Assembly (NCBI GenBank): GCA_021739695.1
Contig: JAIPBM010000015.1
Location: forward strand, 1 to 64,000
DNA length: 64,000 nt
Source: Flavobacteriales bacterium
GTDB taxonomy: Bacteria > Bacteroidota > Bacteroidia > UBA10329
Direction: 5' to 3'
Part shown: piece by piece, positions 1-64,000 of the stretch
How the letters are laid out: each line of letters opens with the position of its first letter
Position numbering within the stretch: the stretch's first letter is position 1
Position numbers and translations under genes: made by a program
Notes under the pieces: model-generated
What the model saw: only the letters and a program-made list of their open reading frames with translations
Database searches by the model: none
Told to the model about the DNA's origin: nothing

Positions 1-369
1 CTTGGACCTGCTTACGCAATGGGAAAAATCCTTGAGCGAAATGGCTTGAAGATGGAAGACATGGACGTGATTGAATTCCATGAGGCATTTGCCGGACAGA
101 TTCTAGCAAACATTGCGGCTCTTGCATCTGATGAGTTCTGCCAAGAAAATATTGGCCTCGACAAAGCTGTTGGCCAGATTCCAATGGACAAAATGAACCT
201 GTGGGGCGGATCGCTTTCCATCGGCCATCCATTCGGAGCTACTGGTGCGAGAATCGTGACCACCACAGCTAACCGCTTGATTGCGGAAGGCGGCAAATAC
301 GGTCTATTGGCCGCTTGTGCTGCCGGTGCGCACGGTCATGCATGTATTTTGGAACGATACGAATCATGA
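1..369 (+). CDS. Acetyl-CoA acyltransferase (thiolase), C-terminal part
   Basis: The open frame runs in from the left edge, so only the last 122 residues are visible. They are the C-terminal half of a thiolase, which cleaves 3-ketoacyl-CoA to acetyl-CoA and a shortened acyl-CoA. Visible landmarks are HEAFAGQ (the usual NEAFA region), [16 protein letters not shown] (the GHP motif with the catalytic His) and CAAGAHGHA, which carries the second active-site Cys in a form closer to FadI/trifunctional-protein beta subunits than to biosynthetic thiolases. The stop overlaps the next start as ATGA. The hydratase/dehydrogenase partner lies 1.4 kb downstream at 1741, so this is a beta-oxidation pair that has been separated. 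Confidence 0.93.
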
Positions 370-1103
370 GACTATTATCAATCATTCTACTCTCAGTAAG
401 CCTTCAACTGAAAGCTCAGATTATTATTGAACCGTACGTTACGGGAGAATATAGAGACGATGTGGTTTATATCGGAACGTATCAATCGCCAGGCAATTGT
501 TCGTTTAATGATGGTACCGATTTCACGTTTGACTTCTCGAACTTATTCCTTCCAGATGGAATGGAATTCGCGTTGATCGTAGATGCACCAGACCCGTCCA
601 ATGTTTCATTGATGAATGGTTGGCTTCCTGTAAGCGTAGGCGATTCAACCGTTTTCACATCCTCATCACAAGGACTTGGAATCACCGCAGCCAGTGGCCC
701 TGCTACCATCAATTTTCATATTCGAGCAATAGGAACACCAACAACATCTGGTCAGGAATATCCCTGCTGGATTGATGAAGGTGTAACCGAAGCCCTTTGC
801 GGAAACATCTACTCCCTTTATCAAGGAGAAAGTCTGGTTCCGTGTTTAGTTGCTCCCTCTGTTGGCATAGATGACGTTGAAATTCCAACAATCAGCATTG
901 AACTGAACCAACTTGGATTATCAATAACCACTGACGAAAGTGGTCTTGTTTCCGCTTTTGGCTTGGATGGCCGTCAACTAATCTCTAAACAAGTTGACAC
1001 TGGTTTTACATTCCTTACTCTTGCTTCACTCGCAACGGGAACATATGTTGTTCGGTTTGAAGGAGAAAAGAATACCATTTCAAAGAAAATATTACTTCAA
1101 TAA
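366..1103 (+). CDS. Secreted protein with type IX secretion (T9SS type A) sorting domain
   Basis: 245 residues from the ATG at 366, which overlaps the thiolase stop; a longer frame from 315 would lie inside the thiolase and is not used. Residues 1-18 form a signal peptide ending at KAQ. The central part is beta-rich and cysteine-containing, without a family I recognise. The last ~70 residues look like a Por/T9SS type A tag: a strand-rich module with [10 protein letters not shown], then [10 protein letters not shown] and a basic end (KKILLQ). It is therefore probably exported across the outer membrane and attached or released. Function unknown. Its place between two beta-oxidation genes looks like an insertion rather than a functional link. 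Confidence 0.8.
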
Positions 1104-1122
1104 GAGTAAAGGCGATTGATTG

Positions 1123-1572
1123 GCGAATAACGATTAACGAACAGCGATTTACGATTGATGACACCGCAGGAACTTGAAGACAGGTTGATCGCCTTTGCAG
1201 TTTCCATCGTTCGGATAACGGAAAAGATGTCAAATTCATACGCTTCGCGATACTATGCTAACCAACTGTTACGAAGCGGGGCTTCTCCAGCGTTAAATTA
1301 TGGAGAGGCCAGATCAGCCGAATCAACAAAAGACTTCATTCATAAAGTGAACATCATTATTAAAGAGTTGAGGGAAAGCTTCATTTGTTTGAAGATCATT
1401 GAGCAGACAAATCTTCATTCAGAAATGAGTGTTATTCAGACAGCAAAATTAGAATGCAACGAACTGATTTCCATTTTCGTGGCAAGTGTAAACACCGCAA
1501 AAAAGAAACAATAGGAGTAACGTGAATCGACTGCAAACAATCGCAATTCGTTAATCGATAATCGTTATTCGC
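1123..1572. repeat. Inverted repeats flanking the four-helix-bundle gene
   Basis: The left arm at 1123-1141 reads gcgaataacgattaacgaa. The right arm, read on the other strand from 1572 back to 1547, has the same sequence with a 7-base insertion in the middle; positions 1123-1135 and 1560-1572 are a perfect 13-base inverted match. The arms sit just outside the coding region 1158-1514. This is seen directly in the sequence. That the bracketed unit is or was mobile is an inference. Confidence 0.7.
1158..1514 (+). CDS. Four helix bundle protein (23S rRNA intervening-sequence protein family)
   Basis: 118 residues starting at the ATG at 1158; a TTG one codon earlier is the only alternative. The protein is almost wholly helical, with LIAFAVSIVRITEKM in the first helix, the family-typical YYANQLLRSGASPALNYGEA in the second, and IIIKELRESFICLKII in the third. 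This matches the four-helix-bundle family often called the S23 or intervening-sequence protein, related to the Avd accessory protein of diversity-generating retroelements. No reverse transcriptase or template repeat is nearby. Its cellular role is not established. It is bracketed by inverted repeats, lies between two beta-oxidation genes, and has no obvious operon partner. Confidence 0.88.
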   Translation: MTPQELEDRLIAFAVSIVRITEKMSNSYASRYYANQLLRSGASPALNYGEARSAESTKDFIHKVNIIIKELRESFICLKIIEQTNLHSEMSVIQTAKLECNELISIFVASVNTAKKKQ

Positions 1573-1747
1573 AAATTGAATACTATGAAAATGAGGGACG
1601 AAGAACGATTAACGATTGAAAATATAATTACCAATTGGAAGAAAAGCGTTCTCGGAAAAATAAATCACACCAATAACATCTATCGATTCCAGCCATTCAC
1701 AATTCGTTAATCGATAATCGTTATTCGCAAATTGAATACTATGAAAA
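1544..1747 (+). repeat. 48-base direct repeat duplicating the fadJ-like start region
   Basis: Positions 1544-1591 and 1700-1747 are identical over 48 bases, 156 bases apart. The second copy contains the real start codon of the following gene (ATG at 1741) and its upstream bases. The first copy carries the same bases including an ATG at 1585, which opens a 41-codon frame ending at 1710 that is probably meaningless. The 108 bases between the copies contain another block (gaacgattaacgattg) resembling the inverted-repeat arms at 1123. The arrangement suggests a target-site-like or slippage duplication linked to insertion of the four-helix-bundle unit. This accounts for the gene-free stretch 1515-1740. 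Confidence 0.9.
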
Positions 1748-3870
1748 ATAAGTACGTTGAAATAGAAAAACGAAACGGCATTGCCATCATTTGGATGGAC
1801 GAGCAAGACTCGAAGATCAACAAGATCGGGCCGGATATGATCGACACCTTCAATCCGATGATGGATGAATTGGAGAAAGATCCTGAGGTGCGAGCTGCTG
1901 TGATGATCAGTCGCAAGAAGGACTTCATCGCGGGAGCAGACATTGAAGCTTTTGCCAATGTGAAGAAGGAAGGCGATTGGCAACCCATTGCCAAGAAAGG
2001 TCACGAGATTCTTGATCGACTTTCTAAAAGCAAAAAACCTGTTGTGGCCGCCATCAATGGTGCCTGCATGGGCGCTGGATTGGAGATTGCCTTGGCATGT
2101 GCCGCTCGCGTTGCTTCGGATAGTCCGAAAACAATCATGTCGCTACCCGAAGTGAAACTCGGTCTGCTGCCTGGCGGTGGCGGAACGCAACGACTTCCAC
2201 GTTTGGTTGGTATTCAGAAAGCATTGGACATGATGCTTACCGGCAAAAACGTGTTTGCCTATCCTGCCAAGAAAATGGGATTGGTTGACCGAATTGCAAC
2301 CAAAGAAGCCTTGCTCGATGCAGCCATTGTTCTCGCAAATGAGATTGCGAAGCGACCGCTCAAAAGAGAAGACAAGCGTTCGGGAATGGAGAAATTCCTT
2401 GAAGGAAATCCGATCACGCGCGGCATCATTTTCAAGAAGGCGAAGGAGATGGTTGACCGTCAGACGAACGGAAATTATCCAGCTCCTTACGAGATCATGG
2501 AATGTGTAAAAGTCGGAATGAGTTCGGGCGAAAAAGCGGGTTATGCCGAAGAGGTGAAACGCTTCGAAAAACTCATCCTCACGCCAGAGAGTTTCCAGCT
2601 TCGTGGCATTTTCTTCGCCATGACGGAAAAGAAGAAAAATCCGCAGGCCGCATTGGCACGCAAAACCGACACCATGGCCATGGTCGGTGCTGGTTTCATG
2701 GGTGCAGGAATTGCACAGGTTTCTGCCGCTAGGGATGTTCGAGTACTACTCAAGGACATCAAGCAGGAAACATTGACCCAAGCACGCAAAACCATTTGGG
2801 GCGACATTGGCAAGCGCGTGCAGCGCAAGGCGATGAACCAATTAGATGCCGACCGATTGATGAACCGCATCAACGGACAGCTCGATTACAACAATTTTGA
2901 CAAGGTTGATGTGTTGATTGAAGCAGTCTTCGAAGACCTCAAAATCAAACATATTGTAATGAAAGAATGCGAGGAGCATTTGAGCAAGGACGCGATTTTC
3001 GCTTCCAACACCTCCGCACTTCCGATCAGCGAAATCGCGAAAGCAAGTAAACGACCTGAGCAGGTAATTGGGATGCACTACTTCTCCCCTGTTCCGAAAA
3101 TGCCGTTGTTGGAAATCGTGGTGACAGATCAAACTGCTGATTGGGTCACGTCAACTTGCTACGACCTTGGTGTCCGTCAAGGAAAGACCGTGATCGTTGT
3201 GAAGGATGGTCCTGGTTTCTACACCACACGTATCCTTGCTCCGCTTTTGGGCGAAGCTCTAAACATGCTGGAAGAAGGTGCGGATGCCCTTCAGATAGAT
3301 AAAGTGCTGAAGAAGTTCGGTTTCCCAGTTGGACCGATAACCTTGATGGACGAAGTTGGAATTGACGTTGGCGCGCACATCATGAGTGGTGAGTTGATGC
3401 AGCATTTCGTTTCCACCAGAAAAGGAGTGAAAGTTTCTCAGGCGATGAAGAAGATGTTCGATGCCGGATACCACGGTCGCAAGAACAAGAAAGGCTTCTA
3501 TCAATATGATGAGAACGGCAAGAAGAAGCGCGAACTCGACCCTAACGTTTATAGCTTTTTCGGGGGCAACACCCGCAAGCAGTTTGACGAGAAGGAAATG
3601 TATGAGCGCATTGGCATGAGCATGGTAAGCGAAGCCGCTTTGTGTCTTCAAGAAGGCATCATTGCCAATCCGTTGGATGGCGATGTGGGTGCTGTTTTCG
3701 GACTCGGCTTCCCTCCTTTCCGTGGCGGACCGTTCCGTTACATGGACACACTTGGAGCGCAAGCAACGGTTGACATCTTCAACCGATTGGCAGCGAAACA
3801 TGGCGAGCGTTTCCTTCCGCCTCAGATCATTGTTGATAAGGCGAAGGCGGGAGAGAAGTTCTATCAATAG
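1741..3870 (+). CDS. fadJ: Bifunctional enoyl-CoA hydratase / 3-hydroxyacyl-CoA dehydrogenase
   Basis: 709 residues from the ATG at 1741; a TTG three codons upstream lies in the duplicated repeat and is not used. It catalyses the hydration and NAD-dependent oxidation steps of fatty-acid beta-oxidation in the cytoplasm. Residues ~1-290 are a crotonase domain, with the oxyanion-hole segments DFIAGADIEAF and GACMGAGLEIALAC. Residues ~310-490 are the NAD-binding domain with GAGFMGAGIAQ, followed by HYFSPVPKMPLLEIV containing the catalytic His, and two C-terminal dimerisation domains with a second GFPPFRGGPFRYMD. Length fits FadB/FadJ (about 710). The partner thiolase lies upstream. The symbol is by family and could equally be fadB. 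Confidence 0.93.
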   Translation: MKNKYVEIEKRNGIAIIWMDEQDSKINKIGPDMIDTFNPMMDELEKDPEVRAAVMISRKKDFIAGADIEAFANVKKEGDWQPIAKKGHEILDRLSKSKKPVVAAINGACMGAGLEIALACAARVASDSPKTIMSLPEVKLGLLPGGGGTQRLPRLVGIQKALDMMLTGKNVFAYPAKKMGLVDRIATKEALLDAAIVLANEIAKRPLKREDKRSGMEKFLEGNPITRGIIFKKAKEMVDRQTNGNYPAPYEIMECVKVGMSSGEKAGYAEEVKRFEKLILTPESFQLRGIFFAMTEKKKNPQAALARKTDTMAMVGAGFMGAGIAQVSAARDVRVLLKDIKQETLTQARKTIWGDIGKRVQRKAMNQLDADRLMNRINGQLDYNNFDKVDVLIEAVFEDLKIKHIVMKECEEHLSKDAIFASNTSALPISEIAKASKRPEQVIGMHYFSPVPKMPLLEIVVTDQTADWVTSTCYDLGVRQGKTVIVVKDGPGFYTTRILAPLLGEALNMLEEGADALQIDKVLKKFGFPVGPITLMDEVGIDVGAHIMSGELMQHFVSTRKGVKVSQAMKKMFDAGYHGRKNKKGFYQYDENGKKKRELDPNVYSFFGGNTRKQFDEKEMYERIGMSMVSEAALCLQEGIIANPLDGDVGAVFGLGFPPFRGGPFRYMDTLGAQATVDIFNRLAAKHGERFLPPQIIVDKAKAGEKFYQ

Positions 3871-3890
3871 ACCGCCAAACCAAATGAAAG

Positions 3891-3920
3891 AAAAGCCGAG
3901 GCAATTGCTTCGGCTTTTTT
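3891..3920 (+). terminator. Rho-independent terminator after the hydratase/dehydrogenase gene
   Basis: A hairpin of aaaagccgaggc with gcttcggctttt around a short AATT loop (two mismatched positions tolerated), followed by six or more T residues, begins 20 bases after the stop at 3870. The following 190 bases up to 4110 are AT-rich with no convincing gene. Confidence 0.85.
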
Positions 3921-4110
3921 GTTCGTCATGAGTTAAAAGAACATTGTAATTTACTGATTTGAATATCCAAGAGCTAACGCAAAACTGCAACCTGTTCCAT
4001 GCTCTTCAGTGCGTAAAACACATCTATAACAAGTTATTTATTAATCTGACATCTTACTTTACGGAAGAAATTGCGACATTCATCTGTTCGTTTTCAGGTA
4101 TCCATCGCAA

Positions 4111-7100
4111 ATGCTTCGTCCCTCCCACTTTTTTGTTGCTGCATTAGGGCTTGCGCTTTTCCATGGCAGCTTGGCCAAGGCAGATGGAATTCAATTCATT
4201 GAGAATCTCGGGCAATGGAATTCGAAGGTGCTTTACAAGGTAGACATCCCCTCTGGAGCACTTTTTCTAGAGAAGGACGGTTTCACCTATTCGTTACTGG
4301 AACGGGAGACGCACCACCATCCACATGTGCAACATCCCGAATCGACCATGCTGAGGGGGCACGCTTTCAGAATGAAATTCGAACAGGCATCGGATGCGGT
4401 TCAGCACGCAGGAGATCACAAGAGCTCAAACTATCGAAACTACTTTATCGGAAACGACCCCGACCAATGGAAATCGTGGGTCTATGCTTATGCCGAAGTG
4501 AACTACACATCGCTCTATGATGGCATTGACCTCAAGGTCTATTCCCATAACGGTAGTCTGAAATATGATCTGATAATCGCACCCAATGCAAACCCCAACA
4601 CCGTTGCCATGCATTACGAAGGATTGGACGATATGCGGGTGCTTGCAAGTGGCGATCTGAAACTCACCACCTCCATCATGGATGTTTTCGAGAAAAGTCC
4701 TGTTGCATTTCAGGTGATTGACGGACTGCGGAAAGACGTTGCATGCAAATTCAAACTCGAAGGAAAGCGCGTTTCATTTGAGTTCCCCAACGGCTATGAC
4801 GAAAACCATGAACTCGTCATCGACCCTCAGTTGGTTTTTGCCTCCTACACCGGTTCTACCACCGATAATTTCGGAAGCACCGCCACGTTCGACAACAACG
4901 GGAACCTTTATGGGGCGGGAACAAGCTTCGGCTCAGGTTACCCTGTAACCACGGGAGCCTATACCCAACCAGCAGCTGGCAATACCGATATCGGCATCAG
5001 TAAGTTCAGTGCCGATGGCTCTACCTTATTGTATTCCACTTTTGTTGGTGGCGCCCATGCCGAATCGGTGAACAGCCTTATTGTAAACAGCAATGATGAA
5101 CTCTATCTGTTGGGAACATCCAGTAGCTTGGACTATCCCTTAAGCACCACGGCATTCCAATCTACCAATGGCCGAGGGCAAGCCGTCAATTGGTCTGCAT
5201 TGCCACCTTCCGGTTTTTCGTATGGCTATGGAATTGAACATGCCTTGGGATGCGACATCGTAATAACCAGATTAGCTGCTGATGGCTCCAATATCCTATC
5301 GTCAACCTTTGTTGGTGGAACCGATAATGACGGCCTGAATCCGAACACCATCCTGTACTATAATTACGGAGACCCCTTCAGAGGAGAGATAAACATTGAT
5401 GCTGCCGGAAACGTGTATGTGGCCAGTTCTACCGAATCGGCCGATTTTCCTGTGACCGCAGGATCGGCTCAACCCAACATTGGAGGCGGCCGCGATGGCG
5501 TGGTTTTTAAGATGAATCCGAACCTAAGCACCATGCTTTGGTCCACATTCATTGGAGGTTCTTCAACAGATAATGCCTATTCCGTTCAGCTGAGTTCGTC
5601 AGGAGAAGTGGTGGTGGCTGGAGGAACGATCAGCAGCAATTTCCCTACAACTTCAGGCACACTTTTTCCTAATTCTCTCGGTCAGGCTGATGGATGGGTC
5701 ACGAAAATCGCGCCTAACGGAAGTACTTTCAACGCATCTACCTTCATCGGAACGAACAAATACGACCAGGTCTATTTTGTGCAACTTGACCCCGATGACA
5801 ATATTTTCCTTTTGGGCCAAAGCCTTGGCAATATCCCAACAACACCTGCAACGGTTTACAGCAATCCTAGCAGCGGGCAGTTCATCCAAAAATTGGACAA
5901 TTCTCTGAGTACAGTTCTCGTATCTACTACCATCGGAACAAGCAGTGGTTCCATCGATTTTTCGCCCACGGCATTTCTGGTGAGCAACTGCTACCAGATA
6001 TTTCTTTCCGGTTGGGGTGGTTCTACCAATCGGGAAGTTGGCAATGCAACTCAAAGCACAACCGTTGGGCTTCCCATTAGTTCCGATGCATTTCAGTCTA
6101 CCACAGATGGCAGTGATTTCTACCTGATGATGCTCGAAAAAAACGTGGAAAGTCTGATCTACGGAACATTTTTCGGAGGTGCTCAAAGTGATGAACACGT
6201 TGATGGAGGCACGAGCCGATTTGACAAGAACGGAGTGGTCTATCAGGCCGTGTGCGCTGGTTGTGGCAATCATGATGATTTTCCGACAACACCTGGGGCT
6301 TGGTCCAACACAAACAATTCTAGCAATTGCAATTTGGGTGTGTTCAAATTCGACCTTAATCAGGTTATTGCTGTTCCTGCGTTCAACGTGCTTCTCGAAA
6401 ATTGTGAGTATCCCCTCGAAGTTGAATTCAGCAACACGAGTTCGGGCGCCAATACCTTTTTATGGGATTACGGAGATGGAGTAGTTTCTACCGCATTCGA
6501 TGGCAGTCACTTTTATGCTGACCCAGGAAGTTATGAGGTAAGCTTATTGGCTTCCGATTCTGCGGGATGCCTGACACCCGACTCCGCCACCTTACAATTC
6601 GATATTCCCATTCCACCGGTGATCTTGGCTTTTGGAACAGACACCATCTGCGCATTAGACACGGTGCCTCTAGGTGTTGATGGCGTGGGAATAGCAAGTT
6701 ATGAGTGGATTCCTCCCGGGTCATTGGATGACCCATATTCAACCCAACCCAATGCAAACCCAACAGAAACCACGGTCTATACCGTATTGGCAACCGACTC
6801 TATCGGATGCACCGTTTCTCAAGAGGTCATTGTTTACGTATCAGACCCTCCTCCGCTTGATGCAGGGGAAGATGCATATCTGCAACCAGGAGTTTACGGA
6901 GAGTTGACCCCAAATGTGAATCCTGGAAACATCGTTGAATGGACGCCTCCTGAAGGATTGAGCTGCACAGATTGCCCGAATCCGATTGCCAATCCGGAAG
7001 AAACCACCACTTACTATATTCTTGTGACCGATGAGCTGGGTTGCACCAACACGGATTCCGTAATCGTATACGCCTACCCGACCATCTATGTGCCTAATGC

Positions 7101-7365
7101 ATTCACTCCTGGCGGAAACAACAAAAACCCCATATTCTACGCCTATGGAAGAGGAATTGCAGATTTCACGTTGACCATTTATAGCCGCTGGGGACAGGTG
7201 ATTTTCCAAAGTACCGATCTAGACACAGGTTGGGATGGAACCATGAACGGCACCGATGTGCAAACGGGTGTGTACATCTGGAGCCTGAAATACACCACTG
7301 ATATTGAGCCGCTTACCATACACACAGACATTGGGCATGTCACCCTTCTCAGAAACGTGTATTAG
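4111..7365 (+). CDS. Large secreted SBBP-repeat / PKD protein with gliding-motility-type C-terminal sorting domain
   Basis: 1084 residues. A signal peptide (residues 1-24, ending AKADG) precedes an N-terminal module beginning IQFIENLGQWNSKV, typical of the DUF7948 type. From about residue 250 to 720 there are repeated blades of the SBBP beta-propeller type, recognisable by recurring phrases such as LLYSTFVGG, ILSSTFVGG, MLWSTFIGG and FPTTSGT. A PKD domain follows at about 770-830 (FLWDYGDG, PGSYEVSLLA), then two Ig-like cysteine-containing segments, and from about 992 the type B T9SS tag (YVPNAFTPGG ... YSRWGQVIFQ ... GWDGTMNG ... GVYIWSLKY). The protein is therefore expected at the cell surface, perhaps as an adhesin. 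Its ligand is unknown, and it appears to be a single-gene unit. Confidence 0.9.
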   Translation: MLRPSHFFVAALGLALFHGSLAKADGIQFIENLGQWNSKVLYKVDIPSGALFLEKDGFTYSLLERETHHHPHVQHPESTMLRGHAFRMKFEQASDAVQHAGDHKSSNYRNYFIGNDPDQWKSWVYAYAEVNYTSLYDGIDLKVYSHNGSLKYDLIIAPNANPNTVAMHYEGLDDMRVLASGDLKLTTSIMDVFEKSPVAFQVIDGLRKDVACKFKLEGKRVSFEFPNGYDENHELVIDPQLVFASYTGSTTDNFGSTATFDNNGNLYGAGTSFGSGYPVTTGAYTQPAAGNTDIGISKFSADGSTLLYSTFVGGAHAESVNSLIVNSNDELYLLGTSSSLDYPLSTTAFQSTNGRGQAVNWSALPPSGFSYGYGIEHALGCDIVITRLAADGSNILSSTFVGGTDNDGLNPNTILYYNYGDPFRGEINIDAAGNVYVASSTESADFPVTAGSAQPNIGGGRDGVVFKMNPNLSTMLWSTFIGGSSTDNAYSVQLSSSGEVVVAGGTISSNFPTTSGTLFPNSLGQADGWVTKIAPNGSTFNASTFIGTNKYDQVYFVQLDPDDNIFLLGQSLGNIPTTPATVYSNPSSGQFIQKLDNSLSTVLVSTTIGTSSGSIDFSPTAFLVSNCYQIFLSGWGGSTNREVGNATQSTTVGLPISSDAFQSTTDGSDFYLMMLEKNVESLIYGTFFGGAQSDEHVDGGTSRFDKNGVVYQAVCAGCGNHDDFPTTPGAWSNTNNSSNCNLGVFKFDLNQVIAVPAFNVLLENCEYPLEVEFSNTSSGANTFLWDYGDGVVSTAFDGSHFYADPGSYEVSLLASDSAGCLTPDSATLQFDIPIPPVILAFGTDTICALDTVPLGVDGVGIASYEWIPPGSLDDPYSTQPNANPTETTVYTVLATDSIGCTVSQEVIVYVSDPPPLDAGEDAYLQPGVYGELTPNVNPGNIVEWTPPEGLSCTDCPNPIANPEETTTYYILVTDELGCTNTDSVIVYAYPTIYVPNAFTPGGNNKNPIFYAYGRGIADFTLTIYSRWGQVIFQSTDLDTGWDGTMNGTDVQTGVYIWSLKYTTDIEPLTIHTDIGHVTLLRNVY

Positions 7366-7444
7366 TCGATTTATGCCTAAAGTGTGAATGCTGGACGATA
7401 AGTTAAAGCACAATTACGCATCTTCGCAGTAAATCGCATCTATC

Positions 7445-8137
7445 ATGAAAAATAACCTTGTTTATCCCGTCTTGCTGCTTGCAATTATCCACCTTTTTGG
7501 TTGTAGCAGTAAATCGGAAAAACCAGCTGAACCGGAAGTTGCCCAAACAGATCAGCCAGCGGCTGTAACCGGAAACGCCCAAAAAGGTCAATCGTTGTAT
7601 GTGGTGTGCTCAACTTGCCATGGCCCACAAGCTGATGGAATGCTTGCATTGGGCGCTCCTGCCTTAGCAGATCAAGAGCCTTATTACTTGCATCAACAGT
7701 TGCAGAACTTCAGAACCAACAAGCGTGGTATTCATGAAAAAGATGTGTTTGGCGCTCAAATGGCACCTATGGCAAAAACGCTGAATGGAGAAGGAATTGA
7801 CGATGTGATCGCTTACATCAAAACCATGCCTTCTCCCAAAGTAGTACCAACGATGGCGGGAGGCGATGCCGAGAACGGGAAAGCCTATTACAACATGATC
7901 TGTGGCGCATGTCACGGCCCAGGTGCTGTTGGGATTGAGTCGCTGCATTCACCTCGATTGGTCGGTCTTCAGGATTGGTATGTGGAACGTCAGCTCAATA
8001 ACTTCCGACAAGGAGTACGTGGTACGGTTGATGGAGACACATACGGTGCGCAGATGCAGCAGATAGCCTTGTCAATTCCAGATGATAAAACAGTGAGCGA
8101 CCTCATCGCGTACATCAATTCGCTGAGCGCTGAATGA
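7445..8137 (+). CDS. Diheme c-type cytochrome lipoprotein (cytochrome c4-like)
   Basis: 230 residues. The N-terminus (LLLAIIHLFGC, Cys20) is a lipoprotein signal, so the protein is membrane-anchored outside the cytoplasm. Two class I cytochrome c domains follow, with heme sites CSTCH at 55-59 and CGACH at 153-157. Each is followed by the same internal pattern (YLHQQLQNFR / YVERQLNNFRQG ... GAQM), as in cytochrome c4 and similar diheme carriers, with the Met of GAQM-type loops as likely sixth ligands. It is first in the redox cluster 7445-16230 and overlaps the next gene by ATGA (8134-8137). It most likely shuttles electrons from the periplasmic enzymes encoded downstream to the respiratory chain. 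Confidence 0.92.
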   Translation: MKNNLVYPVLLLAIIHLFGCSSKSEKPAEPEVAQTDQPAAVTGNAQKGQSLYVVCSTCHGPQADGMLALGAPALADQEPYYLHQQLQNFRTNKRGIHEKDVFGAQMAPMAKTLNGEGIDDVIAYIKTMPSPKVVPTMAGGDAENGKAYYNMICGACHGPGAVGIESLHSPRLVGLQDWYVERQLNNFRQGVRGTVDGDTYGAQMQQIALSIPDDKTVSDLIAYINSLSAE

Positions 8138-9333
8138 GAAACTCGCTCGCAGGAATCGTTTTTCTGTTAGCGGCCATTTCGTTCGCCCTTTCATCCTGCG
8201 AAAAAGATATTGTTCCGAATGATGCGGAGGGTACACAAGAAATAGTCTCCACCTCTAACGGTGAATTCGAACTCTGCAAAAACTGTCCGCCAGGATTTGA
8301 GCTGACGGATGAAGGCATTTGCAAACTCCGTTCGCTTTATCAGCAATATGCTTCTCTTACAGATCAAGGCGTTGGAGGGTTGAAAACTGCACTTCCTGAA
8401 TTCCGAGACGGTTTCACCCCGCAACAGATAGACCTTGGCCGCTACCTTTTCTTCGACCCCATTCTTTCTAAAGATGGAACAATAAGTTGCGCTTCGTGCC
8501 ATCAACTCGAAAAAGCGTTCAGCGATGGCTTGGCAACTAGTGTTGGAATTGGCGGGCAAGAGGTAAAACGTGGGGCGCCAAGTTTGTGGAACGTGGCCTT
8601 CCTCAAACTTTTCTTTTGGGATGGACGAGCCACAACCTTGGAAGAACAGATGCAGGGTCCGCTTTTCGCAGAAAACGAAATGGGAACAACGCCTCATAAT
8701 TTGCGTGAGACCATCAACTCCATTCCCAATTATGGCAAAATGTTCCGCGTAGCGTTTCCAGAACGGAATGAGGCCAAAATCCAGTTGGAAGAAATCTATA
8801 CGGCTTTGGCAGCTTTTCAGACATCGCTCATTTCTCTCAATAGCCGCTACGACCAATACGCGCACGGTTTTCATGGCGCGTTGAATCCGCAGGAAATTGA
8901 AGGAATGAATGTGTTCCGTTCGTTTGTGGCCCGCTGTGCCGAATGCCACACGCCACCGCTTTTCACTAATCAGCAACTGGCTGTTCTGGGAACGCCAGAG
9001 CCTGAAGGACGCGAGTTGGATCCAGGAGCGCAGGTTCCTTACAACGATGTTTCGCTGCGGGCAGGATTCAAAATTCCGAGTCTGAGAAATGTGGCGCTAA
9101 CCGCTCCATACATGCATTCGGGTAGGTTTAAAACACTTCGCGAAACAGTAGAATTCTACACCAAGGGTCGCGGCCATGCCGTTCCCGAAGGAGAAAATCT
9201 CTACTTGCATTGGCACATTTGGGAGCCCGAGCTCTCAGATAACGAGTTAGATCGACTCGTAGATTTCCTCCAAACACTTACGGATGAAAGCTTTATGCCA
9301 AAACGTCCAGATCGATTACCTTCATCGCCTTGA
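8134..9333 (+). CDS. MauG/CcpA-family diheme peroxidase-like lipoprotein
   Basis: 399 residues with a lipoprotein signal (SFALSSC, Cys22). Heme sites are CASCH at 119-123 and CAECH at 268-272, in the two-domain layout of bacterial diheme cytochrome c peroxidases and MauG-like enzymes. Conserved surroundings are visible: LGRYLFFDPILSKDGTISC, FWDGRATTLEEQ and SLRNVALTAPYMHSGRF. These proteins reduce peroxide or carry out long-range oxidation of a partner. Which applies here cannot be read from sequence. Residues ~48-63 form a small extra Cys module (CKNCPPGFELTDEGIC) before the enzyme core, an unusual addition. Its ATGA overlap with the upstream cytochrome implies translational coupling. Confidence 0.9.
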   Translation: MRNSLAGIVFLLAAISFALSSCEKDIVPNDAEGTQEIVSTSNGEFELCKNCPPGFELTDEGICKLRSLYQQYASLTDQGVGGLKTALPEFRDGFTPQQIDLGRYLFFDPILSKDGTISCASCHQLEKAFSDGLATSVGIGGQEVKRGAPSLWNVAFLKLFFWDGRATTLEEQMQGPLFAENEMGTTPHNLRETINSIPNYGKMFRVAFPERNEAKIQLEEIYTALAAFQTSLISLNSRYDQYAHGFHGALNPQEIEGMNVFRSFVARCAECHTPPLFTNQQLAVLGTPEPEGRELDPGAQVPYNDVSLRAGFKIPSLRNVALTAPYMHSGRFKTLRETVEFYTKGRGHAVPEGENLYLHWHIWEPELSDNELDRLVDFLQTLTDESFMPKRPDRLPSSP

Positions 9334-9358
9334 TAAAAATCAACTCTCTCAAAACACC

Positions 9359-10852
9359 ATGAAAAAAGCCATCATTTGGATCATTGTAAGCGCACTCGTC
9401 TTCGCGATCGGTGTCTATTTCGGTAAAGTAAAATTCTCAGCTTCTGGCCCTGCCGCCCCTCCCCCAACCTTCTTTGAAGGTGGCGATGGAACAATGGCTG
9501 TTGATCTTTCAGAGAAAAACGTTATCGAAGTAAAGGATGGCCAATCTATCCAAGAAGCTGTTGGAAAGGCAAATCCGGGTGACCTAATCCGTGTTTATCC
9601 TGGAACGTATCACGAATGCGTCTACATCGATAAGGACAACATAACGCTTCAAGGCGTTATCCAAAAAGGGAATTGGCCAACATTGGATGGAAGTAAGGAC
9701 GGTGAGAAAGTCTTGAATGATGCGATTCTCTATTCGGGGTCGAATATGCTGATCGAGAACTTCAAGATCGTTCAGTACAAGGGTAACGGCATCATGGGTC
9801 AGGCAGGAAACAACTTCCTCATTCGCAACAATTGGATCATCGAATCAGGTGTTTACGGCATCTTCCCAGAATTCGGGAAAAATGGTCTTATCGAGCACAA
9901 CATTCTTAGCGGAATTGCGGATGCAGCCATTTACGTTGGCATGTGCGACAACATTGATGTGAAGTACAACGAGGTATACGAAAGTGTGGCTGGAATTGAG
10001 ATTGAGAACTGCCGTCATGCTTTGGTAGAAGGCAATTACACACACGATAACACAGGCGGAATCCTCGCCTTTATCACTCCTGGACTTCCCATCAAAACCT
10101 GCTTTGATGTGATCATCCGAAACAACTTCGTTGTAAACAACAACCACGAGAATTTCGGAAAACCGGGCGCCATCATATCGTTGCTTCCTAAAGGAACAGG
10201 GATTATTGTAATGGCTGCTGATGATGTGGTGATTGAGAACAACATCATTACCGGAAACGGAAACACGGGAATAGCAATTACCGACCTGAGTTTTGGTTCT
10301 CAATTATCGAAAGATACTGCGGTTGAACCAAATCCTGACCGTGTGGTGATTCTGGACAACGTGATGTATGGAAATGGAGAAAACCCAGTGGCTGACATTA
10401 AAGCGGCCATGGCTACTCAAATGGACACGAAAGGTCCAGACATTCTTGCTTACGGAGGCGGTGTTGGAAGTTGCATCCGTAATCGGGACATGTACCGAAC
10501 ATGGGGATTGGAAAATTATGCAAGTTGTGAATTGGCCAGTACTGCTAACGTAAAATCGTACTTGTTGGCGGAACCGGTCGCACCTAGAGAATTGGAGACG
10601 GATGAAAAAGGAAAGATGGCCTATTACGGAGTTTGCTCTGGTTGCCATGCCTACGATGTCCGCATGATCGGGCCTCCTGTTCAAGCCATTCAAGCCATGT
10701 ACAAAGACAATCCGCAAGGCTTGGCCGACTACATAGCCAATCCTGTTCGTAGACGTGAGGATTATCCGGAAATGCCGCCTCAGAATTACTTGACAGAAGA
10801 AACCCGTTTAGCCGTTGCTGAGTTCATGCTCAACTTCGAAAAGAAAAAATAA
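9359..10852 (+). CDS. Right-handed beta-helix protein fused to a C-terminal cytochrome c domain
   Basis: 497 residues from the ATG at 9359, which gives a signal-anchor helix (IIWIIVSALVFAIGVYFG) and a Pro-rich linker; the longer frame from 9284 lies inside the previous gene. Residues ~60-400 are a right-handed parallel beta-helix with many short turns of the form NxxIxxNxI and VEGNYTHDNTGG, related to NosD-type and pectinase-like helices. Residue 426 starts CSGCH, a single heme site, with MPPQ further on as probable Met ligand, so the last ~85 residues are a monoheme cytochrome c. No catalytic residues of polysaccharide lyases are obvious. It is followed 15 bases later by a paralogous beta-helix gene. 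Confidence 0.88.
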   Translation: MKKAIIWIIVSALVFAIGVYFGKVKFSASGPAAPPPTFFEGGDGTMAVDLSEKNVIEVKDGQSIQEAVGKANPGDLIRVYPGTYHECVYIDKDNITLQGVIQKGNWPTLDGSKDGEKVLNDAILYSGSNMLIENFKIVQYKGNGIMGQAGNNFLIRNNWIIESGVYGIFPEFGKNGLIEHNILSGIADAAIYVGMCDNIDVKYNEVYESVAGIEIENCRHALVEGNYTHDNTGGILAFITPGLPIKTCFDVIIRNNFVVNNNHENFGKPGAIISLLPKGTGIIVMAADDVVIENNIITGNGNTGIAITDLSFGSQLSKDTAVEPNPDRVVILDNVMYGNGENPVADIKAAMATQMDTKGPDILAYGGGVGSCIRNRDMYRTWGLENYASCELASTANVKSYLLAEPVAPRELETDEKGKMAYYGVCSGCHAYDVRMIGPPVQAIQAMYKDNPQGLADYIANPVRRREDYPEMPPQNYLTEETRLAVAEFMLNFEKKK

Positions 10853-10867
10853 TCAACCCAACCCCAA

Positions 10868-12094
10868 ATGACCATCAACCATAAACTTCTCAGCATAGCG
10901 GCAAGCGCTATGCTGTTTACTTCATGCGCCCAACCCAAACTGAGCTCCGAAGAACTTCACAAGAAGTTGCAAGAGGAGATGATCGCGGTGCAGGAAGGTG
11001 GCGTGATTGAGATTCCTGAAGGAACATACGAGTTCACGAGCGATCTTTCTATGCGCGATGTGAAAAACGTGACCATAAAAGGTGCGGGAATGGATAAGAC
11101 CATCATCAACTTCGGTAAACAGACCGATGGCGCACAGGGTTTTTATATCAAAGCTGATGGCGTGACCATTTCTGACATGACCATTCAGGATTTGAGTGGT
11201 GATGGAATCAAAGTGCACGAAAGCAAGAATGTGACCATCCGAAACGTGAAGGTTGAATGGACAAATGGTTCTTCCTCAGCTAACGGTGCCTATGCGCTTT
11301 ATCCTGTGCTCTGCGATGGATTGTTGATTGAGAAATGCACGCTCACAAATGCGAGCGATGCAGGGATTTACGCAGGACAAAGTCGCAACGTGATTCTTCG
11401 CGACAATTACGCTTCCATGAACGTGCAGGGAATTGCGATTGAAAACTGCTCGTTTGTGGATGTTTACAACAACACTTGCGAAGGAAATGCCTGCGGAATC
11501 GCGTTCTACAACCTTCCAGACCTCATCGAAAAGCAAGGAACAAACGTTCGTATCCACGACAACATCATCCGAAACAACAACCACGATAACTTCGGAAATC
11601 CGGGGGCAATTGTAGGAGTTCTTCCAGGCGGAACAGCAAGCTTCATCTTGGCAGGAAGAAACATTGAAATGGATCACAACACCTTCTCAAATCACAAAAC
11701 CACCAGCACGGGCATCATCAGCTACCAATTGACGGAGCGTCCGTATGAAGACAGCCTCTTCTACCCTTTCTCAACTGGAATCAACGTTCACGATAACATC
11801 TACGAAGACCAAGAACCGATGCTGCCAGACACCACAAAACGTTTGGGTAAGCTGATGGCCTCGTTGTTCGGAGCAAAATCGCCTCATATCGTTTATGATG
11901 GCATTTTCGATCCTGCGCTTATCAACATGGAAACCATGACCATTGCGCCTGAGGACATGATCTGCATCAAGAACAACAACACAACTTTCTGCAACTTCAA
12001 TGCTCCTAGCAACTTTCAAGACCTGAGTACGGAATTGGAAGGCTTTGATTGCGAACATCCAAGACCAGAATCTCCTGTCAAAGAAGAAATCTGA
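10868..12094 (+). CDS. Parallel beta-helix repeat lipoprotein (TIGR03805-like)
   Basis: 408 residues. A lipoprotein signal (SAMLFTSC, Cys20) precedes an all-beta-helix protein with repeated turns (VTISDMTIQDL, VTIRNVKVEW, VILRDNYASM, VRIHDNIIRN). It shares with the previous gene the block NNNHDNFGNPGAIVGVLPGGT (residues ~236-256), so the two are paralogues, but it has no heme site. As I recall, this family occurs regularly as a gene pair with the HNE_0200/SO2930 cytochrome family, function unknown. Here the partner is at 12957, with a dehydrogenase gene between them. Its stop overlaps the next start as TGATG. Confidence 0.88.
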   Translation: MTINHKLLSIAASAMLFTSCAQPKLSSEELHKKLQEEMIAVQEGGVIEIPEGTYEFTSDLSMRDVKNVTIKGAGMDKTIINFGKQTDGAQGFYIKADGVTISDMTIQDLSGDGIKVHESKNVTIRNVKVEWTNGSSSANGAYALYPVLCDGLLIEKCTLTNASDAGIYAGQSRNVILRDNYASMNVQGIAIENCSFVDVYNNTCEGNACGIAFYNLPDLIEKQGTNVRIHDNIIRNNNHDNFGNPGAIVGVLPGGTASFILAGRNIEMDHNTFSNHKTTSTGIISYQLTERPYEDSLFYPFSTGINVHDNIYEDQEPMLPDTTKRLGKLMASLFGAKSPHIVYDGIFDPALINMETMTIAPEDMICIKNNNTTFCNFNAPSNFQDLSTELEGFDCEHPRPESPVKEEI

Positions 12095-12957
12095 TGAACG
12101 GAAAAACAGTCGTCATCACAGGCGGAAACGCGGGAATCGGCAGAGCCACCGCCATTGATCTTGCCAAGAAAGGTGCAAATGTGGTGATCACATCTCGCTC
12201 AGAAGACAAAGCGAAAGAAGCGGTTGCGGAGATCAAGAAATCGTCAGGAAACGAGAAGGTTGATTTTGTGACCATTGACCTGAGTTCGCAGAAATCAGTT
12301 CGCGAAGCGGCAGAAAAAGTGAGAACGAAATGTCCAAAGATTGATGTCTTGATCAATAATGCCGGATGCTATGTTTCTGACCTGCAACTGAATGTTGATG
12401 GGTTGGAAATGCAGTTCGCCACGAATCATTTGGGACATTTTCTACTGACCAATCTGTTGATGGACAATCTGAAAGCCGCAGGAAAAGCGCGCATCGTCAA
12501 CCTCGCATCGATTGCCCACAAATCAACCCGTGAACTGGACCTCAACGACATCAATTTCGAAAAGTCTGGTTATGGCGGTTGGAAATCGTATTCGCGTTCC
12601 AAGTTCTGCAACATCCTTTTCACAAAAGAATTGGCCAAGCGATTGGAAGGAACGGGCATCACTGCCAATGCAGTTCATCCAGGCGGTGTGCGCACCGAAA
12701 TTGCCGAAAAGAACGCCAATTGGTTCACAAAACTTGGTTGGATTTTGAGCAAGCCGCTGATGGTTACAGTGGAAGAAGGTGCAAAAACATCCATTCATTT
12801 GGCATCATCGCCAGATGTTGAAGGAGAAACAGGCGGTTATTGGGTAAAAAGCAAAAAATTCTTCAGCAATCGCCCATCACAAGAACCCGAAACGGCCAAG
12901 GCACTTTGGAAAAAGAGCGAAGAATTGGTTGGTCAGGAATTTCCATTGGGTAATTGA
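12094..12957 (+). CDS. Short-chain dehydrogenase/reductase (retinol-dehydrogenase-like)
   Basis: 287 residues from the ATG at 12094, which overlaps the preceding stop; the longer frame from 12049 would read through the previous gene. This is a classical SDR: TGGNAGIGRATA at the N-terminus binds NAD(P), NNAG follows at ~87, and the active site is NLASIAHKS with YSRSK further on. It has no signal peptide and should be cytoplasmic, acting on an alcohol or carbonyl substrate. The closest general type is retinol dehydrogenase/WW-domain oxidoreductase-like SDRs of lipophilic alcohols. It is coupled by TGATG overlaps to both neighbours, so it is co-expressed with the envelope cytochromes and is the one soluble enzyme in the middle of the cluster. 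Confidence 0.92.
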   Translation: MNGKTVVITGGNAGIGRATAIDLAKKGANVVITSRSEDKAKEAVAEIKKSSGNEKVDFVTIDLSSQKSVREAAEKVRTKCPKIDVLINNAGCYVSDLQLNVDGLEMQFATNHLGHFLLTNLLMDNLKAAGKARIVNLASIAHKSTRELDLNDINFEKSGYGGWKSYSRSKFCNILFTKELAKRLEGTGITANAVHPGGVRTEIAEKNANWFTKLGWILSKPLMVTVEEGAKTSIHLASSPDVEGETGGYWVKSKKFFSNRPSQEPETAKALWKKSEELVGQEFPLGN

Positions 12958-14039
12958 TGCGCAAGCTCCTCATCATAGGAATTATTGTTGCTGTTTGGAT
13001 TGGATGCAGCGAAAAACCGTCTCTTGAAGGTCCTGTGAATGTTCCCATTTCGGGAGATTATTTCAAGAAATTATCCGAGTATCATCTATTCCGAGGCGAT
13101 CTGAAAAACCTTGAAGCAAATGATGGCGTGCTGCCTTACACACTGAATTCCACTCTCTTCACTGATTACGCTCACAAAGCGCGATTCGTTTGGATGCCTG
13201 ATGGAAAAGCAGCCGAGTACAATCCAACACGAGAGTTTGATTTTCCTGTCGGAGCTGTTCTCGTAAAAAACTTCTATTATCCGCTTGATTTTAGAGATGA
13301 AAGCAAAGGACGAAGGATCATTGAAACGCGGTTGTTAATACATCGCGAAGATGGTTGGGTCGGACTTCCGTACATCTGGAATGAGGAACAAACGGATGCG
13401 CAATTGGAATTGGCAGGAGGTCGAACGGATGTTTCGTGGATTCATGATGATGGCACGAAGAAATCCGTCAACTACGTGATTCCGAACAAGAACCAATGCA
13501 AAGGCTGCCACGAATACGATAAGGCGATGGTTCCCATCGGGCCGAAAGCCAAGCATTTGAACCGAGATTTTGCATATGCGGATGGAGAAATGAACCAGCT
13601 GGAAAAGTGGGTATCGAAAGGTTATCTAGCGAGATTTTCGTCTTCAGAAATAACCCCGAAACTGGCTGTTTGGGATGATGAATCAACCGGCACGTTGGAT
13701 GAACGCGCCCGAGCTTGGCTCGACATCAATTGTGCGCATTGCCACAATGCGAAAGGTCCGGGAAATACATCAGGTTTCTTCTTGAATATCGAAGAAACAG
13801 ATTGTACCAAACGTGGTTTCAAGAAGACCAATGTGGCTGCTGGTCGCGGTGGCGGACAGTACATGTACGACATTGCTCCTGGTCAACCCGACAGTTCCAT
13901 CATGGTTTACAGAATGGAAAGCACCGATCCGGGCATCATGATGCCTGAATTAGGTAGAAAATTGGTGCATGAAGAGGCAATGGTTGTCATTCGCCAATGG
14001 ATTGCAGAGATGGACGAGAACAAGCCATGCGTCAACTAA
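12957..14039 (+). CDS. SO2930/HNE_0200-family diheme c-type cytochrome lipoprotein
   Basis: 360 residues from the ATG at 12957 (TGATG overlap; a TTG one codon earlier is ignored). The N-terminus IIVAVWIGC gives a lipid-modified Cys17. The family signature begins with the LSEYHLFRGDL and LEANDGVLPYTLNSTLFTDYAHKARFVWMP segments. Heme sites are CKGCH at 181-185 and CAHCH at 259-263, followed by SGFFLN, PDSSIMVYRM and IMMPELGR with a candidate Met ligand. The family is uncharacterised; in other genomes it is paired with parallel beta-helix proteins, as it is here. It most likely transfers electrons in the periplasm for a dehydrogenation carried out by the cluster. Confidence 0.88.
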   Translation: MRKLLIIGIIVAVWIGCSEKPSLEGPVNVPISGDYFKKLSEYHLFRGDLKNLEANDGVLPYTLNSTLFTDYAHKARFVWMPDGKAAEYNPTREFDFPVGAVLVKNFYYPLDFRDESKGRRIIETRLLIHREDGWVGLPYIWNEEQTDAQLELAGGRTDVSWIHDDGTKKSVNYVIPNKNQCKGCHEYDKAMVPIGPKAKHLNRDFAYADGEMNQLEKWVSKGYLARFSSSEITPKLAVWDDESTGTLDERARAWLDINCAHCHNAKGPGNTSGFFLNIEETDCTKRGFKKTNVAAGRGGGQYMYDIAPGQPDSSIMVYRMESTDPGIMMPELGRKLVHEEAMVVIRQWIAEMDENKPCVN

Positions 14040-14083
14040 GCACAACTCACTATCTTGTCAATTTTATCAACTCAGTAAACTAA

Positions 14084-15709
14084 ATGGCAACAGGAACACC
14101 TTGGAAACGACTTGAGAAGAAAACAGGATACGATGCCATCGTCATCGGTTCGGGATTGGGCGCCATGACATTCGGGGCCATTATGGCCAAAATGGGCAAG
14201 AAGATCCTGTTGCTCGAAAAACACTACGTTCCGGGCGGTTTCACGCACGTTTTTAAGCGGAAAGAATACGAATGGGACGTGGGAATTCACTACGTAGGAG
14301 ATGTCCATCATGATTTTACATTCATGAGCATTTTGTTCGACTACATTTCTGACCATCAGCTGAAATGGCAAGAAATGGATGAGGTTTACGACCGCATCGT
14401 TCTGGGAGAAAACGTCTATGATTTCAAAGCGGGAAAAGAGAATTTTCTGGAGATGCTTTATGAACGCTTTCCAGGAGAAGAAGACGCCATAGACAACTAC
14501 ATCAAACGGGTTTATCAGTCTGCTGCGCAGAACAAGAAATTCTTTCAAGAGCGGGCGTTGCCATCCATTTTGAGTGTGCTTTTCGGGTCAATGATGACCA
14601 AGAAGTATTATGAATTGTCGGACAAAACCACAAGCGAGGTTTTGGACGAGATCACCGACAATAGAGAATTGAAAGCTGTGCTTGCCGGACAATATGGTGA
14701 CCACGGAATGCCTCCGGGAGAAAGCAGTTTCGCTATTCAATCTGTGGTGAACAAGCATTACTGGAAAGGCGGTGCATTTCCTATAGGTGGCTGCCAGCGC
14801 ATTGCGGAAACCATTATTCCGGTGATTGAAAAAGCAGGTGGAGCGGTTGCTGTGCGCGCTGGAGTTGAGAAGATAATTGTCGAAAATGGAAAAGCCACAG
14901 GTGTGCTGATGGAAGATGGTACAATCCTCGAAGCTCCGATGATCGTGAGCAGCGCAGGTTATCTGAACACCTTCGGAAGATTGCTGGACAAAGACATTCA
15001 AAATGCCATTGGTTTTAGTCCTGAAAAGGGCGTGCCACCTTCGGTTTCGCATGTTTGTTTGTATATCGGTTTGAAAGAAAACCTCCGCGAATTAGGAATT
15101 GGCAATACGAATTATTGGGTTTATCCGCATAACGATCATGACCGTGGCGTGAAGGAATACATGGCCGATCCGAGCAAACCGTTTCCTGTCACATACATTT
15201 CTTTCCCATCAATCAAAGACCCTGAATGGGACGATCGTTATCCTGGAAAGAGCACGATTGAAATGATCACGCTGGCGCCTTACGAATGGTTTGCCAAGTG
15301 GGAAGACGAGCGCTGGAAACACCGTGGTGAGGAGTACGAAGCCTACAAGGAAGAATTCGCGCAGCGCTTGTTGAAAGAACTTTACAAGCAGTTTCCGCAA
15401 TTGGAAGGAAAGATTGATTACTACGAACTTTCCACGCCACTTTCTACTAAGCATTTTGTGAACTACGAGCATGGCGAGATCTATGGCCTCGACCACTCTC
15501 CTGCCCGCTTCCGAATGAAGGAACTTCGTCCGAAAACACCTATCAAAAATCTATACCTGACAGGTCAGGATATTGTGACAGTTGGAATTGGCGGTGCGCT
15601 GATGAGCGGACTACTGACCGCAGCTCACGTAACCACCAGTTTCACCCTTGCTGACAAGATCGTTGATTCGGTGATGAAACAGCGCGAACAACTAAAAAAA
15701 CAAGCATGA
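14084..15709 (+). CDS. FAD-dependent oxidoreductase of the retinol saturase / carotenoid isomerase type
   Basis: 541 residues. The N-terminus has the dinucleotide-binding fold DAIVIGSGLGAMTFGAIMAKMGKKILLLEKH, followed by VPGGFTHVFKRKEYEWDVGIHYVGD, characteristic of the CrtI/CrtISO/RetSat group. The C-terminus has LYLTGQDIVTVGIGGALMSG, the second FAD-contacting motif. It lacks an export signal. The family desaturates, saturates or isomerises polyene or isoprenoid chains and some fatty acids. Together with the retinol-dehydrogenase-like SDR at 12094 this hints at a lipophilic isoprenoid or long-chain substrate, but that is inference. It starts 44 bases after the diheme cytochrome and overlaps the next gene by ATGA. 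Confidence 0.9.
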   Translation: MATGTPWKRLEKKTGYDAIVIGSGLGAMTFGAIMAKMGKKILLLEKHYVPGGFTHVFKRKEYEWDVGIHYVGDVHHDFTFMSILFDYISDHQLKWQEMDEVYDRIVLGENVYDFKAGKENFLEMLYERFPGEEDAIDNYIKRVYQSAAQNKKFFQERALPSILSVLFGSMMTKKYYELSDKTTSEVLDEITDNRELKAVLAGQYGDHGMPPGESSFAIQSVVNKHYWKGGAFPIGGCQRIAETIIPVIEKAGGAVAVRAGVEKIIVENGKATGVLMEDGTILEAPMIVSSAGYLNTFGRLLDKDIQNAIGFSPEKGVPPSVSHVCLYIGLKENLRELGIGNTNYWVYPHNDHDRGVKEYMADPSKPFPVTYISFPSIKDPEWDDRYPGKSTIEMITLAPYEWFAKWEDERWKHRGEEYEAYKEEFAQRLLKELYKQFPQLEGKIDYYELSTPLSTKHFVNYEHGEIYGLDHSPARFRMKELRPKTPIKNLYLTGQDIVTVGIGGALMSGLLTAAHVTTSFTLADKIVDSVMKQREQLKKQA

Positions 15710-16230
15710 AACGAATGATTCCCTTTTTATTTGTTGGATTTGCTGCCTGCAACCAACCCACAGACCAACCAAGCGCAGCCGAAGAAAACGTAGTTGCGCG
15801 AACCAAAACAATGGAATATGCTGTGGACCTGAATTCGGTGTTTCATCAAGATCTGAATGACGAGGATTTTTCGGATGTTTCGCCACTCAGTGTGCAACTA
15901 ATCGCGGATGTGCTTTCTGGAAAACTGAAGGCTTATGACCGTTCGTCAGATGAAGTATTGAGCGCAGAACAGGTAAAGAATATGCTGCAATTCACAGACA
16001 CCATTTGGTTTGAGGAGGAGGAAACCGGGGATAAATCCATTGAAATTTTCGAACGAGATTACTCCAAAGATTTCTACGGATTGACCTTTAGAGAACAGTG
16101 GAGTTATGATGCAGAAGGCTCCATCATCAATCGAAAAATTTTGGGCCTAGCGCCAAGAATCCCTGTCTACTCATCGCAAGGTGGAGATCTGCGTGGTTAT
16201 ACCTCTGCTTTTTGGGTGAAGTACGATTGA
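15706..16230 (+). CDS. Lipoprotein of unknown function, possibly GldN/PorN-like
   Basis: 174 residues with a short lipoprotein signal (FLFVGFAAC, Cys15) and a Gln/Thr/Pro-rich linker. I do not recognise the family with certainty. Segments such as LIADVLSGKLKAYD, FREQWSYDAEGSIINRKILGLAPRIPVY resemble the general layout of GldN/PorN, the gliding/type IX secretion component, which has a similar 'E-W-x-D ... S ... R-I-I-G-I-A-P' region; the resemblance is by eye only. It overlaps the flavoprotein gene by ATGA and is probably the last gene of the redox cluster, since a hairpin and a GTG-started gene follow. Confidence 0.65.
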   Translation: MKRMIPFLFVGFAACNQPTDQPSAAEENVVARTKTMEYAVDLNSVFHQDLNDEDFSDVSPLSVQLIADVLSGKLKAYDRSSDEVLSAEQVKNMLQFTDTIWFEEEETGDKSIEIFERDYSKDFYGLTFREQWSYDAEGSIINRKILGLAPRIPVYSSQGGDLRGYTSAFWVKYD

Positions 16231-16259
16231 ACCTGATTCGTCCTTTCGTGTTCTTATTG

Positions 16260-16277
16260 CTTGAATCATCATTCAAG
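16260..16277 (+). promoter_or_regulatory. Perfect hairpin overlapping the GTG start of the next gene
   Basis: CTTGAAT-CATC-ATTCAAG is a 7-base-pair stem with a 4-base loop. Its last base is the G of the GTG start codon at 16277. It could limit ribosome access or simply be the end of the upstream transcript. No T tract follows, so it is not a standard terminator. Confidence 0.45.
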
Positions 16278-17149
16278 TGAAAAAGCGCTACATCTTTCTT
16301 CTCGTTTTTATTGGACTTCATATTCCACTTGCGATCTGGTATTTCAACAGCCCAATGTCGGTGGCAAATGACGAAGACACTTATGAATACTTCGAAGATG
16401 AAGGATTGAAATGCAGCATCGGTCACGATCGTATTTTCAATCATCCACTGCGCTGGGTTGAGGTTTCAACGCTCGATGAGGACAGGCTTCCAATCGTGAT
16501 TTTCACGCACGGTGCGCCTGGAGCCGCCAATAATTTCTTCCAGTTCCTAACTGACACTTCCCTTCTGAAATATGCTCGGTTGATCTCGATCGATCGTTTG
16601 GGCTACAGTCCTGATGACCAAGGGAATGCTGAGGTTTCGATTCAAAAACAGAGCGAGGCAATTGCCAAGGTGCTTTCGCATTACGCCTATCCGTACGTGA
16701 TTGCGGTGGGGCATTCTTATGGCGGACCGATCACTTCCAGTTTTGTGTTGGATAATCCTGAAAAGGTCAAGGCGGCTGTTTTGCTTGCTCCTGCTCTCGA
16801 CCCAGACGAAGAGAAGGATTTTGCCATTGTGAAATTCACAGAATGGAAAGCGACACGTTGGGCTGTTCCTGCATTTTTTATGGTGGCCGCTGCGGAGAAA
16901 AAGGCACATGAGGCTGAACTGCGAAAGCTTCTTCCGAAATGGAAGGCCGTGCAAACTCCGTTCATTCATGTACACGGAACGGATGATGATATTGTTCCGT
17001 ACGAGAACATTGCATTTTCGAAACGGATGATTCCTGATTCGCTATTGACGGTGATCACCATTGAAGGCGGAACACACATGACTCCTTGGGAAGATGAAGA
17101 CCTCGTCAAGGATCAACTTTTGCAGCTTCTGTACGAATCACATCAGTAA
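16277..17149 (+). CDS. Alpha/beta hydrolase, membrane-anchored
   Basis: 290 residues, starting with GTG at 16277 (no ATG fits the signal-anchor). The N-terminal hydrophobic helix (IFLLVFIGLHIPLAIWYF) anchors or exports the protein. The catalytic triad can be placed: nucleophile Ser in AVGHSYGGPI, Asp in HGTDDDIVPY and His in EGGTHMTPWEDE. The oxyanion region is FTHGAPGAANNF. Substrate unknown. The last 12 bases overlap the convergent gene at 17138. Possibly read through from the redox cluster upstream, but the 46-base gap with a hairpin leaves this open. Confidence 0.88.
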   Translation: MKKRYIFLLVFIGLHIPLAIWYFNSPMSVANDEDTYEYFEDEGLKCSIGHDRIFNHPLRWVEVSTLDEDRLPIVIFTHGAPGAANNFFQFLTDTSLLKYARLISIDRLGYSPDDQGNAEVSIQKQSEAIAKVLSHYAYPYVIAVGHSYGGPITSSFVLDNPEKVKAAVLLAPALDPDEEKDFAIVKFTEWKATRWAVPAFFMVAAAEKKAHEAELRKLLPKWKAVQTPFIHVHGTDDDIVPYENIAFSKRMIPDSLLTVITIEGGTHMTPWEDEDLVKDQLLQLLYESHQ

Positions 17150-17572
17150 GGTTCCCCAATAGATTGAAACATATCGGCCTAGCTTGCCAAGGAACATCCA
17201 AAAAGCTGTGAGCCAAAATTGTGCACGGAAATAACCTAACGCAATAGAAATGACATCGCCAACAAAAGGAAGGAAACTTAGTATGGCAAAGAAACTTCCG
17301 TAACGGTCAATTTTGGGTTTCCACTCTTTCAGTTTGGTCTCTTTCACTCCAAAGTATTTCTCCAACCAATGCCACTTACCTAGGTAGCCGAGTCCGTAAG
17401 AACTCATTCCGCCCAACCAGTTTCCGAGTGTTGCGGTGCCAATAGCCACAATTGGATCAGCTCCACCAACCAGCATAGCAGCTAAAACTGCTTCGGAAGA
17501 AAATGGAAGAACTGTAGCCGAGAGAAAACTGGCCAAGAACAACCCTAAGTATCCCCATTCTAACCAATCCAT
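17138..17572 (-). CDS. YqaA/DedA-type VTT-domain membrane protein, copy A
   Basis: 144 residues with about four membrane segments. The SNARE-associated/VTT (YqaA-like) features are FLSATVLPFSSEAVLAAML near the N-terminus, GNWLGGMSSYGLGYLG in the middle and a basic stretch followed by FAILSFLPFVGDVISIALGYFR. DedA-superfamily proteins are proposed lipid transporters or scramblases; the role of the short YqaA form is not settled. It is a tandem duplicate of the gene at 17574-18035, whose stop lies two bases from this start, so the two are co-transcribed. Confidence 0.85.
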   Translation of the reverse strand: MDWLEWGYLGLFLASFLSATVLPFSSEAVLAAMLVGGADPIVAIGTATLGNWLGGMSSYGLGYLGKWHWLEKYFGVKETKLKEWKPKIDRYGSFFAILSFLPFVGDVISIALGYFRAQFWLTAFWMFLGKLGRYVSIYWGTLLM

Positions 17573-17573
17573 G

Positions 17574-18035
17574 TTAGTTCATCAACCAAATGATGCCCGC
17601 ATAACGAACCGCTTTGCCCACAAACATCCACCAGGCGGTGTTGCGCGCGTTGGCGTGGAAAAAACCAAGGGCGAGAAGAATCACGTTCCCGAGGATGGGC
17701 AGCCAACCCAAAATGGCGAAATAGGCTCCATATTTTTCCACGCGATGTTCCCAATCCAATAGTTTTTGGTGCTTAACTCGGAAGTATTTCTCAATCCAAT
17801 CGAGCTTGCCGAGGTGACCGATCCAGAACGTGGTGTACCCGCCAATGCAATTGCTAACCACCGCGATAACGAAAAGTGCAAATGGATCAAGACCTTCGTT
17901 GAGCAGAACAGCCAAAACAGCTTCGGAAGAAAACGGGACAACAGTACCCGAAAGAAATCCAGCCAAACCCATTCCCCAATAACCCCATTCCTGAAGTATC
18001 TGATGTAAGGTTGCTAAGAGCTGATGCCAATCCAT
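17574..18035 (-). CDS. YqaA/DedA-type VTT-domain membrane protein, copy B
   Basis: 153 residues, paralogue of the downstream gene at 17138-17572. The same blocks occur: FLSGTVVPFSSEAVLAVLL, GNCIGG-like SNCIGGYTTFWIGHLG, and FAILGWLPILGNVILLALGFF before the terminal membrane helix. Both copies keep the acidic Glu after the PFSS motif, a conserved feature of the superfamily, so both are likely functional. They may form a hetero-oligomer or have divided substrates. Its start at 18035 faces the divergent lipoprotein gene at 18098. Confidence 0.85.
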   Translation of the reverse strand: MDWHQLLATLHQILQEWGYWGMGLAGFLSGTVVPFSSEAVLAVLLNEGLDPFALFVIAVVSNCIGGYTTFWIGHLGKLDWIEKYFRVKHQKLLDWEHRVEKYGAYFAILGWLPILGNVILLALGFFHANARNTAWWMFVGKAVRYAGIIWLMN

Positions 18036-18097
18036 GGCCGAAAGGTAGCCACACCGTTTGGGATTGTTTTACTTTAGCCATTCATCTTAACAAATCG

Positions 18098-19399
18098 ATG
18101 AAACGTCCACATTTTTCCTTTCTCCTTATTAGTTTTTTCCTCACTGCTTGCACCACCCCCAAATGGCCGATGCAAACGGAATATCCGTCAGAAGTTCAGA
18201 CTGCTTTGCAGGAGTTTCTACCGAAGCTGGAAGTTTCTCCAGATGATCCTGCCTTGCACGATGAAGGCTTTGATTTCAACAAGGAATATTGTCCGCAGTT
18301 GAGTGATCCGTATTGGTTGATTCCATCGCTTGATTTGCCGGAAGGAGTTAATCCGCAGAATTCAAACAATAACGTCTCAATCACCATTTTCAATCATCGG
18401 TTATTCTTGGCTTTCAGGACGGGACCCACGCATTTTGCTTCGAAGAAAACGGGGCTTTACATCATTTCCACTTCGGATGGAAAAGCATGGCGAAAGGAAA
18501 AAGAGATCTTCATTGGGCGGGACATGCGTGAACCGTTTCTTGTTCCGATCGATGGAAAACTGCACTTCTACACTTTTGGTGCAGGCACAAAAATGACCGC
18601 TTTTGAGCCTGAATTCATTGACCATTTTACTACGGACGGAAACGGGAATTGGAGCGAACCCGAAAAGGTTTTAAACTTGGGAGAAGTGCATTGGAGCATG
18701 AAAAACCGAAACGGCTCGACCTTCATGACGAGTTACATCGGTTCGCACTACGAGTTGCAGGGACCTTCGAAAGTGCGCATGTACTTCAAGCAGACCGATG
18801 ATGGTGTGAATTGGAAATCAATGAACGATACGGGCGCGGTTTACTTCGGTGGTGTGTCTGAAACGGCTTGGGAATTTGACCGCGACAAGAACCTGTGGGC
18901 CGTAACGCGTTTGGAAGATGGTGACAACTCTGGTTTCGGTTCGCACGTGGCCTTTGCGAAAGCAGACGATTACGGCAATTGGGAATTCCCAGATACAGCT
19001 GATACGAGGTGTTTCATGTCGCCAAAGATGTTCCGACATGGTGATGACCTCTACCTGATAGGTCGCAGGCAGTTGGGTAAAAAGCCATTCGGAAAGGTGA
19101 AACGGACCAAGAAAATGTCGGCACAGCGAAAGGGAAATTGGGTTGGATATTCGCTTTCTCCGAAGACAACCGCACTTTTCAAGATCAACAAGGAAACACG
19201 CAAAGTGGAATGGGTGATGGATCTTCCTGGTGCAGGCGACACAGCTTTTCCTTCGATTATTCGACTAGACAAACACCGTTTTCTGGTTGCGAATTACACT
19301 TCTCCCATAAATCATCAGAAACGCGATTGGCTGATGGGCCAATTGGGCAAAACGAAGATCTATTTGCAGGTCATTTCGTTTGCTCCCTGCGCGAATTGA
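18098..19399 (+). CDS. Sialidase-like beta-propeller lipoprotein
   Basis: 433 residues from the ATG at 18098; this start gives a lipoprotein signal (LLISFFLTAC), whereas the longer frame from 18011 overlaps the divergent gene. Asp-box-like turns (STSDGKAWRKE, TDDGVNWKS) and regularly spaced blades (ISTSDG, REPFLVPIDGKLHFY, CFMSPKMFRHGDDLYLIGRR) indicate a sialidase/neuraminidase-type six-bladed propeller. I cannot place a full sialidase active site (Arg triad, Tyr/Glu pair), so enzyme activity is uncertain; it could be a glycan-binding or other exo-glycosidase-like protein. It is probably exposed at the outer membrane surface. Confidence 0.75.
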   Translation: MKRPHFSFLLISFFLTACTTPKWPMQTEYPSEVQTALQEFLPKLEVSPDDPALHDEGFDFNKEYCPQLSDPYWLIPSLDLPEGVNPQNSNNNVSITIFNHRLFLAFRTGPTHFASKKTGLYIISTSDGKAWRKEKEIFIGRDMREPFLVPIDGKLHFYTFGAGTKMTAFEPEFIDHFTTDGNGNWSEPEKVLNLGEVHWSMKNRNGSTFMTSYIGSHYELQGPSKVRMYFKQTDDGVNWKSMNDTGAVYFGGVSETAWEFDRDKNLWAVTRLEDGDNSGFGSHVAFAKADDYGNWEFPDTADTRCFMSPKMFRHGDDLYLIGRRQLGKKPFGKVKRTKKMSAQRKGNWVGYSLSPKTTALFKINKETRKVEWVMDLPGAGDTAFPSIIRLDKHRFLVANYTSPINHQKRDWLMGQLGKTKIYLQVISFAPCAN

Positions 19400-19403
19400 T
19401 TGA

Positions 19404-19530
19404 ACCGCAAAGACGCAGAGATTTCGCGGAGGGTGCAAAGGAGTTACGCGTCATTCCGAGCATAGCATTTGCGAAGTCGAGGAATCTAGCAACAGATGTC
19501 TCGGCTCGTTCCTCGCTCGACATGACGAGC
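19404..19530. repeat. Intergenic dispersed-type palindromic repeat
   Basis: Between two convergent genes lies a compound repeat. Positions 19404-19440 have GCAAAG/GCAGAG/GCGGAG words spaced about 11-12 bases apart. From 19449 there is cgtcattccgagc, matched in reverse (11 of 13) by gctcgacatgacg at 19515-19527, with an inner CGAGGAA/TTCCTCG pair at 19479-19485 and 19509-19515. Such cruciform repeats are common between genes in Bacteroidota. It may also end transcription from both sides. Confidence 0.7.
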
Positions 19531-20564
19531 TAGTTTAAAAGCGCTTCATTATCCGCACCCAACTTCGGTGCTCGAGATAATTCCACTGACCCGAAAGACG
19601 TTGGGAATCCGTTCCTGAAAAGCGGATGCGCTGCGGCCTCTTGAACAGTCAGAACAGGTGAAAGACAAACATCTTCCTTTTCCAATTTATCAACCCAGAA
19701 TTGCATGGATTGCGTGGCGAATTGAGCAGCAACTTCATCAATCAGTTCGACTTCCATGAGCCTTCCTCCCCACTCTGCGTGGTCCATCAGGTTGCAGAAT
19801 TTTTGCCAGAACTTGGGTTCTAAAGCACCAAGCGCCACATGTCGGCCATCAGAACATTTGTAGATGTTGTAAGAAGCCAATCTGCCCGACAGATAGCCAT
19901 TACTCGTTCCTGTTTTCAATTCTTCTGCAATGCGCATCGTCTGCAAAACAGAAACATTATGCGTCATCGAAACATCTACGTGTTGGCCTTCGCCTGTTCG
20001 TTCTCGATGAAGCAAGGCCGAAGTAGTTGCATTCAAAGCCATCATAGAACCACCAGCCACATCGGCCAATTGCGCAGCAGAGATGATTGGATTCCCACTC
20101 TTATCTCGCTGCGCATCCAGCATTCCTGAGTAGCTCAGATAGTTGATGTCGTGGCCGGGAGTTGCGGCCATTTCCCCTGTTTGTCCATAGCCAGTAATGG
20201 CAACAAGAATGATCTTGGGATTTCGCTTTTTGAGTGTTGCGTAGCCCAAACCGAAGGCATCCATCACACCCGGACGGAACTGTTCGATGACCACATCAGC
20301 GGTTTCTACCAGCTTCAGAATGGCTTCCTTTCCTTCCTCCGAACGGTAATCGATAGATAGGCTTTTCTTGCCAGCATTCAGGGTTGAATAGAACACGGAA
20401 ACCCCGTCTTTCATGGGCGGATAAAAGCGAACAGGATCAGGTGAACTTGGACTTTCTACTTTAATGACCTCCGCGCCTTGCTGCGCCATCCAAAGCGTGG
20501 CCAAAGGGCCAGGCAAGAGTTTGGTAAAATCGAGAATTCGGTAGCCTTGGAGTGCTTGGTTCAT
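19530..20564 (-). CDS. CaiB/BaiF-type (family III) CoA-transferase
   Basis: 344 residues from the ATG at 20564 (MNQALQGYRILDFTKLLPG). The longer frame to 20648 runs into the divergent helicase gene and lacks homologous-looking sequence. Family III features are LLPGPLATLWMAQQGAEVIKVE near the N-terminus, the SIDYRSEEGKEAI and ADVVIEQFRPGVMD segments, and GYGQTGEMAATPGHDINYLSYSG, which contains the catalytic Asp. Related enzymes move CoA between carboxylic acids or racemise 2-methylacyl-CoA. AMACR-like activity is possible, since beta-oxidation genes occur elsewhere in the window. Its stop lies just inside the palindromic repeat. Confidence 0.88.
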   Translation of the reverse strand: MNQALQGYRILDFTKLLPGPLATLWMAQQGAEVIKVESPSSPDPVRFYPPMKDGVSVFYSTLNAGKKSLSIDYRSEEGKEAILKLVETADVVIEQFRPGVMDAFGLGYATLKKRNPKIILVAITGYGQTGEMAATPGHDINYLSYSGMLDAQRDKSGNPIISAAQLADVAGGSMMALNATTSALLHRERTGEGQHVDVSMTHNVSVLQTMRIAEELKTGTSNGYLSGRLASYNIYKCSDGRHVALGALEPKFWQKFCNLMDHAEWGGRLMEVELIDEVAAQFATQSMQFWVDKLEKEDVCLSPVLTVQEAAAHPLFRNGFPTSFGSVELSRAPKLGADNEALLN

Positions 20565-20646
20565 GGGGTGAAAATACGAGTTGGAATCGTCTGCTTGCGT
20601 TGATAAGCTTGCATATCTTGGCGGCATCTTAAAATCAAGAACAACC

Positions 20647-21789
20647 ATGTCTTTCGATTTGTTAGGGCTTTCCCGTTTTCTTCTGAGTGCACTCGAAAGT
20701 CAAAAGTATGAGAAGCCATACCCTATTCAGGAACAGGCCATTCCGGCCATTCTGAATGGGAAAGATGTGTTGGGAATTGCTCAGACGGGTTCGGGAAAAA
20801 CGGCCAGTTACGTATTGCCTGTTCTGATGAATTTGGATGGACAAACGGTCAAGAAAAACCGACACATCAACGTGTTGGTGATGGTGCCAACGCGGGAATT
20901 GGCGATTCAGGTTGAAGCTGTTTTCAAGCTTTTCGGGGCGGCCATGCCATTTCCTTTCAAGTCGATGGCGGTGTATGGTGGTGTTTCAATCAATCCGCAA
21001 ATGAAGGCGCTGAGCAACGTGAATGTACTGGTGGCAACGCCCGGAAGATTGCTGGAATTGGCCGATTCGAATGCTTTGCAATTTTCTTCGGTCAGCACGC
21101 TTATTTTGGATGAGGCGGACAAGATGCTGAATCTCGGATTCAAATTGGAAATGGACCGCGTTTTTGCGCTTTTGCCCGCTAAGCGGCAGAATCTGCTGTT
21201 CTCGGCCACGCTCAATCCTGATGTGGAGAGCATGAAGCGCGTGTTATTGAATGATCCTGTGGTCATCAATGTTGTGCCTGAAAAAGAGGCGATTGAACTC
21301 ATTGATCAGGTCGGTTATTTCGTTTCCGATGAGAAGAAAGGACCGCTACTTCGTTACTTGATCAGACAGAAGAAAATGGAGCAAGTGTTGGTGTTCACAT
21401 CTTCGGTTTACCAAGCAGACCTTGTGGCTGAGAAACTGAGCAAGAATGGCATTTCGGCACGAGCCATTCACAGCAAGAAAAGTCAAGGGAACAGGACGGA
21501 GTCGCTGCATTATTTCAAGACAGGAGAACTGACGGTTTTGGTTGCGACTGACCTGCTTTCACGCGGCATCGACATCGAATTCCTTCCCTTCGTGATCAAC
21601 TACGAATTGCCTCGTTCGCCAAAGGATTTTGTGCATCGCATTGGTAGGACTGGCCGAGCAGAAAACCTCGGAAAAGCCATTTCATTTGTCACGCCAGACG
21701 ACCAACATCATTTCAAGATCATTCAGAAGAAAATGAAGAAAGTGGTGGATATGATTGATTCGGAAGCCCTTGATCTGCGAGGGGCATAA
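20647..21789 (+). CDS. DEAD-box RNA helicase (RhlE-like)
   Basis: 380 residues from the ATG at 20647; the longer frame from 20581 has no family sequence. All core motifs are present: Q motif (PYPIQEQAIPAIL), motif I AQTGSGKT (45-52), PTRELA, TPGR, motif II DEAD (155-158), SAT, then the second RecA domain with ARAIHSKKSQGNR, DLLSRGIDIE and HRIGRTGR. There is essentially no C-terminal extension, so it is a minimal helicase. It probably remodels RNA during ribosome assembly or RNA decay, as in RhlE. Transcribed divergently from the CoA-transferase. Confidence 0.92.
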   Translation: MSFDLLGLSRFLLSALESQKYEKPYPIQEQAIPAILNGKDVLGIAQTGSGKTASYVLPVLMNLDGQTVKKNRHINVLVMVPTRELAIQVEAVFKLFGAAMPFPFKSMAVYGGVSINPQMKALSNVNVLVATPGRLLELADSNALQFSSVSTLILDEADKMLNLGFKLEMDRVFALLPAKRQNLLFSATLNPDVESMKRVLLNDPVVINVVPEKEAIELIDQVGYFVSDEKKGPLLRYLIRQKKMEQVLVFTSSVYQADLVAEKLSKNGISARAIHSKKSQGNRTESLHYFKTGELTVLVATDLLSRGIDIEFLPFVINYELPRSPKDFVHRIGRTGRAENLGKAISFVTPDDQHHFKIIQKKMKKVVDMIDSEALDLRGA

Positions 21790-21822
21790 GCCAAGTCGCG
21801 GGTTTACAATTAAGTTTGCTTC

Positions 21823-23988
21823 GTGAGCCAGAAGATCCTTTTAGTCAGTCCGCCCTTTACCCAGCTGAATACGCCTTATCCGGCTACGGCCTACCTCAAG
21901 GGTTTTCTGAACACGCAATGCGTTCCCTGCACACAGATGGACCTTGGAATGGAGACCATTCTCCGCTTGTTTTCGAAAGCTGGTCTGAGAGACCTTTTTG
22001 CTGTCGCGAAAGGGAGACTTGACGAAGCATCGGACAATTCCCTACGTATTTACGCGCTTCGCGAGCGTTACATCAGTACCATCGATGCTGTCATTAGCTT
22101 TTTGCAGGATGAAGACCCTACGCTTTCGCACTTCATTTGCGAACGGAACTTCCTACCCGAAGCTTCCAAATTTGAACAGATGGAAGACTTGGAATGGGCT
22201 TTCGGAACAATGGGAATTCGCGACCAAGCACGGCATTTGGGCACGCTTTACTTAGAAGACATCAGCGATTTTATTGTGGAATTGATAGATCCGCATTTTG
22301 GCTTTAGTCGCTATGCAGAGCGATTGGGCATGTCGGCTCGTTCTTTTAATGAATTGTATGACGAACTGAACTCAGAAACGAGTTTTATCAGTGAGTTGAT
22401 GCTTTCTGTTTTCAAGGAAAAGATCAAAGATGAAAAGCCCACACTTGTTTGTCTTTCTGTCCCTTTTCCAGGAAATCTTTTCGCTGCTTTCAAGTGCGGG
22501 CAATGGTTGAAACTTAACCATCCGAATATCACTGTTGCAATGGGTGGCGGATTTCCCAATACAGAGCTGCGGTCGTTGTCCGATCCTCGGGTTTTTGAGT
22601 TTGTGGATTTCATCACTTTGGATGATGGTGAAGCACCTTTGATGGAGCTGCTTTCTCATCTAGATGGAAGTCTTGAAAAGGAAAAGCTAAAACGCACATT
22701 CACGCTCGTTGACGGAGACGTGAAATATCTCAACGGAAGCACAAATCCTGACATCAAACAAGAGAATGTCGGTACGCCAGATTACACAGGACTACCACTG
22801 AAAAGATATTTGTCGGTCATCCAACTGACCAACCCGATGCACCGACTTTGGAGCGATGGTCGCTGGAACAAACTGACCATGGCGCACGGTTGCTATTGGG
22901 GCAAGTGCACCTTCTGCGATATTTCTCTGGATTACATCCGGAATTATGAAGGTTCATCGGCCACGTTGACCGTTGACCGCATGGAACAACTCGTTGCCCA
23001 AACAGGCGAACGCGGTTTCCATTTTGTGGATGAAGCAGCTCCGCCAGCGCTGATGAAAGCCATAGCGCTGGAAATTCTGAAACGCCAATTGGTGGTGACC
23101 TGGTGGGCCAACATCCGCTTTGAAAAGAGCTTTAATTATGACCTCTGCCGACTGCTAGCTGCTTCGGGTTGCATTGCCGTTTCGGGCGGATTGGAAGTAG
23201 CTTCAGACCGTTTGTTGAAACTGATTGCCAAAGGCGTTACGGTGGAACAGGTGGCGAAGGTGAACGATAACTTCAATCGGGCGGGAATTATGGTGCATGC
23301 CTATTTGATGTACGGTTTCCCAACACAGACAGCACAGGAAACCATCGACTCGCTGGAAGTTGTGCGGCAGCTTTTTGAAACGAATGTGCTGCAGTCGGCT
23401 TTCTGGCATCGCTTTGCCATGACGGCTCATAGTCCTGTTGGGTTGAATCCGGAGAAGTTCAAGGTGAAAATTGTGGGAGAATCTGTTGGTTCTTTCGCCA
23501 ATAACGATCTGCAGCACGAAGACCCGACCGGTGCCGATCACGACCAATTCAGCGCAGGATTGAAGAAATCGCTGTTCAATTTCATGCATGGCGTTGGTTT
23601 CGGCCTACCGTTGCAAGAATGGTTTGAGCATAAGGTTCCGAAAGCGAGCTTGAAACCTGATATGATTGAGGGTTATTTGGCACAACCTGATGAAAGAATA
23701 CTCAAACAAACATCTAGCGTAATTTGGCTTTCTGGCCCTGCGGCTTACGATGAAAATGAAGGCGTTCTGACCATTGACACCAATAGGGAAACGATACAAT
23801 TGGAGTGTGATGAACCAGAAGGTTTGTGGTTGGAAAGCGTACTGAGTGAGCTAACTCCAAGTGGAGAACCTTGGTCGTTCAGTAGGTTGAAAGAAGATTT
23901 TGAAGACTTCGGGATGGAGGATTTTGAACTCTTTTGGGAGGATGGCTTGATGCTGGAGCTTCGGGAAATTGGGCTACTTGTGCTATGA
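21823..23988 (+). CDS. B12-binding-type radical SAM protein with CX4CX2C cluster motif
   Basis: 721 residues starting at GTG 21823, four bases after a TAAGTTTG box. The N-terminus (ILLVSPPFTQLNTPYPATAYLKGFL) and residues ~205-300 (PTLVCLSVPFPGNLFAAF, AMGGGFPNTELR, DGEAPLMEL) resemble the cobalamin-binding-like Rossmann domain of this superfamily. The radical SAM core starts at residue ~345, with Cys357, Cys362 and Cys365 (GCYWGKCTFCD). The spacing is CX4CX2C, not the usual CX3CX2C. Downstream (WWANIRFEKSF, SGGLEVASDRLL, AYLMYGFPTQTAQETIDSL) follows the usual barrel. The DxHxxG B12 motif is not visible. Substrate unknown; no peptide or tRNA partner gene is adjacent. Confidence 0.85.
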   Translation: MSQKILLVSPPFTQLNTPYPATAYLKGFLNTQCVPCTQMDLGMETILRLFSKAGLRDLFAVAKGRLDEASDNSLRIYALRERYISTIDAVISFLQDEDPTLSHFICERNFLPEASKFEQMEDLEWAFGTMGIRDQARHLGTLYLEDISDFIVELIDPHFGFSRYAERLGMSARSFNELYDELNSETSFISELMLSVFKEKIKDEKPTLVCLSVPFPGNLFAAFKCGQWLKLNHPNITVAMGGGFPNTELRSLSDPRVFEFVDFITLDDGEAPLMELLSHLDGSLEKEKLKRTFTLVDGDVKYLNGSTNPDIKQENVGTPDYTGLPLKRYLSVIQLTNPMHRLWSDGRWNKLTMAHGCYWGKCTFCDISLDYIRNYEGSSATLTVDRMEQLVAQTGERGFHFVDEAAPPALMKAIALEILKRQLVVTWWANIRFEKSFNYDLCRLLAASGCIAVSGGLEVASDRLLKLIAKGVTVEQVAKVNDNFNRAGIMVHAYLMYGFPTQTAQETIDSLEVVRQLFETNVLQSAFWHRFAMTAHSPVGLNPEKFKVKIVGESVGSFANNDLQHEDPTGADHDQFSAGLKKSLFNFMHGVGFGLPLQEWFEHKVPKASLKPDMIEGYLAQPDERILKQTSSVIWLSGPAAYDENEGVLTIDTNRETIQLECDEPEGLWLESVLSELTPSGEPWSFSRLKEDFEDFGMEDFELFWEDGLMLELREIGLLVL

Positions 23989-23991
23989 GTC

Positions 23992-24081
23992 GCGTTAAGG
24001 ATGGAAGCGGCATCCTTTTTTGCCTTTTCGCAAAAAAGATACAGCGGACAGCCTGACCCCTTGCGCAGCTTGGGGAAACGC
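23992..24081 (+). ncRNA. Candidate structured RNA downstream of the radical SAM gene
   Basis: The 150 bases between the radical SAM gene and the next one hold a strongly structured stretch. GCGTT at 23992-23996 can pair with AACGC at 24077-24081, enclosing a hairpin AAGGATG/CATCCTT (23997-24003 with 24011-24017) followed by six T, a second pairing of TTTTTTGC with GCAAAAAA, and a C/G-rich hairpin with CCCC and GGGG arms. The first hairpin plus T run could be an intrinsic terminator, but the rest is not explained by that. From memory, similar blocks recur in Bacteroidota intergenic regions and may belong to a known motif such as Flavo-1; unverified. Confidence 0.5.
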
Positions 24082-24126
24082 CCAAAAAGAAGTCTTCTGA
24101 AGACAATGCTGAGAAAAGGAGGTTTC

Positions 24127-24134
24127 TACCTTTG
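24127..24134 (+). promoter_or_regulatory. TACCTTTG -7 box next to a start codon
   Basis: The octamer matches the Bacteroidota -7 consensus TAnnTTTG and ends five bases before the ATG at 24140. Transcription would begin almost at the start codon. No TTG lies at the expected -33 position, so the call is tentative. Confidence 0.4.
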
Positions 24135-24139
24135 CGGCC

Positions 24140-25498
24140 ATGTACTACAACAATATTCTAGAGACGATAGGCAACACGCCTTTGGTGAAACTGAACAAGG
24201 TTTGTAAGGATCTTCCGTGCACGGTTTTGGCCAAGGTGGAAACGTTTAACCCTGGACATTCGATAAAAGATCGGATGGCGTTGCAAATGATTGAGGACGC
24301 TGAAGCGGACGGTCGGTTGAAACCCGGTGGGACCATTATTGAAGGCACTTCGGGCAACACGGGAATGGGTTTGGCGCTAGCTGCTATTGTGAAGGGTTAC
24401 CGCTTGATCTGCACGATGCCAGACAAGCAGAGTAAGGAGAAGATGGATATTCTGCGGGCGATGGGTGCTGAGGTTGTTGTGACGCCTACGAATGTGGAGG
24501 CGGACGACCCGCGTTCTTACTATTCGGTAGCAAGGAGATTGAATCAGGAAATTCCGAATTCGTTCTACCCGAATCAGTATGACAATCTGAGCAATCCGAA
24601 GGCGAATTATGAGCAGACCGGACCAGAAATTTGGGAACAGACCGAAGGGAAAGTGACGCATTTGGTTGTAGGCGTTGGAACGGGCGGAACCATTTCAGGT
24701 GCTGGAAAATATCTGAAGGAACAGAACCCGAATATTCAAGTTTGGGGAATAGATACTTATGGTTCTACGCTAAAGGCGTATCACGAAACGGGTAAGATCG
24801 ATCCGAATGAGATCTATTCGTACGTGACGGAAGGGATTGGCGAAGACATCATTCCTAAATGTGTTGATTTCAGTGTGATCGATCTTTTTGAAAAAGTTGG
24901 CGACAAGGAAGGTATGTTGATGACCCGCGAACTGGCGAAGAAGGAAGGAATTCTAGTGGGAAACAGTGCTGGATGTGCGATTCAAGGATTGCTTCAATTG
25001 AAAGATAAACTGAAGCCAACAGACCTCGTAGTGGTGATCTTCCATGATCATGGAACGCGCTACGTTGGTAAGATCTTCAACGATGATTGGATGCGCGATC
25101 GTGGATATTTGGACAAGGGCCGAATAAGTGTGGTAGAAGTGCATGGCGCTAAGCAGCCTGAATTGCTGTCGGTTGAGGCAGATGATTCCGTGGCTGATGT
25201 GGTGAAACTCATCACAGAAAAGGACATCTCTCAGGTGCCTGTGTTTGAGAATGGTAAGCCCGTTGGATCGGTAACCGAAGGGAAATTGTTCAGTCATCTG
25301 TTCAATAAACCGGAAGACCGGAATTGCAAAGTGCGTGATATTATGCAACCTACTTTCCCAGAAGTTGACGCCAACAAAAGCGTGACCGAAATTGCCGATA
25401 TGTTTGACAAGGAAACACCAGCTGTGCTTTACAAAGATGGCTCTGGAACGTATCGTATTCTGACCAAACACGACATTATCAAGGCGATTGCAGATTAA
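24140..25498 (+). CDS. PLP-dependent cysteine/cystathionine beta-synthase with CBS domains
   Basis: 452 residues. The catalytic part (~1-320) is a cysteine synthase/CBS fold: NTPLVKLNK near the N-terminus, the PLP-binding Lys43 in GHSIKDRM, the substrate loop EGTSGNTGMGLA (69-80), and the phosphate loop VGTGGTISG. Residues ~335-452 are a tandem CBS-domain pair (VADVVKLITEKDISQVPVFENGKPVGSVTEG ... IADMFDKETPAVLYKDGSGTYRILTKHDIIKA), as in cystathionine beta-synthases, where it binds adenosyl ligands. It makes cystathionine or cysteine from serine and a thiol or sulfide; which cannot be decided here. It stands alone, without the lyase gene next to it. Confidence 0.92.
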   Translation: MYYNNILETIGNTPLVKLNKVCKDLPCTVLAKVETFNPGHSIKDRMALQMIEDAEADGRLKPGGTIIEGTSGNTGMGLALAAIVKGYRLICTMPDKQSKEKMDILRAMGAEVVVTPTNVEADDPRSYYSVARRLNQEIPNSFYPNQYDNLSNPKANYEQTGPEIWEQTEGKVTHLVVGVGTGGTISGAGKYLKEQNPNIQVWGIDTYGSTLKAYHETGKIDPNEIYSYVTEGIGEDIIPKCVDFSVIDLFEKVGDKEGMLMTRELAKKEGILVGNSAGCAIQGLLQLKDKLKPTDLVVVIFHDHGTRYVGKIFNDDWMRDRGYLDKGRISVVEVHGAKQPELLSVEADDSVADVVKLITEKDISQVPVFENGKPVGSVTEGKLFSHLFNKPEDRNCKVRDIMQPTFPEVDANKSVTEIADMFDKETPAVLYKDGSGTYRILTKHDIIKAIAD

Positions 25499-25518
25499 AA
25501 TTTGGCTGCTGGGATAGT

Positions 25519-25548
25519 TTGATTTATTGATGGTAAAAACTACCTTGG
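25519..25548 (+). promoter_or_regulatory. Predicted promoter (TTG-N19-TACCTTGG)
   Basis: TTG at 25519-25521 and TACCTTGG at 25541-25548 are separated by 19 bases, matching the Bacteroidota promoter layout with one mismatch in the -7 box. It lies 28 bases upstream of the DUF1761 gene at 25577 and in the only gap after the synthase gene. Confidence 0.5.
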
Positions 25549-25576
25549 TTCAACTAACCAATAAACCTAAACCATC

Positions 25577-26059
25577 ATGAATTTTCCCATTATTCTGGGC
25601 GCAGCCCTTATTCCAACCATTGTTGGATTCATTTATTACAATCCGAAATTTGGCCTTGGAAAGGCATGGATGAGCGCTTCGGGCGTGACCGAAGAAATGG
25701 CCAAAACAGGTAACATGGCCGTGATCTTTGGTGTGTCGCTTCTGCTAAGTGTCCTTCTTGCCGTGCAAGTGAATATGCTCGTAGTGCATCAAGGACACAT
25801 CGCCTCGCTGTTTGTAGGTCACGAAAGTCCAGAAGCTACCGCCTATATTGAGAATTTCATGACACAGTACGGAACACTGCACAGAACATGGTCGCATGGA
25901 GTTGTTCACGGAATCCTGTCAGGTGTTTTCTTCGTGCTTCCAGTGCTTGGCACCAATGCCCTTTTTGAGCGAAAAGGATTCAAATACATTGCCGTGAACT
26001 CAGGATATTGGATCATGACCTTGGCCATTATGGGAGCGGTGATCTGCATGTTCCCGTAA
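25577..26059 (+). CDS. DUF1761 family membrane protein
   Basis: 160 residues with four predicted membrane helices: FPIILGAALIPTIVGFIYY at the N-terminus, VIFGVSLLLSVLLAVQVNML, a central helix around HGVVHGILSGVFFVLPVLG, and YWIMTLAIMGAVICMF at the C-terminus. The pattern NPKFGLGKAWMSASG after the first helix fits the DUF1761 family, whose function is unknown. It has its own likely promoter upstream and a strong terminator downstream, so it is a single-gene unit. Confidence 0.8.
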   Translation: MNFPIILGAALIPTIVGFIYYNPKFGLGKAWMSASGVTEEMAKTGNMAVIFGVSLLLSVLLAVQVNMLVVHQGHIASLFVGHESPEATAYIENFMTQYGTLHRTWSHGVVHGILSGVFFVLPVLGTNALFERKGFKYIAVNSGYWIMTLAIMGAVICMFP

Positions 26060-26082
26060 TCACATTTAAATAATCTGAAAAG

Positions 26083-26112
26083 GAGAGGTTTCTTTGCGGA
26101 ACCTCTTTTTTT
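26083..26112 (+). terminator. Rho-independent terminator abutting the next start codon
   Basis: AGAGGTTTC and GGAACCTCT form a near-perfect stem around a 5-base loop, followed by a run of T that ends directly at the ATG at 26113. The terminator of the DUF1761 gene therefore occupies the whole leader of the next gene. Confidence 0.85.
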
Positions 26113-26901
26113 ATGGCTGAAACTCAAACACATATTGATCAATTAGGACGAAGGCTTGAACTCGTTTCGAGTCCTCAACGCATCGTTTCATTGGTTCCGA
26201 GTCAAACAGAATTGCTGTTCGACCTTGGATTGGTGGAGCGAGTTGTCGGCATCACCAAATTCTGTGTTCATCCAGATCACTGGTTTTATTCTAAAACCCG
26301 AGTTGGCGGTACGAAAAAACTGGATTTCGAGGCTATTCACAATCTCAAACCAGATCTCATCATTGCCAATAAAGAAGAAAACAATAAGGAAGAGATTGAG
26401 AGCTTAGAAAAGGATTTCCCGGTTTGGGTTAGTGATGTCAATAATCTTGATTCTGCGCTGGAAATGATTCGGTTGATAGCTGAAGTGACGAAGACGGATT
26501 CTTCGAAACTGACTCAGGAAATCCAGTCAGGTTTCTCGCAGTTGAGGCCAATTCAACCTCAGAAAAAAGTGCTGTATCTCATTTGGAAGAATCCATACAT
26601 GGTGGCAGGTTCCGACACGTTCGTTCATGATATGATGCTGCGTTGCGGATTTGAAAATGCAGTTACCGATAAACGCTATCCTGAACTCAATGAGGAAGAA
26701 ATCGTGCAACTCAATCCAGAACTCATACTGCTTTCTTCCGAACCCTTTCCTTTCGCAGAAAAGCACATCCAACAGCTGCAAAATCTTCTCCCAAAAGCGA
26801 CAATCAAACTAGTAGATGGCGAAATATTCAGTTGGTACGGAAGTCGATTGAAACTAGCTGTCCCCTATTTCGGTGATCTTGTCAAATCCATCGCCAAATA
26901 A
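26113..26901 (+). CDS. BtuF-like helical-backbone metal-receptor protein
   Basis: 262 residues of the periplasmic-binding-protein type used for cobalamin and siderophores (PF01497-like): RIVSLVPSQTELLFDLGLVERVVGITKFC, then GGTKKLDFEAIHNLKPDLIIANKEEN, and WYGSRLKLAVPYFGDLV at the end. Unlike classical BtuF or FhuD it has no signal peptide or lipobox, which suggests a cytoplasmic form, or a wrongly lost start; no upstream in-frame start is available because the terminator lies directly before ATG. No ABC permease or ATPase gene is adjacent, and I see no cobalamin riboswitch. The final 37 bases overlap the convergent gene. Confidence 0.85.
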   Translation: MAETQTHIDQLGRRLELVSSPQRIVSLVPSQTELLFDLGLVERVVGITKFCVHPDHWFYSKTRVGGTKKLDFEAIHNLKPDLIIANKEENNKEEIESLEKDFPVWVSDVNNLDSALEMIRLIAEVTKTDSSKLTQEIQSGFSQLRPIQPQKKVLYLIWKNPYMVAGSDTFVHDMMLRCGFENAVTDKRYPELNEEEIVQLNPELILLSSEPFPFAEKHIQQLQNLLPKATIKLVDGEIFSWYGSRLKLAVPYFGDLVKSIAK

Positions 26902-27707
26902 ATTAAGCAAACTCCAAAAACAGTAATTAATCCGTAGATGGGTTCCAACACGTGGTAGGTGGATCCAATTACTGGATGCACGCGCCAAAACGCGTAGTCG
27001 ATCTTAATGGCATTAAGTACGAGCCACGTGTTTTCGTTGGCAAAATTCGTATATGGAACAACTTGGGAGGTGGCCAGCAAGATGATTGTGACCCCTACCA
27101 TAGAAAGTAAAATGTAAAGCTCTGGCCTTCTGAATAACGATAGAGGCTGGCTTTTGGGGGCACCGAGGAAAAGTTTGACAATTGACAGGAAAAGTCCTGC
27201 TCCTAGCAGATCAAGCAAAATATCATTGAGGTCGAAGTATTCGACATAATCAGGATAGAGAATGATGTATTGATACCATTCATCAACCAACATCACAGGC
27301 AAGGCACAAATGATGGCCGCTCCATAACGGCCAAACAGCGGGTAAATAATTGCGGAAAGCAATCCGAATTCCATGGCATGAATGAATTCAATATTCATTT
27401 CCGTGAAGACGAAAAAGTGAAAGACAAGCCCCGAAAGGACAAGGCTCGCGAATAGAAAACCTTGTTTATCTACTTGCATTTTGCTATTGAAGGCTCGGTA
27501 AATGAGCCCTATCAAAGCAAGCAATACGATCAAAGAAGTTGTGGCCACTACTCGATTATATACAGGCAGCGAAAGACTGTTCATCACCACCACGGAAAGG
27601 TTGACAAACGAATCGTGAGCAAAAATGAGGAATAACACATAGGATATAACCAACAAGAAGTTGATCAAGCGATGATCTGAAAGCCATTGAAAGATGCCTC
27701 GAATCAT
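26865..27707 (-). CDS. VanZ-like polytopic membrane protein
   Basis: 280 residues with about eight hydrophobic segments. The stretch IEFIHAMEFGLLSAIIYPLF ... MLVDEWYQYIILYPDYVEYFDLNDILLDLLGAGL has the layout of VanZ-type proteins (a buried acidic/Gln pair followed by a D-x-D-x-x-x-N/D-x-x-G helix). VanZ proteins have been linked to resistance to glycopeptides, but most homologues have no known role. Its ATG overlaps the stop of the upstream aminotransferase gene as ATGA, so the two are co-translated; the 3' end overlaps the BtuF-like gene on the other strand. Confidence 0.65.
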   Translation of the reverse strand: MIRGIFQWLSDHRLINFLLVISYVLFLIFAHDSFVNLSVVVMNSLSLPVYNRVVATTSLIVLLALIGLIYRAFNSKMQVDKQGFLFASLVLSGLVFHFFVFTEMNIEFIHAMEFGLLSAIIYPLFGRYGAAIICALPVMLVDEWYQYIILYPDYVEYFDLNDILLDLLGAGLFLSIVKLFLGAPKSQPLSLFRRPELYILLSMVGVTIILLATSQVVPYTNFANENTWLVLNAIKIDYAFWRVHPVIGSTYHVLEPIYGLITVFGVCLIYLAMDLTRSPK

Positions 27708-28978
27708 TTTTCGGCCAATTTCTGAAGAGAGGAGACCAATCGGTCCAATTCATCAAGCGAAGTATAAATATGCGGACTGATCCGTACGGCATCCAATCCG
27801 TTCCATTTTATCTCTCCGACATGCAATCCATCTGACTCAAAAAGTGAATCGGCAATCTGCTCAGAACTCATTCCAGAAATGGAAACCGTTGCCATTGCTC
27901 GACTGAATTCGGGTTTAAGCGAAGTATGGAATTTCACATTCTTCAATCCTTCCACTTTTTCTGCCCAATACGTTTTGAGGAACTGTAGGCGCTCGCTCAC
28001 TTTCTCAACACCAACCTGATGATGGAACTTTATGGCATCCAGAACCGCCATTTCGGCCGGGTACGAGCGCGTGCCCAATAATTCAAACTTGCGGATGTCT
28101 GCACTTTTTGGTTCCCAGGCCGAAAGCAGTGGCCAAACGTTCTCAACCTTATCTTTCTTGATGACCATTGCACCGGTTCCAAATGGGGCACCCAGCCATT
28201 TATGCAATGATGTTGCCATATAATCGCATCCGATATCTTTAAAGGAAAGCGGAATATGCGCCAACGAATGAGCTGCATCCACCACTACTTCGCAACCCAT
28301 ACTTTGGGCCATTTCAGTTATCTCCTTCACCGGCATTATCTGTCCAGTCCAATTAATGACGTGCGTCAAATGCACGATCTTGGTGTTAGGTGTAATCGCT
28401 TTGCGATATAATTCCACAGCCAATTCGGGGTCTTCAATAGGCAATGTAAGCTTCACTTCGCGAATCACGATTCCTTCCCGTTGTTGTCGTTGTTTCCAAG
28501 CATTGAGCATGAATAGGTAATCGAAATCACTTACCACCACTTCATCTCCAGCCTTCAAATTCAGTCCGAAAATGACTGTGTTCAAACCTTCTGTAGTATT
28601 CCGATTGATGGCAACCTCTTCAGATTCGCAATCCATCAACTTTGCCAATTCTAATCGGAGTGACTCACGTTTTGCATCGACTTCATTCCACATGAAGTAA
28701 GAAGGAGCTTTATTACTCTGGTGGTACATTTCAATATGCGCATTCTGCACAGCGATCGATTGCGGCCCAACCGCACCGTTGTTCAGGTTTACCACCTGTT
28801 CATCCATCAGAAACTGATTGCGCACCTCCGCCCAAAAAGCTTCATCGGTGTCAACGTGTTGCAATGAGACGCTTCGCAATGGCTGCTCCTCTGAACTTGC
28901 TAGCAGCGGTGCAAACGGCAGCACAGCAGATGCAAGCAACGACCGTTTCATAAACTCCTTGCGCGAGAGATGGGGCAT
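27704..28978 (-). CDS. Exported class V aminotransferase-fold PLP enzyme (isopenicillin N epimerase-like)
   Basis: 424 residues. The first ~30 (SRKEFMKRSLLASAVLPFAPLLASS) look like a twin-arginine-type export signal, although with Arg-Lys instead of Arg-Arg. The catalytic domain is of the NifS/CsdA fold: NNGAVGP near residue 66, RNTTEGLNTVIFGL, VVVDAAHSLAHIPL, and the PLP Lys260 in ATSLHKWLGAPFG. Similar exported enzymes in Bacteroidota are annotated as isopenicillin N epimerase or selenocysteine lyase-like without proven substrate. A PLP enzyme outside the cytoplasm would need folding with cofactor first, which fits Tat export. Confidence 0.85.
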   Translation of the reverse strand: MPHLSRKEFMKRSLLASAVLPFAPLLASSEEQPLRSVSLQHVDTDEAFWAEVRNQFLMDEQVVNLNNGAVGPQSIAVQNAHIEMYHQSNKAPSYFMWNEVDAKRESLRLELAKLMDCESEEVAINRNTTEGLNTVIFGLNLKAGDEVVVSDFDYLFMLNAWKQRQQREGIVIREVKLTLPIEDPELAVELYRKAITPNTKIVHLTHVINWTGQIMPVKEITEMAQSMGCEVVVDAAHSLAHIPLSFKDIGCDYMATSLHKWLGAPFGTGAMVIKKDKVENVWPLLSAWEPKSADIRKFELLGTRSYPAEMAVLDAIKFHHQVGVEKVSERLQFLKTYWAEKVEGLKNVKFHTSLKPEFSRAMATVSISGMSSEQIADSLFESDGLHVGEIKWNGLDAVRISPHIYTSLDELDRLVSSLQKLAEK

Positions 28979-29055
28979 GAAGCAAAGTTAGGTTTTAGGG
29001 TATTGCAGGCTTCTTGCAGACAACATAAACCACTAATCGGTAACTTCGAATCCCA

Positions 29056-29883
29056 ATGAGACTAATTCTTCTCCTTTTCGTATTGAGTTCTGCGTTTGTT
29101 TCCTGTAAAAAGCAGGAAGATGGCGTTTATAAGAACCTGAAGTACGGCAGCGATGCAAGAAACAAGATGGATGTGTACTTACCGGAACAGCGCGATTCCA
29201 CCACTGCGGTGGTTTTGCTTATCCACGGTGGCGGTTGGGTTGCTGGCAATAAAGAAGATTGGGGAAAAGATACCCGCGATTTTCTTTTGGATGCCGGCTA
29301 CGCTGTGGTCGCCATGAATTACCGTTATGCCTGTGGCGATTTTCACAAACAAATGGAGGACATAGAAAATGCCATTGGCCTGATACGCGCACGATCTGCG
29401 GAATGGAACATTGACGATGCAACATTTGCCCTCGTAGGAGGTAGCGCTGGCGGTCATCTTTCGTTACTATACGGACATGCGTTTGATTCTCAACATGTGG
29501 TAAAAACAGTGGTTTCGTTGGTTGGGCCAACGGACATGACCGATACGCTATTCCATCAATATGCCGACAACTACCAGATCGGCTACGTGTTTGAGGCATT
29601 TTTCGGAACCAGCTATGGGCAAAATCCTCAATTGTATGAAGATGGAAGTCCGATTTTCAACTATACAAACGTTCCCACGTTTTTCCTGTGCGGTGCATTG
29701 GATGATTTGGTTCCTTATGGCCAAAGCATTCGAATGTTCGACACGTTGACTACGAACGGCATTGTTGCCGACACTACCGTTTTCTACAATGCCGGGCACG
29801 ACCTATTTGGGCCTGGTCAGATCAACAAGAACCAGATTTACGATGAGCTACTACTTTGGCTGAACACGTATTTGGTGAATTGA
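29056..29883 (+). CDS. Alpha/beta hydrolase lipoprotein (esterase/BD-FAE-like)
   Basis: 275 residues with lipoprotein signal (VLSSAFVSC, Cys17). The hormone-sensitive-lipase/carboxylesterase features are the oxyanion HGGGW (57-61), the nucleophile Ser130 in VGGSAGGH, Asp in LCGALDDLVPYGQS, and His in NAGHDLFGPG. The order and spacing fit feruloyl or acetyl-xylan esterase-like enzymes, but the substrate is unknown. A TAACTTCG box ends seven bases before the ATG. The gene is followed by a 26-base perfect palindrome and a tRNA on the other strand, so it is monocistronic. Confidence 0.88.
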   Translation: MRLILLLFVLSSAFVSCKKQEDGVYKNLKYGSDARNKMDVYLPEQRDSTTAVVLLIHGGGWVAGNKEDWGKDTRDFLLDAGYAVVAMNYRYACGDFHKQMEDIENAIGLIRARSAEWNIDDATFALVGGSAGGHLSLLYGHAFDSQHVVKTVVSLVGPTDMTDTLFHQYADNYQIGYVFEAFFGTSYGQNPQLYEDGSPIFNYTNVPTFFLCGALDDLVPYGQSIRMFDTLTTNGIVADTTVFYNAGHDLFGPGQINKNQIYDELLLWLNTYLVN

Positions 29884-29894
29884 GCTTCAATAGA

Positions 29895-29920
29895 TAAGGG
29901 TCGGCAATTGCCGACCCTTA
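29895..29920. terminator. Bidirectional terminator palindrome
   Basis: taagggtcggcaa and its exact reverse complement form a 26-base perfect palindrome between the esterase gene on the + strand and the tRNA-Arg gene on the - strand. Both sides are moderately A/T-rich, so it can serve both genes. Confidence 0.8.
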
Positions 29921-29928
29921 TTACTTTG

Positions 29929-30002
29929 TGACCCCGAGAGGGTTCGAACCTCTAACCCTCAGAGCCGAAATCTGAGATTCTATCCAGTTGAACTACGGAG
30001 CC
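29929..30002 (-). tRNA. tRNA-Arg (anticodon TCG)
   Basis: 74 bases fold as a standard cloverleaf: acceptor GGCTCCG with CGGGGTC, D-arm with AGTTCAACTGGATAGAAT, anticodon stem TCAGA/TCTGA around TTTCGGC (anticodon TCG, reads CGA), and T-arm GAGGTTCGAACCCTC. The 3' CCA is not encoded. It is transcribed toward the esterase terminator. Confidence 0.95.
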
Positions 30003-30060
30003 ATTAAGCAAATGCAAATGTAAACCTATCGATCGGACTGCTCCAAACGAAAATTTGAAA

Positions 30061-32160
30061 TTATTCAGGGTGATAAATACGCTTGGCGTTCTTGTATATC
30101 TCAGCCTTGTCCAAGCTCATTTTCTTGAGTTGATGTTTGGCAAAAGGCACCATTTGATCGGTGTTGTGAGGACTATCAGGAAAGCTTGAAGAACCAAAAG
30201 CGTTAATACTTTCGATGATGGGACCGTTTTCTGTAAACTGAACCAACTGCACGTAACCATCGCCTGCTCGCATTCGGTTGCGGCCATCTTCCATAAATGT
30301 CCCGAACACTGCACGGATGCAATCTGGGCCACCATCCACCGCCACTGATTTTCCATTGCGTTCCAAAACTTGCAATTGTCTTAGCTCAATGTCAATGGTG
30401 CCGAAACGCTGAATCATTTTGGTCTTTGCCTTCGAAATGCAATCAGCATACATCTCTACTTGTTTGGCTTGGTTAGTTTTCGCTTCGTTGCGTTTCGTGC
30501 CATTGTAATCCAAAAGTTCGTAGATGGTCATCAGCAGCATGGGGAAATTTGGATCCAAGGTGTCCGCTGTCCTATCAAACGCTTGGATTCGCTGAATCGC
30601 ATCCGCAATTTCTGGGAATTTGGCCGCATCCATTGCAAACAGTTCATCCATCCAGAACTCGCCTTTATAGGTCATTCTTTGCGGATATGTGTGATCGAAT
30701 TTTAAGGCTTTAAAGTCATCATAGCTTATCTTTTTCCCAGCATAATCACCCTCCATTATTTCGTAAACGCGCAGGCTACGGTTATTAACGGATGGATCAT
30801 ATCCGATATGTGGATTGTAATCTTCGAGTTTTCGATTTTCCGCTTTGGAAGTTGCTTCATAGCCCGCATTGTTGGTATTGAAGAGCCAACCACATTCTGG
30901 ATTCAGAAACTGAGCGAAGCTATCAACTGGAAGAAAGGTGTTCCAAAGCGTTGCAGATGTATCGCCAGGTAATACTTTTCGCCAATTGTATCCATCGGCA
31001 CGATTAGGAATGTAACCGTTGGAAATGAAGAATATGGTATCGTTCTTATCAGCATAAGTGATGTTCTGTCGTGATAATCCCTGAATATCCAAAGCAGCCT
31101 TGAATTCGGAGAAGTTGCTGGCCTTATTCATTCTATACCATTGAAGAATGGGGAAAATATTCATCAAAGCAGGCATACGAAGCGAGAAATAACCGTAATC
31201 GTTCTTGATGGTTGGGCCGTAAATACTGTTCCAGAATTTCTTGCCAACCGAAATCTTGAACCACTGATTCTTTCCCAATCCGACTTTGAGTTTGGCACGA
31301 TCGGTTTCCAATTTGTGCCATTCGCCATCCACGCTGTACCAGAGTTTTTTCTTCGGATGCATTTTTAGCTTGTAAACGTCAAGCTCGTCCAAATCTCCTG
31401 TAGTATGCGCCCATCCCAAGTTTTCGTTCGAGCCCAAAAAGACGGTCGGAGAGCCATGAAAAAGACCACCGACCATGTTCCAGCCCTCTTCGGAGCATAC
31501 ATGCGCCTCATACCACGATAAAAGGCCTTCAATGGGCTGGTGTGCATTCACGGCCAAGTAGGTATTGCCATCGGCAGTTTTATTTGAGTTGAATGCAAAC
31601 GCGTTCGAACCGATTCCATCTTCCTTTTCAATCACATCCTGTTGGATTTTTCCGTTCACCATTCGCTCCACGGTTCCTTGCACTCCGCCCATTAAAGACA
31701 TAGCCAACATGTAGCCTGTAACGAAATCCTGAGGTTTCACAGGAAGCATCTTCTTGTTCCACAGCAGATCTTGATGAGAATAGAAATAAGCATTTGCTCC
31801 CGCGGCCGCACCTTCCAAAACGCGTTTGAGGTCTTCAGGTATGCTTTCTTCGTAATGCTCGTTCACGTAATCAACCACACCAAGGAACTGAACCGCAAAA
31901 TCAATCTTTGCTCCGTCAACTCCTTGCTTCGTGCCTAGTAATCCGCGCATGGCGCAAAGCATGAACTGTGCATTCTCCACATCATCTTCGGCCGTTGCCC
32001 ATTCCAAACCATAGGCAACTTCAGCATCTGTTTTTGCGAAGATGTGTGGTACGCCATACTCATCGCGTACAATATCAATCTTGGTTGGGTCGAACTGTTG
32101 CTGGGCAAAGGAAATGGCCGCGAACAAAACGGCTGCAATAAATAAGGTGAATCGTTTCAT
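30061..32160 (-). CDS. Penicillin acylase family (Ntn-hydrolase) secreted enzyme
   Basis: 699 residues from the ATG at 32160, which places a clear signal peptide (FTLFIAAVLFAAISFAQ) at the N-terminus; the longer frame to 32280 runs over the neighbouring terminator. The family is a self-cleaving precursor. The alpha chain contains VRDEYGVPHIFAKTDAEVAYGLEWATAEDD, and the nucleophile is Ser185 in GIGSNAFAFN, which starts the beta chain after cleavage. HTTGDLDELDVYKL and NADKND-type later segments complete the fold. Substrates could be N-acyl homoserine lactones, acyl amino acids or peptides, as in aculeacin/AHL acylases; not decidable here. Confidence 0.9.
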   Translation of the reverse strand: MKRFTLFIAAVLFAAISFAQQQFDPTKIDIVRDEYGVPHIFAKTDAEVAYGLEWATAEDDVENAQFMLCAMRGLLGTKQGVDGAKIDFAVQFLGVVDYVNEHYEESIPEDLKRVLEGAAAGANAYFYSHQDLLWNKKMLPVKPQDFVTGYMLAMSLMGGVQGTVERMVNGKIQQDVIEKEDGIGSNAFAFNSNKTADGNTYLAVNAHQPIEGLLSWYEAHVCSEEGWNMVGGLFHGSPTVFLGSNENLGWAHTTGDLDELDVYKLKMHPKKKLWYSVDGEWHKLETDRAKLKVGLGKNQWFKISVGKKFWNSIYGPTIKNDYGYFSLRMPALMNIFPILQWYRMNKASNFSEFKAALDIQGLSRQNITYADKNDTIFFISNGYIPNRADGYNWRKVLPGDTSATLWNTFLPVDSFAQFLNPECGWLFNTNNAGYEATSKAENRKLEDYNPHIGYDPSVNNRSLRVYEIMEGDYAGKKISYDDFKALKFDHTYPQRMTYKGEFWMDELFAMDAAKFPEIADAIQRIQAFDRTADTLDPNFPMLLMTIYELLDYNGTKRNEAKTNQAKQVEMYADCISKAKTKMIQRFGTIDIELRQLQVLERNGKSVAVDGGPDCIRAVFGTFMEDGRNRMRAGDGYVQLVQFTENGPIIESINAFGSSSFPDSPHNTDQMVPFAKHQLKKMSLDKAEIYKNAKRIYHPE

Positions 32161-32215
32161 AAAGAATGCGTGCATTGGATTCAGTGAAAGTACAATCTGA
32201 TGCAATGCGACAGAA

Positions 32216-32242
32216 ATCAAAAAGGCCGCAAATGCGGCCTTT
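32216..32242 (-). terminator. Terminator of the DUF3467 gene
   Basis: aaaggccgc and gcggccttt pair around a 4-base loop. On the minus strand the stem is followed by a T run. It lies 13 bases beyond the stop of the gene at 32255. Confidence 0.85.
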
Positions 32243-32254
32243 CGTATTAGTTTA

Positions 32255-32578
32255 TTATGCTTGAGCAGTTGGTCCGCCAAAGTTCATTGGTAGTGGTGGC
32301 GGTCCTTCGGTGTGTCTGATTGTTCCGTGTTCAGATTCGTACTTCGCAACATTATCTTGCAAAGCCCGCATAAAACGTTTGGCATGCTCTGGAGTTAGTA
32401 CAATTCTTGATTTCACTTTTGCCTTTGGCATTCCCGGCATCACTTTGATGAAGTCGACCACAAATTCGGCTGTGGAATGCGTGATGATGGCGAGGTTGGA
32501 ATAAACACCATCTGCCACTTCTTCCGATAATTCGATGCTCAATTGTCCCTGAACGGGTTGTTGTTTTTCATCTGCCAT
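32255..32578 (-). CDS. DUF3467 domain-containing protein
   Basis: 107 residues. The sequence (LSIELSEEVADGVYSNLAIITHSTAEFVVDFIKVMPGMPKAKVKSRIVLTPEHAKRFMRAL, read here in overlapping parts) fits DUF3467, a small beta-rich family of unknown function often found close to rpoC in Bacteroidota. The key blocks are YSNLAIITHSTAEFVVDF and SRIVLTPEHAKRF. It lies 130 bases downstream of rpoC, separated by a strong hairpin, so it is either read through or has its own promoter. Confidence 0.85.
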   Translation of the reverse strand: MADEKQQPVQGQLSIELSEEVADGVYSNLAIITHSTAEFVVDFIKVMPGMPKAKVKSRIVLTPEHAKRFMRALQDNVAKYESEHGTIRHTEGPPPLPMNFGGPTAQA

Positions 32579-32646
32579 TTTTCAGCTGTTAGCTATTGGC
32601 CGTTAGCCTTTAGCGGTTTATGTATTATTCAACGAATGAACAAAAA

Positions 32647-32693
32647 AGAAAGCCATTAGCAATAACCCTAAGGCTAACTGCTAATGGCTTTCT
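32647..32693 (-). terminator. Terminator of the rpoBC operon
   Basis: AGAAAGCCATTAGCA and TGCTAATGGCTTTCT form a perfect 15-base-pair stem with a 17-base loop, starting 15 bases after the rpoC stop. On the minus strand it is followed by CTTTTTTG. The adjacent bases to 32581 repeat related words (gttagc, ttagcc), which marks this as a dispersed-type repeat used as terminator. Confidence 0.88.
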
Positions 32694-32707
32694 TCTAATT
32701 GCTATGC

Positions 32708-35700
32708 TTAAGCTTCGGCTTCCTCTTTTTTGGCTGCCATCAACGCTTCGTATTCTTCCTTAGAACCAACAACCAATTTGTCGTATTCACGAAGACCCGT
32801 TCCTGCTGGAATCAAGTGGCCAACGATCACGTTCTCTTTCAAGCCGTGAAGTTCATCTATTTTACCTCTTACCGCTGCTTCGTTCAACACTTTCGTTGTT
32901 TCTTGGAACGATGCTGCAGAAATGAAGCTGTCCGTTTGAAGCGATGCGCGTGTGATACCTTGAAGGATCGGCTCTGAAGTAGCTGGAATTGCTTCGCGAG
33001 CTACAACTGGTTTCAAGTCCTTACGTTTCAGTACAGAGTTCTCATCGCGCAGTTTACGTGCAGTAATGATCTGTCCTGGTTTAAGGTTCTCTGAATCACC
33101 TGGATCCTCAACATACATTTTACCATAGATCCAATCGTTTTCCTCACGGAACTCGTAACGATTCACCAATTCTTTCTCCAAGAATTTAGTGTCGCCTGGA
33201 TCAAGGATGTTCACCTTACGCATCATCTGACGAACGATAACCTCATAGTGCTTATCGTTGATCTTCACACCTTGAAGTCGGTAAACCTCTTGAATCTCGT
33301 TAACCAAATACTCCTGTACAGCAGTAGGTCCTTTGATCATCAAGATGTCTGCTGGCGTGATTGCACCTTCAGAAAGTGGCATACCAGCCTTCACGAAGTC
33401 ATTCTCTTGAACTAGGATGTGCTTAGACAATGACACAAGATATTTTCTGATATCTCCAGTTCTTGCTTCGATGATGATCTCGCGATTACCACGTTTGATC
33501 TTACCGAAAGAAGCTACACCATCTACTTCAGATACTACCGCAGGATTTGAAGGGTTACGTGCTTCGAAAAGCTCTGTTACCCTTGGAAGACCTCCGGTGA
33601 TATCACCTGATTTACCAGAAACACGAGGAATTTTGACCAACGTGTCGCCTGCTTTCACTGCTTGTCCATCTTGAACCGCAATGTGAGCACCAACTGGCAT
33701 GTTGTAATTCTTGATCTCTTTGGTTTTTGTGCTTCCAAATACCACTTGAATGGCAGGAATCATCTTCTTATCCTTAGAATCGATCACCACCATTTCGTTG
33801 AAGCCTGTTTGTTCATCAGACTCAACTCGGTAAGTGACACCATCAGCAAGACTGTCGAACTCAACCTTTCCATCAACCTCCGATACGATAACCGCGTTAA
33901 ACGGATCCCAATCGCAGATCAATTCGTCTTTCTTCACTTTATCACCATCCTTCTTGTACAGTTTAGAACCGTAAGGAATGTTGTGAGTAGCAACCAGAAC
34001 TCCTGTGTTCTTGTTGATCAAACGAAGCTCTGCAGAACGTCCAATGACAACATCGTAATCTCCTTGAGAGCTTTTAACCGTTTTCAACTCATCAAACTCA
34101 GCAGTTGCTTCGGCTTTCGATACAATACGTGATTCTGATGCAATGTGAGATGCAACCCCACCAACGTGGAACGTACGAAGCGTAAGCTGTGTACCCGGCT
34201 CACCAATTGACTGTGCAGCAATTACACCAACTGCAGATCCTTTCTTGATCTCGCGGCTAGTTGAAAGATCGCGACCATAGCATTTTGAGCAGCAACCACG
34301 TTTTGTTTCGCAGGTAAGTACAGAACGAATCTCTACAGAATCGATTCCAGCTGCTTCAATTGCTTTAGCCTCTTCTTCGTTGATCAACTCTCCTGAAGCA
34401 ACAATTACATCACCAGTTTCTGGGTTCAGAACATCATGAAGTGATGTACGTCCCAAAATCCTATCGTAAAGTGATTCGATGATGTCCTCATTCTTTTTCA
34501 ACGGTGTAGCAATCAATCCACGAAGTGTACCGCAGTCCACATCATTGATCACCACATCTTGAGCAACGTCAACAAGTCGTCTTGTCAAGTATCCCGCATC
34601 AGCCGTTTTCAAAGCCGTATCCGCAAGTCCTTTACGCGCACCGTGAGTAGAAATGAAGTACTCAAGAATCGATAGACCTTCCTTAAAGTTAGAAAGGATC
34701 GGGTTTTCGATGATCTCTTGAGTTGTAGCACCCGATTTCTGTGGCTTGGCCATCAGACCTCGCATACCAGAAAGCTGACGAATTTGCTCTTTAGAACCCC
34801 TTGCACCTGAATCAAGCATCATGTAAACAGAGTTGAATCCCTGCTTATCATTCTTCATTTGATCCATCAATGTTTGGGTCAATCGAGAGTTTGTATGTGT
34901 CCAGATATCAATGATCTGGTTGTAACGCTCGTTATTGGTAATGAATCCCATGTTGAAATTGCTCATTACCTCATCCACTTGCTCCTGAGCTTTTCCAATC
35001 ATCGCAACTTTCTGCTCTGGGATCAATACGTCACCCAAGTTGAAAGAAAGACCGCCACGGAATGCGCTCATGAAACCAAGGTTTTTCATCCTGTCAAGGA
35101 ACCTTGCTGATTCAGCCATACCCACTCGGTAAATGATGTCACCGATAATATCGCGAAGCGCTTTTTTGGTAAGCAACTCATCAATAAAAGCTACTCCTTT
35201 AGGAACAACTTGATTGAAAAGCACACGACCAACGGTTGTTTCAATTACGCTAGCTTTTTCTCCTTCAATATGTGATGGAACTCGCACCTTAATGATTGCG
35301 TGCAGGTCAACTTTCTTCTCGTTGTGAGCAATAATCACTTCCTCAGCAGAGTAGAATGTCATTCCTTCTCCTTTCACTTTTTCTTCCGGAGTGCTTCTCT
35401 TTTCCTTGGTCATGTAGTACAGACCAAGAACCATGTCCTGAGATGGAACCGCAATCGGGGCGCCATTGGCAGGGTTAAGGATATTGTGTGAAGCAAGCAT
35501 CAGCATCTGTGCTTCCAAAATGGCTGCATTGCCCAATGGCAAGTGAACCGCCATTTGGTCACCATCAAAATCCGCGTTGAAAGCCGTACACACAAGGGGA
35601 TGCAATTGGATTGCTTTTCCTTCAATCAGTTTTGGCTGGAACGCCTGGATACCCAAACGGTGAAGAGTCGGAGCTCGGTTAAGAAGAACAGGGTGGTTTG

Positions 35701-37000
35701 TAAGAACGTTCTCAAGAATATCCCAAACAACCGCATCTTTCTTATCAACCAATTTCTTAGCTGATTTTACCGTTTTCACGATTCCGCGCTCAATCATCTT
35801 ACGGATGATGAACGGCTTGTAAAGCTCAGCTGCCATTCCTTTTGGAATACCACACTGATGCATTTCCAATTCTGGTCCAACAACAATTACCGAACGAGCT
35901 GAATAGTCAACACGTTTTCCAAGAAGGTTCTGACGGAATCGTCCTTGCTTTCCTTTCAACGAATCTGAAAGTGATTTCAGCGCTCGGTTTGATTCAGTTT
36001 TAACAGCAGATGATTTTCTAGAGTTATCGAAAAGTGAATCGACAGACTCTTGAAGCATACGCTTCTCGTTACGCAAGATCACTTCTGGAGCTTTGATCTC
36101 AATCAATCGCTTCAGACGGTTGTTACGGATGATAACCCTTCTGTAAAGGTCGTTCAAATCCGATGTTGCGAAACGTCCACCATCCAACGGCACCAACGGA
36201 CGAAGGTCTGGTGGAATTACTGGAATCACCTTCACAACCATCCATTCTGGACGGTTTTCAATGTGTTCTTGTGCACTTCTGAAAGCTTCTACAACTTGAA
36301 GACGCTTCAAAGCCTCATTCTTACGTTGCTGACTTGTTTCAGTGTTTGCTTTATGACGAAGATCAAATGAAAGCTCATCCAATTTCAAGCCCATTAGCAA
36401 AGACTCAAGTGCTTCAGCACCCATCTTAGCAACGAATTTGTTTGGATCATGATCATCCAAATATTGGTTCTCTTTTGGAAGTCTTTCCAACGCGTCCAAA
36501 TACTCGTCTTCTGTAAGGAAGTCCATGTAATTCAACGCCTCACCTTCATTATTGGTAGCACCACCTGGTTGAATAACCACGTAACGCTCGTAATAGATGA
36601 TCATGTCCAACTTCTTGGTTGGAAGACCAAGTAGGTAACCTATCTTATTAGGAAGTGAACGGTAATTCCAGATATGCGCTACAGGAACAACCAATTGGAT
36701 GTGTCCCATTCGCTCACGTCTTACTTTCTTTTCCGTAACCTCAACTCCACAACGGTCGCAAATGATTCCCTTGTAACGGATACGTTTGTATTTACCACAA
36801 TGACATTCGTAATCCTTTACGGGTCCGAAAATCCTTTCGCAGAAAAGACCATCACGCTCAGGTTTGTACGTCCTGTAGTTGATGGTTTCAGGCTTCAACA
36901 CCTCACCTCTAGAAGCTTCTAGAATCTTCTCTGGTGAAGTAAGGCTGATGACAACCTTCTTAAAATTGCTTTTAATCTTATTCTCTCTTTTGAGGGCCAT
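32708..37000 (-). CDS. rpoC: RNA polymerase beta' subunit
   Basis: 1430 residues, the length expected in Bacteroidota. It forms the catalytic half of RNA polymerase with RpoB. Visible are the N-terminal zinc site ([20 protein letters not shown] spread over residues ~67-86), the catalytic NADFDGDQM (residues 475-483, three Asp binding Mg), the trigger-loop/bridge-helix region [22 protein letters not shown], and the second zinc site [11 protein letters not shown] at about 897-907. It ends with an Ala/Glu/Lys-rich tail. It lies 72 bases after rpoB, with a hairpin in the gap. Confidence 0.98.
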
Positions 37001-37038
37001 TTGAGGACTTTTAACTTTTAATATTCTGTTGAGTAAAA

Positions 37039-37066
37039 TTTTCCTCCCGATTGCTCGGGAGGAAAA
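37039..37066 (-). promoter_or_regulatory. Hairpin between rpoB and rpoC
   Basis: A perfect 12-base-pair stem, TTTTCCTCCCGA with TCGGGAGGAAAA around TTGC, occupies the gap between the two polymerase genes. It has the TCCCGA/TCGGGA core shared with two other hairpins in this operon. It may be a partial terminator, an RNA-processing site or a dispersed element. Confidence 0.7.
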
Positions 37067-37072
37067 CCATTA

Positions 37073-40000
37073 TCAGTCAAGCGTTACATTCAGACACAGA
37101 CCGCGAAGTTCGTGCATCAATACGTTGAAGGATTCTGGGATACCAGGTGCTGGCATCGGATCTCCTTTAACGATGGCTTCGTAAGCCTTAGCACGTCCAA
37201 CCACGTCATCCGACTTGATGGTAAGCATTTCTTGAAGGATGTTTGCTGCACCGAAACCTTCGAGTGCCCAAACCTCCATCTCTCCCAAACGCTGACCACC
37301 AAACTGGGCCTTACCACCAAGTGGTTGTTGCGTAATAAGTGAGTATGGTCCGATAGAACGTGCGTGCATTTTATCATCAACCATGTGGCCGAGTTTAAGC
37401 ATGTAGATTATACCAACAGTTGCTGGTTGGTCAAATCGCTCTCCAGTACCACCATCATATAGGTATGTTCTACCAAATGAAGGAAGACCAGCTTCAGCAA
37501 GTTCTGCTTCAATTTGATCCAAAGTTGCTCCATCGAAAATCGGTGTGGCATACTTACGGCCTAGTTTTTCTCCTGCCCAAGCAAGGATCGTTTCGTAGAT
37601 CTGTCCAAGGTTCATCCTTGATGGTACACCAAGCGGATTCAATACGATATCAACTGGCGTTCCATCTTCCAAGAATGGCATATCCTCTTCACGAACGATA
37701 CGGGCAACAATACCCTTGTTTCCGTGACGACCTGCCATCTTATCACCCACTTTAAGCTTACGCTTCTTAGCGATGTAAACTTTGGCCAACTGTACGATTC
37801 CTGCTGGAAGTTCGTCTCCAATGGAAACAGCAAACTTCTTGCGTTTGAACGATCCTAGAAGGTCGTTTACCTTGATGTTGAAGTTGTGAAGCAACTCCTT
37901 TATCAATGTATTCTTATCCTCATCGGTTGTCCAACCAGCTGGATTGATGTTATCGTACTCGATAGATGAAAGCGATTTTTGCGTGAATTTGGTTCCTTTC
38001 GGAATCAATACTTCGCGAAGATTGTTCTCAACACCTTGAGATGTTTTACCGTTTACAAGTACAAACAACTTGTCAACAAGCACACCTTTAAGGATAGCAA
38101 GTTCTTTTTCGTACTCCTCATCAATGCGGGCAAGAACTTTCTTCTCGTCTGCTTTGGTCTTTTTGTCTTTAATGTTTCTTGAGAACAGTTTTTTCTCAAG
38201 TACAACACCATTCAAAGATGGAGGTGCTTTCAATGAAGCATCTTTCACATCTCCTGCTTTATCACCGAAGATGGCTCTCAAAAGTTTCTCTTCTGGAGAA
38301 GGATCAGTTTCTCCTTTCGGAGTGATCTTTCCGATCAAGATATCACCTGGTTGAACTTCAGCTCCAATGCGGATAAGTCCGTTCTCATCAAGGTCTTTGG
38401 TGGCTTCCTCACTTACGTTAGGAATATCTGCAGTAAGTTCTTCCAAACCTCGTTTGGTGTCTCTTACTTCCAAAGTATACTCATCGATGTGAATAGACGT
38501 GAAGATATCTTCTTTGGCAACTTTCTCCGAGATCACGATCGCATCCTCAAAGTTGTAACCTTTCCATGGCATGAAAGCCACTTTCAAGTTACGGCCAATT
38601 GCCAACTCTCCATTTTCTGTTCCGAAACCATCGCAAAGCACTTCGCCTTGTTTCACCTTTTGTCCTTTTACAACAATTGGTTTAAGGTTAACAGTCGTGT
38701 TCTGGTTTGTCTTACGGAATTTAACCAACGAGTAGGTTCTAAGGTCTTCCTCAAAACTTACCAATTTGTCCATATCGTTACGCTCATAACGGATGCTGAT
38801 CTTGTTGGCATCAACATATTCAACAACTCCGTCTCGCTCAGCATTGATCAATACACGAGAGTCGCGAGCAACCAATGGCTCAAGACCAGTACCTACGATA
38901 GGCGCTTGTGGTCTCAACAATGGAACTGCCTGACGCATCATGTTCGATCCCATCAAAGCACGGTTCGCATCATCATGCTCCAAGAAAGGAATCAATGATG
39001 CAGCGATTGAAGCGATCTGGTTTGGAGCAACGTCCATCAAGTTGATGTTGTTCGGATTTTCCACAGGGAAATCTCCTTCCAAACGTGCCTTGATTCTGTC
39101 GCTTGCAAATGAACCATCATCCTTCAGCACCGCGTTGGCCTGAGCAATCGTGTTCTTCTCTTCGTCTTCAGCGCTTAAGTAGATAGGCTCACTTTTCATA
39201 TCCACTTTTCCACCTTCTACATTTCTGTAAGGAGTTTCAATGAATCCGAGCTTATTGACTTTTGCGTAAACACAAAGTGACGAGATAAGACCGATGTTCG
39301 GTCCTTCTGGTGTTTCAATGGTACAAAGACGACCGTAGTGTGTGTAGTGAACGTCACGGACCTCGAATCCAGCTCTTTCTCTCGAAAGACCACCAGGTCC
39401 AAGGGCAGACATTCTACGTTTGTGAGTTACCTCCGACAATGGATTGGTTTGATCCATGAACTGAGATAGCTGGTTTGTTCCGAAGAACGAGTTGATAACT
39501 GAAGAAAGTGTCTTCGCGTTGATCAAGTCAATTGGTGTAAAAACCTCGTTGTCACGAACGTTCATACGCTCCCGGATTGTTCTTGCCATACGAGCAAGAC
39601 CAACTCCGAACTGCGCATACAATTGCTCTCCAACTGTTCTTACACGTCTGTTGCTCAAGTGGTCAATATCATCCACATCAGTCTTAGAATTGATCAGCTC
39701 GATCAAATACTTGATGATGGAAATGATGTCTTCCTTGGTAAGTACTTTTTGGTCTTCCGGAGTGTTCAAACCGAGTTTACGGTTGATTCGGAATCGACCT
39801 ACTTCACCAAGATCGTATCGTTTATCTGAGAAGAACAACTTATCGATGATACCACGAGCAGTTTCCTCATCTGGTGGTTCAGCATTACGAAGTTGACGAT
39901 AGATGTGCTCTACAGCTTCCTTCTCAGAGTTAGAAGTATCTTTTGCAAGTGTGTTGTAAATGATGGCGTAATCTGCCGCGTTCACTTCCTCTTTGTGAAG

Positions 40001-40882
40001 AATGATGCTCTTAACACCAGCTTCCAAAATAAGGTCGATGTGCTCTTTCTCAACAATCGTTTCACGATCAATGATCACCTCATTACGCTCGATTGATACA
40101 ACTTCTCCAGTATCCTCATCTACGAAATCCTCAACCCATGAACGGAGAACCCTTGCGGCCAATTTGCGGCCTTTTACTCTTGCGAGACCTGCTTTGCTAA
40201 CTTTTACTTCGTCAGCAAGACCGAAGATCTCTAAAATGTCTTTATCGCTTTCGAAACCAATAGCTCTTAAAAGCGTGGTTACAGGAAGCTTTTTCTTACG
40301 GTCGATGTAAGCATACATCGCACCGTGAATATCTGTTGCAAATTCAATCCAAGAACCTTTGAACGGAATTACACGCGCTGAGTACAATTTAGTACCGTTT
40401 GCATGGTAGCTCTGTCCGAAGAAAACTCCTGGTGAACGGTGAAGCTGAGATACAACAACACGTTCTGCACCATTTACAACAAATGATCCTTTCGGAGTCA
40501 TATAAGGGATTGTTCCCAAATACACATCCTGAACGATGGTCTCAAAATCCTCATGCTCTGGGTCTGTACAATACAGCTTCAGCTTGGCCTTCAAAGGAAC
40601 ACTATGCGTCAGTCCTCTCTCTATACACTCTTCAATTGAATAGCGTGGAGGGTCGATAAAGTAATCCAAGAACTCAAGAACGAAGTTGTTCCTTGTATCA
40701 GTGATCGGGAAATTTTCCGCAAACACCTTGAAGAGACCCTCGTTATGACGATTCTCCGGAGTGGTCTCCAGCTGGAAAAAATCTTTAAAAGACTTGAGTT
40801 GTATTTCTAAGAAATCAGGATAAGGTATCTGATTCTTTGTGGATGCGAAACTGATTCGTCCGGTTTTTGTCTTCAAAGCCAA
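37073..40882 (-). CDS. rpoB: RNA polymerase beta subunit
   Basis: 1269 residues. Typical blocks include [10 protein letters not shown] and [12 protein letters not shown] at the N-terminus, [26 protein letters not shown] (the rifampicin-binding region, with no obvious resistance substitution), [19 protein letters not shown], and [10 protein letters not shown]. The C-terminus ends GLCLNVTLD. The only start that covers the conserved N-terminus is a TTG at 40882; there is no in-frame ATG nearby. It is preceded by a hairpin in the 112-base gap after rplL, as expected for attenuation between ribosomal-protein and polymerase genes. Confidence 0.98.
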
Positions 40883-40935
40883 AATATTGAATTTTGAGGT
40901 TCGTGAAATGAAATGTCTGTAAACGGTAATAGGCC

Positions 40936-40969
40936 GAAGTCAGATCCCGACATGATCGGGACTGACTTC
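40936..40969 (-). promoter_or_regulatory. Hairpin between rplL and rpoB
   Basis: GAAGTCAG-A-TCCCGA pairs with TCGGGA-CTGACTTC with one bulged A and a 5-base loop. No long T run follows, so it may act as an attenuator or processing site that lowers rpoBC expression relative to the ribosomal proteins. It belongs to the TCCCGA/TCGGGA hairpin set. Confidence 0.7.
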
Positions 40970-40994
40970 AACCTTGAAATGTTAGAAGAGGAGA

Positions 40995-41375
40995 TTACTT
41001 AACCTCAACTTCTGCTCCTGCCTCAGTAAGCTGAGATTTAAGAGCTTCCGCTTCTTCTTTCGAAACTCCTTCTTTAAGTGGTTTTGGAGCACCATCAACA
41101 AGCTCTTTTGCCTCTTTAAGGCCAAGTCCTGTAAGCTCTTTTACCAACTTAACTACTGCAAGCTTAGCAGCTCCAGCTGATTTAAGGATAACATCGAATT
41201 CAGTTTGAGCTTCTGCTTCGTCTCCAGCGCCAGCACCAGCCGCAGGGCCAGCAAAAGCAACTGCAGCAGCTGCAGGCTCAATTCCGTATTCATCTTTAAG
41301 TATTTGAGCAAGTTCGTTCACTTCCTTTACAGAAAGGCTAACGAGTTGTTCTGCGAATTCTTTAAGATCTGCCAT
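40995..41375 (-). CDS. rplL: Ribosomal protein L7/L12
   Basis: 126 residues, the normal length. It is the stalk protein that recruits translation factors. The N-terminal dimerisation part has [25 protein letters not shown]; an Ala/Gly-rich hinge ([18 protein letters not shown]) follows, then the factor-binding C-terminal domain with [20 protein letters not shown] and [18 protein letters not shown]. It lies directly after rplJ and forms the stalk complex with its product. Confidence 0.98.
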
Positions 41376-41431
41376 TTTATTTAGTTGTTATTCGTGTTTG
41401 TAAAATTGATTAATTGAAAACCGATAGGCGA

Positions 41432-41953
41432 CTATTCGCCTTTTTCGGCAAGTGTTTGTAGTATACCAGCAATGTTTCTACCTGGGGTTTGAAGCGCAGA
41501 GATAAGGTTCTTCGCAGGCGACTGCAGAAGTCCAATGATCTCTCCAACCATCTCCTCTTTCGATTTGATGTTCTCCAAGACGTCAATACTTGCGTCTCCC
41601 ACATAGATGCTTTCTCCTACATAAGCTCCTTTAAGCAATGGTCGGTCACCTTTCTTTCTGTACTCTTTGATCAGCTTTGCCGGAACATTGCCAGTTTCAG
41701 AGAACATGATTGAGGTATTGCCTTTCAATACGCCATAAAGACCTTCGTAATCGCCAGAGGCTCTTTCCATTGCTTTTCTAAGCAATGTGTTCTTTACAAC
41801 TTTAAGACTTACCGATTTCTTGTGTGCCGCAGCACGAAGCTTGTAAGTTTGCTCAGCGTTGAGTTTTGAGATGTCAGCCAAATAAAAATTCGGATTGTTC
41901 TCCAACTCAACAGTCAAAGCATCAATTGCTTGATTTTTCTCTTGTTTGTTCAT
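41432..41953 (-). CDS. rplJ: Ribosomal protein L10
   Basis: 173 residues. L10 anchors the L7/L12 stalk on 23S rRNA. Recognisable parts are FYLADISKLNAEQTYKLR, SLKVVKNTLLRKAMERA, LKGNTSIMFSE and the C-terminal helix that binds L12 dimers (LISALQTPGRNIAGILQTLAEKGE). In E. coli L10 represses its own operon; no dedicated leader is visible here, because the gap to rplA is only 18 bases. Confidence 0.97.
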   Translation of the reverse strand: MNKQEKNQAIDALTVELENNPNFYLADISKLNAEQTYKLRAAAHKKSVSLKVVKNTLLRKAMERASGDYEGLYGVLKGNTSIMFSETGNVPAKLIKEYRKKGDRPLLKGAYVGESIYVGDASIDVLENIKSKEEMVGEIIGLLQSPAKNLISALQTPGRNIAGILQTLAEKGE

Positions 41954-41971
41954 AATTGAGTCTTAACCGAA

Positions 41972-42658
41972 TTAAACTGATTTAACATCTACTCTTACAC
42001 TCGGAGTCATTGTCCCCGATAGAGCGATACTTTTAATGTAGGTTCCTTTGGCCGCAGATGGCTTCAGTTTAACAAGTGTTGAAATCAACTCTTTTGCATT
42101 CTCAACAAGTTTGTCTTCCGTAAAAGACACCTTGCCGATTGCTGCGTGAACGATTCCATACTTATCAACTTTGAAGTCGATCTTTCCGGCTTTAACATCC
42201 GAAACCGCCTTACCAATGTCCATGGTAACTGTTCCCGCTTTTGGGTTAGGCATAAGACCTCTTGGTCCCAATATCCTACCCAACGGACCCAATTTGGCCA
42301 TAACCGTTGGCATGGTTACTATAACATCTACATCGGTCCATCCCCCTTTGATCTTGTCGAGATACTCGTCAAGTCCAACAAAGTCAGCACCGGCTGCCTT
42401 AGCTTCTTCCTCCTTATCTGGAGTACAAAGCGCAAGAACTTTCACCGCTTTACCTGTACCATGCGGCAGGCTGCATACACCACGCACCATTTGGTTCGCT
42501 TTTCTCGGATCGACACCTAACCTTACAGCTACGTCTACCGAAGCATCGAACTTTGATGCTGGCATTTGTTTGATCAGCCCTGCTGCATCCAAGAGTGAGT
42601 AGGTCTTGTCAACCTCCACCAACTCAAGGGCTTTCTTTCTATTTTTAGTAAGTGCCAT
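41972..42658 (-). CDS. rplA: Ribosomal protein L1
   Basis: 228 residues. L1 forms the mobile stalk at the E site and represses the L11 operon in other bacteria. Family blocks are [21 protein letters not shown] at the N-terminus, [52 protein letters not shown] and [15 protein letters not shown] at the end (each quoted in part). It follows rplK with a four-base gap, so the two are coupled. Confidence 0.98.
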
Positions 42659-42662
42659 TTTC

Positions 42663-43106
42663 TTAAGCTTTTTGTGGAAGGTTTCCAGTTACAGTCACTC
42701 CCATGCTACGCGCTGTTCCAGCGATCATATGCATGGCAGATTCAACAGTAAAACAGTTCATGTCAGACATTTTTTCTTCAGCAATGGCTTGAATCTGAGC
42801 TACTGTGATCTTACCGACTTTAACGCGGTTAGATTCAGCAGAACCAGTTTTAAGCTTGATCGCCTCTTTAATTGAGATAGCTACAGGGGATTTCTTGATC
42901 ACAAACTCGAACGACTTGTCCGCGTAAACTGTGATCACCACCGGCAAAACCTTACCCGGAGAATCCTGTGTACGAGCGTTGAATTGCTTACAGAAGTCCA
43001 TGATATTGACTCCTTTGGCACCCAATGCAGGTCCAATAGGCGGGGCAGGGTTAGCGGCACCACCCCGAACCTGGAGCTTAATAAATGCGCTTATCTCTTT
43101 TGCCAT
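42663..43106 (-). CDS. rplK: Ribosomal protein L11
   Basis: 147 residues. L11 binds 23S rRNA at the GTPase-associated centre and is needed for the stringent response. Visible are [36 protein letters not shown] and the C-terminal RNA-binding part with [21 protein letters not shown]. It is first of the rplKAJL set, 91 bases after nusG, with a hairpin in the gap. Confidence 0.98.
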
Positions 43107-43145
43107 GTTTAACTATTGTTATTTGAACTATTTATATGTGATAGA

Positions 43146-43181
43146 CAGCGCAGGGGGAAGCATTCGTAAATCAATGCGCTG
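43146..43181 (-). promoter_or_regulatory. Hairpin between nusG and rplK
   Basis: CAGCGCA at 43146-43152 pairs with TGCGCTG at 43175-43181, with a 22-base loop. It lies in the 91-base gap in front of rplK. It could be part of an L1-binding leader, but I could not match a specific L1 site. Confidence 0.4.
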
Positions 43182-43197
43182 AGATACCCGTGTTTAT

Positions 43198-43746
43198 TTA
43201 CTCTTTTTCTACTTGCATGTAGCTCAATTCCAATGGTGTTTTTCTTCCGAAAATCTTCACCATAACCTTGAGTTTTTTCTTTTCCTCGTTGATCTCTTCA
43301 ATGATTCCACTGAAGCTATTGAAAGGTCCATCGATTACTTTAACCGCTTCTCCAACAACGAATGGGATATTCATTTCCTCATCGCTCTCGGCCAATTCAT
43401 CAACCTTACCTAAAATTCGGTTAACCTCTGATTGACGCAATGGAACCGGTGAACCCCCTTTGGTCTCGCCAAGAAAGCCAATAACCCCTGTCACATTCTT
43501 AATGATGTGTGGGATTTCACCAATCAAATCTGCTTCAATCAAAATATATCCTGGAAAAAAGCTTCGCTCTTTACTTACTTTCTTTCCTTTTCTGATCTGA
43601 AACACTTTTTCCTTCGGAATAAGTACTTGAGCAACATGGTCAGACATTCCAGCGTGAGAAATCTCAGCCTCGATGTAGTCCTTTACTTTCGATTCCTGAC
43701 CACTTATGGCCCGAACCACATACCATTTTTTACTGCTCTCACTCAT
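43198..43746 (-). CDS. nusG: Transcription termination/antitermination protein NusG
   Basis: 182 residues from the ATG at 43746 (SESSKKWYVVRAISGQE), which fits the family N-terminus. An ATG 12 codons upstream (43782) is possible but overlaps the end of secE. NusG binds RNA polymerase through its NGN domain (residues ~8-115, with FFPGYILIEADL) and Rho or ribosomal protein S10 through the C-terminal KOW domain (VGEAVKVIDGPFNSFSGIIEEI). Gene order secE-nusG-rplK is the usual one. Confidence 0.97.
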   Translation of the reverse strand: MSESSKKWYVVRAISGQESKVKDYIEAEISHAGMSDHVAQVLIPKEKVFQIRKGKKVSKERSFFPGYILIEADLIGEIPHIIKNVTGVIGFLGETKGGSPVPLRQSEVNRILGKVDELAESDEEMNIPFVVGEAVKVIDGPFNSFSGIIEEINEEKKKLKVMVKIFGRKTPLELSYMQVEKE

Positions 43747-43768
43747 CCTTGTCCTTACTTCAGTTTGT

Positions 43769-43990
43769 TCAGAATAACTCATAGAAAAATCCTAAAACAC
43801 CTTTCCAAACCGAGTCCTCTCCACCGTTGATTCCGAAAACGAAGTCCATCACAAAAATCATAAGTGCTATGATGACAGACGCAACAGCTACAATCCAAGT
43901 GCTGTTCTGTAACTCAGCCCAAGTTGGCCAAGAAACTTTGTTCACTAACTCGTTGTACGATTCTTCTACGTATGTAATGATATTCGCCAT
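43769..43990 (-). CDS. secE: Preprotein translocase subunit SecE
   Basis: 73 residues from the ATG at 43990; the longer frame to 44113 runs through the tRNA-Trp gene and is not real. It is the short single-span form: ITYVEESYNELVNKVSWPTWAEL is the conserved amphipathic part, followed by the membrane helix TWIVAVASVIIALMIFVMDFVF. SecE stabilises SecY in the inner membrane. It lies 22 bases after tRNA-Trp and just before nusG, as in most bacteria. Confidence 0.97.
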   Translation of the reverse strand: MANIITYVEESYNELVNKVSWPTWAELQNSTWIVAVASVIIALMIFVMDFVFGINGGEDSVWKGVLGFFYELF

Positions 43991-44012
43991 TTCCTTTGTT
44001 TCGTTGCCGTTG

Positions 44013-44085
44013 CACGGGAGGAGAGACTCGAACTCCCGACACCAGGTTTTGGAGACCTGTGCTCTACCAACTGAGCTACACCCGT
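44013..44085 (-). tRNA. tRNA-Trp (anticodon CCA)
   Basis: 73 bases. Acceptor ACGGGTG pairs with CTCCCGT (one T-T mismatch), D-arm GTAGCTCAGTTGGTAGAGC, anticodon stem CAGGT/ACCTG around CTCCAAA, T-arm GGGAGTTCGAGTCTCTC. CCA is not encoded. It lies between tuf and secE, a conserved place for trpT. Confidence 0.95.
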
Positions 44086-44096
44086 TTATTGAAGGC

Positions 44097-44128
44097 AAAA
44101 GGCATCCCGACAAGTCGGGACACCTTTT
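44097..44128 (-). terminator. Hairpin after tuf
   Basis: AAAAGG, a 2-base bulge and TCCCGA pair with TCGGGA, a 2-base bulge and CCTTTT around CAAG. It lies 20 bases past the tuf stop and in front of tRNA-Trp. The T run on the minus strand is short, so it may slow transcription or guide processing rather than end it fully. It is the third member of the TCCCGA/TCGGGA hairpin set. Confidence 0.65.
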
Positions 44129-44147
44129 ACAGCTTCAGTTTTTATTA

Positions 44148-45335
44148 TTATTTGGTGATCTCTGTGATCTGACCAGCACCCACTGTTCTACCACCTTCAC
44201 GGATAGCGAAACGTAGACCGATAGCCATTGCAACTGGAACAATCAACTTCACATTGATGGTCAAGTTATCTCCAGGCATAACCATTTCCTGTCCTTCTGG
44301 AAGGAAAATCTCACCAGTTACGTCTGTAGTTCTGATGTAGAACTGTGGACGATACTTGTTGTGAAATGGAGTGTGACGTCCACCTTCTTCTTTTTTCAAA
44401 ACATAGATCTCAGCTTTGAATTCAGTATGAGGCTTGATTGATCCTGGCTTGGCAATTACCATTCCTCTTTTGATCGCTTCTTTCTCAATACCTCTAAGTA
44501 GAAGACCAACGTTATCTCCAGCTTCTCCTCTGTCTAGGATCTTACGGAACATCTCAACTCCAGTGATAGTAGAAGTCAATTTTTCTTCTCCCATACCAAG
44601 GATTTCAACTGGATCTCCAGTGTTGATAACACCGGTTTCAATTCTACCAGTAGCAACAGTTCCACGTCCAGTGATTGAGAATACGTCCTCAACTGGCATT
44701 AGGAATGGCTTATCGATCTCTCTTGGTGGAATTTCAATCCAAGTATCAACAGCATCCATCAACTCCATAATGGTCTTAGACCATTTTTCATCTCCGTTCA
44801 ATCCACCCAAAGCAGAACCTTGGATAACTGGAGTGTTGTCTCCATCGTAATCATAGAAAGAAAGCAATTCTCTCAACTCCATGTCAACAAGCTCCAACAA
44901 CTCTTCGTCATCGACCATGTCGCACTTGTTCATGAAAACAACTACTCTAGGTACGTTTACCTGACGTGCAAGAAGGATATGCTCACGTGTTTGTGGCATT
45001 GGTCCGTCTGTAGCAGCACAAACAAGGATAGCTCCGTCCATTTGAGCGGCACCAGTAACCATGTTTTTCACGTAATCCGCGTGACCTGGACAGTCAACGT
45101 GTGCATAGTGACGATTAGCAGTTGTGTACTCTACGTGAGAAGTATTGATTGTAATCCCTCTTTCTTTTTCTTCAGGGGCATTATCAATTGAGTCAAAACT
45201 TCTTTCAACAGACAAACCAGCTTTAGCTAGTACCATTGTAATAGCAGCTGTAAGTGTTGTTTTACCGTGGTCAACGTGGCCAATTGTACCAATGTTGACA
45301 TGCGGCTTGGAACGATCAAAATTCTCTTTGGCCAT
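44148..45335 (-). CDS. tuf: Translation elongation factor Tu
   Basis: 395 residues, the normal length. EF-Tu carries aminoacyl-tRNA to the ribosome. GTPase motifs are [10 protein letters not shown] near the N-terminus, [20 protein letters not shown], and NKCDMVDD. Domains 2 and 3 follow, with [11 protein letters not shown] and [21 protein letters not shown]. Four tRNA genes lie directly upstream and one downstream, in the same order as the E. coli tufB operon. No second tuf copy lies in the window. Confidence 0.98.
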
Positions 45336-45413
45336 GGTTAATTGTTAATTGATTATTACTTATTTGATTTTACTGTTTTACTTTTCAATATGCTCTCTCT
45401 CCTCTAATCGTTG

Positions 45414-45485
<72 letters not shown>

Positions 45486-45522
45486 TTTCACACCCCGCAG
45501 CAATGGGGTTCTGTTTTAAATG

Positions 45523-45595
45523 AGCGGGAGACGAGATTCGAACTCGCGACCCTCAGCTTGGAAGGCTGATGCTCTACCAACTGAGCTACTCCCGC
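45523..45595 (-). tRNA. tRNA-Gly (anticodon TCC)
   Basis: 73 bases. Acceptor GCGGGAG with CTCCCGC, D-arm GTAGCTCAGTTGGTAGAGC, anticodon stem TCAGC/GCTGA around CTTCCAA, T-arm CGAGTTCGAATCTCG. CCA not encoded. Third tRNA of the tuf operon. Confidence 0.95.
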
Positions 45596-45614
45596 TTATA
45601 AATTTGTTTGGTGG

Positions 45615-45697
45615 TGGGGAGAGAAGGATTCGAACCTTCGAAGGTATAAACCAACAGATTTACAGTCTGTCCTCGTTGGCCGCTTGAGTATCTCCCC
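45615..45697 (-). tRNA. tRNA-Tyr (anticodon GTA)
   Basis: 83 bases with a long variable arm (class II), acceptor GGGGAGA with TCTCCCC, anticodon loop CTGTAAA and T-arm AAGGTTCGAATCCTT. Unlike the other tRNAs here, the next three bases on the transcript (45614-45612) read CCA, so the 3' end may be encoded. Second tRNA of the tuf operon. Confidence 0.94.
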
Positions 45698-45721
45698 TAC
45701 ACTTAATATTTTCAAAGAACG

Positions 45722-45795
45722 AGCCGGTGGAGGGATTCGAACCCCCGACCAGCTGATTACAAATCAGCTGCTCTGGCCAACTGAGCTACACCGGC
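45722..45795 (-). tRNA. tRNA-Thr (anticodon TGT)
   Basis: 74 bases. Acceptor GCCGGTG with CACCGGC, D-arm GTAGCTCAGTTGGCCAGAGC, anticodon stem GCTGA/TCAGC around TTTGTAA, T-arm GGGGGTTCGAATCCCTC. CCA not encoded. First tRNA of the operon, about 70 bases after the predicted start of transcription. Confidence 0.95.
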
Positions 45796-45868
45796 TTTTT
45801 TCACTACTTTCCTTTGTCCACGGGGGCTACAGCGTTGTTTGACCCTGAACCTCCTCGAAAAAGGACTG

Positions 45869-45899
45869 CAAATGTAATACTTTACCTTCAGCTGAACAA
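45869..45899 (-). promoter_or_regulatory. Promoter of the tRNA-tuf-secE-nusG-rpl-rpo operon
   Basis: On the minus strand TTG (45899-45897) is followed after 20 bases by TACATTTG (45876-45869), an exact match to the Bacteroidota sigma-A promoter TTG-N19/20-TAnnTTTG. Transcription should start near 45862, giving a ~67-base leader before tRNA-Thr. No other strong candidate lies in the 248-base gap 45796-46043, which otherwise holds only this promoter and the hpf terminator. Confidence 0.8.
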
Positions 45900-45992
45900 C
45901 CCCGCTAGAAAAATTTATGACTTAATTCTGACGTCTCTCAAAATGTTTAGAAAACGGTTATCAACATTTCAATTCCAGTAACTATTGAGCAC

Positions 45993-46019
45993 AAAAAAAC
46001 TCCAGCAAGCTGGAGTTTC
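45993..46019 (-). terminator. Terminator of the rpsU-xerC-hpf operon
   Basis: AAACTCCAG and CTGGAGTTT pair around CAAG. On the minus strand seven T follow. It lies 25 bases after the hpf stop and upstream of the tRNA operon promoter, separating the two units. Confidence 0.9.
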
Positions 46020-46043
46020 AAATCGTGCGAGACAATGCTTTGG

Positions 46044-46340
46044 TTAAGGCATCGTCTTTTCTTTTTGCTTTTTCAATTGTCTCCTAAGCGCTTCTACCGC
46101 CAAATCAGTCGCTTCTTCAAACGATTTGCACTGACGTTTGGCGAACAGATCGTTGCCTGGAACCAGCAACTTTATCTCTGCTATCTTGTTCTCTGCTGAA
46201 CTACTTTTATCCAATCGAAGAAATACCTCGCTATCTATTATTGAGTTACTGTAGGTATTCAACTTGTCGATCTTACTCTCAATGAAGTTGATCAGTTTCT
46301 CGTCAGCATCGAAATGGATTGATTGAATCTTAACCTTCAT
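46044..46340 (-). CDS. hpf: Ribosome hibernation promoting factor, short form
   Basis: 98 residues, the short HPF/RaiA fold without the dimerising C-terminal domain. It starts MKVKIQSIHFDADEKLINFIESKIDKL and has the helix FEEATDLAVEALRRQLKKQKEK at the end (each quoted in part). It binds the 30S decoding centre and inactivates ribosomes in stationary phase. It lies 11 bases after xerC and is last of the rpsU-xerC-hpf unit, a conserved arrangement in this phylum. Confidence 0.92.
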   Translation of the reverse strand: MKVKIQSIHFDADEKLINFIESKIDKLNTYSNSIIDSEVFLRLDKSSSAENKIAEIKLLVPGNDLFAKRQCKSFEEATDLAVEALRRQLKKQKEKTMP

Positions 46341-46351
46341 GACTTCGTTTT

Positions 46352-47248
46352 TTATGCCCTTGGATGAGCTTGTTTATATATCTGTGTTAATTTCTCTATG
46401 GTATTATGGGTGTAGACCTGAGTGGCAGATAGACTGGCGTGACCCAACAACTCTTTAATGGCATTAAGATCAGCGCCATTATTGAGCATATGTGTTGCAA
46501 ACGTGTGCCTAAGAATATGTGGACTCTTTTTCCCAATGGTTGTTACTAATCGAAGATACTTATTCACTTTCCGATAAACAAATCCATCTGACATCATCTT
46601 TCCATTATCGTCCAAGAGCAAACATTCGGGTGCGCTTAGGTTGCCAAATTGATGAGTTGTCATTTGACTGTATTCACTGATCATGCTTATCGTTTGAGGG
46701 GATAACGGAATGATCCGTTCCTTATTCCTTTTACCACGAACTTTTAACTCTTGTTTTGATTCGTTAACATTTGCCACCTGAAGACTGATCAGCTCTGCGC
46801 GTCTCATACCTGTGCAGTAAAGCAATTCAATGATCAACTTATCTCTTGTTCCGGCAAAACCATCTCCGAAATCGAGATCGTCAAGTAAACGCTCCATTTG
46901 AACCTGTTCAAGAAAAAGCGGAAGTTTTTTCTTGGTTTTAAGCGAATTGATCTTAGCCATCGGATTTTTGGCCACCAATTCGTTTCGGATGAGATATTTA
47001 TAGAATGATCGGAGGCACGAGATCTTCCGGTTTACGGAACTTGGTTGAAGTTTATCGTCTTCGAGGATTGAAATGATCCATGAACGGATGTCATGATGAT
47101 CGACCTCTTCAATATTTGCTACCTCAAGATTTTCGGTAACGTGGTGAATGAATTGGTCGAGGTCTTTGGAATATGCCGTGACCGTGTGAACAGAGAATCG
47201 CTTTTCCTTTTGGATATAATTCAAGAAATCCTGTACGATATGGCGCAT
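46352..47248 (-). CDS. xerC: Tyrosine recombinase XerC-like
   Basis: 298 residues. An N-terminal SAM-like core-binding domain (VQDFLNYIQKEKRFSVHTVTAY) precedes the catalytic domain. The active-site set is complete: Arg149 (TGMRRAEL), Lys173, His244 and Arg247 (PHILRHTF), His270 (LLGHASL) and Tyr279. Length and context between rpsU and hpf indicate the chromosome-dimer-resolution recombinase of Bacteroidota, not a phage integrase. Its ATG directly follows the T run of the rpsU terminator. Confidence 0.93.
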   Translation of the reverse strand: MRHIVQDFLNYIQKEKRFSVHTVTAYSKDLDQFIHHVTENLEVANIEEVDHHDIRSWIISILEDDKLQPSSVNRKISCLRSFYKYLIRNELVAKNPMAKINSLKTKKKLPLFLEQVQMERLLDDLDFGDGFAGTRDKLIIELLYCTGMRRAELISLQVANVNESKQELKVRGKRNKERIIPLSPQTISMISEYSQMTTHQFGNLSAPECLLLDDNGKMMSDGFVYRKVNKYLRLVTTIGKKSPHILRHTFATHMLNNGADLNAIKELLGHASLSATQVYTHNTIEKLTQIYKQAHPRA

Positions 47249-47284
47249 AAAAAAATTCCAGCTAGTATTTCTCTAACTGGAATT
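47249..47284 (-). terminator. Hairpin between rpsU and xerC abutting the xerC start
   Basis: AATTCCAG (47254-47261) pairs with CTGGAATT (47277-47284) around a 15-base loop. On the minus strand the stem runs into seven T that end at the xerC ATG. It would let rpsU be expressed more strongly than the downstream genes. Confidence 0.75.
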
Positions 47285-47314
47285 CCAATAATTTGTTTCA
47301 GTGTTTCTGACGAA

Positions 47315-47509
47315 CTAAGATTCGTCTTCTATACGTAGTCCTTGAACGTAAACTGCTTTCTTAATTTCTTTTCTTCGCTCAACAGATGGCTTTACGTATT
47401 GCTTTCTGTTTCGCAGATCACGCATTGCTCCGGTTTTTTCAAACTTACGTTTGAATTTCTTCAGACTTCTTTCAATGCTTTCGCCTTCTTTTACTGGGAT
47501 GATCAACAT
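47315..47509 (-). CDS. rpsU: Ribosomal protein S21
   Basis: 64 residues. It begins MLIIPVKEGESIERSLKKFKRKFEKTG and continues with the basic MRDLRNRKQYVKPSVERR segment of S21, with an acidic end. In Bacteroidota, S21 is part of the protein set around the anti-Shine-Dalgarno end of 16S rRNA, and this phylum largely lacks Shine-Dalgarno use. First gene of the rpsU-xerC-hpf unit. Confidence 0.95.
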   Translation of the reverse strand: MLIIPVKEGESIERSLKKFKRKFEKTGAMRDLRNRKQYVKPSVERRKEIKKAVYVQGLRIEDES

Positions 47510-47541
47510 GTCTTTTAACTCCTTTTGTTCAAAATGGGCTG

Positions 47542-47571
47542 CAAAAATACATTTTTATCTATTGTTTGAAC
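47542..47571 (-). promoter_or_regulatory. Probable rpsU promoter
   Basis: On the minus strand TATTTTTG (47549-47542) matches TAnnTTTG and lies 32 bases upstream of the rpsU ATG. The -33 element at the proper spacing reads TTC instead of TTG, so the match is partial. Confidence 0.5.
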
Positions 47572-47583
47572 GCTATCAGTCAA

Positions 47584-49350
47584 TTATTCTGGTGATTGGA
47601 AATCAAGTTTCTTTATCTGAACGTGGATTTCCTGTCTATTCATGTTCCAGAAGTATATTTTGAAGTTGGTTGCGGCAGCATCAAAATGGTAAGTTCTTTT
47701 CAAAATCAGCTGGTCATTGTCCCAACTTGGGCGTATCCAATGCATCGGAATCATGTTGTAAGTGCCATTTCCATCGGGGTCTGAAGATGATATTACGAGC
47801 TGGCCGTCCCAAAATCCACCATCCACTTCAACATTTGCCAAAAGTCCAAAACTGCCTGTTGATCCTGGAAGCCGCGAGACCGAATCGTTCAGCAACTCGT
47901 AAAACTCATCCGTTCCATTAATCTCGCTTGATTTTGGCTGCAGATTCCAAGGTTCAGACCAGTGGATGGGATTCCTTCTCGACAACAGATATACTCCATT
48001 AGCATCATCTATATACATGGTATCGTACGGAATGCTTCGGAAATCAAAATCCGCAGGCCGCGCGATGATCAGATCCGCCAGCGTATCGGGCACTGGATCT
48101 CGCTGAAGTAGTTGCAGTTCAGAATTGTTTAGGAAGTTATAGTAGGCCCAACCGAGTTCATTCAAATATTCTGCACTGATTGTCAATGGTTCATCCAAGG
48201 TCCGTTGATATTCCACAACCTCATTGTAAATATCATCGCTTCCATGCCATTTAGGCCAAAGAATGGTGGTGTTGAAATTGAAATGATCAGCAAGATGCAT
48301 CGGGAAAAACAAAAGCGATAATCCCATCCATTTTACCTTCCTATTGGTTTCTGTCAGTTCATCCAATGCACCAGAAAAGGTGATAAGAAACAGCGGAATG
48401 TAGTACATGCCAACCCTGTTTTCGGGGAAATTCATTCCAAAAATGAGATTGAGAAGAATGGATCCGATAGCATTAAACAACAGCAGAAACGCAGCCAATC
48501 GAACCGAATTCCACTGCATACTTTTCATTGCTGCCCGTGCGAGCAGATAAACGGAAGATAATGCCCCAATAATGGTAATGATGGTTGAGAATGTCGGAGT
48601 TTCCTTAATAAGCTGATAGCGAACCAAGGACCTGACCGTGACCTGAATGAACCCATCATCAAACCCCGTATAAAGCAGCCCTCGCTCCTTTAGCTCGAAA
48701 CCGTAATAAGAAGCCGCTACAAAGAAGAGCCCTCCAAAAACAGCCCAGACAATGAAATGCAATCCGCGTTTAGTTTCCACGCCAAACAGTATCAGGAACG
48801 TAAGGCCGAGGAAAATGAGATACGTGTTGAGTAAGGCAAGGCTGGCCGCAACCGCCAACCACATCCAGAACCAAAGTAAAAATTGATGCTTGAGTTTTGT
48901 GGTCCGTAGATACTGCGCTCCATGAAATATTGCGCCAAGCAGAAAAGCCAATGACATGGCATAGCCTCGCGCCAAGGAGAAAAATTCCAACGGGAAAGCA
49001 GCGGTAATGAGCGCAATGAGCGTAAGCCAACGAAGCAATCCGCTTTTAAACTCTTGGGTTATTCGAATGGCGAAGAACCCGTAAACGAGAAAGGCTAGCA
49101 CATTCGGAAGTCGTATCCAAATCTGTTCTGGTCCGAAAACGCGGTAACAGAAGTAACTGAGCGCTGAATTGAGAATGTGGTTGTTGGCATCCCAATGCGC
49201 CTGATAAGGCAAGAATTTTCCAGGAACGATATAGTGAAAAAACGTTGCCGCCTCATCGTGGAAGGTTGGAACATACATGGCGCGCAGCACCACATATATA
49301 AAGACCAATAGCACGGAGAGTGCGGCCAACAGCCGCTCGATCTGACTCAT
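47584..49350 (-). CDS. Membrane glycosyltransferase of the GT-C (PMT/ArnT-like) type
   Basis: 588 residues from the ATG at 49350; the longest frame begins three codons earlier at a TTG. About ten membrane helices occupy residues 1-370, and a soluble ~200-residue domain follows. The first outer loop has FHDEAATFF (Asp32-Glu33) and HWDANNHILN, the acidic pattern used by GT-C enzymes (GT39/GT83) to bind the lipid-linked sugar. It likely transfers a sugar from a polyprenyl phosphate to a glycan, lipid or protein outside the inner membrane. No glycan gene cluster is adjacent; it stands alone. Confidence 0.78.
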   Translation of the reverse strand: MSQIERLLAALSVLLVFIYVVLRAMYVPTFHDEAATFFHYIVPGKFLPYQAHWDANNHILNSALSYFCYRVFGPEQIWIRLPNVLAFLVYGFFAIRITQEFKSGLLRWLTLIALITAAFPLEFFSLARGYAMSLAFLLGAIFHGAQYLRTTKLKHQFLLWFWMWLAVAASLALLNTYLIFLGLTFLILFGVETKRGLHFIVWAVFGGLFFVAASYYGFELKERGLLYTGFDDGFIQVTVRSLVRYQLIKETPTFSTIITIIGALSSVYLLARAAMKSMQWNSVRLAAFLLLFNAIGSILLNLIFGMNFPENRVGMYYIPLFLITFSGALDELTETNRKVKWMGLSLLFFPMHLADHFNFNTTILWPKWHGSDDIYNEVVEYQRTLDEPLTISAEYLNELGWAYYNFLNNSELQLLQRDPVPDTLADLIIARPADFDFRSIPYDTMYIDDANGVYLLSRRNPIHWSEPWNLQPKSSEINGTDEFYELLNDSVSRLPGSTGSFGLLANVEVDGGFWDGQLVISSSDPDGNGTYNMIPMHWIRPSWDNDQLILKRTYHFDAAATNFKIYFWNMNRQEIHVQIKKLDFQSPE

Positions 49351-49382
49351 AAGCGGCAAGTTAGCCCAAGAAATTCAAACGA

Positions 49383-50525
49383 TTATCCTTTGATGAGATT
49401 CTTGGCAATGACCACTTTCTGAATCTCAGACGTGCCTTCGCCAATGGTGCACAGTTTGCTATCGCGGTAGTATTTCTCGGCAGGAAAATCTTTTGTGAAC
49501 CCGTATCCACCGAATATCTGCACTGCTTCTGTACTTGAACGCACGCAAACTTCGGACGCGTAATACTTGGCCATGGCCGATTTTACGGTAACGTTCAATC
49601 CGCGGTTTTTCATATCTGCAGCTTGAAGCGTTAGCAATTCAGCGGCTTCATATTCGGTGTGCATATCGGCCAATTTGAATGCAATGCCTTGAAATTCGGC
49701 AATTGGCTTTCCAAATTGCTCGCGCTCTTTGGCGTATTTGGTAGCTGCTTTGGTTGCTCCTTTGGCAATACCAAGGGAAAGCGCTGCAATAGAGATGCGA
49801 CCACCATCCAACACTTTCATTGCCTGAATGAATCCATCTCCTTCTTTACCGATCATGTTGCTTTCGTGCACTCGGCAATCTTGGAAAATGAGCTCAGCGG
49901 TTTCGGAAGCACGCATTCCAAGCTTGTTCTCTTTCTTACCAGAAGTAAAACCTGGCGTTCCTTTCTCAATAGCAAAAGCGGTCATCCCATGAGAATCGCC
50001 TTTTGCGCCTGTTCTGGTCATTACAACAGCAATATCGCCAGATATGGCATGTGTGATGAAGTTCTTCGCTCCATTGATGACCCAATATTCTCCGTCTTTG
50101 ACAGCTGTGGTGTTCATCCCTCCCGAATCGGAACCAGTGTTGTGCTCTGTCAATCCCCATGCACCGATCCATTCGGCAGTGGCAAGTTTTGGCAACCAGC
50201 GCTTTTTCTGTTCTTCATTGGCGTGAGCAAGAATGTGCCCTGTGCACAAGGAATTGTGCGCAGCCATGGAAAGTGCGATGCTTCCGCAAACGCTTCCGAT
50301 CTCGGTCAATGCGGTGACGTATTCCAAATAGGATAGGCCGGCACCACCGTATTCTTGCGGAACGAGCATTCCCATCAATCCCAATTCGCCCATTTGCTTG
50401 AAAAGCGGCACAGGGAATTCCTGGCTTTCATCCCACTCCATCATTTTTGGGCGGATGTTCTTCTCTGCAAAATCGCGACACATGTCTGCGATCATCTTCT
50501 GGTTCTCGTTCTGTGAAAAATCCAT
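49383..50525 (-). CDS. Acyl-CoA dehydrogenase
   Basis: 380 residues, the normal length. It catalyses the first, FAD-dependent step of beta-oxidation. Signature blocks are GAWGLTEHNTGSDSGG (FAD/substrate binding), KNFITHAISGD, and near the C-terminus QIFGGYGFTKDFPAEKYYRD and CTIGEGTSEIQ, whose Glu is the catalytic base. The sequence is of the short/branched-chain (butyryl-CoA dehydrogenase-like) group. It complements the thiolase and hydratase/dehydrogenase at the left edge, though 45 kb away. Confidence 0.93.
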   Translation of the reverse strand: MDFSQNENQKMIADMCRDFAEKNIRPKMMEWDESQEFPVPLFKQMGELGLMGMLVPQEYGGAGLSYLEYVTALTEIGSVCGSIALSMAAHNSLCTGHILAHANEEQKKRWLPKLATAEWIGAWGLTEHNTGSDSGGMNTTAVKDGEYWVINGAKNFITHAISGDIAVVMTRTGAKGDSHGMTAFAIEKGTPGFTSGKKENKLGMRASETAELIFQDCRVHESNMIGKEGDGFIQAMKVLDGGRISIAALSLGIAKGATKAATKYAKEREQFGKPIAEFQGIAFKLADMHTEYEAAELLTLQAADMKNRGLNVTVKSAMAKYYASEVCVRSSTEAVQIFGGYGFTKDFPAEKYYRDSKLCTIGEGTSEIQKVVIAKNLIKG

Positions 50526-50588
50526 ATTGGCTTTTTATTCTCTATTTAAAATATGCTGATGCTCAATTAATTCCGCGCTTTGCTACTA

Positions 50589-50640
50589 CTAAATCCCCCG
50601 TCTCGTTCCTCGACACCCCCTTTGAAAGGGGGAATCGCAA
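50589..50640. repeat. Intergenic dispersed-type repeat with C/G hairpin
   Basis: Between the acyl-CoA dehydrogenase and apt lies a CCCCCTT/AAGGGGG hairpin (50616-50632) preceded by aaatcccccg and by ctcgttcctcg. The same 11-base word ctcgttcctcg is in the palindromic repeat at 19404-19530. It looks like a dispersed intergenic repeat. Confidence 0.65.
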
Positions 50641-50675
50641 CTTGCAGATATTGTGGTAAAATGAATTCACTCATA

Positions 50676-51203
50676 TCAATAACTGATCAAGCTGACAAAG
50701 TTCTCTGAATAGTTATCCAAAGCGTCTTTGCCGTTTAAAAAATCGAGTGCTACAAGGAAGGCAAACCCTGCCACCTTGCCTTTTTGTTTTTGAATTAGTT
50801 CTGCGGCTGCACAGGCAGTTCCGCCTGTGGCCAACAGGTCGTCATGAATCAATACGTTCCAACCGGGCTGAATGACATCGGTGTGCATTTCTACCGTGGC
50901 TGTACCGTACTCCAATTCGTATTGATGCGAGACTGTTTGGTACGGCAGTTTCCCTGCTTTTCGGACCGGGATGAATGGAATTTTGAGCGCTTGAGCCATC
51001 ATCATTCCAAAAAAGAAACCGCGGCTTTCAACCCCAACAATTGCATCCACTTTCCAAGACTTTACATGAGCGGCCAAGGATTCGGCAATATCGAGACACA
51101 GAGTGTGATCGAGCAATATGGGCGTGATGTCTTTGAAGAGTATTCCCGGTTTGGGAAAATCAGGGACATCTCGGATGGCTTGCTTTACTCGGGATTGCAG
51201 CAT
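50676..51203 (-). CDS. apt: Adenine phosphoribosyltransferase
   Basis: 175 residues. It converts adenine and PRPP to AMP (purine salvage). Family blocks are DVPDFPKPGILFKDITPIL, IVGVESRGFFFG, the base-binding FIPVRKAGKLPY, and the PRPP loop VLIHDDLLATGGTA. The start ATG at 51203 directly touches the stop of the upstream gene at 51204, so the two are co-transcribed. Confidence 0.96.
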   Translation of the reverse strand: MLQSRVKQAIRDVPDFPKPGILFKDITPILLDHTLCLDIAESLAAHVKSWKVDAIVGVESRGFFFGMMMAQALKIPFIPVRKAGKLPYQTVSHQYELEYGTATVEMHTDVIQPGWNVLIHDDLLATGGTACAAAELIQKQKGKVAGFAFLVALDFLNGKDALDNYSENFVSLISY

Positions 51204-52112
51204 TTAGGGCAGCGTGATATAAGCTGCAATTTTACGATAAGGTTCTCCTTTTAGCAAATGGATGTTTTCTAGGTCGGAAATGCTCCTAAAAGCACCATGC
51301 TGTTCTCTATAGTTTACAATCGCCTTGGCCTGATTAAGGTTAATGTAGGGATGTTTCAATAGTTGCTTTACATCTGCAGTGTTCACATTTATGCGTTCTC
51401 GTATTGTGGTGTCAACTGTTACGAAAGCTGAAATCGGATTGAATCTAGCGGTATCCATTCCGTAAACTTCCAGCAATTGTTCTTTTGTGATGTAGCCACC
51501 AAGTAGCTCGCGGTATTTGACAATCCGTTTAGCATAGGAACTTCCGATGCCGCGAAGTTTGATCAATTCGTTGGTGTCGGCAGTATTCAGTTCAACAACA
51601 ACAGGTTCGAATTTGGGCTTCTCCCACTTTGGTCGGTTTTCAAACTCTCTTTTAAATTCCTTTTCAGGAATTGCTTCAATATTGATGAATGGTGCAAGTT
51701 CCTGGTATCGTTCATCGTCAACCACAAACAGTTTCTTGATGTCTTCTGGTTTTTTGAAGCAGGCTCCTGCGTTTCGATACTTGATGATGGAAGCTGATTG
51801 TTTTGGGCTGAAGCCCAAAGCCACCCAACCGGCACTGTCAAGTGTGTTCGGGTCGAATTTGAAAAGTTCCTTCTTTTCTGGAAGCCAAGGTTGCGGTGTT
51901 TCGTTCTGCTCTACGATTGAATCCGTCTGAATTTGAAACTGAAGGATTGAAGGCCCGTACTTCAATTGTATTTCCTGCCAATCGCCTTTCCAAAAAAACC
52001 GCTGATACATGTTGAAGGCTATCAGGCCTAGCAACAGCAGCACCAGCACAATAATTGCATTGCGCTCTGAGCGATGAAACGTTAGATATTCCTTGAACCA
52101 ACGGGGTAACAT
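51204..52112 (-). CDS. Helix-hairpin-helix protein with N-terminal membrane anchor (ComEA-like)
   Basis: 302 residues. A basic N-terminus (WFKEYLTFHRSERN) leads into one membrane helix (AIIVLVLLLLGLIAFNMYQ), so most of the protein lies outside the inner membrane. Three DNA-binding-type helix-hairpin-helix units follow: DSAGWVALGFSPKQSASIIKYR, NTADTNELIKLRGIGSSYAKRIVKYR and NTADVKQLLKHPYINLNQAKAIVNYR (each quoted in part). This is the layout of ComEA-related proteins, which bind incoming DNA. No other competence genes are nearby, so a role in DNA uptake is only possible. Confidence 0.85.
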   Translation of the reverse strand: MLPRWFKEYLTFHRSERNAIIVLVLLLLGLIAFNMYQRFFWKGDWQEIQLKYGPSILQFQIQTDSIVEQNETPQPWLPEKKELFKFDPNTLDSAGWVALGFSPKQSASIIKYRNAGACFKKPEDIKKLFVVDDERYQELAPFINIEAIPEKEFKREFENRPKWEKPKFEPVVVELNTADTNELIKLRGIGSSYAKRIVKYRELLGGYITKEQLLEVYGMDTARFNPISAFVTVDTTIRERINVNTADVKQLLKHPYINLNQAKAIVNYREQHGAFRSISDLENIHLLKGEPYRKIAAYITLP

Positions 52113-52181
52113 TCCTCTTGATCTTGAAAACCAAGAAGAAAATTAATAATCATAAACTGAAAATCCAACAAAGTGATATGA

Positions 52182-53774
52182 TCACTTTCCTTTTATCGCC
52201 TCCAAGTATCTGGCGAGTTCTTCCTTTACGTAAGGTGTGAGGATGAAGAGTCCGATCATGTTAGGTACCATCATGGCAAAGATCATGGCATCGGAAAAAT
52301 CGAGTACGGAGCCCATTTTGGATGCGGCACCGACCACTACGAACAGACAGAAGAGCACTTTATAGATGACCTCGTTTCGGTGCGACTTTCCGAAGAGGAA
52401 GGTCCATGATTGCATTCCGTAATAGGACCAAGAGATCATGGTAGAGAAGGCGAAGAGCACAACTGCTATGGTAAGAACGATGGAGAAATGCGGTATGGCA
52501 CTTTCGAAGATGTGATTTGTGAGACCGACACCTGAAAGTGTTCCTACGCCTTCGATAACGGCATTGCCTCCTGCATCGCCATAGGCAAAAAGACCTTCTA
52601 CGTTATAAATAACGATAACGAGGGCAGTCATGGTGCAGATGACCACGGTATCGATGAATGGTTCGAGGAGTGCAACGATTCCTTCGGAGGCTGCATGTTT
52701 TGTTTTGACCGCGGAGTGAGCGATGGCTGCAGACCCGATTCCTGCCTCGTTTGAAAACGCTGCTCTACGGAAGCCTTGAATGAGTACACCAATAGCTCCG
52801 CCTGCGATGCCTGCACCTGTGAATGCTCCGTTAAAAATGGCGGCAAAGGCTGCTGGGATATGCTCGGCATTCATGAAAATGATGATGAGCGCAGCACCCA
52901 CGTAAATGACTGCCATGAAAGGAACGATCTTCTCAGTAACAGATGCTATTCGTTGAATTCCACCAAGAATGACCACGCCAACTAGGAGCGAAAGGATAAT
53001 TCCGAAAACGGTGCCACCGTAAGCAGATTGAATTCCTGCTGAAGTGAGGAAAATCTCTGCTGCTTGATTGGCTTGGAACATGTTTCCTCCTCCGAACGAA
53101 CCACCCACGCACATGATGGCAAATATCACGGCTAAGGCTTTTCCGAGACCTGTCATGTTCTTAGCGGAAAGGCCTTTAGAAAGGTAATACATTGGGCCGC
53201 CATAGACGCGTCCATTGGCATCTATCTCTCGGAAGCGAACACCCAAGGTACACTCCACAAACTTGGAAGACATTCCGAGCAGTCCGGCAAAGATCATCCA
53301 AAACGTGGCTCCTGGCCCGCCAATGGCAATGGCCACTGCTACACCTGCAATATTGCCCAATCCGACAGTGGCAGATAATGCTGCAGTAAGTGCCTGAAAG
53401 TGATTGACCTCGCCATCGGCACCTTCGATACGAATCGTGTCAGGTTCGTTACCATCGACAATGTTCAGGTCCGAAGGCATTTCCTCTACATGCTCGTATT
53501 TTCCACGAACGGTGTTTATTGCTATCCCGAAAAGGCGCAGCCCTGGAAACTTGAAAATGACCGTAAAATATAGGGCTCCCAAAATGAGGGGAAATAGCAC
53601 CCAAAAAACCTTAATGTCTTCTGTGAATGGAATCTGATAGAATATGAGCCCAACAAACCAGCCTGTTGCCTGACCGAAATAGTGATCGATCTTCTGATCC
53701 AATCCCATTGCTTCTTGGGCAAAGGTGAACATAGGCATTAGAGTGGCTGTGAATAGTGCTAAAAGCTGCTTCAT
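52182..53774 (-). CDS. Sodium:alanine symporter (AGCS family)
   Basis: 530 residues from the ATG at 53774; the longer frame to 53876 adds unrelated sequence. The N-terminus begins MKQLLALFTATLMPMFTFAQ, an apparent cleavable signal before the transporter core, which is common in Bacteroidota members. About eleven membrane helices follow. Family markers are ALSATVGLGNIAGVAVAIAIGGPGATFWM and GFRRAAFSNEAGIGSAAIAHS. It imports alanine or glycine with sodium. It stands alone. Confidence 0.92.
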   Translation of the reverse strand: MKQLLALFTATLMPMFTFAQEAMGLDQKIDHYFGQATGWFVGLIFYQIPFTEDIKVFWVLFPLILGALYFTVIFKFPGLRLFGIAINTVRGKYEHVEEMPSDLNIVDGNEPDTIRIEGADGEVNHFQALTAALSATVGLGNIAGVAVAIAIGGPGATFWMIFAGLLGMSSKFVECTLGVRFREIDANGRVYGGPMYYLSKGLSAKNMTGLGKALAVIFAIMCVGGSFGGGNMFQANQAAEIFLTSAGIQSAYGGTVFGIILSLLVGVVILGGIQRIASVTEKIVPFMAVIYVGAALIIIFMNAEHIPAAFAAIFNGAFTGAGIAGGAIGVLIQGFRRAAFSNEAGIGSAAIAHSAVKTKHAASEGIVALLEPFIDTVVICTMTALVIVIYNVEGLFAYGDAGGNAVIEGVGTLSGVGLTNHIFESAIPHFSIVLTIAVVLFAFSTMISWSYYGMQSWTFLFGKSHRNEVIYKVLFCLFVVVGAASKMGSVLDFSDAMIFAMMVPNMIGLFILTPYVKEELARYLEAIKGK

Positions 53775-53927
53775 ATATCTGAGGTTAACATTGAATGAAT
53801 AGATGGTTAAGAACAAAAGTCTAAAAAAGGACGAGATGGGCAAGAGAATCTTGCGTGAAGTTTCGATATATCGCATGCATCGGGCCTAAGGCTCAAAGAC
53901 AATCGATCATGAAAAAATGAAAATTGA

Positions 53928-54236
53928 CTATGCGCGTTTCTTCTTGAACCACGCCATTATCTGTTTGCGATAAAAGGCGTAGAAGAAAATGGCTGCCATG
54001 ATATATGGCATGAACATGAGATAAACAATGGCATTATTCAAGCCATTACCTACAGTGAATGAATCATCACTCAATTGATTTGACTCCGTAGTTGCACGAC
54101 ACATGCTGCATTGCGCTTCTGCCAATTCCGGAAGAAAAATGGCCAACACGAAAACCGCCACAAACATCATTGCCAAGCAATTCCATCTATTGGATCTAGA
54201 TGTATTCGTGTTTGCTATTTGACCTATAATCTTCAC
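53928..54236 (-). CDS. Small membrane protein with CxxC, oxidase-cluster associated
   Basis: 102 residues starting with GTG at 54236, directly after the stop of the DUF420 gene. An N-terminal helix (LAMMFVAVFVLAIFLPELAEA) precedes a short outer loop with CSMCRATTES, and a second helix (AIVYLMFMPYIMAAIFFYAFY) leads to a basic cytoplasmic tail (WFKKKRA). I do not know a named family. The CxxC in a loop exposed outside the membrane, beside SCO and DUF420 genes, would suit a role in copper handling or thiol chemistry during oxidase assembly; this is inference. Confidence 0.7.
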   Translation of the reverse strand: MKIIGQIANTNTSRSNRWNCLAMMFVAVFVLAIFLPELAEAQCSMCRATTESNQLSDDSFTVGNGLNNAIVYLMFMPYIMAAIFFYAFYRKQIMAWFKKKRA

Positions 54237-54761
54237 TTAAAACTCGTAGTAAGGCGAAATCATCAGATAAACCACCACCCCAGTTACTGTTACATACAGC
54301 CAAACTGGGAACGTGAATTTAGATACTTTTCGGTGACGCTCTACTTTTCCGGTGAGGCCCAAATAGAAGGAAACCAACACCATTGGGAGCACAATTGCAG
54401 CCAGCAAGATGTGCGTTAAAAGTATGAACAGATAAAGCGGTCGAATTGGATTATCAATGGGGAATTTGGTTTCAACACCGAAAGAATGAAAGATGATATA
54501 TGACACCAAAAACAGGCTGGACAGCACAAACGTGGTAATGTTGAGACTCTTGTGCAAGGCTATTTTCTTGTTCTTAATGGCCATGAGTGATGTGATCAAC
54601 AGTACAGAACACGCACCATTTATTGTTGCATTCAACAAGGGAAGATATTTGGCCCATTCGGGAATAAAATCCTGCTTTGGTAATGAGTAGAGCACTACTA
54701 CGACACCAAAAACCACTACTGAGAGTGCCATTATCAGTTGAAAAACCTTCTTGTCGTTCAT
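54237..54761 (-). CDS. DUF420 family membrane protein (oxidase-cluster associated)
   Basis: 174 residues with five membrane helices. It contains the family-typical polar positions YLPLLNATINGACSVLLI, HKSLNITTFVLSSLFLVSYIIFHS and THILLAAIVLPMVLVSFYLGL with several conserved His. DUF420 proteins (CtaM/YozB type) are needed for assembly of aa3-type oxidases in some bacteria. Gene order SCO-DUF420-small membrane protein is usual in Bacteroidota. Confidence 0.88.
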   Translation of the reverse strand: MNDKKVFQLIMALSVVVFGVVVVLYSLPKQDFIPEWAKYLPLLNATINGACSVLLITSLMAIKNKKIALHKSLNITTFVLSSLFLVSYIIFHSFGVETKFPIDNPIRPLYLFILLTHILLAAIVLPMVLVSFYLGLTGKVERHRKVSKFTFPVWLYVTVTGVVVYLMISPYYEF

Positions 54762-54846
54762 TCTTGTTCTTTTCAGTCAAACTCAGCAACCAATTGCGAA
54801 AGGGAATGTTCAGTCTTCCACCAAGATTCCAGCATTCTGAGAATGC

Positions 54847-55560
54847 TTATTCAGCTGCTTCCGGTTTCTTGTTCTTCTTAAGCTCTAGGTTGTACTCTGC
54901 AATCAAGACCTTGATGTCATCGATCAGGTCGCGCATTTGATGTGCGTCCGTTCCATCGTAAACTCCGATGATGTTCCCGTTGTCATCTTCCCGCGAGCGA
55001 AGATGTCCTTCCTTATCTACCAGAATGAAATATTCGGTGTGTAGAAATCCGCCTTTGGCTAAGCTGTCTTCCATTGCGCTAGAGAGGTAATCGTAGGCTA
55101 CAGCATACAATGAATCTTTTTCTCCCGTAAGAAAGTGCCAATCCTGACTGTTTATTTTTCGATCGTCCGCGTATTGCTTTAGAATAGCTGGCGTATCATG
55201 CTTTGGGTCTACCGTATGCGATAAGATCAAAAACTCATCGTAGTGCGCAAACCGATCATTGATCTTCATGAGATTGGCCGTCATGATCGGACAAATGGTA
55301 GGACATGAAGTGAAAAAGAAATCTACCAAGTAGATCTTTCCTTCAACATCTTTATTGGTAATTGTATCTCCTTCTTGATCGATGAATGAGAATTTTGGAG
55401 CAGAACGCTGTACGGTTTCTCCATCGACATTGGTATACGTTATAAAAGGAAGGTGAGCAAAATTGTGCTCACCTTTCACAAAGAATAAGTATAAAATGGT
55501 AGGAAGAAAAAGTATCGCAAAAAGTATGATGTACTTTTTGGCACCTGTTTCACCTTTCAT
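54847..55560 (-). CDS. SCO1/SenC-family copper chaperone
   Basis: 237 residues from the ATG at 55560, which overlaps the preceding stop as TGATG. One N-terminal membrane helix (YIILFAILFLPTILYLFFV) anchors a thioredoxin-fold domain. The copper-binding motif is CPTICP (in FFTSCPTICPIMTAN), and the partner His lies in FLHTEYFILVD. SCO proteins load the Cu(A) centre of oxidase subunit II. The other features of the cluster fit that role. Confidence 0.93.
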   Translation of the reverse strand: MKGETGAKKYIILFAILFLPTILYLFFVKGEHNFAHLPFITYTNVDGETVQRSAPKFSFIDQEGDTITNKDVEGKIYLVDFFFTSCPTICPIMTANLMKINDRFAHYDEFLILSHTVDPKHDTPAILKQYADDRKINSQDWHFLTGEKDSLYAVAYDYLSSAMEDSLAKGGFLHTEYFILVDKEGHLRSREDDNGNIIGVYDGTDAHQMRDLIDDIKVLIAEYNLELKKNKKPEAAE

Positions 55561-55943
55561 CAAAAGCCGAAATAGTTTTCGAGTACTGGACGAACTCCTC
55601 CGTTGTAAACTCCTTCCGTTAGGCCAATAAAGATGAGATATCCGATTAGAACGAAGTATGGAAGCAACACTACTGCTTGGAAACTTTTCTTTTCGTCTCC
55701 CAAGTGCATGAAGATCATCACAATGTAGCCGGCCTTCACCAAGGTCAGCGTAATGAATGTGTATTTAAGAATAGCGGTCATCGATTCATCTCTCGACCAC
55801 ATCATTCCCATTGCTACTTCAATGATGGTTACTATTGACAACAATGCCAGTACCATCATGAATTTTTTGCGCATTTTCTTGCCTTCCTCCTCGCTGTGGT
55901 GAGTGTCTAGGCTGTATTCGTAAATGTCGTCTCTTGCGTCCAT
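55560..55943 (-). CDS. Cytochrome c oxidase subunit IV-like protein
   Basis: 127 residues with three membrane helices (FMMVLALLSIVTIIEVAMGMMW, YTFITLTLVKAGYIVMIFMHLGDE, VVLLPYFVLIGYLIFIGL; partly quoted). It fits the small subunit IV (CtaF/CyoD-like) of caa3-type oxidases. The N-terminus before the first helix is acidic and His-rich (YEYSLDTHHSEEEGKK), which may face the cytoplasm. Overlaps the SCO gene. Confidence 0.85.
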   Translation of the reverse strand: MDARDDIYEYSLDTHHSEEEGKKMRKKFMMVLALLSIVTIIEVAMGMMWSRDESMTAILKYTFITLTLVKAGYIVMIFMHLGDEKKSFQAVVLLPYFVLIGYLIFIGLTEGVYNGGVRPVLENYFGF

Positions 55944-55965
55944 TGCTGTCTATTGAGCTGATTTA

Positions 55966-56826
55966 TCAGAGTAGGTAAAAGAATGTGAAAACGAAGACCC
56001 ATACAAGGTCTACAAAGTGCCAGTACAATCCAGACTTCTCAACCATTTCGTAGTGGCCGGTCTTTTCAAATTTGCCATCTACCACCATTAGGAAGATGAT
56101 GAAATTGATGACCACACCCGAGAATACGTGGAAACCGTGGAAACCTGTAATGAAGAAGAAGAAATCGGCAAACAACGGTATGCCATATTCATTGTGTCTC
56201 AAATTTGCTCCATGAATATGAGTAGCTGTAGCAAGCATTCCTTCGGCTTCTTTCCCAGAAACTTCTTTAAAACCAACATGTCCGTTATCAGGAACAACAA
56301 AAACACCTTCTGCCATTACGTGTGTATGTGGGTCAATCTTGTAGCGCATAACCGTAACGCCATCTTCCAACAAATAGGCTCCGTGCTCCGTTCCATGAAT
56401 GAAGTGATACCATTCCCAAGCTTGCGAACCAACGAAAACCAGACCGCCAACGATGGTCAGCACCATCCAGAATTGAACTGATTTCTTCTTCATTCTGTGT
56501 CCGGCCTCTACAGCCAATACCATTGTAACAGAAGACGCGATCAGCACAAATGTCATGAAAGCCACATATGCCAACTCAATATGTCCATCGTACATTGGAA
56601 AGTGTGTGAACACATCGCCAGCTGTTGGCCAAATGTCATCGTACTTGTGGCGCATGTAACCATACGCTGTAAGTAGTCCTGAAAAGGTGAAAGCATCGGA
56701 GATGAGGAAGAACCACATCATCATTTTTCCGTAGCTGATCTTGTAAGGTGAGGTTCCTCCGCCCCACGGAGATGCGCTGTGATCGCTGTGCGATGGAGCG
56801 GCTGTTTGACTAACGTGTCCTGACAT
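55966..56826 (-). CDS. Cytochrome c oxidase subunit III
   Basis: 286 residues with seven membrane helices. The Glu/His-rich core ITGFHGFHVFSGVVINFI and GLYWHFVDLVWVFVFTFFYLL are the subunit III signature. There is an extra extracytoplasmic loop (residues ~120-200) containing ATHIHGANLRHNEYG. It lies downstream of a second, more divergent subunit III gene. Both are usual in Bacteroidota clusters. Subunit III surrounds subunit I and helps proton uptake. Confidence 0.92.
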   Translation of the reverse strand: MSGHVSQTAAPSHSDHSASPWGGGTSPYKISYGKMMMWFFLISDAFTFSGLLTAYGYMRHKYDDIWPTAGDVFTHFPMYDGHIELAYVAFMTFVLIASSVTMVLAVEAGHRMKKKSVQFWMVLTIVGGLVFVGSQAWEWYHFIHGTEHGAYLLEDGVTVMRYKIDPHTHVMAEGVFVVPDNGHVGFKEVSGKEAEGMLATATHIHGANLRHNEYGIPLFADFFFFITGFHGFHVFSGVVINFIIFLMVVDGKFEKTGHYEMVEKSGLYWHFVDLVWVFVFTFFYLL

Positions 56827-56871
56827 TATTTAGACTGATTATAAAGACCTGATTTTAAAGTCGCTGCAATT

Positions 56872-57585
56872 TTAACGAATTAATAGTAAAAACAAGAAGA
56901 GGTAAACCCACAGGATATCAAGAAAATGCCAATAGATTGATCCTAGTTCTAGTGGAAGCACATTTTGCTGCGTAATTTTTCCCGAAAACGCCTTCATTAA
57001 TAAGATGATCAACCAGATAATTCCTCCCAAAAGGTGAACTATATGAAGTCCCGAAAGGATATAAAGGAATGATGCACTGACGTTAAAGGTCTCATTGATG
57101 CGTTCATTAATAGGTTCGGAATAGGAAATGTCGCCTGGTTTGTAGAAATTTCCTTGATCGTAAAGCACCGGCTCTCCTTTCATCAAAATGATGTAGTCTT
57201 GGCCATACTCGCCTTGCAGGTTGCCTAGGTTACCGAGAAAAAACTTCCCTTCAGATCGAAGTTCGCTCCAACCCAAGTATTGAGTTCCAGTGAACCCAAG
57301 TCCCAAAATAAAAGTGAGCGCCAACCAAAGCTTCAAGCCTGAAACGTTTCCTGCAACAATACTTTGCTTTGCAAGAAAAATGGTGATACTACTAACAACA
57401 AGAAGAAGCGTGCTGTAAGTGAACATCTGTGGCAACTTGTCCTGAACCCAGAAATGATCTGCCTGAAGCACAATATATGCGCTAGTGAAAGCGGCAAAGA
57501 ACATGGCAATGCTTGCCACGCCCAACCAAACCAACATACGTTTGGCTCTATTTGCTCCTGGCTCTTGGTTTGAATTTGTTTCCAT
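56872..57585 (-). CDS. Heme-copper oxidase subunit III, second type
   Basis: 237 residues from the ATG at 57585, two bases after the ctaB stop; the longer frame to 57621 overlaps ctaB. It has five to seven membrane helices and the C-terminal signature SGLHIVHLLGGIIWLIILL and SIYWHFLDILWVYLFLFLLL. The central loop (residues ~105-165) is an insertion not in typical subunit III. It is one of two tandem subunit III genes in this cluster. Confidence 0.9.
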   Translation of the reverse strand: METNSNQEPGANRAKRMLVWLGVASIAMFFAAFTSAYIVLQADHFWVQDKLPQMFTYSTLLLVVSSITIFLAKQSIVAGNVSGLKLWLALTFILGLGFTGTQYLGWSELRSEGKFFLGNLGNLQGEYGQDYIILMKGEPVLYDQGNFYKPGDISYSEPINERINETFNVSASFLYILSGLHIVHLLGGIIWLIILLMKAFSGKITQQNVLPLELGSIYWHFLDILWVYLFLFLLLIR

Positions 57586-57586
57586 T

Positions 57587-58447
57587 TCAGATCTTATCAA
57601 TAAGGTATGCAAGCTGAACAACAGGTAAATAAACGAACGAACCGAACATCAGTTTCTTGGCATCATCAGCCGATAACGATCGGTATAGATTGAACGCTTG
57701 GATGGTAAAAATGACCCCAGCTACGATGGCAACCGCACCTGAAACGAGTCCAGTGAACCCGAAAAACACAGGAAGCAAACTTACTGGGACGAGGCCGATA
57801 GTGTAAACCAAAATCTGAAATGCTGTTCCCTTATCTCTTCCACCGGCAGAAGGCAACATCTTAAAACCTGCTTTCAGATAATCATCATTCACCCGCCAAG
57901 CAATGGCCCAAAAATGTGGGAACTGCCAAATGAACTGAACAGCAAACATAAGCAGCGATATCAATGTTATTTTTCCGAATCCATCTGTGGCAGCAACGCA
58001 GCCTAACATGGGCGGGATAGAACCCGGAAAAGCACCTACAAACACGGCAAATGGTGTTTTCCGTTTCATTGGCGTATAAACTACTACGTAGAGGATCAAA
58101 GCAAGAAACCCAAGAATTCCGCACATCGGATTGATAAGATAGCCAAGAATGCCAATACCCAGAGAGCCCAAGAGCGATGCAAGGATCAATGCTTCAGTAA
58201 CGCTCATTTTTGAGGTTGGAAGCGGACGGTTTTTGGTCCGATCCATCAAGGCGTCCAAATCGCGTTCTATGATCTCATTGAAGCCGTTTGACGCTCCTGT
58301 TAGGAGTGTTCCTCCAACAATCAGCGCGGCCATGATGCTCAAATTGAACTCATCGGCAGCCAATCCATAGCATATTACGGAAGACAGTACTACCAGTGAA
58401 GCCAATCGGAGCTTGAGAAACTCCGAATAATCTTTGATCTTTCCCAT
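57587..58447 (-). CDS. ctaB: Protoheme IX farnesyltransferase
   Basis: 286 residues from the ATG at 58447; a TTG at 58492 would add 15 residues and cannot be excluded. It makes heme O from heme B, the first step to heme A for the oxidase. It is a UbiA-type prenyltransferase with nine membrane helices. The two Asp-rich motifs are NEIIERDLDALMDRTKNRPLP (quoted in part; the first, binding farnesyl diphosphate) and NDDYLKAGFKMLP. It is first of the cta cluster, 70 bases after infB. Confidence 0.93.
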   Translation of the reverse strand: MGKIKDYSEFLKLRLASLVVLSSVICYGLAADEFNLSIMAALIVGGTLLTGASNGFNEIIERDLDALMDRTKNRPLPTSKMSVTEALILASLLGSLGIGILGYLINPMCGILGFLALILYVVVYTPMKRKTPFAVFVGAFPGSIPPMLGCVAATDGFGKITLISLLMFAVQFIWQFPHFWAIAWRVNDDYLKAGFKMLPSAGGRDKGTAFQILVYTIGLVPVSLLPVFFGFTGLVSGAVAIVAGVIFTIQAFNLYRSLSADDAKKLMFGSFVYLPVVQLAYLIDKI

Positions 58448-58515
58448 GAATGTGACACCCGTTTGGGTAGTTGTCAATTCTTCCGTGGTCAATTTATACT
58501 ACTGTTTATCGGCAA

Positions 58516-61212
58516 TTAAAGCTTTGCCTTCACTTCTACAATCTCGTAACCTTCAATGATGTCGCCAACTTTGATGTCGTTGAACCTATCGATGTTCAAA
58601 CCACATTCAAATCCTTTAGCTACTTCTTTCACGTCTTCTTTGAATCGTTTGAGGGATGCCAATTCGCCTGTGTACACAACGATACCATCTCGGATGACAC
58701 GAACCTTGGTGTTTCGGCTCACTTTTCCGTCAAGCACCATACATCCGGCAATTGTACCGACACGTGTGATCTTGAATGTTTCGCGAACCTCGATGTTGCC
58801 AACGATCTTCTCTTCGAATTCTGGGGCCAACATACCTTCCATGGCCGATTTCACCTCATCGATGGCATCGTAAATGATGCTATAAAGCTTGATCTGAATC
58901 TGTTCTTGCTCCGCTACTTTACGTGCATTAACAGATGGTCTAACTTGGAATCCGATAACAATTGCATCAGAAGCAGAAGCTAGCAATACATCCGATTCGG
59001 AAATCTGACCAACGCCTTTCATGATGATATTGACCGCGATCTTCGGTGTAGAAAGTTTGAGTAACGAATCCGAAAGAGCTTCAATAGATCCGTCCACGTC
59101 ACCTTTTACAATCAGGTTCAATTCTTGGAAATCTCCGATAGCAATTCTTCGTCCGATCTCATCAAGCGTAATATGCTTGTGAGTTCTCAGTCCTTGCTCA
59201 CGTTGCAGCTGCAACCTTCTTGTTGCTACTGAACGCGCTTCCTTCTCATCTTCCATTACGTTGAAGGTGTCTCCAGAAGATGGTGCTCCGTCCAGACCAA
59301 GCACTTGTGCCGGCATTGACGGGCCTGCCTGTTTCATCGGCACTCCACGCTCGTTGAAAAGCGCCTTCACTTTCCCGCTGTGGCCACCGGCAAGAATCAC
59401 GTCTCCGATCTTCAAAGTACCTGATTGAACCAACATGGTTGAAACGTATCCACGACCTTTATCAAGCTCACTTTCAATGATTGTTCCTACAGCACGTTTG
59501 GAAGGGTCTGCTTTCAGCTCAAGCAGTTCTGCTTCGAGCAATACTTTTTCAAGCAACTTATCCACGTTTAGTCCTGATTTCGCAGAAATTTCTTCGCACT
59601 GATATTTTCCACCCCAATCTTCAACAAGAATGTTCATGGAAGCAAGTTGCTCCTTGATCTTTTCAGGATTGGCGCCTGCTTTATCAATTTTATTGATGGC
59701 GAAGATCATTGGCACTGCAGCTGCTTGAGCGTGGTTAATGGCTTCTTTGGTCTGAGGCATCACAGCATCATCTGCTGCAACAACGATGATCACAACGTCT
59801 GTAACCTGCGCACCACGGGCACGCATTGCGGTAAACGCTTCGTGACCTGGTGTATCCAAGAACGCAATTCGCTTTCCGTTTTCAAGTTCCACACCGTATG
59901 CACCAATGTGCTGCGTAATTCCACCGGCTTCGCCCGCAATTACGTTCGCATCGCGGATATAATCGAGCAAGGATGTTTTACCGTGGTCAACGTGACCCAT
60001 GATGGTGACGATCGGTGGTCTTTCAACCATCGCCTCCTCATTATCTGGCTCTTCTAGGATTGAATCTTGAACCTCCGCACTTACGAATTGAACTTCGTGT
60101 CCGAATTCCTCAGCAACGATACTAAGTGTTTCCGCATCCAAACGTTGATTGATGGACACGAAAAGACCTAAACTCATACAGGCCGCGATAATCTCATTCA
60201 CCTGAACATCCATCATCTTAGCCAACTCATTGGCCGTAACGAACTCGGTTACCTTGATTGTCTTCTTGTCAAGTTCAGATTGTTCTTCTTCCTCAAGAAC
60301 GCGTTCCTGATAAGCTTGGCGTTTTTCTCTACGGTATTTCGAACCTTTGGATTTGCTGTTTCCACCGCTCAAACGGGCAAGTGTTTCCTTTATCTGCTTT
60401 TGGATTTCTTCGTCCGTAAGCTCTGGCTTCTTGTCGCGCCTTTGTCCTGGTGCTCCTCCACTTCGTTGGCCTGCTGCTGGTGCGGCACCAGGTGTTGTGG
60501 TTTCTCCAGGAACCGGTCTTCTTACCCGTTTTCTCTTGCGCTTTTTATCAGCCGAATCATTTGAAGTGGCAACCGGCTTTTTCTCCTTTGGTTTCTCAAC
60601 CGGAAGCTCCATTTTACCAAGAACCTTAGCTCCAGCAAGCCTCTCCACATTTACCTTAATAACCTCACTCTCCACTTTGTCGGCCTCTGCTTGCTTTGAG
60701 TCGGCCTCAGCTTTTTTCTCAGCTTCTTCTTTCTCAACTTTCGCTTTAGCAGCAGCTTGGGCAGCTTCCTTCTCTTTCTTGGCTTTCTCCTCTTCCTGCT
60801 TTTTTCTGCGGGCTTCAGGGGTAAGGTCATCCAAGTTCATGGTACCCATCACCTTCGGACCGGTCATCTTCTCGGTCTCAACCCTCACCACTTGTACTTT
60901 CTCGAGCTCTTTTACTTTCTCGAGCTCTTTTACTTTCTGAGCCGCAGCTTTCTCTTCTTCCTGCTCTTCTGAAGCTGCAATACGTTCGTCCTTGCGCTGC
61001 TGAAGCAATTCAGCTTTGGCTTCGGCCTCCATCTTAAGCTTTCGGTCAGCCGCAAATTCGCCCACAAGAATGCTATACATCTTCTCATCCAACTTGGAGT
61101 TGGGGTTGATATCCGAATAGCCCTTGCCTTTGAGGAAATCGACAATTGTTGCCGTTCCCACATTGAGGTCTCTTGCTACTGCACCTAATCTTCTCAGTAT
61201 TCCTTCTGCCAT
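58516..61212 (-). CDS. infB: Translation initiation factor IF-2
   Basis: 898 residues. The N-terminal third (1-330) is a charged Lys/Glu/Ala-rich helical region with a short tandem repeat, then the conserved IF2 N-domain ([29 protein letters not shown]). The GTPase has [15 protein letters not shown] (G1), [15 protein letters not shown] (G3) and NKIDK (G4). The C-terminal domains bind initiator tRNA. It is third of rimP-nusA-infB. The oxidase genes follow on the same strand. Confidence 0.97.
60896..60937 (-). repeat. 18-base tandem repeat inside infB
   Basis: An 18-base unit (actttctcgagctctttt on the plus strand) occurs twice in a row at 60896-60913 and 60914-60931, with part of a third. It encodes [12 protein letters not shown] in the charged N-terminal region of IF-2, so it lengthens a coiled-coil by whole codons. 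Confidence 0.9.
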
Positions 61213-61254
61213 TTATGCTGGTACTTATATTTTCATTTCATGACCGATGAATTA

Positions 61255-62493
61255 TCAGTCAGCAAATTCTTCTTTCAGGATCTTGATCAGTTCATCAACT
61301 GTTTCTTCCTCAAGATCGGTTCTCTTAACAAGATCGGCTTTCCCGATTTCAAGCACACTTTTAGCTGTATCACAACCAATGGCTTTCAATTCGTCAAGTA
61401 CCCATCCTTCAATTTCATCTGCAAATTCTTCTAGATCCACATCTTCAACATCCACATCAGAATCGCGATAAACATCAATTTCATATCCAGTAAGCTGACC
61501 AGCCAACCGAATGTTGAAACCACCTTTTCCGATGGCCAATGAAACCTGATCTGGCTTCAGGTAGACATCAGCTCTTCCTTTATCATCACGCAACTCAATC
61601 CGAGTGATCTTCGCTGGACTCAAAGCCCGTTGGATGAAAAGCTGCGAATTATTGGTGAAATTAATCACATCGATGTTTTCGTTGCGAAGCTCACGAACAA
61701 TTCCATGAATTCTTGAACCTTTCATACCTACACACGCTCCAACAGGGTCGATTCGGTCGTCATAAGATTCCACAGCAACTTTTGCGCGCTCTCCCGGAAC
61801 ACGAACAATCTTTTTAATGGTAATAAGACCATCAAAAACCTCAGGAACTTCATTTTCAAACAGTCGCTCCAAAAATCGAGAATCTGTTCTAGACATGATA
61901 ACAACCGGATTGTTGTTTCTCATCTCCACTTCTTTGATAACGGCTCTAACCGTATCGCCTTTCTTGAAATAATCGCTTGGAATCTGTTCTGTTTTAGGAA
62001 GGATCAATTCGTTCCCTTCGTCATCCAAGATCAGAATCTCTCGTTTCCATATCTGATAAACCTCTCCAGTGATCATCTCACCTTCTCGGTCTTTATACTT
62101 TCTGAAAACATTGTCTTTTTCAAGATCCATGATTCTTGAAGCAAGATTTTGGCGGATGGCCAAAACTGCTCTACGTCCAAAATCTTCGAGTTTCACAGGT
62201 TCAGACACTTCCTCACCTACTTCAAAGTCAGCCTCAATCTTAAGAGCTTCTGACAATGGAATTTGCAATACATCGTCTTCCAAGTCATCATCTGCAACAA
62301 TCTCTCGATTTCTCCAGATCTCAAGGTCACCCTTATCAACGTTAATGATCACATCGATGTTCTCATCTGTACCGTATTGCTTTATGAGTAATGAGCGGAA
62401 CACATCCTCCAAAATGCTCATCATTGTCACCCTGTCAATGTTTTTGAATTCTTTGAATTCCAAAAACGACTCTATAAGATTTAAACTGTTCAT
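61255..62493 (-). CDS. nusA: Transcription termination/antitermination factor NusA
   Basis: 412 residues, without the C-terminal acidic repeats of E. coli NusA. The N-terminal domain binds RNA polymerase (MSILEDVFRSLLIKQYG). It is followed by an S1 domain (~135-200), then two KH domains with VGACVGMKGSRIHGIVRELR and VSLAIGKGGFNIRLAGQL, and a short acidic end. In E. coli NusA regulates its own operon. Here a terminator-like hairpin lies in front of rimP, which is consistent with such control. Confidence 0.96.
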   Translation of the reverse strand: MNSLNLIESFLEFKEFKNIDRVTMMSILEDVFRSLLIKQYGTDENIDVIINVDKGDLEIWRNREIVADDDLEDDVLQIPLSEALKIEADFEVGEEVSEPVKLEDFGRRAVLAIRQNLASRIMDLEKDNVFRKYKDREGEMITGEVYQIWKREILILDDEGNELILPKTEQIPSDYFKKGDTVRAVIKEVEMRNNNPVVIMSRTDSRFLERLFENEVPEVFDGLITIKKIVRVPGERAKVAVESYDDRIDPVGACVGMKGSRIHGIVRELRNENIDVINFTNNSQLFIQRALSPAKITRIELRDDKGRADVYLKPDQVSLAIGKGGFNIRLAGQLTGYEIDVYRDSDVDVEDVDLEEFADEIEGWVLDELKAIGCDTAKSVLEIGKADLVKRTDLEEETVDELIKILKEEFAD

Positions 62494-62499
62494 TTCTAG

Positions 62500-62949
62500 T
62501 TATTTGAACGATATTACTGTCTTGGCTTCCTTTATTGTACTTAGCGGGATTGTGATCGGCCCCACTTCTTCTTTTTTCTTCTTTACTTCAGGCTCAACGG
62601 TTATTTCATCGTCATTGAAAGCTGTCAATAAGCCTTTGACCTGAACTCCATCCAACGTTGTCACCCTTACTTCCCTTCCTACATTCTTCTTGTATTGCAA
62701 TGGATGTTGAAAAGGTTCGGTAAGCCCAGGAGACGAGACCTCTAACTCATAATCCTCCACTTCCCTATCGAGGTTTCCCTCTATATGTCTACTGATGCTC
62801 ACGCAGTCCATCACGTTCAGTCCTCCTACAGCATCGATAAACACACGAATCCGATTTGAAGGCAACACTTTTGCAGAAACGATGAAAAGGTCGGTTCCCT
62901 CCAACTTTTCTTCAATCAATGCTCTAACTGTACTTTCCGTTATCATCAT
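62500..62949 (-). CDS. rimP: Ribosome maturation factor RimP
   Basis: 149 residues. RimP is needed for 30S maturation. Family blocks are RVFIDAVGGLNVMDCVSISRHIE, YELEVSSPGLTEPF and KNVGREVRVTTLDG, with a Lys-rich C-terminal SH3-like part (VEPEVKKKKEEVG). Two ATG codons lie at 62949 and 62946; the first directly follows the T run of a hairpin. First gene of rimP-nusA-infB, six bases before nusA. Confidence 0.95.
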   Translation of the reverse strand: MMITESTVRALIEEKLEGTDLFIVSAKVLPSNRIRVFIDAVGGLNVMDCVSISRHIEGNLDREVEDYELEVSSPGLTEPFQHPLQYKKNVGREVRVTTLDGVQVKGLLTAFNDDEITVEPEVKKKKEEVGPITIPLSTIKEAKTVISFK

Positions 62950-62950
62950 T

Positions 62951-62972
62951 AAAAAAGGGACCTGCTGGTCCC
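62951..62972 (-). promoter_or_regulatory. Terminator-like hairpin in the rimP leader
   Basis: GGGACC (on the minus strand, from 62972) pairs with GGTCCC around AGCA, followed by six T (62956-62951) and then A and the rimP ATG. It lies between the predicted promoter (63001-63030) and the gene. It has the form of an intrinsic terminator, so it could act as an attenuator for the operon. Confidence 0.7.
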
Positions 62973-63000
62973 CTCTATCAAATTTCCCTCAAATCGCGGA

Positions 63001-63030
63001 CAAAGGTAATAGAATTTTATTATCCGTCAA
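63001..63030 (-). promoter_or_regulatory. Promoter of rimP-nusA-infB
   Basis: On the minus strand TTG (63030-63028) and TACCTTTG (63008-63001) are 19 bases apart, an exact Bacteroidota promoter. Transcription should start near 62994, giving a leader of about 45 bases that contains the terminator-like hairpin. Confidence 0.8.
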
Positions 63031-63127
63031 CTGGTTCATACAGCTGACATAAAGATAAATACGTTCTCTGAAACCACCCATTTCAAAAACTGGCGTCTAT
63101 AACACAAAGACCATATGAATGAGTTGT

Positions 63128-63135
63128 TAAATTTG
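63128..63135 (+). promoter_or_regulatory. TAAATTTG -7 box upstream of a secreted-protein gene
   Basis: The octamer matches TAnnTTTG and lies 24 bases before the ATG at 63160. It supports that start over the in-frame ATG at 63115, which lies upstream of the box. No clear -33 TTG. Confidence 0.45.
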
Positions 63136-63159
63136 CGCGCTTACAGAAAAACTACAAAC

Positions 63160-63555
63160 ATGTTTAAAAACATATTTTTCATGGCATTGGTTGCCGCTTT
63201 TGCCCTTAATGGAAGTTCAACCATTGCTCAAAACAAGGCGAACCCTGATGGTCGATTGCTATCTAAATTCTCCAAAAAAGAGCTTAGCTCATTGACTGCA
63301 AAGGACCTTTCTTATTGGACATATTACATAGACAACTGCTACGAAATTGCTGACATTCCTAAACAAAAACTAGACGGTGTTCCTGAGATAGTTGCCCTGA
63401 AGAGCTTAGAAAAGAAAGACATTAATGTTTTTGAATTGGGTATTGTCCCCCATGAATTTGCTCGAAACTACCTCCGAATAGAAGGTACTGATAAGATGAT
63501 CGTAATATTGGGTCAAACTGAAATTGAAAGTAATTACAAGGCTCTGGTCAAATAG
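63160..63555 (+). CDS. Small secreted protein of unknown function
   Basis: 131 residues from the ATG at 63160, which gives a signal peptide (IFFMALVAAFALNGSSTIAQ); the longer frame from 63115 places charged residues in front and lies before the likely promoter. The mature part (~108 residues) has alternating helical and strand segments (LSSLTAKDLSYWTYYIDNCYEI, FARNYLRIEGTDKMIVIL). I do not recognise the family. It is followed 15 bases later by another secreted-protein gene, so the two may form an operon. Confidence 0.7.
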   Translation: MFKNIFFMALVAAFALNGSSTIAQNKANPDGRLLSKFSKKELSSLTAKDLSYWTYYIDNCYEIADIPKQKLDGVPEIVALKSLEKKDINVFELGIVPHEFARNYLRIEGTDKMIVILGQTEIESNYKALVK

Positions 63556-63570
63556 AATCACTTCCGAAAA

Positions 63571-64000
63571 ATGATAATGAAAAAATTATACGCTGCAGTA
63601 ATACTAGTATGTATCGGATTTTATCACGCATCTGCGCAAATGACCATCTCCATTACGGATATCGGACCTGTGACGTTGGACTGTGGATCAGGTTCAGCGT
63701 TTGATCATACTTTCCAAGATGATAATCCCTCCGGCTCGTACGCACCAAATGCTTCGTATGAAATTACAATCTGTCCTGATGGTTTTGCTGGAAGCAAAGT
63801 CTCTTTCAGGGCAACTTCAGATATAGGCGATACATGGGACATTGATGATTCGGACACGCTATTTGTGTATGACGGTCCTAACACCGGTGCTCCTCTTTTG
63901 GGCGCTTTCAACAATGGAACAAATACTGTAGGTATCTCTGTGCAGGCTTCGTTCAACAACCCCACAGGCTGCTTAACATTCGTATTTGTGAGTGATGGAG
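63571..64000 (+). CDS. Secreted CUB-like domain protein, 3' end cut by window
   Basis: The frame starts at the ATG at 63571 (a second ATG at 63577 is equally possible) and is still open at the right edge, giving at least 143 residues. A signal peptide (LYAAVILVCIGFYHASAQ) is followed by a CUB-like beta-sandwich: ASYEITICPDG, DSDTLFVYDGPNTGAPLLGAF and PTGCLTFVFVSDG carry the typical pattern. Such domains occur in large Bacteroidota surface proteins exported by the type IX system; whether a C-terminal sorting tag follows cannot be seen. Confidence 0.85.
   Translation, partial: MIMKKLYAAVILVCIGFYHASAQMTISITDIGPVTLDCGSGSAFDHTFQDDNPSGSYAPNASYEITICPDGFAGSKVSFRATSDIGDTWDIDDSDTLFVYDGPNTGAPLLGAFNNGTNTVGISVQASFNNPTGCLTFVFVSDG

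Follow-up and report, generated by a model that had tools for sequence, protein, structure and literature searches.

Relatives of MauG oxidise residues of partner proteins encoded by adjacent genes, as in the formation of TTQ and in the Trp-to-kynurenine step proposed for CorA/MopE, and the MauG-like genes of methanotrophs adjoin genes for proteins whose Trp becomes kynurenine (PMC3912023). In the cytochromes P460, the Lys residue cross-linked to the heme is Lys78/Lys70, and this position, occupied by Lys78 in McP460 and by Phe61 in cytochrome c'-beta, separates the two classes (PMC11928373). Literature searches found no functional account of MauG acting with beta-helix proteins, and likewise none of the gene pair that encodes a beta-helix protein (BH) and a diheme protein of the HNE_0200/SO2930 family (HNE), SO_2930 and SO_2931 being mentioned only as outer-membrane cytochromes. 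The gene cluster presented here provides concrete leads on these last two protein families of unassigned function, HNE_0200/SO2930 and its beta-helix partner, which are common in many phyla.

The window is the whole stretch of DNA that was analysed, 64,000 nucleotides of contig JAIPBM010000015.1 (GCA_021739695.1). This contig is the fifteenth in an assembly of 4.24 Mb, and the genes encoded there, like the closest relatives, place it in the Bacteroidota. A run of nine genes occupies positions 7445-17149 of its plus strand and is divided below into module A (the MauG-like enzyme, the beta-helix/cytochrome fusion BHcyt and the cytochrome cytc2), module B (the BH/HNE pair) and module C (the SDR, RetSat-like, GldN-like and hydrolase genes):

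7445..8137, + strand: cytc2, diheme cytochrome c lipoprotein (CSTCH and CGACH; lipobox LFGC; PF00034 in two stretches, 77 bits); the third member of module A
8134..9333, + strand: mauG, MauG/MbnH-like diheme lipoprotein (PF03150, 185.6 bits)
9359..10852, + strand: BHcyt, membrane-anchored parallel beta-helix with a C-terminal monoheme cytochrome c (CSGCH; PF13229, PF13442; TIGR03805, 191.8 bits)
10868..12094, + strand: BH, lipoprotein with a parallel beta-helix, leading gene of the BH/HNE pair (TIGR03805, 322.9 bits)
12094..12957, + strand: SDR oxidoreductase, PRK06197-like, between BH and HNE (PF00106, 145 bits)
12957..14039, + strand: HNE, HNE_0200/SO2930-family diheme lipoprotein (TIGR03806, 405.2 bits)
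13266..13268, + strand: codon of the invariant Lys of HNE (residue 105 counted from 12954, 104 from the ATG at 12957)
14084..15709, + strand: RetSat-like, FAD oxidoreductase of the CrtI/CrtISO/RetSat type (PF01593; TIGR02730, 141 bits); module C
15706..16230, + strand: GldN-like lipoprotein (PF19841, 48 bits); module C
16277..17149, + strand: alpha/beta hydrolase, ninth gene, 46 bases past the eighth (PF00561, 66.5 bits); kept in four other members of the genus

Largely correct as a description, the original prediction, made from the DNA letters, had listed eight open genes on one strand, all of which are present where it had placed them; the alpha/beta hydrolase gene (16277-17149) is an addition to these. 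Its figure of six out of seven junctions overlapping or under 50 bases rightly conveyed the tight spacing and understated it, as every one of the eight junctions in the nine-gene run is either an overlap or a gap of at most 46 bases when start codons are set from orthologues. This comparison fixed the start of the SDR at 12094, that of HNE at 12957 and that of BHcyt at 9359 rather than 9284, because relatives of BHcyt have stops within the extra N-terminal stretch. Such spacing suggests that the run is one operon. Promoter and terminator scans over the cluster remained at chance level, and a Bacteroidota-type promoter pattern sought at the cluster was not found. The first codons of BH hold a perfect 10-bp hairpin with a T-rich tail (10891-10915), which is absent from another genome of the genus (G403) and probably a chance occurrence. 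Profile searches upheld the predicted domains, namely diheme cytochrome c, CCP_MauG, the beta-helix/cytochrome fusion, beta-helix, SDR and HNE_0200/SO2930. The proposed inventory of five heme proteins or domains with eight hemes proved too generous, a motif count giving seven CxxCH spread over four heme proteins. Lipoboxes are present in cytc2, mauG, BH, HNE and the eighth, GldN-like protein; the BHcyt fusion has none, and bears an N-terminal membrane anchor or signal instead.

At the core of module A, mauG and BHcyt form a conserved unit that is absent from the papers searched. In each of the 15 loci with available context, which are drawn from four families (f1, f59, f75 and f95), the mauG gene directly precedes BHcyt, and cytc2 lies upstream of mauG in 12 of these, family f75 being without cytc2 at that place. 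The orthologues of BHcyt constitute a compact family, scoring above 900 bits in 15 of 345 genomes of the class with the next homologue at 208 bits, and orthologues share 61-83% (mauG) or 64-93% (BHcyt) identity with the window proteins. The MauG-like protein belongs to the CCP_MauG diheme fold by its PF03150 score of 185.6 bits and its two CxxCH motifs; it falls below the NCBIfam cut-offs for both MauG (TIGR03791, 187.6 versus 443.85 bits) and MbnH (TIGR04039, 228.3 versus 362.85 bits), and its best PDB matches by sequence are cytochrome c peroxidases. Alignment to Paracoccus MauG sets its Tyr342 (codon 9157-9159) on Tyr294 (3l4m chain position 294), the axial heme ligand of MauG. This Tyr is invariant in 13 of 13 orthologues together with Trp162, Gln172 and Glu182, the latter three matching the active-site positions Trp94, Gln104 and Glu114 of CCP/MauG. 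An invariant His-Trp-His-x-Trp motif (HWHIW, window residues 359-363) is also seen near the C-terminus. The beta-helix of BHcyt, some 300 residues in length, ranks among the best-conserved parts of the locus, and the protein has exactly one invariant Trp, Trp106 (codon 9674-9676), in 14 of 14 orthologues. As judged from these sequence features, mauG and BHcyt may represent a new MauG-type enzyme/substrate pair; singling out Trp106 as the residue that is modified is a guess prompted solely by its conservation. Genes for a radical SAM activase and a glycyl-radical (PFL-like) enzyme adjoin module A in genus g175 (L180 11800-15111, L182 6236-9534 and L258 10459-13770).

The BH/HNE pair of module B has a far wider distribution. 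An HNE profile scan of 84,980 genomes yielded 80 loci and was supplemented with 20 further Bacteroidota loci, 93 independent loci having at least 1.5 kb of DNA upstream of HNE. BH is adjacent to HNE on the same strand in 78 of the 93, as anticipated for a recurrent gene pair, and matches to the HNE profile span many phyla, including Bacteroidota, Proteobacteria, Planctomycetota, Acidobacteriota and others. The HNE protein of the window passes the TIGR03806 cut-off (405.2 versus 313.3 bits), and the TIGR03805 cut-off of 141.5 bits is passed by both BH (322.9) and BHcyt (191.8). A neighbourhood analysis, which the original prediction had itself named as able to refute it, went against conservation of these genes beside the pair: within 10 kb of the HNE_0200 gene, an SDR like that of the window occurs in two of the 93 loci, a MauG-like gene in one, and a RetSat-like gene or the fusion in none, so that neither the flavoprotein gene nor the MauG-like gene is a conserved partner of the pair. 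A survey of 90 neighbour genes for conserved operon partners encountered sulfatases, SDRs, GSDH and sugar enzymes, none of them common enough to fix the substrate. In three loci a PQQ-type sugar dehydrogenase-like gene (GSDH) with a T9SS sorting tail directly follows HNE (L053 11047-12939, L054 11096-12988 and L190 1177-2826). Since GSDH-type genes stand beside HNE in these three loci only, the idea that HNE accepts electrons from a sugar dehydrogenase was not adopted.

The predicted structure of HNE (AlphaFold, pLDDT 94.7) displays an N-terminal beta domain that ends in the first CxxCH, followed by a helical C-terminal c-type domain, and several weak lines of sequence and model comparison agree in pointing to a resemblance between the N-terminal domain and cytochrome P460. 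Weak matches to PF16694 (E<=10) are found in 8 of 14 HNE members, the best with an E-value of 0.0018, and the window HNE, at 10.5 bits, misses the gathering score of 27 bits. Profile alignment by hhalign gave 88.5% (E 2.7e-6) for HNE against P460 proteins, and P460 remained the best match after CxxCH was removed from both sides, with 35% as compared to at most 4% for 45 decoy families; a control alignment of HNE with the BHcyt cytochrome reached 52%, but over the CxxCH segment only. Foldseek returned P460/c'-beta chains at ranks 3, 11 and 28 in one search, all with E>0.1, and at ranks 4, 6, 7, 10, 14, 18, 19, 23 and 37 in a search of 350,542 chains (E>0.1, TM ~0.3). A PDB sequence search with the HNE profile gave nothing significant. 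The Lys encoded at 13266..13268 is invariant in 69 of 69 HNE proteins, and remote alignment puts it on the P460 heme cross-link position. The P460 distal carboxylate (Glu96/Asp102) aligns, again remotely, with Arg126 of HNE, no acid, and an invariant Glu124 lies two residues before it. HNE may work like a P460 enzyme; it is described in these terms, and not filed as one, because the similarity is weak and the distal acid is not at the aligned position.

Module C, comprised of the SDR, RetSat-like, GldN-like and hydrolase genes, is a constant set within one subclade only. Each of the six genomes checked has a single gene of this SDR subfamily; the gene adjoins HNE in L053 and L054 and BH in G438, and in most other families it is not near BH. 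In genome G442, some 60 bases separate the SDR from the end of its contig, and HNE starts 45 bases into another contig, an arrangement that suggests adjacency of the two, with RetSat found 5 kb downstream of HNE. Some linkage of SDR and HNE (L053/L054, G442) is older than the genus. The RetSat-like gene is widespread in other families as a single gene that, except in G442, is not near BH/HNE. Its prediction as a RetSat-like flavoprotein holds in the form of a CrtI/CrtISO/RetSat-like protein below every equivalog cut-off, as with TIGR02730 (carotenoid isomerase/RetSat; 141 versus 586.9 bits). In genome G397 the RetSat-like protein (L172, 6118-7743) is 75% identical to that of the window, as against 92% for BHcyt and 87-89% for RetSat in other genus members, hinting at a gene replacement. 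The eighth gene, formerly termed simply a lipoprotein, does encode a lipobox and can be named more exactly: with 48 bits to PF19841 (cut-off 23) and 31.9 bits to the equivalog TIGR03523 (cut-off 85.9), it is classed by profile as a GldN-domain lipoprotein and not as GldN itself. No type IX secretion locus is visible around this gene (15706-16230). In the genus it remains next to the RetSat-like gene, and G400 encodes a more distant GldN-domain lipoprotein 3.7 kb from RetSat (L186).

Comparison within the window's genus reveals how these modules behave. Genomes G000 and G403 have the full order cytc2-mauG-BHcyt-BH-SDR-HNE-RetSat-GldN-hydrolase, and G397 and G401 have that of G000 without BH and HNE. 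A different beta-helix gene follows the SDR in G399, which has no HNE anywhere in its genome, and likewise in G398 as far as its contig reaches. In G400 and G402, cytc2-mauG-BHcyt stands alone, HNE and SDR being located on other contigs in G400. These genomes are drafts with completeness of 76-98%, in which a gene may be missing because of a gap in the assembly, but G397, G401 and G399 show the flanking genes in unbroken succession. Two genomes of the genus have the BH/HNE pair and others lack it or carry a replacement, and the SDR, RetSat, GldN-like and hydrolase genes are kept together in five genus members. A cluster built around BH and HNE, as first proposed, is the reverse of what the genus displays, where SDR, RetSat-like and MauG genes stay together and the pair comes and goes. 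Upstream on the same strand (window 19-3870) are a thiolase fragment and a fused HADH/enoyl-CoA hydratase; other members of the genus likewise have the HADH gene upstream of the cluster, and a thiolase/HADH pair is also near the SDR in G442 (L263). Between HADH and cytc2, the window encodes a large secreted protein (4111-7365; DUF7948, PKD and CHU_C sorting domain) that occupies this place only in G000 and G403.

The gene architecture, that is, the genes, modules, conserved residues and their phylogenetic behaviour, is well supported; co-transcription and all of the chemistry, substrates and electron flow are inferences. The explanation preferred here, tentatively and with somewhat less than even confidence, is a composite operon-like cluster of two or three independently inherited envelope heme-protein sets, not one dedicated pathway. 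Module A would be a conserved envelope unit of a MauG-type, Tyr-ligated diheme enzyme and its dedicated beta-helix/cytochrome partner. The MauG-like protein would most likely apply peroxide-derived oxidising power to BHcyt, in an oxidation that is possibly post-translational and for which Trp106 is the first candidate, while the beta-helix of BHcyt would bind a glycan or other envelope ligand and its heme would pass electrons on to cytc2. In module B, an independent and widespread pair, BH would offer a ligand on which HNE acts by means of a P460-like N-terminal heme, with electrons passing to the C-terminal c-type heme. The SDR, RetSat-like, GldN-like and hydrolase genes would be later additions, at a locus next to genes for the oxidation of fatty acids. 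A bolder joint reading, in which the enzyme of a new MauG-type pair, mauG-BHcyt, forms a protein-derived redox cofactor in the beta-helix cytochrome, out of Trp106 or an aromatic residue near it, and HNE_0200/SO2930 is also a diheme P460-fold branch with a Lys-cross-linked catalytic heme, is considered improbable.

A serious, if unlikely, rival regards the MauG-like protein as an ordinary H2O2-reducing diheme peroxidase with BHcyt and cytc2 as its donors, so that module A would be a peroxide-detoxifying or peroxide-respiring envelope chain involving no protein modification. Its cytochrome c peroxidase matches in the PDB, the invariance of the peroxidatic positions Gln172 and Glu182 and the c-type hemes carried by both neighbours of mauG are all consistent with such a chain, but the axial Met of the peroxidases is replaced by Tyr, as in MauG, and a donor needs no 300-residue beta-helix, yet this stretch ranks with the best conserved of the locus. 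The original prediction had united all genes in one pathway, where the SDR, the RetSat-like protein and the envelope proteins join in oxidising a lipophilic alcohol or isoprenoid, with delivery of the electrons to the cytochromes. Its redox and envelope aspect is supported, and the tight same-strand spacing of the nine genes, the persistence of SDR, RetSat, GldN-like and hydrolase genes together in five genus members, and the thiolase/HADH pair, which precedes the cluster on the same strand and recurs near the SDR in G442, argue in its favour. A single shared oxidation is unsupported, however, because the modules differ in distribution and, of 93 loci, 2, 1 and 0 have SDR, mauG and RetSat, respectively, in the vicinity of the pair. 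Indeed, RetSat and MauG genes are missing near 92-93 of the 93 other BH/HNE loci, RetSat relatives in other families stand alone, and G397 and G401 retain SDR and RetSat without BH/HNE, which makes the one-pathway account very doubtful. It is also rather unlikely that module A, the BH/HNE pair and module C have no more in common than a hot spot in the genome and a promoter, functionally uncoupled from one another: independent gain and loss of BH/HNE inside the genus and the location of module A and HNE on separate contigs in G400 and G442 would fit this, whereas several species retain the order A-SDR-RetSat-GldN and the SDR/HNE linkage reaches other families.

The value of the cluster is that it offers two testable leads, the MauG-type/beta-helix-cytochrome pair and the P460-like domain in the HNE_0200 family. 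Few MauG-type enzymes have a known partner protein, and one tied to a single partner across four families would add a new case; if module A is indeed a MauG-type pair, the beta-helix would be a new scaffold for protein-derived cofactors. A P460-like active-site heme would make HNE_0200/SO2930 and its beta-helix partner testable by simple spectroscopy.

Among known systems, the beta-helix proteins share the CASH-type beta-helix fold class with NosD of nitrous oxide reductase maturation, but with 61.3 and 40.7 bits to TIGR04247 they remain far from its cut-off of 300. The window BH and HNE pass the cut-offs of the TIGR03805/TIGR03806 (HNE_0200, SO2930) pair and are adjacent but for the SDR; in contrast to that pair elsewhere, the SDR intervenes and the two genes form part of a larger cluster, an arrangement that two genomes alone display. 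HNE is like cytochrome P460 and cytochrome c'-beta in having an N-terminal beta domain followed by CxxCH, with a Lys that the remote alignment puts at the P460 cross-link position, although the similarity is very remote, the Pfam cut-off is missed, the distal acid is off the aligned position and an extra C-terminal c-type heme domain is present. Module A shares with MauG and MbnH (CorB) the CCP_MauG fold, a Tyr at the Tyr294 position, the inter-heme Trp and a dedicated neighbouring partner gene. Its enzyme lies below both model cut-offs and hence is not filed as MauG or MbnH itself, and it differs in its partner, which is neither methylamine dehydrogenase nor a copper-binding protein, but a beta-helix joined to a cytochrome c.
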